From a virus, in the IMG/VR virus record IMGVR_UViG_3300028361_000081, positions 1 through 34,271 of that record: a stretch of DNA of 34,271 nt; one strand, written 5' to 3'. Numbering within the stretch: position 1 is the first letter of the stretch; every line of letters begins with the position of its first letter. A program made the position numbers and the translations under genes. The notes beneath the pieces are model-generated. The model was not told where the DNA came from. It did no database searches and saw only the letters and a list, made by a program, of their open reading frames with translations. Shown piece by piece: positions 1-34,271 of this stretch.

Positions 1-18
1 ACTTGGCGACACGCTTTG

Positions 19-178
19 TGAACAGAGACAAGAGGTTTAGAAAAAGCCTAAAAATCGGGAAATAGGCTGAAAAATCCAGAAAATCAACGAGTTAGGGAAT
101 CGAAGTCGTTGTAAATGGCTATCAGAGAGGTTTAGTGAAAAATGACTAAAAACTAGCCTGTGGACAGAGGTTTAGTGC
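19..178. other. Prophage left end (attL) with three transposase-binding-like sites
   Basis: Three copies of a GAGGTTTAG core lie in the same orientation at about 31-40, 126-137 and 162-178. The fullest copy is ggacagaggtttagtgc. Core spacings are 95 and 40 bases. A wide first gap followed by a close pair resembles the L1-L2-L3 arrangement of phage Mu, where MuA binds and HU bends the first gap. The same core recurs inverted at the right end of the prophage. No gene is visible in 1-192. Confidence 0.75.
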
Positions 179-192
179 TTTTTCAGGGTCGG

Positions 193-747
193 TTAAGACG
201 GCTTGCAGGTGTGCTGCATGGTCGCTGAAATCTCTTTGGCGATGTCGGGATATTGGCGGCAAACTAAGGCCCAGGAATATTCGTTGAGGCGGCCGGGTGC
301 TTTGGATTGCCAGCCGGTGGGCTCGGGAAATTGTGTTGTTTTTGGGTCGGGCGCTGGTGGGTTTTGGTTGCACCATTGGGCGGCGATCTCGGTTTGCTCG
401 ATGTAGGATCGCATGAGCGTGATTGGTGTGGCTTTGCGGCGACTTAGCAATTTATGGAATCCTTTTGGGTCTGCCTGCTTGTAGAATCTTTTTAATTGTT
501 GGAGATCGTCGGGGTTTGTGAGCTTGGCGATGTCGCGAAAAGCTCTGTGCTCTTTGGCGTCTCTTTGGGGCTTATTAAGGCGGGTCTGAAATAGTAGGAC
601 GATTGCTTCGTGGTGGGGGTGGAGGGCTCCGCGTGGTTTGGTGGGGGTGGCCTCTTTGAGTAGGCTGGAAATAACAGCGGCGGCTCTCTTGGCTAGAGGG
701 CCGCCGTTCTTTTTTAGGAGATTAAGGACTTCTTGGGCTTCGGTCAT
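193..747 (-). CDS. Unknown conserved-looking early protein next to the left end
   Basis: A 184-residue soluble, basic protein with no signal peptide or membrane segment. I do not recognise the family. It has a helical Lys/Arg-rich N-terminus, a central segment rich in Arg and Lys, and a C-terminal part with scattered Trp and Cys (motifs AAQWCNQNPPAPDP and SWALVCRQYPDIAKE). Its ATG overlaps the TGA of the preceding gene (ATGA), so the two are translationally coupled. It is the last gene of the leftward early operon and ends about 15 bases from the innermost end site. In transposable phages this position holds semi-essential genes, so a small regulatory or DNA-binding role is possible but unproven. 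Confidence 0.75.
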   Translation of the reverse strand: MTEAQEVLNLLKKNGGPLAKRAAAVISSLLKEATPTKPRGALHPHHEAIVLLFQTRLNKPQRDAKEHRAFRDIAKLTNPDDLQQLKRFYKQADPKGFHKLLSRRKATPITLMRSYIEQTEIAAQWCNQNPPAPDPKTTQFPEPTGWQSKAPGRLNEYSWALVCRQYPDIAKEISATMQHTCKPS

Positions 748-1103
748 AGTCCGGAGGCGTAGGCGCTTTTTACGGGGTCTTTGAATGGATCGTGGCCGAA
801 TCGGTGCTCGTTTAGGATGGCTATATAACGGGCGATCATGGTCTGGCCTTGGGTTTTTAGGGTGATGGCTTTGTCGATTTCTTCGGCGGTGGCTTGGCGG
901 GTGAGTTTGTAGCCGGGGCTGCCTGGGTAGCTGAGGATTTTGGGTGTGGCGCTGGCTATGCTGCGGATCTTTCGGTCGGGGTGGCCGGTGGCTTGGGAGA
1001 GCTGGGCGGCGGTGAGCCAGCCTCGTTTGTCCAGGATTTGAATAAGGCGAGCCACTTCGGGATCGTCTTTGGCGGTCTGGAATAGTGAGAGCTGGTCGTC
1101 CAT
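744..1103 (-). CDS. Small protein with winged-helix-like N-terminal region
   Basis: A 119-residue protein starting at the ATG at 1103. Residues about 15-75 look like a winged helix: a helix ending in LDKRGWLTAAQLSQATG, then HPDRKIRSIASATPKILS, then GYKLTR as a wing. This is the pattern of short HTH proteins that read DNA after the recognition sequence LTAAQL. The C-terminal helix (residues 75-105) may mediate pairing. It starts 2 bases after the stop of the upstream gene and its stop overlaps the next ATG, so it belongs to the tightly packed end of the early operon. A regulatory role is inferred from fold pattern and context only. Confidence 0.7.
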   Translation of the reverse strand: MDDQLSLFQTAKDDPEVARLIQILDKRGWLTAAQLSQATGHPDRKIRSIASATPKILSYPGSPGYKLTRQATAEEIDKAITLKTQGQTMIARYIAILNEHRFGHDPFKDPVKSAYASGL

Positions 1104-1105
1104 GG

Positions 1106-1552
1106 CTATACGAGTGGGGTGCCCTTTTTGCGAGCTGCTGCTGAGCGGGATGCTATTGTGTATCTTAGGCGTGTGAGTTGAAACGCGGTGAGGTCGCGCC
1201 AGGGACGCTGGCTGTGGCGGTCGTTGCAGACTGCTTGGATATACTGATCGGGCGCTAGTTGGCTGATGGCGTGGATGAGCTGTTTTTGTCGCTCGTCGTA
1301 GGAGCGCCGGGCTTGCTGGTTTTTGTCGAGTTGGTGGGGCTCGATGTCGCCTCTGATCCAGTCGGCGATCTGGTCGATTATTAGGCAATATTCTTTCGCG
1401 GTGAATTGGCTGGATGATTTTTTGTAGCCGAGAATCCACTCGGTAAGCTGATGCCGGGAATCGCTTGTTTTTGGCAAATCGAATTGGCGGCATAGCTCGC
1501 CGAAGATGGCGTGGTATCGGCCACGGAGGGAGGTTGCTGTTTTGGCGTTCAT
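1106..1552 (-). CDS. Unknown early phage protein, possibly in the GemA/Mu gp16 position
   Basis: A 148-residue basic, mostly helical protein. The N-terminal part (RGRYHAIFGELCRQFDLP) reads like the small early regulators of Mu-like phages that begin with a helix recognising the host transcription or replication machinery. The C-terminus ends in a basic Arg-rich helix (LTRLRYTIASRSAAARKKG). In Mu relatives a GemA/Mor-type regulator occupies this part of the early operon, but the diagnostic DUF1018 pattern is not clear, so I give it only as an alternative. The ATG at 1552 follows the cargo-like gene at 1581-2162 by 28 bases, and the downstream gene starts 2 bases after its stop. Confidence 0.7.
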   Translation of the reverse strand: MNAKTATSLRGRYHAIFGELCRQFDLPKTSDSRHQLTEWILGYKKSSSQFTAKEYCLIIDQIADWIRGDIEPHQLDKNQQARRSYDERQKQLIHAISQLAPDQYIQAVCNDRHSQRPWRDLTAFQLTRLRYTIASRSAAARKKGTPLV

Positions 1553-1580
1553 TGGTTGGTTGAATTTTTAGAACAAGGCT

Positions 1581-2162
1581 CTATTCGCAACTGCGGTCCT
1601 TGTGCGAAAGCTCCACGTTCGCCTCAGATAAAAGAACATCGGCGTGGCAGGGTTGATCGAGAGCGCAAAAGCACGCTAGGTTTTTACCCGCGAGCGCAGT
1701 AATCACATCCTTAACGGTAAAATCTAACCGACCAATCAACAGATTCACGCGGAAACACGCTACGGCCTCAGCACGATTCTGCACTACGGACGGGTTCATG
1801 TCTGAAATTCGCTCGCCCACCTTAAACGGGTTTCCCCATTTACCAGGACGACATACGCTCACGGTGTTAGGCGGCATTTTCCAGCCTTTAGTCCGCTTAC
1901 GTTGCACCCGTCGGGGCGAACCAGTCGGACTAGCCAATTCATTACGCTCATTCTTCGCTTCATTCATTGCTATCCTTGTGTTCTCGAAATAAAAATGAGT
2001 CTCGCCATTATTACACCAGTCATTCCAAGCGCCCTCGATCTCCTCGGTGTCATCACAGCCGCAACCGGGGCATACGTGTCGAGAGCCAGTCGAGCGGATC
2101 AATTCCGAAGCCGCTGGTGAATTTGTGGCATCAGGTGCCGATTGTTGATTTTGATTATCCAT
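1581..2162 (-). CDS. DUF4326-domain protein with N-terminal Cys cluster; cargo-like
   Basis: A 193-residue protein. The C-terminal ~90 residues match the DUF4326 pattern: CRPGKWGNPFKVG, then ACFRVNLL, then ALAGKNLACFCALDQPCHAD. This family is common in phages and has no settled function. The N-terminal ~65 residues carry a zinc-ribbon-like cluster (CPGCGC followed by a Cys 16 residues later) joined by a basic linker. The start at 2162 has a clear GGAG site six to eight bases upstream (ggagataaaattATG), unusual for this element. Wording of codons and base composition look more even than in the GC-rich neighbours, and the gaps on both sides (43 and 28 bases) are larger than elsewhere in the operon. 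Both suggest a later-acquired gene, possibly host-takeover or anti-defence, which is inference. Confidence 0.85.
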   Translation of the reverse strand: MDNQNQQSAPDATNSPAASELIRSTGSRHVCPGCGCDDTEEIEGAWNDWCNNGETHFYFENTRIAMNEAKNERNELASPTGSPRRVQRKRTKGWKMPPNTVSVCRPGKWGNPFKVGERISDMNPSVVQNRAEAVACFRVNLLIGRLDFTVKDVITALAGKNLACFCALDQPCHADVLLSEANVELSHKDRSCE

Positions 2163-2205
2163 AATTTTATCTCCGATCCTATTCGGAATTATCCCTCTCT
2201 ACGTT

Positions 2206-2829
2206 CTATAGTTCGGTTGGGTCTAGGCTGATTTGGGTGTATTGGCCGGAGTCGTTGCGGACGTAGAAACGGACGTAGGTCTTGGTGCTGCTGACGGTGA
2301 TGGCGTCGCTGATCGCTTCCATTGCTTTGAGCCATTTTGGATCGTCGATTTTGATGGTGCGTAGGCCGAGAATTTTGTGGGTGGCGAGGTTGCCTTTTTT
2401 GTCTGCCTCGAATGCGGAGTGGATTAGTGTTTGGATCTCGGAGCGGGCGTCTTTGGTCCAGTCTTTGAGGCATTCATCGATGAGTGATTTTGCTGCCTGT
2501 AGGCGCTCGTCGAATGTGATGCGGTCGGCGATGCTACGGACTAATTGGTAGTGTCCGTCGAAGCTGGTAAGGGTGATGTTACCCTTCTTACCTCCGAGTC
2601 TTGCGCCGTATCTTTCGGCGCTGAGTTCGGCGAATGCTTGGATACTTTCGAGAGCCTCTTTTTTGAAGGCGGCGACTTGTGCGCCGATGGATTGGGCCTT
2701 GTCGAGTAACTCGTTGACGATCTCGTCGCGGGCAAGATCGATCTCTTTGATTTGATCGACGGGAATTAGGTGCCCTTGGGCGTTGTAGCGGAAGCCTGCG
2801 GGGGCGGTGGGTTGTTCGGTGGTGTTCAT
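2206..2829 (-). CDS. DUF3164 family protein (Mu-like early protein)
   Basis: A 207-residue soluble protein from the ATG at 2829. It opens with GFRYNAQGHLIPVDQIK, the typical DUF3164 beginning, followed by a long helix (DEIVNELLDKAQSI), the segment YGARLGGKKGNITLTSFDG, and a C-terminal part ending in RFYVRNDSGQYTQISLDP. DUF3164 proteins are encoded in the early operons of Mu, D3112 and relatives, just after the transposase and its ATPase, as here. Their role is not established; they probably assist transposition or DNA handling. A longer reading frame continues upstream but only gives basic low-complexity sequence antisense-like to the ATPase gene, so the ATG at 2829 is preferred. Confidence 0.92.
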   Translation of the reverse strand: MNTTEQPTAPAGFRYNAQGHLIPVDQIKEIDLARDEIVNELLDKAQSIGAQVAAFKKEALESIQAFAELSAERYGARLGGKKGNITLTSFDGHYQLVRSIADRITFDERLQAAKSLIDECLKDWTKDARSEIQTLIHSAFEADKKGNLATHKILGLRTIKIDDPKWLKAMEAISDAITVSSTKTYVRFYVRNDSGQYTQISLDPTEL

Positions 2830-2855
2830 GGTTTTTGTCTGATTATTGGTTGGGA

Positions 2856-3881
2856 TTATCCTTCGAGTTTGGCGAGGAGGTCGCGGGAGCGGATGACTTG
2901 GTCCCAGGTCATCTCGATCTCTTGTTTGTGGGTGCGGCCGGCGGTCATGCGTAGGAGCATGAGCCAGACGCCGAGGGCTTGCTCGGTGACGACTGTTTTT
3001 TGCAGTTCGGCGGCTTCGCCTTCGGGCTTGTCGAGGCCGTAGGCGGCGGCGAATGTTTGGAGGTCGGCTGCGGTGGGTGTGTTGGGGAGTTGGAGGGCGA
3101 CTAGCTTGCGGCGGCTTAGTTGCTCTAGGACTCCGGAGTGTTGGCCGTGGTGGATCTCGTCGCGGAAGACATTTGTGGCGGCGATGACTAGGCCGCATTT
3201 ACGCTCGTCGTGGATCTCGCGGAGATACTCGTAGACCTCGGTTGAGTAGGTGCGGCCGTTGCGGCTTTGGCGCATGGTCTGGTGGGCCTCGTCGATGATG
3301 AGGATCATGCGGTCGTCGAATGATTCTTTGATGCGCATTTTTAGGTCGGCGGTGTTGAGGCGGTTTGAGATGCGTAGCTCTTTTGCCAGGGCGCGGAGGA
3401 AGTCGCCCATTTTGCCTCCGGCGGGCATACGGATCATGATCGTGGAGCCGTGATTGTGGGTGCGCTGATACTCTTCGAGGGCGGTGGTTTTGCCTATTTG
3501 GGAATCGCCAAATATGAATGCGATGCGCTGGTAGACGAGGCAATTGTCGCAGACCGTCCAGATGCGTTTAGTGAGGGCGGTCTCGATATAGGAGAGTGCA
3601 TTGGTCCCGGCGCGGGAGGCTACGGATTTACGCAGTTTTTCGATCTCGGTGACGATGGACTCTTTGCCTGCGCCGTGGCGGCCGGTGAATACCTGGTAAA
3701 GAGTATTTTCGGCTTTGTGGATTTGTTTGGCGGCGTCGGCTACGGTCCAGCCCTGATCGAGGGCGTGGGAGTGGAGCCAGCGGATGGCGCTGCGCTGTTT
3801 GTCGGGCAGTTCGGCGGTGGCCTTGTTGACGGCGTCTCCGGGGATGGAGAGGCTTGGTTGATTTGGTTGTTGGTGTGTCAT
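2856..3881 (-). CDS. MuB-like AAA+ ATPase (transposition target selection)
   Basis: A 341-residue AAA+ ATPase. Residues about 20-75 form a helical DNA-binding-like region (WTVADAAKQIHKAENTLYQVFTGR), as in MuB, whose N-terminal part is a helix-turn-helix. Walker A is FGDSQIGKTT (about 124-133), Walker B is MILIIDEAH (192-200). Sensor-like and arginine-finger-like regions follow (GLVIAATN, LEQLSRRK). In Mu the ATPase coats target DNA, activates the transposase and gives target immunity. The ATG at 3881 is chosen because upstream in-frame sequence (RGRPRTPRRRPRR) is an overlap artefact with the transposase end. The gene follows the transposase after a 44-base gap. Confidence 0.93.
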   Translation of the reverse strand: MTHQQPNQPSLSIPGDAVNKATAELPDKQRSAIRWLHSHALDQGWTVADAAKQIHKAENTLYQVFTGRHGAGKESIVTEIEKLRKSVASRAGTNALSYIETALTKRIWTVCDNCLVYQRIAFIFGDSQIGKTTALEEYQRTHNHGSTIMIRMPAGGKMGDFLRALAKELRISNRLNTADLKMRIKESFDDRMILIIDEAHQTMRQSRNGRTYSTEVYEYLREIHDERKCGLVIAATNVFRDEIHHGQHSGVLEQLSRRKLVALQLPNTPTAADLQTFAAAYGLDKPEGEAAELQKTVVTEQALGVWLMLLRMTAGRTHKQEIEMTWDQVIRSRDLLAKLEG

Positions 3882-3925
3882 GTTTGTTTGTTTTTTTGCG
3901 TTGATTTTAGGCGGGTTGCCGTGGG

Positions 3926-6181
3926 TTAAAATGGTGATTCTTCGGGGTCGGCGTCTTGGGGTGCGGGGGCGTCCGCGAGCGGACACGCCACGAAATATTC
4001 GTCGGCTTCTTCGTCGCTGATTTTATTGAGGCGGGTGCGGTCGGACTGGGCTTTCTTTTTGGTGGCCTGGGCTTGTTCGCGGGCTTGTTGGATCTGGGTG
4101 GCTAGGGGTGATGGTGGAGACCTGAGAGCTGAGGATTGAGGGCTGAGGGCGGCTTCGTTTTGCTCGCGCTGGGTGGCCATGCGGGTTTCTTTGGCTCCTA
4201 GGAAGCTGGCTAGGTGATCGAGCTCGGCGTCCATCTCGCGGCGAACGGCTCCGGCTGCTTTGCCGATTTCGTGGTCGTCGGTGATGTCGATGCGGCCTTC
4301 GCGCTGGAGGGTGGCGAGGTGTGCGCCTGTTTTGATATCGGCTATGATGCAGTGGGAATAGTCGTCGGGGATGTAGGCGAGGACGGCTTCTTTTTGGCCT
4401 TCGTAGGCGTCGAGGGTGTGGAGGTCTGCGGCTTTGAATGTGAGGGAGTCTTTGCCGAGGCGGCTGTCGCTGATGGTGATGCGCCCGCCTCTGACTGTTG
4501 CGGGGCGGTGCTCCATATAGAGAGCGGCGAGAGTGGCTTCGGGGACGCGCTGAAAGGGTTGTGCATTGGCTCTTAAGAGCTTTTTCAGGCGCTCTGCGGG
4601 GGCTTCCATGCGTGGGGTGAGTTGAGTTGCGAGGCGCTCTTCGGCGGGGAGTTGGTCGAGGGCGGATTCGGGGAGCCAGATGCCTTTGGACTTCTGCCAC
4701 TCGTAAACTTGGTCGAAGCCTTGGAGCTTGTGCTTGATGCGCCAATTTAACTGGTCGACGGTCTGGCCGATGATGGCGTTGACTTCGTCGAGGCTGTAGA
4801 TCGGGAAATTGAGTTGTTGCGCTAGGGGGTGGTCGGGCGTGAGGGGGCCGTCGATTAGTTTCTCGGCGCGTTTGATGAGCTGCTCGCAGTATTTTAGGCG
4901 GGCTTTGTGATCGCCTCGGCTCATATCGTAGCGGCGACCGGTTGTGCCTGGCAGGTGGTTTGTTGAGGTGTGGAGGAGTCTGAAAAATGACTCGATCCAG
5001 CCTTTGAGGCCGGGGCGGCCCCATTCTTCTTGGAAGCCTGACTTAAGGAGCTGGCCTCGGCCTGTGCCGGTGTAGTCGATTTCTAGGCGGTCTTTGAGGA
5101 GGTCGAGGAATGCGATTTCGTCGGGCTTGTTGAGTTTGGCTGTCGCGCCTTCGCAGAGGAGTGTGCTGAGGTATGGCGGGAGGCCGTAATCTTGCATGAC
5201 GCAGAGGAGTAGATGACGGACATCGTTGCCGTTGATCGACATTTGGGTGCCTTTCTCGCGGCCTGCTTCGGTATCGGCGGCGCGGGTGGCTTTGCCTTTG
5301 AGGCCGTAGCTGAGGATGTAGCCGGTGGCGACGTCGATGGCCATAATGCCGTCGACATAGACGATCTGCCAGCGGCCATCGACGAACATTCGGCATTGGA
5401 GGTCGAGGCGGACGTCGTCAATCGTCCAGAGTTCGAGGGGGCGGAGATTCGATCGGTCGCGGAGGAGTTGGGCTGCCCATGTGACATAGAGGCGGTTGGC
5501 TTGACCCTGGGCGGCTCGTAGTTGGGATTTGCGCGGGAGGGCGGCTTTGACTTTGCGCCAGAGGTTGCGGCTGCTCCACCCGTCTGGTAGATCGGCGTCG
5601 CGGATAAATTGCCCTCGGGGGCGTGGTAGGTTTTGGGCGGCATACCACTCGTCGGCGGTGCCGTAGCCGGGGATGGTTTTTCCCGCGAGCCAGTCGGCTT
5701 TGAGGCGACGGTGGACGGCTTCCCACGCGTCGTTTTCGCGGGTGGTCTCGCTCCACATTGTGACAATGTGGGCGATAAATTCGGCGGGGGTTTTTTGGGC
5801 TCCGTTGCCGTAGTTTTTGAGGATGCAGCGCCAGTCGCCGATTTGATAAGTGGGGCCGTTGGGTTTTCCATCTGCGCCGGGCTTGCGCCCGCCGTTTTTG
5901 TAGATCTTATATTTTGCGCTGAGTTGGGTGGCGGAGTAGCCGCGCAGTTTTGGGTATTGCGATTTGATCTCGCGGGCTATGCGGCGGGTGGTCTGGCCTA
6001 GTTTGCCTCGGGCTGCGGCGTCGAGGGAGGCGAATATGTCGAGGTGGAGGTTGACCTCGGCGCGGTCGTCGCGGCTGAGGGCGATAAACTCATCCCAGTC
6101 GTGCGCGGGTGGGCGGCTCGCTACGCTGGTGGTGGCGAGTGTAGCGAGTGTGTAGGTGGGTGACTGGGTGAGCTGTTGCAT
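3926..6181 (-). CDS. MuA-type DDE transposase
   Basis: A 751-residue transposase from the ATG at 6181, chosen because the longer frame starts at a GTG inside a palindromic repeat (6200-6226) and because ccgggaatcacc precedes this ATG. The N-terminal ~240 residues are helical and basic, fitting end-binding domains. The RNase H-like core spans about 245-410: LWTIDDVRLD (D255/D256), VDGIMAIDVATGYILSYGL, LLCEGATAKL (E344, where Asp is expected) and GWIESFF (E397). The 53-residue distance between the second and third positions fits MuA. The C-terminal part includes a beta-barrel-like domain and a low-complexity tail with two embedded repeats (SPQSSALRS and VACPLADAPAP). It should cut and join the prophage ends with the ATPase downstream. 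Confidence 0.94.
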   Translation of the reverse strand: MQQLTQSPTYTLATLATTSVASRPPAHDWDEFIALSRDDRAEVNLHLDIFASLDAAARGKLGQTTRRIAREIKSQYPKLRGYSATQLSAKYKIYKNGGRKPGADGKPNGPTYQIGDWRCILKNYGNGAQKTPAEFIAHIVTMWSETTRENDAWEAVHRRLKADWLAGKTIPGYGTADEWYAAQNLPRPRGQFIRDADLPDGWSSRNLWRKVKAALPRKSQLRAAQGQANRLYVTWAAQLLRDRSNLRPLELWTIDDVRLDLQCRMFVDGRWQIVYVDGIMAIDVATGYILSYGLKGKATRAADTEAGREKGTQMSINGNDVRHLLLCVMQDYGLPPYLSTLLCEGATAKLNKPDEIAFLDLLKDRLEIDYTGTGRGQLLKSGFQEEWGRPGLKGWIESFFRLLHTSTNHLPGTTGRRYDMSRGDHKARLKYCEQLIKRAEKLIDGPLTPDHPLAQQLNFPIYSLDEVNAIIGQTVDQLNWRIKHKLQGFDQVYEWQKSKGIWLPESALDQLPAEERLATQLTPRMEAPAERLKKLLRANAQPFQRVPEATLAALYMEHRPATVRGGRITISDSRLGKDSLTFKAADLHTLDAYEGQKEAVLAYIPDDYSHCIIADIKTGAHLATLQREGRIDITDDHEIGKAAGAVRREMDAELDHLASFLGAKETRMATQREQNEAALSPQSSALRSPPSPLATQIQQAREQAQATKKKAQSDRTRLNKISDEEADEYFVACPLADAPAPQDADPEESPF
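3965..3991. repeat. Palindromic dispersed repeat, copy 1 (inside the transposase gene)
   Basis: A 27-base hairpin element with core gtccgcgagcggac and a flanking CACGCCAC. It lies in frame near the end of the transposase gene and encodes VACPLADAP. Copies 2 and 3 are at 6200-6226 and 7416-7442. Confidence 0.85.
4119..4150. repeat. Low-complexity ctgaggg repeat, copy 1 (inside the transposase gene)
   Basis: Tandem degenerate units of ctgaggg/ctgagag, starting gagacctgagagctgagg. On the minus strand it encodes ALSPQSSALRSPPS near the C-terminus of the transposase. A sister copy is at 6937-6968. Confidence 0.75.
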
Positions 6182-6199
6182 GGTGATTCCCGGTTGGGT

Positions 6200-6226
6200 G
6201 GGGGCGCTCGCAAGCGAGCACGCCAC
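6200..6226. repeat. Palindromic dispersed repeat, copy 2 (between ParB-like gene and transposase)
   Basis: Same architecture as copies 1 and 3 but with compensatory change in the stem: core gctcgcaagcgagc. Both arms changed together, so the hairpin is kept. It lies just upstream of the transposase start and supplies a misleading GTG. Confidence 0.85.
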
Positions 6227-6232
6227 GGTTGA

Positions 6233-7189
6233 TTATTTGGAGGCGGCGATGCCTTCGCGGATTTTGGCAGCAGTGGCTTTGATTTTCCGCGCCTCCTGGG
6301 CTAGGACGTCGGCGAGCGATTCAAACTCTTGAGCGGTGCGCTCCGGCTCTTGCTCGAATCGCCCGAGGGTGTGGGCGTCGCGCAGCCGGGCGCGGAAGCC
6401 GGTGACGATCTCGGAGGCGTCGGCGCGGAAGGTGTCCCAAAAGTCGATTTGGAGGGTTTTTTGATCGGTAGGATTGGAAGGAGTTTGGGTGGAACTTTGT
6501 TCCATTTGTTTCTTTTTTATTGTGCGGACGAGGCTCTCGGTGACGTTGCATATTCTGGCGATTTCTCGTCCTGAGTGCGTTTTAAACGCACTCAATGCGA
6601 TTTTTACGGCGTTGCGCTTATCGCGATTTGTGCGGCGTAGGCCGTGGTCGGCGTTGGCTCCGAGGGCGTGTTTGAGGGCTGCTGCTCTGCCGCCTGGATG
6701 CACTATCGCTGCAATGGTTTTGCACTTGGCCTCGCGGTGGGCGTGGAGGCGGTGCCAGCCGTCGCCTATATAATAGGCGTTTTCTTCGGTCTCGGATTGG
6801 AAGAGGTCGATTGGTGGCAGCTCTATTTTGCTCTCGATGGCTTCGCGGAGGTTGTCGATCTGGTCGGGGTCGATTTGCTCGCGGATCTGGAGGTCGATGG
6901 CGGTGGTGTCGATCTGGGTGAGGGGGATTTGCTTAGAGACTTGAGGGCTGAGGGCTGAGGGCTGAGGGGTGTTGGCCTTTTCTTTAAGGATCTTGGCGAC
7001 TCGCTCTTCGATCTTTGCGAATGGGGATTCTTCGCCGTGGGATTCGGCGATAGCTTCGAGGTCGTATTCCTCTTGCAGGGCGATGATGTCTTCGCGGGTG
7101 GCGGCATGGAGCGCGTCGATTAGGGTGCGCCAGTCGGCACTGGTGACGGCGTTGGTGAGGGCTTCGTAAGTGTTGTCAGATTTTGGCAT
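6233..7189 (-). CDS. ParB-like (ParB/Srx N-terminal domain) phage protein
   Basis: A 318-residue protein from the ATG at 7189; an in-frame TTG five codons upstream is possible. After a helical N-terminus and a low-complexity insert (ANTPQPSALSPQVSK), a ParB/sulfiredoxin-like domain spans about residues 88-190: IPLTQIDTTAIDLQIREQID, then LPPIDLF, YYIGDGWHRLHAH, and KHALGANADHGLRRTNRDKR. A helix-turn-helix follows (HSGREIARICNVTESLVRTIKKKQ). Such proteins precede the transposase in many Mu-like phages of diverse bacteria and are thought to bind DNA or hydrolyse nucleotides; their exact job is not known. The gene ends 51 bases before the transposase start, with the repeat at 6200-6226 between. 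Confidence 0.9.
   Translation of the reverse strand: MPKSDNTYEALTNAVTSADWRTLIDALHAATREDIIALQEEYDLEAIAESHGEESPFAKIEERVAKILKEKANTPQPSALSPQVSKQIPLTQIDTTAIDLQIREQIDPDQIDNLREAIESKIELPPIDLFQSETEENAYYIGDGWHRLHAHREAKCKTIAAIVHPGGRAAALKHALGANADHGLRRTNRDKRNAVKIALSAFKTHSGREIARICNVTESLVRTIKKKQMEQSSTQTPSNPTDQKTLQIDFWDTFRADASEIVTGFRARLRDAHTLGRFEQEPERTAQEFESLADVLAQEARKIKATAAKIREGIAASK
6937..6968. repeat. Low-complexity ctgaggg repeat, copy 2 (inside the ParB-like gene)
   Basis: Tandem units gagggctgagggctgaggg. On the minus strand it encodes PQPSALSPQVS, between the N-terminal region and the ParB domain, as a linker insert. Related to 4119-4150. Confidence 0.8.
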
Positions 7190-7235
7190 GTCGGATTTTG
7201 TCAATTATTGTTGGGTGTTATTTGTTGGGTGGGAG

Positions 7236-7676
7236 TTATTGGGCGATGCGCCAGAGGGTGACTTCGTCGCGGGGGATGGTGTTATCGAGGCCGATTTGGA
7301 ATCGGTCGCCGTCGGGGAGGTAGTTGGCGAAGAGGTTGACTGAGAGGTAGGGGATGCAGATTTGCAGCCAGGGGCCGACGGGGATCGTGCCGCCTTCGGT
7401 GGGGTCTTGCCATTCGGGGGCGTCCGCAAGCGGACACGCCACGGGGGCGCTGCCGATGTGGTTGACTGCCTCTACCAGGACGGCGGCGGCATCGAGGTCG
7501 AGACCACGGCAGATGTCGACGAAATCGGAGAGCTCGACGATGCCGTGGGTGATGGCGCGGCAGATGATACCGTGGGGCAGGCCTGCGTCTACGGCGAGCT
7601 GCTGGCTGCTGTAGTCGTCGTAGGCGTAGAGCGTGCTGACTATTAGGTCGGAGATGTTTTTGCGTAGTTTGTTCAT
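7236..7676 (-). CDS. Unknown early protein with XRE-like N-terminal helices
   Basis: A 146-residue protein. Residues about 20-75 could form an XRE-like helix-turn-helix (SSQQLAVDAGLPHGIICRAITHG, then DFVDICRGLDLD), a pattern seen in phage repressors and operon regulators. The middle carries the repeat-encoded insert VACPLADAPE (DNA 7416-7442). The C-terminal half (PVGPWLQICIPYLSVNLFANYLPDGDRFQIG) reads as beta strands. Function not recognised. The ATG at 7676 is the only start that includes the whole helical region; the downstream ParB-like gene begins 47 bases after the stop. A regulatory role is inference. Confidence 0.75.
   Translation of the reverse strand: MNKLRKNISDLIVSTLYAYDDYSSQQLAVDAGLPHGIICRAITHGIVELSDFVDICRGLDLDAAAVLVEAVNHIGSAPVACPLADAPEWQDPTEGGTIPVGPWLQICIPYLSVNLFANYLPDGDRFQIGLDNTIPRDEVTLWRIAQ
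7416..7442. repeat. Palindromic dispersed repeat, copy 3 (inside the gene at 7236-7676)
   Basis: Core gtccgcaagcggac with the same flanks as copies 1 and 2, in frame, encoding VACPLADAP. Same reading frame and strand as copy 1. Confidence 0.85.
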
Positions 7677-7705
7677 TGTTTGTTTTGTTTTGGGATCGAT
7701 CGGAT

Positions 7706-7870
7706 CTAGGAGATTGTGCCGCCCTGGGTGAGGCGCTCTGCGTCGGCTTTGCGCTGGCGTTGGTCTTTGACCTCCTCGGCGATGAGGAAGATGCTGAGGG
7801 TGGCTGTGATGAGTAGGACTAGCGCTAGGAGCGTGAGCGTGATGGCGGCGACTGTGGTGACGGGATCCAT
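7706..7870 (-). CDS. Small single-pass membrane protein
   Basis: A 54-residue protein: a hydrophobic segment at about residues 5-31 (TTVAAITLTLLALVLLITAT, then LSIFLIA) followed by a charged cytoplasmic tail (EEVKDQRQRKADAERL). The ATG at 7870 lies 2 bases after the stop of the upstream gene, which supports it as a real operon member although it is short and embedded in a longer Arg-rich frame. It could be a small anti-host or superinfection protein; nothing in the sequence decides this. Confidence 0.65.
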   Translation of the reverse strand: MDPVTTVAAITLTLLALVLLITATLSIFLIAEEVKDQRQRKADAERLTQGGTIS

Positions 7871-7872
7871 GG

Positions 7873-8253
7873 CTATGATTGGGCTGGGAGAATGGCTCCG
7901 GTGGCGTGGAGGGCTTTGGCGAGCGCGGCGGCTGGTTGGCGCTCGTCGGTTAAGATTTTGTATTCGCCGATTTTCTTGAAGATGCCGACCTCCCATGTGG
8001 TGTGGCTGCTGCCGCCCTCTTCGCCGTGGCGGACTTGGCGGATGTAGGCGTTGTCGCCGAGGTGGGCGGCGTAGTTGAAATAGACTTCGTTGCAGGCGAG
8101 GCGCTTCATGCGGGTGAGGCGCGTTTCGTCGTCGGGGGCGATGCGCCCGTCGTTGCTGACGTGGATGTAGGTATCGCATTCGTCGGCTGCGGCTTTGATC
8201 GCTAGCTTGATGGCTGCTTCGATCTCTTTTTTTGTGGGGTTTTGTGTGCTCAT
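7873..8253 (-). CDS. Unknown 126-residue early protein
   Basis: Soluble protein with an N-terminal amphipathic helix (EIEAAIKLAIKAAADE), central YIHVSNDGRIAPDDETRLTRMK, and a C-terminal half with WEVGIFKKIGEYK. I do not recognise the family. The ATG at 8253 overlaps the TGA of the upstream gene (AAATGAGC), so it is coupled; a longer in-frame extension upstream is Arg/His-rich noise read against the upstream gene. Confidence 0.75.
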   Translation of the reverse strand: MSTQNPTKKEIEAAIKLAIKAAADECDTYIHVSNDGRIAPDDETRLTRMKRLACNEVYFNYAAHLGDNAYIRQVRHGEEGGSSHTTWEVGIFKKIGEYKILTDERQPAAALAKALHATGAILPAQS

Positions 8254-8624
8254 TTTTTGGTGGTTAGGAGTTTGATGGGGTGCTCGCCGCGTAGCTCTAG
8301 GCGGGCGGCGAGTTGCTTGAAGAGTGTGATGAGCTTGGGGGTCTCTAGGTTGAGAATGGGGTTCTCGGCGGGCATCGATGTGAGGCAGGTGGCGAGCCAG
8401 GCGTAGTAGCTGGTGACGGGGATGCGGTAGGCGCCTCGGCTTTTGCGGCTGCCGTTGACGGCGGTGAGTTCGCTGTCGGGATCTTCGCAGAGGTTGATGA
8501 TGTGCTGGTCGGTGTAGCCTAGCTTGCCCGCGACCTCGCCGATGGTGACGGTGTCGCGACCGGGGAAGCATAGCTCGGGGAGGAGTAGCTCTAGTTGCTG
8601 GCTGGACTGTTGTTTTTTAACCAC
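8250..8624 (-). CDS. Excisionase/MerR-like helix-turn-helix protein
   Basis: A 124-residue protein with a winged-helix DNA-binding pattern at about residues 20-65: VTIGEVAGKLGYTDQHIINLCEDP, then SRKSRGAYRIPVTSYYAWL. This is how excisionase-like and MerR-like phage proteins read, with a helix, a recognition helix and a hairpin wing ending in RIP. The only good start is a GTG at 8624 that lies inside a dispersed repeat (8619-8640) and has no visible Shine-Dalgarno site, so either the repeat supplies the start or translation depends on upstream coupling. It may regulate the early operon or direct end complexes. Confidence 0.75.
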   Translation of the reverse strand: MVKKQQSSQQLELLLPELCFPGRDTVTIGEVAGKLGYTDQHIINLCEDPDSELTAVNGSRKSRGAYRIPVTSYYAWLATCLTSMPAENPILNLETPKLITLFKQLAARLELRGEHPIKLLTTKK

Positions 8625-8640
8625 GGATGGACACGGATTG
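8619..8640. repeat. Dispersed repeat aaccacggatggacacggat
   Basis: A 22-base unit of the accacggatg-acacggat type, which I know as a frequent interspersed sequence in several environmental bacterial genomes, including Verrucomicrobiota. It lies between two early genes and contains the GTG start of the downstream one. Confidence 0.6.
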
Positions 8641-8678
8641 GGGTTGAATGATTTAGGAATTGAGAACAGGGAGTTTGG

Positions 8679-9338
8679 TTAGGCGGGTTGCTCGACGAGG
8701 TCGAGGGCTTGGGCGATGTCGGCCTCTTGGGCGGCGACGAATTTGTTGCCGTGCTGGCGGGCGACGCCGACGGGGCGTTTGAGCTGCTTGACGATGGCTC
8801 GCTTTATGGCGCGGGTGAGGTTGGCGCGGCGCTTGTGGTCGAGCTGGGGGCGGTGCTCGGCGAGGTAGCTGGCGATGGGGATGCCTTGGGGGATCTCGAC
8901 GGAGAGGCGGGCGCGGCGGTCGAGCACTTCGGCTTCGACGCGGAGCTTGGCGGCTTCGAGGCGGTAGCTGAGCTGGTTGACTTCGGCGAGGGCGGCGGGC
9001 TCGCCCCCTGTCATCAGGTAAAAACCTTGGCGACGGAGGCTGGGGAGCACTTCGCTGGTGACCCAACGGCAAAACTTTTTGGCCTCTGGTTTGCGACTTT
9101 GAAAAATCAGCTGGTAAAGGCCGGATTCGTTGACGGCGTTAAGCTCTCGATCTTGGCCACCTGACCTAAGCACTACTGAGGTCAGGTCGTCGTTATGGAG
9201 GCTCTTAATTGCTTCGGATGGATTTGTTAATCCGAGGACGTCGCAGATGTCTTTGACGACGAAAATTGGATTCTGGTGAGAGCCGAGGACGCGAATATCT
9301 TGAGTGCCTTCGAAAGCGGTGGTGAGGATGGTGTTCAT
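8679..9338 (-). CDS. Bro-N domain antirepressor-like protein
   Basis: A 219-residue protein. The N-terminal ~100 residues are a clear Bro-N domain: FEGTQDIRVLG, then FVVKDICDVLGLTNPSEAI, LRSGGQDRELNAVNESGLYQ, and a C-terminal WVTSEVLPSLRRQGFY. Bro-N proteins of prophages often act as antirepressors that relieve lysogeny. The C-terminal half is charged and helical (ALAEVNQLSYRLEAAKLRVE) and probably mediates DNA or partner binding, ending in AQALDLVEQPA. It is the second gene of the early operon, 14 bases after the RHH protein, which fits a switch with its own repressor upstream. The ATG is preceded by an A-run rather than a Shine-Dalgarno site. Confidence 0.9.
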   Translation of the reverse strand: MNTILTTAFEGTQDIRVLGSHQNPIFVVKDICDVLGLTNPSEAIKSLHNDDLTSVVLRSGGQDRELNAVNESGLYQLIFQSRKPEAKKFCRWVTSEVLPSLRRQGFYLMTGGEPAALAEVNQLSYRLEAAKLRVEAEVLDRRARLSVEIPQGIPIASYLAEHRPQLDHKRRANLTRAIKRAIVKQLKRPVGVARQHGNKFVAAQEADIAQALDLVEQPA

Positions 9339-9352
9339 TTTTTTTGGGTTGG

Positions 9353-9541
9353 TTATCTGTTTGATGCGAGGTGAACGCCGTTGCGCTCCCACTCGGAGAT
9401 TTTGGCGGCTATAGAGAAGCGGACGATGTCGCTGGTCTTTACCCCGTGCTTGCGGGCTAAGGTTTCGATCCGACTTCGAGTCAAAGAATCGACCCGCAAA
9501 TTGAGCGGACGATCTAGTTGTGGTAGGTGTGAGTTTTTCAT
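9353..9541 (-). CDS. Ribbon-helix-helix (Arc/CopG-like) repressor, first gene of the early operon
   Basis: A 62-residue protein with one RHH unit: the strand RPLNLRVDSLTRSRIETLA, then the helix HGVKTSDIVRFSIAAKIS. Dimers of this fold bind palindromes through the strand. The ATG lies only 2 bases from a 29-base palindrome (9544-9572) and about 11 bases from a candidate -10 box, so the transcript would start at or very near the ATG and there is no room for a Shine-Dalgarno site. This suggests autoregulation and leaderless translation. It is paired with a second RHH protein transcribed divergently. Confidence 0.8.
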   Translation of the reverse strand: MKNSHLPQLDRPLNLRVDSLTRSRIETLARKHGVKTSDIVRFSIAAKISEWERNGVHLASNR

Positions 9542-9543
9542 TG

Positions 9544-9627
9544 TGCGTTACGTTGTAGCGCAACGTAACGCATTGCGTCAAGCAAAGTTTTTAAAAAATC
9601 TTGCCGAAGAATTATTTTGCGCTACAA
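9544..9627. promoter_or_regulatory. Divergent operator-promoter region between the two RHH genes
   Basis: A perfect palindrome with 12-base arms tgcgttacgttg and caacgtaacgca (9544-9555 and 9561-9572) abuts the leftward gene. The 11-mer TTGCGCTACAA occurs on both strands: minus at 9563-9553 and plus at 9617-9627. Its TACAA is a candidate -10 in each case, with candidate -35 boxes TTGACG (minus, 9581-9576) and TTGCCG (plus, 9601-9606). The start codons follow the shared motif by only 11 and 9 bases. This looks like a compact phage switch controlled by the flanking RHH proteins. Boxes are read by eye. Confidence 0.7.
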
Positions 9628-9636
9628 AGCCTAACT

Positions 9637-9840
9637 ATGGGGCTTTCAACTGGCTTAACTATTCGCTTAGACGCACACACACGAACACGCTTAGAAGCTA
9701 TTGCGGATGACGCTGGCATGAAAAGCAGTGTGCTCATTCGGCAAGCTATCTCTGAATACTTGGATAAGGTGGAGCGGTCGGGGCGTTTGGAAATTACGCT
9801 GACGACAAGCAGAAAAATTCCTCAAAAGAAGGCGAGCTAG
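9637..9840 (+). CDS. Ribbon-helix-helix (CopG/MetJ-like) DNA-binding protein
   Basis: A 67-residue protein from the ATG at 9637; a TTG twelve codons upstream would start inside the operator and is disfavoured. The strand TGLTIRLDAHTRTRLEAIA and the helix GMKSSVLIRQAISEYLDKVE form a canonical RHH fold, and a basic tail follows (TSRKIPQKKAS). It is divergent from the RHH repressor at 9353-9541 and shares its control region, so the two may form a bistable pair like cI and Cro, or they may form mixed dimers. The ATG is 9 bases after the candidate -10, again with no Shine-Dalgarno site. Confidence 0.8.
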   Translation: MGLSTGLTIRLDAHTRTRLEAIADDAGMKSSVLIRQAISEYLDKVERSGRLEITLTTSRKIPQKKAS

Positions 9841-9897
9841 CTGACAACGTAGTCAACATCGCGGATTACCTCTAACCATTAAAACCTAGTTATAGTT

Positions 9898-10680
9898 ATG
9901 AAAACAGAAGCCGAATACGATGAGATTTTGAAGTCGCAGAAGTCTAAACAGTCTAAAGCTGAGACTTCAGCTGGGGCGAAAAAGGCGGGTAAGCCTGCGG
10001 CTCGGAAAATGGTGGCCGATAAGCCTGTCGTGGCTGAAGCTAGCTCTGAGGTGGGAGAAGCGACTGGAGTCGCGCTGCTATTGATCCCGCTCATTGGCAC
10101 AATGCTTGTGTGGTTTTGGGTCGGGGGCATGGCTCTGATTCAAGATCCTGGTGGCTCGCTAAACCTGATCTTAGTGGGCGTCGTCGTTTCTTCTGCGTTA
10201 TTGATTGGTGTCGAGGCATCTCAGCTAGGGATGGGTAAAAACGGAAAGAAGGGAGAGACTGGCCCAGTTGCTTGGGCGCTGGGCGCTATCCTGATTTGGT
10301 TCATCGTCTACCCTTGTTATTTATTTGCGCGGGGTAAGCATGGTGCGAAGAACTTGGGTGCCGTGGGCATGTTTTGCGCACTTATATTTGTGGGGGTCTG
10401 TTGGCTGGTCGGGACGGCGGTGGAGGAAAGAAAGTCGGAGGTTAGTTCTATCCTTAGTGGTGGTGCGGCAAGTAGCAGCACTAGAGACTTTATGAAGGAA
10501 ATAAACCAGAGCGTGACTAAAGATTTTATTCGGCAATACGAGATCGTGAAGAGGAGCGGGAATCAGATTGAAGCGAGTGTTCACGCTGGCCTTGTTGCGG
10601 CGGGTTTTTTGCAGGAAGGCGATGAGGCGGGATACCGCAAGTGGACGCAGATTCAGAAAGACCACGAATCAAGGTGGTAA
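9898..10680 (+). CDS. Four-helix membrane protein, probable lysogenic cargo (moron)
   Basis: A 260-residue protein. A Lys/Ala-rich cytoplasmic N-terminus (SKQSKAETSAGAKKAGKPAA) leads into four hydrophobic segments at about residues 57-80, 88-108, 120-142 and 147-167, then a soluble charged C-terminal domain of about 90 residues (TRDFMKEINQSVTKDFIRQY). The motif WFIVYPCYLFARGKHG resembles small bacterial membrane proteins of unknown role. It lies on the plus strand between the switch and the late genes and ends at a strong terminator, so it can be expressed in the lysogen. Superinfection exclusion or another host-altering role is plausible but not shown. The start context gttatagttATG lacks a Shine-Dalgarno site. 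Confidence 0.85.
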   Translation: MKTEAEYDEILKSQKSKQSKAETSAGAKKAGKPAARKMVADKPVVAEASSEVGEATGVALLLIPLIGTMLVWFWVGGMALIQDPGGSLNLILVGVVVSSALLIGVEASQLGMGKNGKKGETGPVAWALGAILIWFIVYPCYLFARGKHGAKNLGAVGMFCALIFVGVCWLVGTAVEERKSEVSSILSGGAASSSTRDFMKEINQSVTKDFIRQYEIVKRSGNQIEASVHAGLVAAGFLQEGDEAGYRKWTQIQKDHESRW

Positions 10681-10683
10681 CGC

Positions 10684-10713
10684 AAAAAGCCCCGCTACTT
10701 AGCGGGGCTTTTT
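10684..10713 (+). terminator. Rho-independent terminator after the membrane protein gene
   Basis: Perfect stem aaaaagccccgct / agcggggcttttt with a 4-base loop (actt) and a T-run on the right arm. It begins 4 bases after the stop codon. The A-run on the left means it would also work for leftward transcription. Confidence 0.92.
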
Positions 10714-10805
10714 AATGCCTGATTTAGAAAAATCTCAATGGAGTCAATGGACTCTACCGAAAATTAGGCAGGCTTGGTGGGGTCTGTTACTGTGTGGGCT
10801 ACGTT

Positions 10806-11102
10806 ATGCCAGCCGACTCAAAAACACAAGAAAAAGATGCCTTCCTGGCACGCTGCTCACCGAGCTATCGGGCGGCGGTGACTGGGCAGCGTGAGTTGCC
10901 TGGGATCAAAACCAAATGCGGTGCGGTGCAGTTTCGTGTGTTGGGTTTTTCCGATCGGGTGGAGAATGGCCACACGATCATCCGTGCTACGATTGATGAG
11001 GGGCAGGTAGTAGAGCTGCGATTGCCGGCTGGCTACTCGGTAGTGTTTCCCACGACTGCGAAACAGGGCCGCCCGGCTAAAAATGTAGGAGGTGCCAAGT
11101 GA
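10806..11102 (+). CDS. Unknown protein at the start of the late/lysis region
   Basis: A 98-residue protein from the ATG at 10806; a GTG four codons upstream is an alternative. It reads as a small beta-rich protein with a single helix: DAFLARCSPSYRAAVTGQR, then VQFRVLGFSD and VELRLPAGYSVVFPTT, ending in a basic tail. I do not recognise the family. Its stop overlaps a GTG start of the next gene (aaGTGAgc), and it lies about 90 bases after the terminator, so the late promoter should be within 10714-10805. I see there only a short inverted repeat (gagtc-aatg-gactc at 10741-10754) and no clear promoter boxes. Confidence 0.7.
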   Translation: MPADSKTQEKDAFLARCSPSYRAAVTGQRELPGIKTKCGAVQFRVLGFSDRVENGHTIIRATIDEGQVVELRLPAGYSVVFPTTAKQGRPAKNVGGAK

Positions 11103-11968
11103 GCGCTTCTTCGGCAGCTGAAACTTTTGGGGTTAAAAAACGCTCGTCACGCATCGGGGGGTGTGTGGCGAGCACTGGCCTCGCGACTCTCGGAGACTGG
11201 CTCACGATGAGCTGCTCCCGGCTGGCCCGTGCGTTGAGGAGCGGGCTGGCTGTATCTTTTGCATTTTCCAACCAAAACAAAAGGGGCGCGTCCCGTCAGG
11301 ACGCTGGCCGCAGTGTGAGTGATCATACCACTGCGCATAAAGACGCGCCCCACGATATTTCTGCCTCTGGCTCGATCCGCTATTGGATCGTCGGGGCGAC
11401 GGGATTCCGGCAGGACTCGGCGCATGAGTCGGGGCTGGAGCTGCTGTGGCGTGAGATGCGCTCGCTCAAATCAGAAGGGGTGTGCATTACCACGCCATTC
11501 CGGTGGGACGAAGATGCGGAGGCTAAGGCGGCGTTCATCGCTCGCAACTCTGCGCCTGGCGCGGTAGTGCTGATGTATGCCTACTCGTATGGCGTCGGGA
11601 GCTTTTTTGTTAAGTTTGCACGGGCGCTTAAACGCTACGGAATCCGCATTGCACGGCTGATCTCGGTAGATGGGATTCGGCGCTGGCTGGCGCTGAAGCC
11701 GCTGTCGTTGCGATGGTTCCAGGACAAAGTTACGATTGCGATCCCTGATAATGTGGATGTGGCTTTTGGATTTCGTCAGGAGGAAGACCGCTGGCTGCGT
11801 GGGCATCGCCTATTTGCTGAGGATCCATGCGTGGATGGACAAGGCTCGACGACTGTGATTGATTGGCAGCTGCATGGCAGTGATCATTGCAGCATCGACG
11901 AGTCTTCGACGGTGCACCATGTGGCTCTGACGGAGTTTGCAGGTGTGATTGAAGGGAGCGCTGTATGA
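11099..11968 (+). CDS. Alpha/beta-hydrolase-like protein, possible lysis esterase
   Basis: A 289-residue frame. From about residue 92 it reads as an alpha/beta hydrolase: YWIVGATGF, then GAVVLMYAYSYGVGSFF with nucleophile S163, then RIARLISVDGI with D191, and GSDHCSIDES with H263. The order Ser-Asp-His and the spacing fit. The N-terminal ~90 residues look uncharacteristic and include a nested inverted repeat (11283-11351), so the true start may be later, for example a GTG at 11315. It is coupled to the peptidase-like gene downstream by a TGATG overlap. LysB-type esterases help some phages to lyse hosts with unusual envelopes; a comparable role here is inferred from context. Confidence 0.65.
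   Translation: MSASSAAETFGVKKRSSRIGGCVASTGLATLGDWLTMSCSRLARALRSGLAVSFAFSNQNKRGASRQDAGRSVSDHTTAHKDAPHDISASGSIRYWIVGATGFRQDSAHESGLELLWREMRSLKSEGVCITTPFRWDEDAEAKAAFIARNSAPGAVVLMYAYSYGVGSFFVKFARALKRYGIRIARLISVDGIRRWLALKPLSLRWFQDKVTIAIPDNVDVAFGFRQEEDRWLRGHRLFAEDPCVDGQGSTTVIDWQLHGSDHCSIDESSTVHHVALTEFAGVIEGSAV
11283..11351. repeat. Nested inverted repeat inside the hydrolase frame
   Basis: Outer 10-base arms ggggcgcgtc (11283-11292) and gacgcgcccc (11342-11351) enclose a small hairpin gcgtcc-cgtca-ggacgc and an inner pair gcagtg/cactgc (11310-11315 and 11329-11334). It resembles a miniature dispersed palindromic element and may have supplied spurious N-terminal coding. Confidence 0.75.
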
Positions 11969-12588
11969 TGAGACCTGGCGAGAGATTGTCCAGACGTCGG
12001 GGCCGTAGGTCTGCGCCGCCTGTCGTCATCCAACTGGATGTGCCCAGCAATGGTGTGGTGACTGTTTACAACTACTATGACCGTGTGGCGACTCGCGTGG
12101 GTGGTGAGCTTAAAATTAAGCTGCCTAAGGCCGTCAACATGGTCGAGCTAGTGGCACGCTCGCAGATCCTTGCCGAGCTGCGCTCTCTGGATGCGGGCAA
12201 GGCAGACATCAATCTTGCGGACATGCACTACGCGATCCTCGACCACGACTGCTGGGTGGACCTACAGCTTTGGACGAAGCGCTTTCTTGCGGACATCGGC
12301 TATGTATACGTCGGCGACCGCCGCGATTGTAATGCGTTCGCCCGTGCGATGCGCATGGCGTTTGATTTACTTGGTGAGGTCGCCTTTGCGGGCTCTCCTA
12401 CTGTTGGCGGGATCTATGCGCACATGGACGAACCGTTTGCGGGAATCACTGATGGTTTTCACGCGCTCAACCTATCGCGCACCAACAAGGGCGGATTTGT
12501 GAGTGAGCCACAGGGCATCAACTTGATCTATCAACGCGCGGAGATTTGGGCGATGACCCGCCGCATTACTTCCATCTCTTCTGACTGA
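11965..12588 (+). CDS. Candidate Cys-His-Glu peptidase (papain/transglutaminase-like), possible endolysin
   Basis: A 207-residue protein. The C-terminal half has the signature of a cysteine peptidase fold seen in some phage and lectin-associated proteins: DRRDCNAFARAMR with C122, DGFHALNL with H166, and VSEPQG with E181. An N-terminal part contains a beta-rich segment (GGELKIKLPKAVNMVE) and LADMHYAILDHDCWVD. It follows the alpha/beta hydrolase with overlapping start and stop and precedes a lipoprotein and a membrane-anchored coiled coil, a typical lysis neighbourhood. A cell-wall peptidase or amidase role is likely; a capsid or tail maturation protease is the alternative. Confidence 0.65.
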   Translation: MMRPGERLSRRRGRRSAPPVVIQLDVPSNGVVTVYNYYDRVATRVGGELKIKLPKAVNMVELVARSQILAELRSLDAGKADINLADMHYAILDHDCWVDLQLWTKRFLADIGYVYVGDRRDCNAFARAMRMAFDLLGEVAFAGSPTVGGIYAHMDEPFAGITDGFHALNLSRTNKGGFVSEPQGINLIYQRAEIWAMTRRITSISSD

Positions 12589-12595
12589 TTTTCAA

Positions 12596-12624
12596 GACAG
12601 AATAATTTAACGACAGAATAATTT
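12596..12624. repeat. Short direct repeat gacagaataattt (two copies)
   Basis: Thirteen-base copies at 12596-12608 and 12612-12624 in the 67-base gap before the lipoprotein gene. Role unknown; it may be a remnant of a low-complexity interspersed repeat or a regulatory site. Confidence 0.6.
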
Positions 12625-12655
12625 CTTACACGACGTAAACCACGAAAACCATACT

Positions 12656-13138
12656 ATGAAAAAGATCATCATCACTAGACTTCTCTCCGCGATGCTTCTC
12701 GGCAGTGCTTTAATTAATGTCGGCTGCCAGGCTATTGACGATTTCCAAGAGGATAACCCTGTCGCGTATGACGTGCTCACGGGGGCGGCTAAGCTGGCGC
12801 TTTTATCGCAGGTGCCCGCGATCACTGACGACGTGGTGTATCAACAGCTGCTTAATGCTACGATCGATGGAGCGTTCCTCGCGGCTAACACGCCGAATGG
12901 TGTCGCGGCTGAGCTGCAATCTGGCGTGGCTAATGTCTATCCAGGCGATGCACTCATGCAGCAAATCGCGGTGCAAGAATTTGTCCAGGCGCTCAATGCG
13001 CCATCCGATTCGACGGTGCCGGCCTCTGGTCCTGACACGGCGTTTAAGCGTGCACTCGCTGATGCACTCAGGCCAGCGGTAGTCACGGACTACTCGTTTG
13101 ACCCGGTCTACTCGGTGACGCTCGCCCGCGAGCTGTAA
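12656..13138 (+). CDS. Phage lipoprotein
   Basis: A 160-residue protein with a lipoprotein signal: a basic start MKKIIITRLL, a hydrophobic core and a lipobox ending NVGC with lipidated C24. The mature part is acidic and helical (IDDFQEDNPVAYDVLTGAA) with no known fold visible. In the late lysis region, lipoproteins often act as outer-membrane spanins or as superinfection blockers, and the next gene is a membrane-anchored coiled coil that could be the partner spanin. The mature length (~137) is longer than classical o-spanins, so this is tentative. Confidence 0.8.
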   Translation: MKKIIITRLLSAMLLGSALINVGCQAIDDFQEDNPVAYDVLTGAAKLALLSQVPAITDDVVYQQLLNATIDGAFLAANTPNGVAAELQSGVANVYPGDALMQQIAVQEFVQALNAPSDSTVPASGPDTAFKRALADALRPAVVTDYSFDPVYSVTLAREL

Positions 13139-13188
13139 TCGCGCCTGTATCCGGCTACCCAATACGCACCCGCTTACCGACTGTCTGC

Positions 13189-13686
13189 ATGCTCACTCTC
13201 GCTCAACTCTCTGCCGATCCTACATGGCCGCTCGCTGTCGGTGCGTTTATAATCATAGCGCTCTTTCTCCTCGGCGGCTCCCTGATGGGCGTCAAACTTT
13301 GGAAGGAGCTCAAGGGCGACCCTGAACCAAAGCACTCGCCGGGGATCGATGTCAAGATCCGCGCCGAAGTCTCTGCCTCGGAAAAGCGCGTAGGCAATGT
13401 GATCGGCACTGTCAAGGCTGAGCTGCGCGAAGATCAACGGCAACACCGCGACGAGGTGTGCAAAGAGGTCAACCAGATCCACGGGCGCGTCTCTGGCCTC
13501 CGCGACGAGATCAAGGCCGACTACAAGGGTATCGAGACCAAGGTGACAGATAGCCTAGATAAAATGCAGGGCATGTATGCCATGACCTGCGAGCGTGTAG
13601 GTAAGTGCGAGACGGATAACGCACACCAGGAGCGCACGATTATCGCTCAAGGGCACAAGCTCGACCGTCACATCGAGAAACAGTGA
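13189..13686 (+). CDS. Membrane-anchored coiled-coil protein (Rz-like or holin-like)
   Basis: A 165-residue protein. One membrane segment lies at about residues 14-37 (PLAVGAFIIIALFLLGG), followed by a long charged coiled coil to the C-terminus (SEKRVGNVIGTVKAELRED, then DEVCKEVNQIHGRV and DYKGIETKVTDSLDKMQ). N-anchored, periplasmic coiled-coil proteins next to a lipoprotein fit an inner-membrane spanin; a holin-like function is a less likely alternative. The gene follows the lipoprotein by 50 bases and precedes the packaging genes. Confidence 0.75.
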   Translation: MLTLAQLSADPTWPLAVGAFIIIALFLLGGSLMGVKLWKELKGDPEPKHSPGIDVKIRAEVSASEKRVGNVIGTVKAELREDQRQHRDEVCKEVNQIHGRVSGLRDEIKADYKGIETKVTDSLDKMQGMYAMTCERVGKCETDNAHQERTIIAQGHKLDRHIEKQ

Positions 13687-13709
13687 TTAGAAACTTGCTA
13701 GACTAGACG

Positions 13710-13985
13710 ATGACCAAAGCACAAAAACGCACCCAAATCCGTATCGCCCTCCTGCTCGATCTCGAAGCAGTTAGCCCAGCGAGCCTGCCCTTGAGCACGC
13801 TCGCAAGTGGCCTGCGCCACGTCCACTCGATCGTGGTCGACGTAGCCGAGCTCGATCAACACCTCGATCTCTTTGTCGGCGAGCAGCTGGTGGAGGCGAT
13901 CCCGCAACGATTGAGCCCTGGAGACGTGCGCTATAAGCTCACGTCGGCAGGCCGTCTCTACCTAGAGGAGGCAGGCGAGATCTAA
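13710..13985 (+). CDS. Small winged-helix-like protein before the terminase genes
   Basis: A 91-residue protein: a helix (KRTQIRIALLLDLEAV), then LPLSTLASGLRHVH, SIVVDVAELDQHLDLFVGEQ, and a strand pair VRYKLTSAGRLYLEEAG typical of winged-helix wings. Mu has a comparably placed small gene just before its terminase genes, and the arrangement here (small HTH-like, small terminase, large terminase) matches. I do not assign a biochemical role. It starts 23 bases after the coiled-coil gene and lies 3 bases before the next ATG. Confidence 0.75.
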   Translation: MTKAQKRTQIRIALLLDLEAVSPASLPLSTLASGLRHVHSIVVDVAELDQHLDLFVGEQLVEAIPQRLSPGDVRYKLTSAGRLYLEEAGEI

Positions 13986-13988
13986 GCT

Positions 13989-14522
13989 ATGCGTAAACGC
14001 CGCTCAGATTCCAAGCTCTACAGCCTGCCCGAAAAAGCACAGCGCGACATACACGCGCTCGCTGAATCCGGAACGCTGGCAGATGCCTGCGCACAGATCG
14101 CGCTGCCTATCGAGACGGATGGCTACGAGATCGACGTTTCGGAAAGCACGCTTAGCGGCTTTTGCAAACACTGGCGTGCAGTCATCTTTCGCGAGTCACT
14201 GCATGAGGGCGCGGCGGTCGCGGCTGAAGTGGACGGCGCTCTTAGTGACGCGCAACGCGATCAGATCGACCAAGCGACGGAGGACGGGCTGCGCAGCTGG
14301 GTGCTGGACTCCATCGTGGCCAAGACGATCTCGGCCAAGGAGGTAAAGAGCATCATGGGTGTGTTGATCGCCAGCAAGAAGACGGAGCTTGATGAGCGTA
14401 AATTTAACGAGGCGCTGAAGAAGGCGGCCTGGGTGGATAGCCTCAAAGATAAAGCCAACACTCAAGGCAAACTAACCGCTGCTGATGTGGCCGATATGGA
14501 GAAGCAACTGAAACTACTTTAA
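13989..14522 (+). CDS. Small terminase subunit candidate (Mu gp27/DUF3486-like)
   Basis: A 177-residue helical protein. The N-terminal half carries a DNA-binding-like region (YSLPEKAQRDIHALAESGTL, then VSESTLSGFCKHWRA), the rest is a chain of charged helices ending in AADVADMEKQLKLL. This is the usual layout of DUF3486 small terminases: helix-turn-helix plus a coiled oligomerisation part. It is immediately upstream of the large terminase, with the TAATG junction giving translational coupling. In transposable phages this subunit recognises the packaging start near the phage end rather than a cos site. Confidence 0.8.
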   Translation: MRKRRSDSKLYSLPEKAQRDIHALAESGTLADACAQIALPIETDGYEIDVSESTLSGFCKHWRAVIFRESLHEGAAVAAEVDGALSDAQRDQIDQATEDGLRSWVLDSIVAKTISAKEVKSIMGVLIASKKTELDERKFNEALKKAAWVDSLKDKANTQGKLTAADVADMEKQLKLL

Positions 14523-15922
14523 TGGCTAAACGACTTCCAGATCATGCAAAGGGCTTTCGTGGCCGGGCGAAGAACATCCCCGAGCGCGATACCTTCATGC
14601 TGCCTTACCAGACTCGCTGGATTAAGGATGCGTCGATCATGCGTATCATGGAGAAAAGTCGCCGTGTGGGCGTCTCGTATGCGACGGCCTATGACATCGT
14701 GCGCTCGCATTCGGTGGATACGAATCTCTCTGACAGTTGGGTGAGCTCACGCGACGAGCCGACTGCCAAGCTCTTTCTCCAGGACTGCAAGAAGTTTGCA
14801 GGCGTCTTTAAGATCGCTGCCGACTCGCTGGGTAAGCAAGTGATGGACGACAAGGGCAACAGCGCCTATGTGCTAAGGTTCGCCAACGATACGGACATCA
14901 ACTCAGTCGCTTCCAATCCCGACGTGTTTGCGGGTAAGGGCGGTAATGTTGTGCTTGATGAGTGGGCACTGCGCCAAGATCCGCGTGCGGTGTATGCCAT
15001 CGCCTCGCCTGCGATCGACTGGGGAGGCCGTCTCTCTGGTATCTCGACGCACCGGGGATCGGGTAACTTCTTTAACAAGCTGATCCAAGAGATCAAGCAT
15101 GGGGGCAACCCTAAGAACTTCTCGCTGCACACGGTCACGCTCCAGGACGCGCTCGATCAGCACTTCCTCTGGAAGCTCCAGACGAAGCTTCCTGATGGCG
15201 ATTCGCGCCTCGATATGGACGAGGCGGAATACTTCGACTACCAGCGCAGCCGCGCGGGAAGTGAAGAGAGCTTCCTGCAAGAGTATATGTGCGTGCCGGC
15301 AGATGATGCTAGCGCCTTCCTTCCCTTTGAGCTTATCGATGCCTGCACTTACGATGTCGCTGAGCAGTGGCAATACTCGGTAGCTAAGCTCGCTGATAGT
15401 GGCAACGATCTGTATCTCGGTGTAGACGTGGGTCGCACAAAAGACCTTACCGTGATGTGGCTTATCGAGAAGGTGGGCGGCGTCGCGTTCACGCGGCACA
15501 TTATAGAACTACAGGGGCAGACCTTTAGCCAGCAAGAGAGCTACCTTTACGAGCTGCTTAGATTGCCACGTATGCGCCGCTGCTGTATCGACTCGACTGG
15601 CCTCGGCATGCAGTTCGCCGAACGTGCGCAAGAGAAGTTTGGTAAATACAAAGTGGAGGCCGTGCGCTTCAGCGGCCCGGTGAAGGAAGAGCTAGCCTAC
15701 CCCGTGCGCAAGGCGTTTGAGGATCGAGCGATCCGCATACCCGCCAATCGCGAGATCGAACTCGACCTGCGCAAAGTCCGCAAAGAGACGACGAGCGCAG
15801 GTAACATTCGATTCACTGCCGATGCCGACGACTCTGGCCACGCGGATAGATTTTGGGCAGTCGCACTCGCACTTCATGCGGGCAAGCAAATCAACACACC
15901 CGCCGAGTGCATCCTCATCTAA
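14522..15922 (+). CDS. Large terminase subunit (Mu gp28-like ATPase-nuclease)
   Basis: A 466-residue packaging motor. The ATPase part has a Walker A-like KSRRVGVSYATA (about 45-56), which is the deviant form common in these terminases, and Walker B GNVVLDEWAL (141-150) with D146 and E147. The C-terminal RNase H-like nuclease has LYLGVDVGRTKDLTVMWLIE with D302 and CCIDSTGLG with D357. It begins at the ATG overlapping the stop of the small subunit. Packaging by headful from the left end would include adjacent host DNA, as in Mu, but that is inferred from family. Confidence 0.93.
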   Translation: MAKRLPDHAKGFRGRAKNIPERDTFMLPYQTRWIKDASIMRIMEKSRRVGVSYATAYDIVRSHSVDTNLSDSWVSSRDEPTAKLFLQDCKKFAGVFKIAADSLGKQVMDDKGNSAYVLRFANDTDINSVASNPDVFAGKGGNVVLDEWALRQDPRAVYAIASPAIDWGGRLSGISTHRGSGNFFNKLIQEIKHGGNPKNFSLHTVTLQDALDQHFLWKLQTKLPDGDSRLDMDEAEYFDYQRSRAGSEESFLQEYMCVPADDASAFLPFELIDACTYDVAEQWQYSVAKLADSGNDLYLGVDVGRTKDLTVMWLIEKVGGVAFTRHIIELQGQTFSQQESYLYELLRLPRMRRCCIDSTGLGMQFAERAQEKFGKYKVEAVRFSGPVKEELAYPVRKAFEDRAIRIPANREIELDLRKVRKETTSAGNIRFTADADDSGHADRFWAVALALHAGKQINTPAECILI

Positions 15923-15930
15923 CTTTCCCC

Positions 15931-16089
15931 ATGATTCCAACAAGCCATTTAAACGCCCGTAGCGGCCTCGACCCCAAGACTCGCACACAGAGCCGCGATC
16001 TCTGTGCGGACGATTTTGCAATATGTTTATGTCAGTTTGCAAAGGGGTCTCGTATCCAGCCATCAACGACGGAGGGTGCAGATGTCTAG
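15931..16089 (+). CDS. Short unknown ORF overlapping the portal gene start
   Basis: A 52-residue frame (opening MIPTSHLNARSGLDPKTR) in the 159-base gap between terminase and portal; the TAG overlaps the portal start. No domain is seen. It has an ATG close to the terminase stop but no clear ribosome site, and could be noise or a small coupling peptide that leads ribosomes to the portal start. Confidence 0.35.
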   Translation: MIPTSHLNARSGLDPKTRTQSRDLCADDFAICLCQFAKGSRIQPSTTEGADV

Positions 16090-18214
16090 TATCCTCAAAA
16101 AGTTCAGTAATTGGCTAAAGCAGAAGTCTGGGGCTAGCTACTTCAACCGATTCAACGATACGTCGTCGACCTCGGGCAATCAGCTAAGCCGCGCCTATGC
16201 AAATTCAGTGTGGGTGATGCGAGCGATCAAACACGTCGCAGGCCCGATTTCTAGCGTGCCGCTGAATCTCGAAGTGCTGGGTGACGATGGCAATGTCGCA
16301 ATCTCCGATAAGCGTATTCAGCGTTTTTGGCAAAACCCATTCCTCGGCCTTAGCTATTTTGACGGCATTGAGGCGACTGTATGCTGGCTCAAGTTGGAGG
16401 GCGATTGCTTCTGGTTTGCCGATGATTCGCTCTTGATTCCGTTTCCGGACGTGGCCGCGCCTTCGAAGCTACTGATTGCCGGCCCTGATAATGTGCGCAT
16501 CGTCAAGGATGGCGATGAGGTGATCGGCTATGAATACACATCGAAGAAAGGCAAACGCACCTACTTCACTCCCGAGCAATCGTGGCACCATAAATTTTTT
16601 AATCCTTACGACACGGCGCGTGGCCTCGGCGAACTGAGCGCAGTCAAAATAGCTGCTGAGAGCGATTACCTAGCAGGCAACTTTCAGCGCAACTTGAACC
16701 GTAGTAACGGCGATCAAGGCGTCTACGTGATCTCTAAGAGCGGCATCACTGATGACAAGCAACGTGAGCAAATCACCGCGCAACTACGAGCCAAGCAACG
16801 CGCCAACCAGCGCGGCGAGGCTAAGGTCGCTTTCCTAAATGGTGGCGACATGACTATCGAAGATCCTAAAGTGCGCACTCCAGATGCCGCCTTCCTCGCA
16901 GGTCGCTTTGCAGATCGCGAGGAGATCTACATCGGGCTCGGAGTGCCTGCCTCGATGTCGAGCAAGCAGGCGAGCTACAGCATCGGCTCTGCCTCCGACC
17001 GCTATGCACTGATCGAAGAGACGTGTAAGCCCACTGGCCGCAAGATCTGTGAGGGTGTTGATTTTTTTACGCAAAAGCTCGTCGACGGAACAGCGACGGT
17101 GCAGACCTCGCTGGAGTGGGATGAACATAGCACCATGCAAGAAGTGCGTGCTGAGCGCCTCAAATCTGCCGACACACTGTGGTCGAAAGGTGTGCCCATG
17201 TCAGTGATCGATGAGCATCTACGCCTCGGTATGCCAGACTACGCGGGTAAGGACATCGGCTATTTACCCTTTAGCGTCGCGCCAGTCGGCACGGTCGAAG
17301 ATCCAAAGACGGACACGAAGCTTGCGGAGAAGCAGGCACCTACCGCGCGGCGCCTCAAAGCATTTGATGAGATGGTGGCCGCTTTAACTTCCCCCATCAC
17401 GAAAGCCGACGAAGCCACCGACGAGCCAGATGAGGGCGAACAGTTTCAAGCCGACCGCAATAGTAAAGAGGTCAAGCTATGGGAGATGCACATGCGCTCG
17501 CGTGCGGCCTCGATCAAACGCTACCGGCAAAGCTTTAAGCGTGTGCTCATGGCAGCGCGCGCCGAAACGCTCGCCAACCTCGACCGCCTAACTGCGGAGG
17601 GCAAGTCTCTCCAGACTAAGGCGGCTGCATCTGATTTCGTGTTCGACCTCGAAGTGTTTCGCAGTGCGTTTTTCGGAGCGATGCGCAAGTCAGCGCAGAC
17701 CGCGCTGAACGATGGCGGCATGCAGGTATTCAAGGAGCTGGGTAAAGATGATGTGTTTACTATGCCGCCTGAAGAAGTGCTAATGTTTATCCAGGAGCGT
17801 AAGAATCTGCTCAAGGGCATACCTGACCAAGTGCACCGCACCATCATGAGTAGCATCGAAGAGGGCATTCAGAACGGCGAGTCGATGGCCAAGCTTGCAG
17901 GCCGTGTTAAAGGCTCTTTTAACGCCATTGAAAGCAGCCGTGCGCTAACGATCGCGCAGACTGAAACGGGCGCGGCCTATGGCACATCACGCCAAGCCTC
18001 GATGAAGCAAGCCGGAATAAAGCGCAAGAAATGGCTGACCTCTGGCAATGGAAATGTGCGTGCCACCCACCGTGCGGCCAATGGCCAAAAGGTGCCACTC
18101 GACGAAGATTTTGACGTAGGTGGTAGCGCGTTATCTCACCCCTGCGATCCTGCTGGAGATCCCAGCGAAACCATTAACTGCCACTGCGTCTCTATTGCAG
18201 TGATTGAAGATTAA
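16082..18214 (+). CDS. Portal protein fused to a MuF head-morphogenesis domain
   Basis: A 710-residue protein from the ATG at 16082, preceded by acggagggtgcag, a good Shine-Dalgarno site. The N-terminal ~430 residues read as an HK97-type portal: YANSVWVMRAIKHVAGPISS, SWHHKFFNPYDTARGLGELS, and GLGVPASMSS. After an acidic linker (DEATDEPDEGEQ), a charged helical part leads to a C-terminal MuF domain: ALTIAQTETGAAYGTSR, KRKKWLTSGNGNVRATHRAA, and a closing pair of cysteines in ETINCHCVSI. In Mu the portal (gp29) and F protein (gp30) are separate, so this is a fusion. It should form the portal vertex with the MuF domain as a minor internal or neck component. Confidence 0.92.
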   Translation: MSSILKKFSNWLKQKSGASYFNRFNDTSSTSGNQLSRAYANSVWVMRAIKHVAGPISSVPLNLEVLGDDGNVAISDKRIQRFWQNPFLGLSYFDGIEATVCWLKLEGDCFWFADDSLLIPFPDVAAPSKLLIAGPDNVRIVKDGDEVIGYEYTSKKGKRTYFTPEQSWHHKFFNPYDTARGLGELSAVKIAAESDYLAGNFQRNLNRSNGDQGVYVISKSGITDDKQREQITAQLRAKQRANQRGEAKVAFLNGGDMTIEDPKVRTPDAAFLAGRFADREEIYIGLGVPASMSSKQASYSIGSASDRYALIEETCKPTGRKICEGVDFFTQKLVDGTATVQTSLEWDEHSTMQEVRAERLKSADTLWSKGVPMSVIDEHLRLGMPDYAGKDIGYLPFSVAPVGTVEDPKTDTKLAEKQAPTARRLKAFDEMVAALTSPITKADEATDEPDEGEQFQADRNSKEVKLWEMHMRSRAASIKRYRQSFKRVLMAARAETLANLDRLTAEGKSLQTKAAASDFVFDLEVFRSAFFGAMRKSAQTALNDGGMQVFKELGKDDVFTMPPEEVLMFIQERKNLLKGIPDQVHRTIMSSIEEGIQNGESMAKLAGRVKGSFNAIESSRALTIAQTETGAAYGTSRQASMKQAGIKRKKWLTSGNGNVRATHRAANGQKVPLDEDFDVGGSALSHPCDPAGDPSETINCHCVSIAVIED

Positions 18215-18225
18215 GAACCAAAATT

Positions 18226-18990
18226 ATGAGCAATTCCATACTAGAAGCTTTCCGTCTCAAAGACGCCGCCCCTGCTAATCCTGAGCTGCCACACGTCGGC
18301 GACCTCGGCACCGAGCGCCGCCGCCTTATCCATCCAGAGGTCAAGGTGATCGATAAGGAAAAGGGTATCGTGGACTTTATCGCGAGCGATGAATCCATAG
18401 ATAGCTATGGCGAAATCGTTCGGGCCAAAGGCTGGCGCTTTAATCGGTTCGAGAAGAATGCTCCGTTTGTCGATTCGCACAACTACAGCTCAGTCAAGAA
18501 CATGCTCGGCAAAGTGATCGACTGGAAGATCAGCCAGGGACAGCTGATCGAGCGGGTGCAATACGCAATCGGAGATCCCGAACATACGATCGCGCAGATC
18601 GCCTGGAAGCTCACCATCAACAACTTTCTCAAAGCCGTCTCGGTTGGCTTTATCCCTACCAAGTGGGTCAGCAAGTGGGGTGAAGGTGACGGCTACTTAA
18701 AAGAGCTTTCTCGCCTCGGCCTCGATACCGACAGCGGCGTGAGAGTCATCTACCAGGAGCAAGAGCAGATCGAGCTAAGCGCCTGCATCATCGGAGCCAA
18801 CGGCAACGCCGTGGCCAAAGCTTTCAAAGCCGACGCCCTCACTGAAGAGGACGTCGATACACTTTTCGCAAAATCAGAACAACTCAACCGGAGACGCAGC
18901 CCACAGTCTGGCGACGGCGCGAATCCTTATGGCCAGACATCGGGCGAAACTGAATTTCTGCGGAAACTAAAACAAATCACCAATCGTTAA
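18226..18990 (+). CDS. Prohead serine protease (HK97 gp4 type, U35)
   Basis: A 254-residue protein. The protease domain spans about residues 35-180: DFIASDESIDSYGEIV, FVDSHNYSSVKNMLGKV with catalytic H85, and LKAVSVGFIPTKW with catalytic S139. This is the HK97-type maturation protease, which cuts the scaffolding part of capsid proteins. It is followed 17 bases later by the capsid gene. The C-terminus is hydrophilic (NRRRSPQSGDGANPYGQT) and may act as a scaffold tail. The start context accaaaattATG has no Shine-Dalgarno site. Confidence 0.95.
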   Translation: MSNSILEAFRLKDAAPANPELPHVGDLGTERRRLIHPEVKVIDKEKGIVDFIASDESIDSYGEIVRAKGWRFNRFEKNAPFVDSHNYSSVKNMLGKVIDWKISQGQLIERVQYAIGDPEHTIAQIAWKLTINNFLKAVSVGFIPTKWVSKWGEGDGYLKELSRLGLDTDSGVRVIYQEQEQIELSACIIGANGNAVAKAFKADALTEEDVDTLFAKSEQLNRRRSPQSGDGANPYGQTSGETEFLRKLKQITNR

Positions 18991-19007
18991 TTCAAAGAAA
19001 AATTATT

Positions 19008-20363
19008 ATGAAAAATCGTAAATTCTCTCCTTTCTCTTTTGGGCAACGCATGTTCTACGCATGCTGCCTGCGCTTCTGCCTCGGCATCACTGATGATGAA
19101 TTCAAGACTAAGGTCCTCGGCGGCGTGGGCGAACTCAAGTCTGCCCAGGAAAAGCAGGGCGAAGACCTCGTGACCATCAAGACGCAGACCGATCAGCTTA
19201 CGGATAACTACGATCAGCTCGATCAGGACACCAAGAAAGCGTTCGAAGAACTGACTAAGGTTAAAAACGAGTGCAACTCGATCAGCGACATCAATCAAAA
19301 ACTGCGCAAGGTGCAGTTGCAGTTGGGCCGCGAACGCTCGATGGCGTTTGGCGATCCGGTAAAGGCGCTTGTCGGCAACGAAGAGCTGCGCGCCCGCATC
19401 AATGCCGCTGTCCGCATGGCTGCCAGCAATGGAGCCGACATGCACAGCGTCGCAAAGAGCATCATGAGTAAAGCGCTGGGTGAAGACTCGGCGCCAGGCT
19501 CGAACTACATCAACGCCGAACTCGCAGCCGAGATCTACGACACCCTCGCCAGCTATGGCGTGTGGAACACCTTCTCGGTGCGTCGTATGAGCACCAAGCA
19601 GTCCAAGCTGATCGTAAACACGGCTCGCCCTGAAGCGTATGTCATCCTGCAAGAAGGCGGCACGATTCCTGACGATGCGAACAAGGCCGGCACAACTGTC
19701 ACTCAAGAAGCTGAGATCATCGCAGTGTTACTCAATGTCTCCATGCAACTGCTCGAAGACAGTGAGAGCGACATCGCCGAAGAGGTGATGCGCGACTTCA
19801 TGGAGGCCTTCGCCTTCCGCCTCGACTATTTGACGCTCCGCGCAAATGGCACCGCCGATGCGACTAATGGTGGCATGACAGGTGCCTTCGAGTTCGGCAC
19901 CGCCGCCGTGGCCGCCGCTGGTAATACCACGATGGAGACGCTCGACCTAGAGGACGTCACGAACTGCATGCTCTCGGTCGATCCTGCCGTGCTCGCCCGT
20001 CCGTGCCGCTGGTGGCTCAATCCGCAGATCCTTGTGCGCATGTTGCACATCAAGGATGGGAACGGTCGCCCGATCTTCCTCACAGCGACGGAGGCTCCGA
20101 CAGCAGGCGGCATCGGCTCCATCCTCGGCTACCCGACTACGCTCGCACATGCCGCGCCCAATGCAAATGGGGCAGGCTCAAAGGTCGCCACCTTTGGCGA
20201 TCCGGGTGCGCTCAGCGTCGGTGTGCGCACCGACTATAAGTTCGAGAGCAGCGATCATCACAAGTGGAGCGAACTGCAACGCAGCTATCGCGGCCATGGC
20301 CGTGCCGCCGTCAAGGGCCGCCGCGCTCAAGGTCTCGCAGTCCTCACGACTGCTGCCAGCTAG
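19008..20363 (+). CDS. HK97-fold major capsid protein
   Basis: A 451-residue protein with the standard two-part layout. The first ~110 residues are helical and charged (TQTDQLTDNYDQLDQ, then DTKKAFEELTKVKNECN), the delta or scaffolding domain that the protease upstream would remove. From about residue 150 the HK97 fold follows: the E-loop region SVRRMSTKQSKLIV, EAYVILQEGGTIPDD, a spine helix DIAEEVMRDFMEAFAFRLDY, and the A-domain LGYPTTLAHAAP with FGDPGALSVGVRTDYKFESS. The N-terminus has an unusual hydrophobic Cys-rich start (MFYACCLRFCLGI), which would be lost on maturation. Confidence 0.94.
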   Translation: MKNRKFSPFSFGQRMFYACCLRFCLGITDDEFKTKVLGGVGELKSAQEKQGEDLVTIKTQTDQLTDNYDQLDQDTKKAFEELTKVKNECNSISDINQKLRKVQLQLGRERSMAFGDPVKALVGNEELRARINAAVRMAASNGADMHSVAKSIMSKALGEDSAPGSNYINAELAAEIYDTLASYGVWNTFSVRRMSTKQSKLIVNTARPEAYVILQEGGTIPDDANKAGTTVTQEAEIIAVLLNVSMQLLEDSESDIAEEVMRDFMEAFAFRLDYLTLRANGTADATNGGMTGAFEFGTAAVAAAGNTTMETLDLEDVTNCMLSVDPAVLARPCRWWLNPQILVRMLHIKDGNGRPIFLTATEAPTAGGIGSILGYPTTLAHAAPNANGAGSKVATFGDPGALSVGVRTDYKFESSDHHKWSELQRSYRGHGRAAVKGRRAQGLAVLTTAAS

Positions 20364-20476
20364 CAAGTAGAGGCGTCGCTAACCGCACACTCAATCTGGT
20401 CGCCTTCTCCCCCTCCTGGAGTCGAGCGGCCTTTGGGCTGTCTGAATATCAGCAATCAATCAATCCAATACAAATT

Positions 20477-20650
20477 ATGGCCAAAGAAACCGAAACAAAA
20501 ACACCCGCCGCAAAGGCACGCATGATCGCCTGCAAAGTAGGCCGTCAAGGCATCTCCGAAGGCGGCTCCATCTATCCAAGCGGCTCTGCCGTCGAGTTGC
20601 CCGCAGATCGCGTCAAAGCGCTAGGCAGTCTCGTGACTGAGCAAAAGTAA
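20477..20650 (+). CDS. Small basic protein after the capsid gene
   Basis: A 57-residue soluble protein from the ATG at 20477 (context caaattATG, no Shine-Dalgarno site), with KARMIACKVGRQGISEGG then YPSGSAVELPADRVKALGSLV. I do not recognise it. Small proteins of this size and beta-rich look after the capsid gene are often capsid decoration or head completion factors. It is followed by a hairpin with a T-rich tail. Confidence 0.65.
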   Translation: MAKETETKTPAAKARMIACKVGRQGISEGGSIYPSGSAVELPADRVKALGSLVTEQK

Positions 20651-20673
20651 AAAACAGATAGATACTTTCAAGC

Positions 20674-20711
20674 CGGTGCGACCGGCACACCAACGGTCGC
20701 ACCGCCTTTTC
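20674..20711 (+). terminator. Hairpin with T-rich tail between head and tail genes
   Basis: Arms cggtgcgaccg (20674-20684) and cggtcgcaccg (20694-20704) pair perfectly over a 9-base loop, followed by ccttttctt. It probably is a partial terminator that separates capsid-level from tail-level expression, or a processing hairpin. Confidence 0.75.
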
Positions 20712-20738
20712 TTAAATTTCATTTCAGCGCTTTTTAAA

Positions 20739-21350
20739 ATGTATACCAGCCTAACAACCCTTAAGGAATTCGTCCTCCCGGAATCTATCCAGGATAAAGA
20801 CGATTGGGATAGCATGCTCCTAGCCATCGGTGCCGGCATCGCGGATCTCTTTGACACGCGGTGCAACCGCAAGCTACGACGTGAGGTCGATGCTATCGCC
20901 GAGTTCGGCGGCGAGCATAGCTGCTTCGTGTTGCCTCGCTACCCCATCGAGACTATCGCCAGCGTGCACACCCGCTCCACACCATCAGATGCATGGCGCG
21001 AAGAGCCGAGCGCGATACAGACACAGTCTGACCAGAGCGGCCTCATCTCTTTTTGCGGGCGCATCGCCCATGAGTGCGAGCGCATCCAGGTCACTTACAC
21101 GGCAGGCTACTTTGTAGACATCACTGGAGAGACTGCTCTCCCAGATGGTGCGACACCCATGCCCGCTGACCTCATGCTAGCATGGTATCAGCAATGCGCC
21201 CACGTTTTCGAGCAACGCGACAAGCTAGGCTCAAACTTTACAGGCGCAGATCGTGGCCTAGGCGGGGCACTTGTGAGCCTTATCCAAATCGGCCTCACCG
21301 ATCCAGTCGAACAAGTCCTACAAGGGCACAAACGATTCCAAATTCTTTAA
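20739..21350 (+). CDS. Head-tail connector protein (gp6-like)
   Basis: A 203-residue protein from the ATG at 20739. The opening TTLKEFVLPESIQDKDDWDS with an early helix, followed by helical RCNRKL, and a conserved-looking end (GLGGALVSLIQIGLTDPVEQ), resemble adaptor proteins of the gp6/DUF1320 kind that sit between portal and tail. The central part has beta strands (FVLPRYPIETIASVHTR and RIQVTYTAGYFVD). It precedes the virion morphogenesis gene by 1 base. The assignment relies on layout and the N-terminal pattern more than on single motifs. Confidence 0.75.
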   Translation: MYTSLTTLKEFVLPESIQDKDDWDSMLLAIGAGIADLFDTRCNRKLRREVDAIAEFGGEHSCFVLPRYPIETIASVHTRSTPSDAWREEPSAIQTQSDQSGLISFCGRIAHECERIQVTYTAGYFVDITGETALPDGATPMPADLMLAWYQQCAHVFEQRDKLGSNFTGADRGLGGALVSLIQIGLTDPVEQVLQGHKRFQIL

Positions 21351-21351
21351 G

Positions 21352-21861
21352 ATGAGCACGCAAAGCAAAGTCCAACTCACTCCCGAGTCTCAGCGAATCA
21401 TCGCGAATCTCAAATCGATGCCTCAACGCATGGGAGTGGTTGTCGCGAAGGCGATGGACGACGAAAACGAAAAGACGGTCGCGCACATCTCTGAACGCTA
21501 TCTTTCGCGCAGAGGCGCTAACACGCTAGGTGTGCGCACTAACCGGCTCCGCAGTTCATTGCGTCGCACTCCCGCTCGGATCTCCGGCGACTTAGGGGTC
21601 TCGTCATCGATCGGCACCAACGTCGAATACGCTGGCGTGCATGAGTTTGGTTTCAAGGGCACCGTGACGATCAAATCACACGCTCGCAAAATGACATCCG
21701 CATTCGGCATCCCATTGTCCACTCCAGTCACGGTAAACGTGCGCACGCACACGCGAAATGTCGACATCAAGAAACGCGCTCCAATTCAATCCGGCATCGC
21801 CGACCGATTGGACAGCTATGTGCGCTCAATTTCGAAGGCCATCGTTGCCACCGCAGACTAA
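21352..21861 (+). CDS. Phage virion morphogenesis protein (HK97 gp10-like)
   Basis: A 169-residue basic protein with the family pattern RTNRLRSSLRR, then SSIGTNVEYAGVHEFGFKG, and a C-terminal basic strand region (TVTIKSHARKM). HK97 gp10-type and Mu gpG-type proteins of this kind act at the head-tail joint or in tail completion. The gene begins 1 base after the connector, in the expected order. Confidence 0.85.
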   Translation: MSTQSKVQLTPESQRIIANLKSMPQRMGVVVAKAMDDENEKTVAHISERYLSRRGANTLGVRTNRLRSSLRRTPARISGDLGVSSSIGTNVEYAGVHEFGFKGTVTIKSHARKMTSAFGIPLSTPVTVNVRTHTRNVDIKKRAPIQSGIADRLDSYVRSISKAIVATAD

Positions 21862-21873
21862 TCAACTTAGCAG

Positions 21874-22635
21874 ATGACTACTACACTCGAACAGACTCAA
21901 GACTTGATCCTAGATTGCTTAAAGGCCGTTCCCGCATTTGCTGGTCACCAGGTTACCTGGGTGTCGCGCAAAGAGGGCAAGGTTTTAAACGACATAGATG
22001 CCGGGCGCTCGCGCCTATCACTCGCCTGCTTCGTTTACCCAGTCGCGCCGACTGGGTGTAATCCAAATCTGCAAGGCCCTGTTTTTGATAAGCTCCAGCT
22101 GCGCGTAACTTGGTTTGAAAACTTCGAACTCAACCACGATGCATCGCTCCATGCAGATGCAGCCGCTCTCTTAACCCTGCAAGCGCTCCATCAGTATGGA
22201 GTCATCGCAGATGGCCTACACATGATCACAGTTCAAGAGCAAGGCCCTATGGAGTGGAGCCTTACGAAACAGGGGCTGCAACAATGGGATTGCTGGTTCA
22301 ACTGCCAGCTCAGTCTGCCTCAAGTTCCCCGCGCCCCAAAGCCAACCATCGCCTACGATCTCGCTGCCGAGCAAGTCACCATCAACTGTCGCGACGCAGA
22401 CGCCTCCATCTACTACACGACAGACGGCACGTTTCCTTTCCCGGAAAACCCAGCGCGCACGATCTATAACGCCCCCGTCACATTCGGCGGCGTGATCGTC
22501 ACCCATGAAGATCGCATCGTGACCACCGAAAACCCATTCGACGCCGACAGCTCAACCGAGATCCGCGCCATCGCGATCCGCACCGGCTACCTGCCTAGTA
22601 ATCTTAAATCAATCACACTCAGTCAAATCGCCTAA
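21874..22635 (+). CDS. Tail-completion-like protein with a C-terminal chitobiase/FN3-like domain
   Basis: A 253-residue protein. The N-terminal ~150 residues occupy the tail terminator position and have a helix-strand layout (QTQDLILDCLKAVPAF, then KLQLRVTWFENFEL). The C-terminal ~90 residues form an Ig-like sheet of the chitobiase C-terminal type: KPTIAYDLAAEQVTINCRD, then ASIYYTTDGTFPFPENPART. That domain is usually found on secreted carbohydrate-active proteins and cell-surface proteins; on a tail protein it could decorate the tail or bind glycans. Order and spacing support the tail role. Confidence 0.75.
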   Translation: MTTTLEQTQDLILDCLKAVPAFAGHQVTWVSRKEGKVLNDIDAGRSRLSLACFVYPVAPTGCNPNLQGPVFDKLQLRVTWFENFELNHDASLHADAAALLTLQALHQYGVIADGLHMITVQEQGPMEWSLTKQGLQQWDCWFNCQLSLPQVPRAPKPTIAYDLAAEQVTINCRDADASIYYTTDGTFPFPENPARTIYNAPVTFGGVIVTHEDRIVTTENPFDADSSTEIRAIAIRTGYLPSNLKSITLSQIA

Positions 22636-22638
22636 ACC

Positions 22639-22938
<300 letters not shown>

Positions 22939-22965
22939 ACCGAAAACCAGCCAACTCCCATCATT

Positions 22966-23877
22966 ATGAGCCTAGACAGAACCAAAATCCTACGCGGCCC
23001 CTGCAAAATCGCCTTCGCTGGCGAGACCTTTTACAGCCGTGCCGACGTCACCGTCAAATTCTCCACGCCACTCTTTGACAAGTCGTCGGCAGCCTACGGC
23101 CGTCACGGCCAAGGCGTCGAAGACAAGCTGATCGAAGTCTCCTTCACGCCCGTCACCTACACCGCCGCGCAAGCCGCCGTGCTCTGGCCGCATGCCAGCA
23201 CCGCAATCGGAGCCAGCATTTATGGCGCAGTCGATACGCCCTGCGTGATCACTCCCATCACGGGCCAGCCGCTCACACTCGCCAATGCCGCCGTTACCAG
23301 TATGAGCGACCTCGCTTTTTCGCCTATCCAAGGGTTCTGGGCAGGCGATACCACGCTCACCGGCCTGCTCGCTAATAATGCCGATCCGTCCGCGATCGCC
23401 AGCTACTACGCATGGGGCGCAGCCGCCTCTGGAGTCGATATATCCGCGCAGTGGGATGCAGCCAAAGATCTCTACCTGCCCTTCACGGCAGCCTATAACA
23501 CCGCCACTTGGCAGGCCATGGAAGGCTTTAAAGTGAGTGCCAATCTCAACCTAGCCGCCGTCAAAGTCGACGCGCTCGGCACCGTCGATATGACGCTCTC
23601 CGCGCACAACCCCACCTGCACCTTCAAGCCAGCGGGCAAGAACGAACTCGACCTCGAAGCACTCACAAACTTCGGCCTCGCCATCGGCTCTAGCCAAGCC
23701 CTCAAAGACATCGTGCTCGCAGGCCCCGACAGTGGCGACCTCAGCTTCACGCTCGCATCCGTCACCCCTGGAGCCGATCAAGATCGAGTCTATGGTAACG
23801 AGGCAGACCGCATCGGCGAACTCACTCTGGAGAGCCAAGCCATAAGCCAACGCTATGCGTTCGGCACGGTTTCCTAG
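22966..23877 (+). CDS. Major tail tube protein candidate
   Basis: A 303-residue beta-rich soluble protein starting LDRTKILRGPCKIAFAGETF, a start like tail tube proteins of several siphophages, and with VKFSTPLFDKSSAAYGRHG and SAHNPTCTFKPAGKNELDLE. It is abundant in small and hydrophobic residues and lacks a signal peptide. Length and position (after tail completion, before the tape measure) fit a tail tube with an extra surface domain. I cannot exclude that it is another structural protein. Confidence 0.75.
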   Translation: MSLDRTKILRGPCKIAFAGETFYSRADVTVKFSTPLFDKSSAAYGRHGQGVEDKLIEVSFTPVTYTAAQAAVLWPHASTAIGASIYGAVDTPCVITPITGQPLTLANAAVTSMSDLAFSPIQGFWAGDTTLTGLLANNADPSAIASYYAWGAAASGVDISAQWDAAKDLYLPFTAAYNTATWQAMEGFKVSANLNLAAVKVDALGTVDMTLSAHNPTCTFKPAGKNELDLEALTNFGLAIGSSQALKDIVLAGPDSGDLSFTLASVTPGADQDRVYGNEADRIGELTLESQAISQRYAFGTVS

Positions 23878-23878
23878 T

Positions 23879-23946
23879 TATCAGTTTTTCCGTTCCCAGT
23901 TTAAGACCCGAAAACTAAGAAACCGAAAACCAGAAAACTCGAAAAA
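23879..23946. repeat. Low-complexity ccgaaaac repeat between tail genes
   Basis: Contains cccgaaaactaagaaaccg and related units, like the end of the repeat at 22872-22947. It fills the whole 69-base gap and runs up to the next ATG; no ribosome site is visible. Confidence 0.7.
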
Positions 23947-24444
23947 ATGCGCCTCGTTTTTCAGACCGTCGAACTATCCGCCGGGGGCAAAGGCTCCCCG
24001 GTCGGATTGTCCGTGGGAGGGCAGAAGCAAATCGATACCGCTAGTTTCTTACGCGCCGCAGAGGGCAAGGTCTTTGACCGGGGCAATAAAATCTACCAGC
24101 TCAGCTGGCAGCAACACCGTGAGTTTGCGACCGTTGGCGAGTGCGAATCATTTATCCTACTGCACGCCGCCAACGCTCCCGACGGAGAGGGCACCTGCAC
24201 CATCACTACCGAGGGCGGCGCAACCATCACGCTCACTGGAGCGGTGCTACAAGTGCCGAAATCCGACAAACAAGTCGGTGCCAGCGTCTGGCACAACTAC
24301 GAGCTCGTCGCCAGCGGCATGACAGGCGCGGTGCCTAGTGCGCTCAATCCAAATGGTAGCGAGGTCAATCCTCCAATTAACAATGCAGTCACTCACAATG
24401 GCGAGACCGTCACCCATGACGGCCAAACCGTCACTCACTCCTAA
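23947..24444 (+). CDS. Unknown tail-module protein
   Basis: A 165-residue protein: a beta-rich N-terminus (MRLVFQTVELSAGGKGSP), then YQLSWQQHREFATVGECESF and ATITLTGAVLQVPKSDKQV, and a C-terminal tail with HNGETVTHDGQTVTHS repeats. The middle reads like small tail proteins that help tube or tip formation. The last ~20 residues are a tandem pattern of VTHxGxT, which could be a flexible tail. It starts without a clear Shine-Dalgarno site right after a repeat-filled gap. Confidence 0.7.
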   Translation: MRLVFQTVELSAGGKGSPVGLSVGGQKQIDTASFLRAAEGKVFDRGNKIYQLSWQQHREFATVGECESFILLHAANAPDGEGTCTITTEGGATITLTGAVLQVPKSDKQVGASVWHNYELVASGMTGAVPSALNPNGSEVNPPINNAVTHNGETVTHDGQTVTHS

Positions 24445-24472
24445 CTCACGCTTAAACGCTCTTTAACCGCTC

Positions 24473-25123
24473 ATGAAAACACATTTATCCATCTTTGCAG
24501 CGCTCATCATTAGCATTGCCAGTCTACACTCAGCCGACCTCACCACCATCCTTGAGGACATCGACCTTTCGCCAACCGGCACATGGGATTTTACGGGTGG
24601 CACGATCTCGGTCAACGATGCAGACCTCCCCAGCACGCTACTACGCGCCGATCAAGTCCCCGACCTCGACGCCTATCAGCTGCTATTTGCTGGCGTGCCC
24701 TCATTTGACTGGGCAACGCGTCAGACTTACGGCCCGGCGGGCATACTCGACCCGCGCCTCGATTGGTCCGCTCGCATCCTCTCCGGCGCGTGGACGATCG
24801 ATAGCGCCAGCGTCTCAGGACTTACCGTTCTCAGCTCCATCAATCTACCGCCTGACTCTATCGTCCGCACCCATATCGCAGACGATGCAGTCGGCCCCGC
24901 GCAACTAGACCAGCTCGGCAACTACACAGCGACGTCGCTCAGCCTCACCGACGTGCTTCGTCTGAGCGACATCGATGCCGATCCCGCAAATCCCGCTCCT
25001 GGCGAATCCGTCATCTGGCTATCCAGTGGCGCAGGCTCAGGCAGTGCCGGCGATCTCATGATCAAAGTCAACTCAGGCGGCACCACTAAAACCATCACCA
25101 TCGTCGATTACTCGGCTAACTAA
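24473..25123 (+). CDS. Secreted tail-fibre-like protein
   Basis: A 216-residue protein with a Sec signal peptide (MKTHLSIFAALIISIASLHS) and a likely cut before ADL. The mature part contains IADDAVGPAQLDQLGNY, a pattern frequent in tail fibres, and a C-terminal domain SGAGSGSAGDLMIKVNSGG of a type I associate with adhesion or tail proteins. A signal peptide on a virion component is unexpected, as tails assemble in the cytoplasm. It is the first of three consecutive genes with signal peptides. It may be an exported adhesin or lysogenic factor instead. Confidence 0.75.
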   Translation: MKTHLSIFAALIISIASLHSADLTTILEDIDLSPTGTWDFTGGTISVNDADLPSTLLRADQVPDLDAYQLLFAGVPSFDWATRQTYGPAGILDPRLDWSARILSGAWTIDSASVSGLTVLSSINLPPDSIVRTHIADDAVGPAQLDQLGNYTATSLSLTDVLRLSDIDADPANPAPGESVIWLSSGAGSGSAGDLMIKVNSGGTTKTITIVDYSAN

Positions 25124-25156
25124 TCTGCATTCAACCAATCCAATCAAAATAAAATT

Positions 25157-25513
25157 ATGAAACGTAAATACCTACGCCCGTTAATCCTCCTCGTCGCAGT
25201 CAGCATGACCGCGCTGCACGCTAATTTTATCATGCCGCTCTCAGAGCCGATCACACTCGAAGCACCCGTAATCGAAGAGCTTGAGCTAGTCTCTGTCCGC
25301 ATTTTCCCCGGCGAAAAACGTATCGAGGTCGTCGCCACGGCCGGTGCTGAAACTATCGTGGTATCCAAGACGGGCGCCGCTTACGACGCGATCATCGCGC
25401 AGATCGATGTCGGCATGTTGATCGGCGTCTTTTTACCAGAGCTTCGCGAAGCCGCTGCCGCTAAATTACAAGCACCGACGCTGCCAATCGCCCCCACGAC
25501 ACCCAACCCCTAA
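25157..25513 (+). CDS. Small exported protein of unknown function
   Basis: A 118-residue protein. The signal peptide is MKRKYLRPLILLVAVSMTAL ending LHA, then a mature part PLSEPITLEAPVIEELELVS and RIFPGEKRIEVVATAG, which reads as a short beta-sandwich. No fold is recognised. It is flanked by two other exported proteins and has an A-rich, Shine-Dalgarno-less start (ataaaattATG). It may be a periplasmic chaperone or subunit of the large protein that follows, 9 bases downstream. Confidence 0.75.
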   Translation: MKRKYLRPLILLVAVSMTALHANFIMPLSEPITLEAPVIEELELVSVRIFPGEKRIEVVATAGAETIVVSKTGAAYDAIIAQIDVGMLIGVFLPELREAAAAKLQAPTLPIAPTTPNP

Positions 25514-25522
25514 TCTCAGACA

Positions 25523-28276
25523 ATGCGCCAGCTATACGCCACCATCCTACTCCTCGGCCTCTCCGGGCTGAGTGCATTTGCGCTCAACTCGGTAGAGGTC
25601 ACTGGCCCTGCTAACACGCTGATCGCTCACGATCAAACGCCCGCCGCCGTCGATGGCAACGTATGGGCAGGGTTTAGCAGTGCCGTCTGGGAGGTGCGTT
25701 TTACCGACGTGCCTAACGTCAACATCGCCACACCGCCCACGACGGTCGATGGCCGCAATGGCAGTGCGGGCGCTCCAGGTTGGACTCAAATAACTGCGAG
25801 CGATGCAGGCTGGAACATGACTAACTTTGCCCAGCTCATCACAGGCGATTTTAGGGATGTCACACTCAGCACACCGTTTCGGTCTGGCCGCCCAAAGGGG
25901 ACGCGCTCAGAGATCTACGAACGCGGTCTACGCATCCCGCTAGTCATCCACTACCACCCCGAGCCCGATGCGACAGCCGTCGAGTCGCTGATCCGAGTCT
26001 ATATAAACGGTGGGTGGGGCACTAGAATCGGCGATGGTTATCGCCCTGCGCAATTTGATTTACGGCTCTCACTCACGCCGCCGGCCTACGATGTTGCTGA
26101 ATTTGCGCTCACAGCACTGCCCAGCGCGCCGCTCACCAGTCCGCACGCAGTGGCCATCACTGATGCGCCTGGTCTCGCAAAGCTGTCAATCGCTGGCACC
26201 GCCGCCATCGAGCATGCCGGGAGCCGAGTCTATCTGCGTTATCGCAAAATCGACCTTCAGGGTGCGCGGTGGACACCATTTGCACCGATCGCAACAGTCA
26301 GCTCAACAGGCACCTGGAGCGGATCGCTACCCACACCCAGCGCCGTCGAGGTCGAGCTAGACTTTATCCTAGCAACCGACGATGGCCAATATCGCCAACA
26401 TGTATCCAGCACTCACCTGCTCACACTAGAAGATAAGACAGATGGCGACTATGCTGACAAAGCCGGCGATCTCGTCGCCAATCTACTCAAACGCGCTTGC
26501 GGTGTCCCGCTCACGACTCGCATCGGCGGTTCGGCTAGTCTGACCACGCCGACACCAGTCACCATCGATGGCGAGACCTACATGGCCATCACCTACGAGA
26601 TCGACCCCACGCAGACAGACCTACTCGTCACGCCCGAGTGGTCGCCAAACTATCGCGTATCACCATTCCGCGCAGGCGGCGTCGTCCGCGAACTCATCTC
26701 CACAGATGTCATCACTGGCCTCACGACATGGCGAGCCCGCGCACCGTATCCGAGCCGCGAAGGCTACATGCGCCTGAGTGTGCAAAAGATCTCAGCAAAT
26801 AAGATCGTGCCACCGCCTCTCACTGGCCCGCTCGCCATCGCCGCAGAGATCGCACCGGCAACCGTCCTTATCTCTCCCAGCAATGTTGTCGAGACTCGAC
26901 TGGACGATGTCGTTTACAATGAGACAATCGCCTCATCGAGCTACAACGGCGGCCGGATCATTACCCAGGCACCTACCGTCACCGCGCTCGATCCGAGCAT
27001 CGCCACGCTCGATGCTCAGCTCAATATCGTGCGAGTCTCCGACGGTGTTGCCCGATTTGAGGCAGATGCATTTGGCGTTAAAAAGATCGTCGAGCAAGAT
27101 GTGACCGCGATCAACGGCAGCGAGACCGGCACGACTTACACTCGCCGCATTGAGGGCTCACTCGCTGGCTACCTGATCCGCTCCATCGACTCACGTATCG
27201 ATGGCAGTTCGACACTCGCCGATAATGGATTCGTGTTCGATACTCAAAACCACAGCACACAAACCTATGTGCGCAACACAGACTGGTGGGCGGCGGATGC
27301 CGACTTTACCGCAGTCAGCCCGTGGAATAGTAACAACGCCAACCATAAGGCCGGCACGCTCATCACACCGAGGCACTTTATCAATGCCGCCCATTTTCAG
27401 ATCGCCGTGGGCAAGGTCATTAGATTCATCGCTCAAGATGGCACCGTGCACAATCGCACGATACTATCCCGCAAGCGTCACCCGTCCTACGTGCCGTATC
27501 GCCCCGATTTTACGCTCTATACGCTAGATGCCGATCTCCCATCCGCAATCACACCCATGCAGATTTTGCCAACCGATTGGGCAGATTACTGGAGTCCTGA
27601 TAATATGCGGGCTCACGTCCGCGCCCCTGGTTGGCGGTTCGACCAAGAAGAGAAAGGCCTCATCGCCGATGCCAAACCAATCCAAGGTCGCACCTGGAGC
27701 CATCAATATCCAACCGACCCCGACCGTTTAAAATTCGGCGAGGCCATCATCCTCTACGATAGCGGCAATCCAGCCGGCATTCTACTCGGCGATCTCCCCG
27801 TGCTCACGACTGTGTGGACTGGAGGCGGTCCGGGAAGCGGCACACCGACGGGCGGCATGGTCAGCAACACCGGCCTCAGTATGGAGGCCGATCTAAACAA
27901 CATGATCATCGCCAGTGACAACATCGCCAACGTGTCCGGAGTCGCCAACACCAGCTGGCCCAACAGCGGAGGCCACTACCAAGTCAAGACCGCCGATTTT
28001 TCCGACTGGCCAAACTTCGCGACTGATAACTACCTCTTCGAATCAGGCAACGAGAGCGGCCTCTACGTGGAGCGAGGCCTAGTCAACGGCAAGCAATCCT
28101 ACCGCATGGCGCTCGATGACGCCAATTACAACCTCCTCACCTGGACCGGCACCCGCTGGCAAGTCGATCAGTATATAGGAGGCACTCTCGACGGCACCCG
28201 CTCAACATCCACCTCAGCCGTCGCCACACCCGACCTAGCCACATTCACCGGCAATTACTCATTCGTTAATCCATAA
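25523..28276 (+). CDS. Large secreted protein with a trypsin-like serine protease domain
   Basis: A 917-residue protein with a Sec signal peptide (MRQLYATILLLGLSGLSAFA). The N-terminal ~550 residues look like several beta-sandwich domains. The C-terminal part carries a trypsin-like pattern: GTLITPRHFINAAHF with H624, YRPDFTLYTLDADL with D662, and IILYDSGNPAGILLGD with S747, in the usual order and spacing; the usual GDSG is changed to YDSG. The final ~130 residues (ending ATFTGNYSFVNP) form a beta-rich tail. A secreted protease inside the tail module could degrade host surface layers, act as a tail-associated depolymerase after export, or be cargo. The tail position is clear; export is odd. 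Confidence 0.85.
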   Translation: MRQLYATILLLGLSGLSAFALNSVEVTGPANTLIAHDQTPAAVDGNVWAGFSSAVWEVRFTDVPNVNIATPPTTVDGRNGSAGAPGWTQITASDAGWNMTNFAQLITGDFRDVTLSTPFRSGRPKGTRSEIYERGLRIPLVIHYHPEPDATAVESLIRVYINGGWGTRIGDGYRPAQFDLRLSLTPPAYDVAEFALTALPSAPLTSPHAVAITDAPGLAKLSIAGTAAIEHAGSRVYLRYRKIDLQGARWTPFAPIATVSSTGTWSGSLPTPSAVEVELDFILATDDGQYRQHVSSTHLLTLEDKTDGDYADKAGDLVANLLKRACGVPLTTRIGGSASLTTPTPVTIDGETYMAITYEIDPTQTDLLVTPEWSPNYRVSPFRAGGVVRELISTDVITGLTTWRARAPYPSREGYMRLSVQKISANKIVPPPLTGPLAIAAEIAPATVLISPSNVVETRLDDVVYNETIASSSYNGGRIITQAPTVTALDPSIATLDAQLNIVRVSDGVARFEADAFGVKKIVEQDVTAINGSETGTTYTRRIEGSLAGYLIRSIDSRIDGSSTLADNGFVFDTQNHSTQTYVRNTDWWAADADFTAVSPWNSNNANHKAGTLITPRHFINAAHFQIAVGKVIRFIAQDGTVHNRTILSRKRHPSYVPYRPDFTLYTLDADLPSAITPMQILPTDWADYWSPDNMRAHVRAPGWRFDQEEKGLIADAKPIQGRTWSHQYPTDPDRLKFGEAIILYDSGNPAGILLGDLPVLTTVWTGGGPGSGTPTGGMVSNTGLSMEADLNNMIIASDNIANVSGVANTSWPNSGGHYQVKTADFSDWPNFATDNYLFESGNESGLYVERGLVNGKQSYRMALDDANYNLLTWTGTRWQVDQYIGGTLDGTRSTSTSAVATPDLATFTGNYSFVNP

Positions 28277-28284
28277 TCCCAAAA

Positions 28285-28590
28285 ATGAACACAGCAACCA
28301 TCCAACTAGACGGCAAAACCGTCCCCCTCACATTCGACAAGCACGCAAGATTTCGCTACGGCGTTTTCGGCCTCAGCTTCTCCGCGCTCCTCGAATCAGG
28401 CACCGACTACGCCGCCTCGCTAATCCTCATCTGGGCCGCGCTCCCCGATGCCGAGCGCGAAACGTATCCCACGCCCGAATCCCTAGTCGACGTCATCGAC
28501 ACCGATGCCACCGAGATCTTCGAGCCCGTCTTCAACGTCGTCGCTGGGATCGGATGGCTCGTAGGTGCATCCGATAGCTCTGCGCAGTAA
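28285..28590 (+). CDS. Tail assembly chaperone candidate
   Basis: A 101-residue acidic protein directly before the tape measure, the standard position. The sequence IQLDGKTVPLTFDKHARFRY then a helix and ATEIFEPVFNVVAGIGWLVG matches the general pattern of tail chaperones. I see no slippery site that would give the frameshifted longer form. Confidence 0.75.
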   Translation: MNTATIQLDGKTVPLTFDKHARFRYGVFGLSFSALLESGTDYAASLILIWAALPDAERETYPTPESLVDVIDTDATEIFEPVFNVVAGIGWLVGASDSSAQ

Positions 28591-28610
28591 GCGCTTAGTC
28601 ATTCATAACC

Positions 28611-30770
28611 ATGTCCGCACGCGATATACTTATAAAAATTCTCACCAAGGGCGATAGCTCTGGAAGTGAGAAGGTTGGCCAGTCGTTAGATCAACTCGGC
28701 AAAAAAGCAACCGCAGTCGGTAAGACTCTATCGCTCACGCTGACCGCGCCCCTTGTCGGCCTCGGTGCTATCTCCGCGAAGTTTGCGGCAGATGCCAACG
28801 AGTCGCTGTCGAAGCTAGAAGCCGTCTTCGGTCAGCGAGCCGATGCAATGAACCAGTGGATTGCCAAGCTACGCGAAAGCGTGCCGGCAACAACGGCGGA
28901 GATCCAAGACCTGGTCTCAGGGACACAGGATTTATTAGTGCCTTTAGGCATGGCCGATTCAGAGGCCGAGGAGATGACGAAAAGCATCGTAACCCTAGCC
29001 GGTGACCTTGCCTCCTTTAATAACATCCCAGTCGCAGAGGCCCTAGCCAAGATCCGCTCAGGCCTAGTTGGGCAATATGAGCCGCTCCTGCAATTTGGAG
29101 TCGCGCTCAACGCAGGCACCGTAAAAGCCAAAGCATTCGAGCAAGGCATCGGCGATGGTAAACGCGAATTAACTGCATCTGAGAGAGCGCTGGTCAGTTA
29201 TAAGCTAATCCTCGAAGGCACTAGTAAAGCACACGGTGACGCCGAAAAAACCAAAGGCAGCGATGCCAATGCCGCCAAGTTCTTACTTAAGGAATATACA
29301 GAGCTGGCCACGGTCCTGGGGCAATCGCTATTGCCTGCAATCAAGCCCGTCGTCACTGCTCTGACGGATGTCGCGAAAGCAGCCCAAGATTTGTCGCCGG
29401 GCATGCAACAATTAATTGTAGGTGTCGGAGCGCTTGCGGCGGGGGTAGGCCCTTTACTTATTGGACTGGGAGCGATGGCGAGAGGTTACACCGCCATTGC
29501 TGCGGTCACGCCAAAAGCAGTCGCAGGGATTCGCGCAGTCGGTCTCGCCGCCAAAACAGCTGCGCCATACCTCGCCGCGCTCGCCGCAGGCTACGCAGTC
29601 GGCACCGCCATCGATAAGCACTTCGACGTGTCGGGAAAAATTGCCGACATGTATGGGAAAATCGGCCAAGGCGAAAGAGATCGCCAGGCGGCACTCTCCA
29701 AATCTTACGGTTCAATTCGCGACCAGGTCATGGCCGTCGAGAATCTCGCGCAACAAGAGGCCACGCACAAGCAACTCGTCGAATCTACAGGCGCACTACA
29801 AGCGTCACTTGCCGCCGCCCGGAAAAAGGGCGATGACGACGCCGTCCGAGACCTCCAGCAGCAACTACAACTCACACAGAATCTGTTTGGGATCCTCGGT
29901 GGCATACTCGACGCCAAAAAAGAAACCGCAGCTGCCGAGCAAGACAGTCTCGCAGCCGCCGAACAGCTCAAAGCCAGTGCGTTCACACAATGGCAAGCCG
30001 AGCAAAAGATCGAAGACTCCCTTACCCGCCAAGAAAAGATCCAGCGCTTCATCAACGGCCTCGGCGAAGAAGGCCTCGCCACTCGTGAGGAACTCGTCGC
30101 CAAACTAGAGCGCGAAAACGCACTCCTCGACGCCAGAATCTCCGGCGACCCCGCCGCACTCAAAGACGCCGAAGACGCCATCGCCATCGAGCGCGAACGC
30201 CAAAGCCTCCTCGCCACCGGAGTCGTCAGTCAAGAAGAAGCCGCCAAAGTCGCCAAAGAGCGCATCGCCAAAGAGCGCCAAGCAGCTGCCGAAGAAGAGA
30301 AGCGCCGCAACGCCCCGCCCAAAGATCCCGTCGACAACACCGACCTAACCCAGCGCATCGCCCTAACCCGCGAACTAGGCCAAGCCGAACAACAGCAACG
30401 CCAACTCCGCGAAGGCGTCACCACTCGCGATTTCATCGATTTAGACGGCACCAAAAAACAAGCCTTTTTCGAAGGTGGTAAGCGCCTAGGCGACAGCGAT
30501 GATTTTGGCCGCACAACCGACCCCGTTCGCCAACCTGGAGGGCAGGGGTCCACCCCTGCCGCGCCCCCGCAGCAACAACCCACCGCCCCCGCAGCAACCG
30601 CCCCACAATCCCCAAACACCCAGCCCCCCGATCTCTCTCCAGTCAGCGCCGCCGTCTCCGCCGTCAGCCTAGACCTCAGCCCCGTCCTAGCCGCCATCGA
30701 GTCCATGGCACAACGCCTCCAACAACAAATCGACAACAACGCCAGCCGCATCGATCAGATCGGCAACTAG
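28611..30770 (+). CDS. Tail tape measure protein
   Basis: A 719-residue protein. The N-terminus is helical with the typical start KVGQSLDQLGKKATAVGKT, then a TP901-type tape measure pattern (NNIPVAEALAKIRSGLVGQY and SYKLILEGTSKAHGDAEKT). Hydrophobic segments lie at about residues 265-325. A long charged coiled coil follows (EEAAKVAKERIAKERQAAAE), then a Pro/Gln-rich segment with an embedded hairpin repeat (30541-30560) and a final coiled helix (AQRLQQQIDNNASRID). At ~720 residues a tail of about 100 nm is expected from the usual ratio, which is inference. Confidence 0.93.
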   Translation: MSARDILIKILTKGDSSGSEKVGQSLDQLGKKATAVGKTLSLTLTAPLVGLGAISAKFAADANESLSKLEAVFGQRADAMNQWIAKLRESVPATTAEIQDLVSGTQDLLVPLGMADSEAEEMTKSIVTLAGDLASFNNIPVAEALAKIRSGLVGQYEPLLQFGVALNAGTVKAKAFEQGIGDGKRELTASERALVSYKLILEGTSKAHGDAEKTKGSDANAAKFLLKEYTELATVLGQSLLPAIKPVVTALTDVAKAAQDLSPGMQQLIVGVGALAAGVGPLLIGLGAMARGYTAIAAVTPKAVAGIRAVGLAAKTAAPYLAALAAGYAVGTAIDKHFDVSGKIADMYGKIGQGERDRQAALSKSYGSIRDQVMAVENLAQQEATHKQLVESTGALQASLAAARKKGDDDAVRDLQQQLQLTQNLFGILGGILDAKKETAAAEQDSLAAAEQLKASAFTQWQAEQKIEDSLTRQEKIQRFINGLGEEGLATREELVAKLERENALLDARISGDPAALKDAEDAIAIERERQSLLATGVVSQEEAAKVAKERIAKERQAAAEEEKRRNAPPKDPVDNTDLTQRIALTRELGQAEQQQRQLREGVTTRDFIDLDGTKKQAFFEGGKRLGDSDDFGRTTDPVRQPGGQGSTPAAPPQQQPTAPAATAPQSPNTQPPDLSPVSAAVSAVSLDLSPVLAAIESMAQRLQQQIDNNASRIDQIGN
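30541..30560. repeat. Hairpin repeat inside the tape measure gene
   Basis: Arms ggcaggggt and acccctgcc around a 2-base centre, in frame, encoding GGQGSTPAA in the Pro-rich linker. It resembles dispersed palindromes of the ggcagggg-type seen in several genomes. Confidence 0.7.
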
Positions 30771-30813
30771 CATTTCAGTGTTTTAGCGTTTTAAAATTTT
30801 AGCATTTTACTAC
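30771..30813. repeat. Tandem ttttagc low-complexity filler between tail genes
   Basis: Units ttttagcgttttaaaatttt and ttttagcatttt fill the whole gap between tape measure and tail-tip genes. No Shine-Dalgarno site is seen for the next ATG (ttttactacATG). Another interspersed low-complexity repeat. Confidence 0.7.
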
Positions 30814-32730
30814 ATGGCAATATCCAACATCTGGCAAATAAACGACGCCACATTCAGCACCCGCAACCTCGAAGGCGCATCGCTCCAGGTAGTCACCCAA
30901 TCCCCCGACGTGCTCAGCTGCACACAGGCCAACGCCTACGATGCCGACCCCGAGTTCGCCTACGGCTCAATCGTCACCGTAAAACGAGGCACTGCACAAT
31001 GGTTTAAAGGCACCTGCACCGCCATTTCCAGACGCGGCACCGGCACCTCCGAGCGCATCAACTACCAAATCAGCGGCCCCTGGTGGCAGCTGCAAAAAGT
31101 CATCTATCGCCAAGATTTCACTCGCATCGTCGGCACAGAGTCCGCGACCGTGGCCGTCGCTAAACTGATACTAGGCACCGACTCCGAGGGCGAGCGGATC
31201 AACTCCGGTCAGGTCATCACTGACGTAGTGAATTACGCCATCGTGCAGCTCGGCTCAGCCGCACTATTTCAGCTGGGCGCTGTCCAGGTAACGACCCAAA
31301 TGCCGTATGAGGAGTTGACCGCTCTAAGCTGCGCTGAGGTCATCACTCGATGCCTCCGCTGGAATCCCGATGTAGTCGCGTATTTCGACTATTCCACCAC
31401 AGTTCCCACACTTAATTTCAAACGTCGATTAAACCTCACCTCACAGACTCACGCGCACGTAGACGTCACGATAACAGATGCCAGCATCAACCCGCGCAAC
31501 GATCTCCAAGTGGACGGCGTCGTTGTCCAATACGAGCGCACCGATACCGTCGACGGCAACCCCAGTAAAGGCGTCATAACTGAGTCCGCAGGGGTAATCA
31601 CTGACCCGACCAAAACACTGTATTTCTTTTTTGATTTACAAGGCGCCAGCGTGTCATTTAACCGTCAAAAAGTGAGCACTGAAAGTATTCAAGAGGGCTC
31701 CGCAAATTGGTGGTCGAAACGTCACCCAAAACTCAAAGGAGCGACAGGCGTGAGTGTAGCCAACGATGGCCAATCCGCAGTCGACGACGATGGCGAAAAC
31801 GATGGCACCAGCTACAGTAAAGAGCTCATCTCCGGATCTATTGCCGACTGGATGGGCGGCGTCGGCACCTGCGCTCAAATCGTCAAGGCAGACGTCACCT
31901 ATACCCCCGATGGTGGCACCTCAAAAACCGAGACCCTACGCCTCCAAGTTGTCGGCACAAATGCCAATAATCAGACCTATCAAACTGTCAGCAGCGCGAC
32001 CGCCGCTGAGCCTAAACCAGTCGACCTCGCAAACTCCATACTCAGCGGCCTAGCCGTCCTGCAATACGAGGGTCAAGTCGTGCTCACCGAGGCCGATGCC
32101 GGAAGCGCAACACACATCGATAAGCGCATAAATCTAGACGGAGGCCGCCAAGAGTGGTCATCCATGAATGCCCAAGTCTACCGCGTCAATTACGCGCTAG
32201 ATACTGGCGCAACTCAAATAGCATTCGGTCCCGCGCAACACCTAGGCGCAAACGACCTTTTCCAGCTCCACAGAAATGTCCGCACCCGCAAGGCCTCGAC
32301 CGGTTCCTCCCGCGCACAAATCGGCGGCAGTGGCCAAGATCTCCCCACCCGCAGTCCCAACACCACCACCGCCGACGACGGTGGTGGAGCCGCCGAAACG
32401 CGCCCGCTAAACGCCTATAAATCCAGCACTGGAAAACTAAAGGTCGAGCCCGGCACAGTCGCCGGTCAATCAGTCACCGGGACGAACCTCGAAGTCAGCT
32501 ACGCCATCGGAAATAAGGCATGGGTAAAGCTCACTCGTAACAGTTCAGGAGTTGCCACCGCCGCCGCGATGACCGCAGTCGATCCAGGCGCAGATTCAGC
32601 CACCCAAGCCAGCCAACTCGTCTACGAAATCCAAGATGATGGATCTGCTAATCCAGTCATCAAAAACATGCTCAGCGGCTCTCAAAACGTAGACAGCTGC
32701 GGAGCCGATCACTCTTGGAATCTAATCTAA
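30814..32730 (+). CDS. Tail tip / baseplate hub candidate
   Basis: A 638-residue beta-rich protein after the tape measure. The N-terminus WQINDATFSTRNLEGASLQV and GSIVTVKRGTAQWFKGTCTA reads like the hub domain of distal tail proteins. Middle part: LSCAEVITRCLRWNPDVVAY, then NFKRRLNLTSQTHAHVDVTI. After a Ser/Thr-rich linker near residue 490-520, a C-terminal part ends in CGADHSWNLI. The position and the alternation of beta segments support a tail tip protein; the exact family is uncertain. Its TAA overlaps the next ATG (TAATG). Confidence 0.7.
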   Translation: MAISNIWQINDATFSTRNLEGASLQVVTQSPDVLSCTQANAYDADPEFAYGSIVTVKRGTAQWFKGTCTAISRRGTGTSERINYQISGPWWQLQKVIYRQDFTRIVGTESATVAVAKLILGTDSEGERINSGQVITDVVNYAIVQLGSAALFQLGAVQVTTQMPYEELTALSCAEVITRCLRWNPDVVAYFDYSTTVPTLNFKRRLNLTSQTHAHVDVTITDASINPRNDLQVDGVVVQYERTDTVDGNPSKGVITESAGVITDPTKTLYFFFDLQGASVSFNRQKVSTESIQEGSANWWSKRHPKLKGATGVSVANDGQSAVDDDGENDGTSYSKELISGSIADWMGGVGTCAQIVKADVTYTPDGGTSKTETLRLQVVGTNANNQTYQTVSSATAAEPKPVDLANSILSGLAVLQYEGQVVLTEADAGSATHIDKRINLDGGRQEWSSMNAQVYRVNYALDTGATQIAFGPAQHLGANDLFQLHRNVRTRKASTGSSRAQIGGSGQDLPTRSPNTTTADDGGGAAETRPLNAYKSSTGKLKVEPGTVAGQSVTGTNLEVSYAIGNKAWVKLTRNSSGVATAAAMTAVDPGADSATQASQLVYEIQDDGSANPVIKNMLSGSQNVDSCGADHSWNLI

Positions 32731-33695
32731 TGGCCACCTCACAACTAACCTGCTGCACCTGCCCCAGGCCCCCCGGTTTCGACCACGAGACCGATGATCC
32801 ACTCCCAAAATACCTCCACAAATGCGGCTGCCCAACCGTGTCGATCGTCTGCGAAAGCTCCAGCAAAACCGCTACACTTTGCGGTTTTAAGGAGTTTAAC
32901 CATTTCGCAGGTTCATACCCGCCGTCAATACCTCCGATCAGATACCTTATTGCGACAAATTCTGGGTCAAGGCGGTATGTAAGATGTCCAGATTGCAACC
33001 CAGTTGAAATTCGTGGAGGCGAAGTCTCTTCTAATGGCCAAAGGACTTGGACGTTTGACGGGGAGGATTGCATCACTCCTCTAAGAACAGTGATTTCTAA
33101 CCGAGAAAGTGAGAACTTTCCAAGATGTGGGGATATTATAACCACAAATATAGAAGTTGATTTTGTTGGCCATGTTACGTCTCGAACAACCAGAGGCGAC
33201 TACCCAGCAGTGTTCGGAGCAGATTGTGCAGGAGGGGCGGAAGGAACTCAAGGAGGCGGAACTTACTCATGTGTTCTTTCAAGTCCAGACTCAGAAGACG
33301 ATGCCTTTGCTCGCACCGCCGCAACAGCCGGCACTCGTTGCTCATCAATCAACGAGCTACGAACCACTTCATTTAGCAAAACTATCCGCACATCAAAATA
33401 CACAGCAACTGCCAGAAATCTAGTCGTGGGTGTAACATACACGGGGTGCATCCGCCTACGCCGATACAAGGCTTACTCGGGTTTTCCCCCTCCTGGCGAA
33501 GATACCAGATGGGAGGAAATTGAACCAGACATTATCGCCGCGTTTACCGCGACAGCTTCCTCGGAGGAAGTCGCCACGGAACAGGAGCTTCCCAATGAGG
33601 TCGGTTATGCGTATGAACTGGTGAATGGTGGCGCCCACATCTGGCCAACCTATGCAGATTGTGACTGCCCTACCTCTTACGTCGCCCCGGAATGA
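32730..33695 (+). CDS. Cys-rich tail-tip or fibre-associated protein
   Basis: A 321-residue protein from the ATG that overlaps the previous stop; a TTG five codons upstream is disfavoured. The N-terminus is Cys-rich (TCCTCPRPPG, then HKCGCPTVSIVC), followed by RCPDCNPVEIRGG and, at the end, ADCDCPTSYVAPE. These clusters suggest metal binding or a disulfide-rich knot. The rest is beta-rich (RTWTFDGEDCITPLRTVIS). The DNA of the middle portion is AT-richer than the flanking genes, so parts may be recently exchanged, as in host-range proteins. No known domain is recognised. Confidence 0.75.
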   Translation: MATSQLTCCTCPRPPGFDHETDDPLPKYLHKCGCPTVSIVCESSSKTATLCGFKEFNHFAGSYPPSIPPIRYLIATNSGSRRYVRCPDCNPVEIRGGEVSSNGQRTWTFDGEDCITPLRTVISNRESENFPRCGDIITTNIEVDFVGHVTSRTTRGDYPAVFGADCAGGAEGTQGGGTYSCVLSSPDSEDDAFARTAATAGTRCSSINELRTTSFSKTIRTSKYTATARNLVVGVTYTGCIRLRRYKAYSGFPPPGEDTRWEEIEPDIIAAFTATASSEEVATEQELPNEVGYAYELVNGGAHIWPTYADCDCPTSYVAPE

Positions 33696-34006
33696 TTACT
33701 CGCAAACACAAACCCACGCCCTTAGTTTTGACCGAGTCACAGAAATCTAGTCTGCGGGAGCGTGCATCAATCCCATCATCCGGCCTAGGTGATCTAGTGG
33801 AGCGCGGGGCCAAGCCCATAGCCCGAGTCCTCAATCGTGTCGGCTCAACGCTATTGCCCCTCGCTCAATGGCTAGCCACAGTAGGCCAGCCCAATAGCAC
33901 CTGCGGCTGCAAGTCCCGCAAATCATGTTTAAATGGCCTTCAACTGTCCTCGAAACGCCCCTGCAAAGCGATCACGCAGATCATCAATTGCATGCGACAA
34001 AAGTAG
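33692..34006 (+). CDS. Last phage gene: small Cys-rich basic protein
   Basis: A 104-residue protein whose ATG overlaps the previous stop (ATGA). It has a basic N-terminus (ITRKHKPTPLVLTESQK), a hydrophobic helix (ARVLNRVGSTLLPLAQWLA) and a Cys motif STCGCKSRKSCLN that resembles the CGC-R-LN endings I associate with tail-region proteins of environmental phages. It ends 6 bases before the innermost right-end site. Function is unknown; a tail or Mom-like modification role is not supported by any motif. Confidence 0.7.
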   Translation: MITRKHKPTPLVLTESQKSSLRERASIPSSGLGDLVERGAKPIARVLNRVGSTLLPLAQWLATVGQPNSTCGCKSRKSCLNGLQLSSKRPCKAITQIINCMRQK

Positions 34007-34012
34007 CAAAAT

Positions 34013-34056
34013 ACTAAACCTCTGTCCAAAGGCACTAAACCTTCTGGCGTTCTACA
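34013..34056. other. Prophage right end (attR) with two transposase-binding-like sites
   Basis: Two inverted copies of the end site: actaaacctctgtcc at 34013-34027 and cactaaaccttct at 34033-34045, with cores 21 bases apart, like the adjacent R1 and R2 sites of Mu. The terminal CA at 34056 stands 15 bases from the outer core, matching the left end. Confidence 0.75.
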
Positions 34057-34235
34057 GCGGCACGATCACTGGCGAACATGGAGTCGGCCTTGCCAAACGA
34101 AAATTCTTACCCACTCAATTCGACGCGGGTAGCTACGCCCTACTCTCTAAGATCAAAGGCTCACTCGATCCGCATAATCGACTCAACCCTGGTAAAATCT
34201 TCGACCTCGATCTACGACCTGTCGATCATGGATAA
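34057..34235 (+). pseudogene. 3' remnant of a host FAD-linked oxidase (GlcD family), cut by the prophage
   Basis: About 59 codons that begin right after the prophage end with SGTITGEHGVGLAKR, the hallmark C-terminal motif of GlcD/lactate dehydrogenase-type FAD oxidases, then SLDPHNRLNPGKIFDL and a stop at 34235. The upstream part of the gene would have to lie left of the prophage. The 18 left-flank bases are compatible in one frame (LATRF) with this family but are too short to prove it. The gene is therefore disrupted unless the N-terminal part still works. Confidence 0.85.
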
Positions 34236-34271
34236 GCCAAAAAAACTTCACTTAGAGACGATGGACTACTC
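34228..34271 (+). CDS. Start of the next host gene (partial)
   Basis: An ATG that overlaps the end of the oxidase remnant opens a frame MDKPKKLHLETMDYS to the window edge. The overlap suggests an operon with the oxidase. Only 14 codons are present, so function cannot be given. Confidence 0.4.
   Translation, partial: MDKPKKLHLETMDY

Follow-up and report, generated by a model that had tools for sequence, protein, structure and literature searches.

Three consecutive genes located between the putative tail tube gene and the tape measure gene of a B3-like transposable siphophage each encode a protein that starts with a Sec-type leader. The explanation that we prefer, at a confidence just short of even, is that they encode the receptor-binding (fibre) module of this phage, whose host would belong to Verrucomicrobiota, and that their products are exported via Sec. 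Judged from the DNA, the identity of the module and its export signals appear well supported by the leaders, the operon position, a slot conserved among relatives, the fibre and attachment domains predicted in those relatives and a complete catalytic triad. From these we infer actual export and its timing, docking onto the virion, and protease activity with its target.

The window, i.e. the whole stretch of DNA analysed, is the 34,271-base IMG/VR virus record IMGVR_UViG_3300028361_000081. Its large terminase (TerL, 14522-15922) has ~52% identity to those of Pseudomonas phage B3, Sinorhizobium phage StopSmel and Microcystis phage Mwe-Yong1, and the late genes further include a portal with a Mu F-like domain (gene 16004), a capsid protein (gene 19008), a head-tail adaptor (gene 20676) and a neck-type protein (gene 21352). 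A putative transposase (3926-6226) was assigned from position and look only, and a Pfam search with it gave no match. The C-terminus of a host FAD-linked oxidase is encoded in the right flank, from about 34030, and a TG(A/G)ACAGAG-type sequence is found at both ends in inverted orientation; the window thus most probably represents a Mu-like transposable siphophage and includes its right end. Relatives of the capsid protein were found in the genome of an isolate, Luteolibacter marinus, in Akkermansiaceae and Verrucomicrobiales MAGs and in one Desulfobacteraceae MAG. Since these fall mostly in verrucomicrobiotan genomes, the host of the phage is most likely verrucomicrobiotan.

The slot in question is bordered on the left by the putative tail tube gene (22966..23877, plus strand, as are the other genes given here with both coordinates). 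No named family was matched by this gene, and its role is taken from its position and from its family (A4) of 12 relatives, which is always upstream of the slot and the tape measure. A gene for a small tail protein without a leader, conserved in relatives, precedes the slot (23947..24444). The three leader-bearing genes, each with an ATG start, encode protein 1 (24473..25123, 216 aa; leader residues 1-20, then a short fibre-like protein), protein 2 (25157..25513, 118 aa; leader residues 1-22, then a small protein without known relatives) and protein 3 (25523..28276, 917 aa; leader residues 1-20). A small gene without a leader lies directly before the tape measure (28285..28590); it occupies the position of a tail assembly chaperone, by which its role is assigned, and has 47% identity to its positional counterpart in the related locus L149. 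The right border is formed by the tape measure gene itself (28611..30770), which matches PHROG tape measure families down to 9.5e-18, and behind it lies the gene for a tail tip/hub-type protein without a leader (30814..32730), for which no named family was found in Pfam or PHROG but whose homologues follow the tape measure in L149, L152-type prophages and others. Only genes 30814, 32715 and 33692 are found between the tape measure and the right end, leaving few other fibre candidates in the window. The gaps between 24444 and 28285 measure 28, 33, 9 and 8 nt, and the third-position GC of the three leader genes fits that of their neighbours; the three genes, arranged head to tail, therefore belong to the late operon.

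The presence of three adjacent signal-peptide genes between tail tube and tape measure, as described in the initial annotation, was borne out: the open reading frames are exact, and a Sec/signal-peptidase-I-like leader with an AxA-like site near residue 20 was called on proteins 1, 2 and 3 by a home-made heuristic that looks for a positive n-region, an uncharged h-region and an AxA-like site. The leaders are MKTHLSIFAALIISIASLHS in protein 1 (cut before AD), MKRKYLRPLILLVAVSMTALHA in protein 2 (cut before NF) and MRQLYATILLLGLSGLSAFA in protein 3 (cut before LN). For protein 1 the heuristic favours a cut between SIA and SLHS, and the cut between LHS and AD was chosen by judgement. When residues 2-40 were shuffled, the proteins' own scores were reached in 0, 16 and 3 of 2000 trials for proteins 1, 2 and 3, respectively, and 0.6% of random 45-mers of phage composition were called as leaders. 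Elsewhere in the window, the heuristic called only one of the other genes tested, a lipoprotein-like gene (12656) that lies in the presumed lysis region; no other gene tested between the terminase and the right end gave a call. Leader calls in the window thus amount to 3/5 for slot genes and 0/12 for other late genes. Cysteine is strongly depleted in the window products, with one Cys among the 1189 mature residues of the three proteins vs 62 among 5081 residues in the other proteins compared. Cysteine depletion was nevertheless discarded as an export mark, as the corresponding values across relatives (0.64% vs 0.80%, p=0.22) did not differ significantly.

Pfam, PHROG and PDB sequence searches with proteins 1-3 returned nothing useful. 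Protein 1 gave no match in the family searches (Pfam, PHROG). Its mature start resembles that of a leader-bearing slot gene of L023, with a pairwise E of 3e-4, over 21 residues only, of which 12 are identical; on the basis of slot and look it may tentatively be regarded as a fibre. Protein 2 likewise gave no match in Pfam or PHROG and had no homologue among the loci compared.

Large and variable leader-bearing proteins were found in the corresponding slot of related phages, or nearby in a few of them. Examples are proteins of 654 aa (L009), 970 aa (L006, with a weak YadA-head match), 680 aa (L092), 905 and 145 aa (L095), 1169 and 1296 aa (L096), 410 aa (L102) and 1166 aa (L118), as well as a 470-aa beta-helix protein in L121, a prophage in cultured Luteolibacter marinus. 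Two such proteins (723 and 340 aa) are encoded just after the tape measure in L097, and L100 has seven consecutive leader-bearing genes (10047-17200), which in that locus separate the head genes from the head-tail genes. Three leader genes in a row, one of them a protein 3 relative, are seen in L153. The initial annotation had offered three possible explanations: a three-part apparatus that is secreted, a late system for modifying the surface, or tail proteins that are added beyond the inner membrane. A fixed three-part apparatus does not agree with a slot in which the number of leader-bearing genes varies from one to about seven and the cargo differs; the addition of tail proteins outside the inner membrane is favoured by the tail-fibre and baseplate-attachment cargo of the relatives.

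The enrichment of leaders in the slot was quantified using longest-ORF starts for the main tests; internal starts raise the leader calls among control genes to 15/188. Among the relatives, leaders were called in 15/73 genes inside the slot vs 5/199 late genes outside it (p=4e-6, phage kinship ignored). Because part of these loci had come to light via a slot gene, the count was repeated on 14 prophage loci of Verrucomicrobiota for which tail-tube homology was the sole criterion. Leader-bearing slot genes were present in 13/14 of these loci, 12 by the caller plus L174, where a leader-bearing open reading frame at 8545 had been lost by the greedy gene caller. Leaders were called in 21/87 slot genes vs 8/186 others (p=2.5e-6), and restricting the count to genes of >=200 aa gave 18/49 vs 3/102 (p=8e-8), phage kinship being ignored in both cases. 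The sole locus without a slot leader, L172, has no large slot gene, and a leader-bearing gene of the same type lies behind its tail tip. In the 34 leader sequences, whose cargo is unrelated, the n-h-c order is complete and includes an AxA-like site, and the mature proteins begin with polar residues (Gln, Asp, Glu, Ala, Thr). Ala is at -1 in 31/34 cleavage sites, as in signal peptidase I substrates (the sites being partly assigned by eye). The occurrence of leaders on unrelated cargo, and their absence from adaptors and nearly all other structural genes, would say that export is selected in the slot.

The cargo carried by these leaders points to attachment. The leader-bearing gene at 9978-11951 of L166 (657 aa) matches the PHROG tail collar fibre family at 1.6e-28, plus further tail families; the mature N-domain of gene 9054 in L176 scores above the Pfam cut-off for BppU_N (24.2 vs 23.1 bits); and gene 8629 of L152 encodes a leader followed by a BppU-like stretch, collagen repeats and a trypsin-like domain. 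Collagen and beta-helix matches are also among the cargo of leader-bearing slot proteins in relatives. In L096, the leader is directly followed by an N-domain with homology to the N-domain of a leader-less protein in L126 (E 7e-18), and via L126 this L096 domain is linked to L122, L161, L011, L021 and L006. Its predicted structure (pLDDT 83) resembles the baseplate proteins of TP901-1 and 80alpha and the neck proteins of Bas63 and Sf14, although the TM-scores are modest (about 0.4-0.5). An hhalign comparison did not show the two BppU-like N-domain families to be homologous. A leader-less BppU-like adaptor gene is followed by a leader-bearing gene, overlapping or nearly so, in six loci (L161, L006, L166, L167, L170 and L171), and in L122 adaptor and fibre are present in one chain without a leader. 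Because of the location, the cargo and this adaptor pairing, the slot would seem to be a receptor-binding module, and the relatives favour its designation as a fibre/receptor-binding slot. Against the preferred explanation, the attachment domain is seen in relatives only, and proteins 1 and 2 are almost without homologues.

Protein 3 consists of the leader, a long N-terminal part modelled below pLDDT 50, a trypsin-like domain at about residues 545-800 and a C-terminal domain at about 826-917. The trypsin-like domain had no significant Pfam or PDB-sequence match, but a Foldseek search with protein 3 returned trypsins and clotting proteases with probability 1.00 (E 9e-6), at a local model confidence of 60-90. 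Residues H624, D662 and S747 are invariant across eight aligned proteins, in agreement with a predicted chymotrypsin fold with a complete His/Asp/Ser triad. The serine motif reads YDSG in the window copy vs GDSG in the other seven aligned homologues, and as Tyr replaces the first Gly, the protease activity of this copy is not certain. A six-frame search of 388 Verrucomicrobiota genomes gave matches in 28 at E up to 1e-4, nearly all on the trypsin-like region; back-translated pattern scans of viral and genome contigs, and tblastn in phage records, gave no relatives. Relatives of the domain also occur in host chromosomes, some of them as lipoproteins, and it may for this reason have been captured from hosts, possibly with the leader. 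The C-terminal domain resembles a domain that in L036/L098 is fused to a tail protein of the 23947 type (hhalign probability 87), and is the only part of the three proteins linked in this manner to a tail protein.

Homologues of protein 3 are found both with a leader (L152, L153, L154, L161 and L173, and L168 from internal starts) and without one (L149, L093 and L150). L149 shares with the window the tape measure (64-70% identity), the tip protein (54%) and the small gene before the tape measure. Since close homologues lack it, the leader is apparently a swappable add-on on protein 3, and export would not be needed for the domain to serve in the slot, an observation that speaks against the preferred explanation. 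Homologues without signal peptides had been put forward in the initial annotation as counter-evidence; they do exist for the trypsin-like protein, yet slot leaders recur widely.

If the three genes do form an exported receptor-binding module, the proteins would be translated along with the tail genes in the late phase and pass the inner membrane via Sec, signal peptidase I would remove the leaders and folding would take place outside the cytoplasm. Heads, tails and any adaptor would be put together in the cytoplasm. Envelope breakdown at lysis would then bring fibres and tails together, allowing the fibres to dock onto tail-borne sites, with protein 3 displaying its trypsin-like domain and probably cleaving or binding a surface protein of the next host. 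A broader and more tentative proposal, which we regard as possible, is that many tailed phages of Verrucomicrobiota divide the construction of their particles between two compartments. The cytoplasm would be the site for heads, tails and BppU-like adaptors, and the periplasm, reached via Sec, that for outer add-on parts such as fibres, spikes, protease-bearing fibres and perhaps decoration proteins, the two sets being joined only at lysis.

The proteins could instead be exported without becoming virion parts, as phage-encoded adhesins or enzymes that an infected or lysogenic cell displays or releases. They might then, for instance, mask receptors, exclude superinfecting phages, loosen the cell surface ahead of lysis or bring about lysogenic conversion. 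Precedents exist in exported phage-fibre-like proteins of Bdellovibrio, the mosaic adhesive trimers (MAT; PMC10769870), and in the leader-bearing Lom gene of lambda, which lies between tail genes (PMC12309495), and the host-chromosomal relatives of the trypsin-like domain, lipoproteins among them, fit the same picture. This explanation is a serious alternative, although we consider it as a whole unlikely in view of the position in the late operon, the short gaps (8-33 nt), the neighbour-like composition, the virion-attachment-type domains in leader-bearing relatives and the adaptor genes directly upstream. Promoter- and terminator-like sites were furthermore near shuffle level in a consensus scan, which other promoter types would escape; together with the gaps and the composition, this result also disfavours a moron cassette.

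Conversely, the N-termini could resemble leaders without any role in export, serving as a hydrophobic tail anchor or in membrane contact during infection, or being relics of captured exported host proteins, with fibre assembly in the cytoplasm. Hydrophobic N-termini do occur on virion-type proteins, namely on some capsid proteins of the clade and, in StopSmel and its relatives, on the 28754 tail protein, and protein 3 homologues without a leader work in the same slot. The 34 leaders with unrelated cargo, on the other hand, fit signal peptidase substrates and not a shared anchor, and random relics are hard to reconcile with leader-less adaptors adjoining leader-bearing fibres, so that we rate this alternative, although a serious one, as rather improbable. 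That the three leaders merely reflect chance or a start-site artefact is very improbable indeed: the heuristic does call about 2.5% of other late genes, but here three adjacent genes are involved, each with an ATG at the start of the reading frame and low null rates, and the enrichment is strong in independently selected relatives.

The assembly of tailed-phage virions is regarded as a purely cytoplasmic process, and no earlier description of exported tail fibres in tailed phages was found in the open-access literature. The two-compartment build, if true, would run counter to the rule by which every part of a tailed virion is both produced and assembled in that compartment. The recurrence in one bacterial phylum of a cargo-independent export signal in the fibre slot would mean either a different assembly route or widespread secreted fibres, a choice that is directly testable. 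It also calls for caution with annotation rules that equate "signal peptide" with "not a virion protein", and trypsin-like domains on fibre-slot proteins would be an unusual way for a phage to meet the host surface.

Compared with known systems, the window resembles B3 and StopSmel in its 52% identical TerL and in the order of head, neck and tail genes. However, their fibre genes come after the tail hub and their own genes between the major tail protein and the tape measure are small, whereas the large, variable genes of the window carry leaders and precede the tape measure. As in lambda, a leader-bearing gene is placed within the tail region of a temperate phage, but Lom is an outer-membrane beta-barrel expressed in lysogens, while the window proteins are large and fibre- or protease-like, lie between tail tube and tape measure, and had no match to an outer-membrane barrel (Lom-type) family in Pfam. 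The MATs, in which a signal peptide is followed by a beta-rich N-domain, share with the slot genes the combination of phage-fibre likeness and signal peptide; they are, however, encoded by bacteria, whose cells deploy them, and frequently end in an S74 tip, whereas the present genes are inside a phage tail operon and Pfam scans found no S74 domain, which many MATs also lack. For diversity-generating retroelements, phage targets are without the signal peptides found on bacterial targets (PMC6199706), and the absence taken as the rule there is the opposite of the slot leaders. Protein 3 shares the predicted fold and the His/Asp/Ser triad with trypsin-like serine proteases, but its domain sits in a fibre-slot protein and has Tyr for the first Gly of GDSG. 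The closest parallel in attachment is the BppU type (Pfam PF10651; TP901-1 ORF48, PDB 4V96, 3UH8): BppU_N is present in L176 and that fold is predicted in the A3 family, and in the slot genes of relatives such a domain occurs as an adaptor or at the fibre N-terminus. It was not found in the three window proteins (Pfam, E up to 10), and the arrangement differs in that a signal peptide here precedes the fibre and, in L096 and L176, the attachment domain itself.

Many of the related prophages have, immediately downstream of the capsid gene region, a small gene whose product of 110–225 aa carries a signal peptide (at 5004–5393 in locus L152, 6560–6952 in L166, 6079–6756 in L171 and 5656–6036 in L176, and on the reverse strand in L167, L174 and L175). 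This product is a candidate for an exported head decoration protein. At the related locus L100, a protein with a leader-like segment (8258–8878, reverse strand) gave a weak match, below the cut-off, to Phage_cement_2, a family of head decoration proteins (E 0.002).

The N-termini of many major capsid proteins in the window's clade carry a hydrophobic, membrane-like stretch ahead of the conserved part (loci L121, L124, L009, L042, L023, L028, L125, L151, L008 and L095), which is weakly present in the window itself (19008–19110). These N-termini could reflect membrane-associated capsid assembly, or else wrongly set start sites.

The window's neck-region protein (21874–22635) bears a C-terminal chitobiase/Fn3-type domain (PF13290, 1e-10), retained in several relatives. 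Between tail tube and tape measure, one leader-less protein of the closest syntenic prophage, L149 (7728–9038, reverse strand), contains leucine-rich repeats (NQLTSFDGTGLSSLTGLYL...), an unusual cargo for this fibre slot.

The sequence TG(A/G)ACAGAG...GGTTTAG is found at both window ends in inverted orientation, with an additional copy near position 160, and host FAD-oxidase sequence lies on the right side (features within 1–40, 155–180 and 34010–34271). No matching target-site duplication was seen.

Signal-peptide-like or hydrophobic N-termini were also observed in phages outside the Verrucomicrobiota set, namely in the annotated 'tail protein' of phage StopSmel (L004, 28754–31549) and its relatives at L105 (14807–18076) and L116 (17434–19998).
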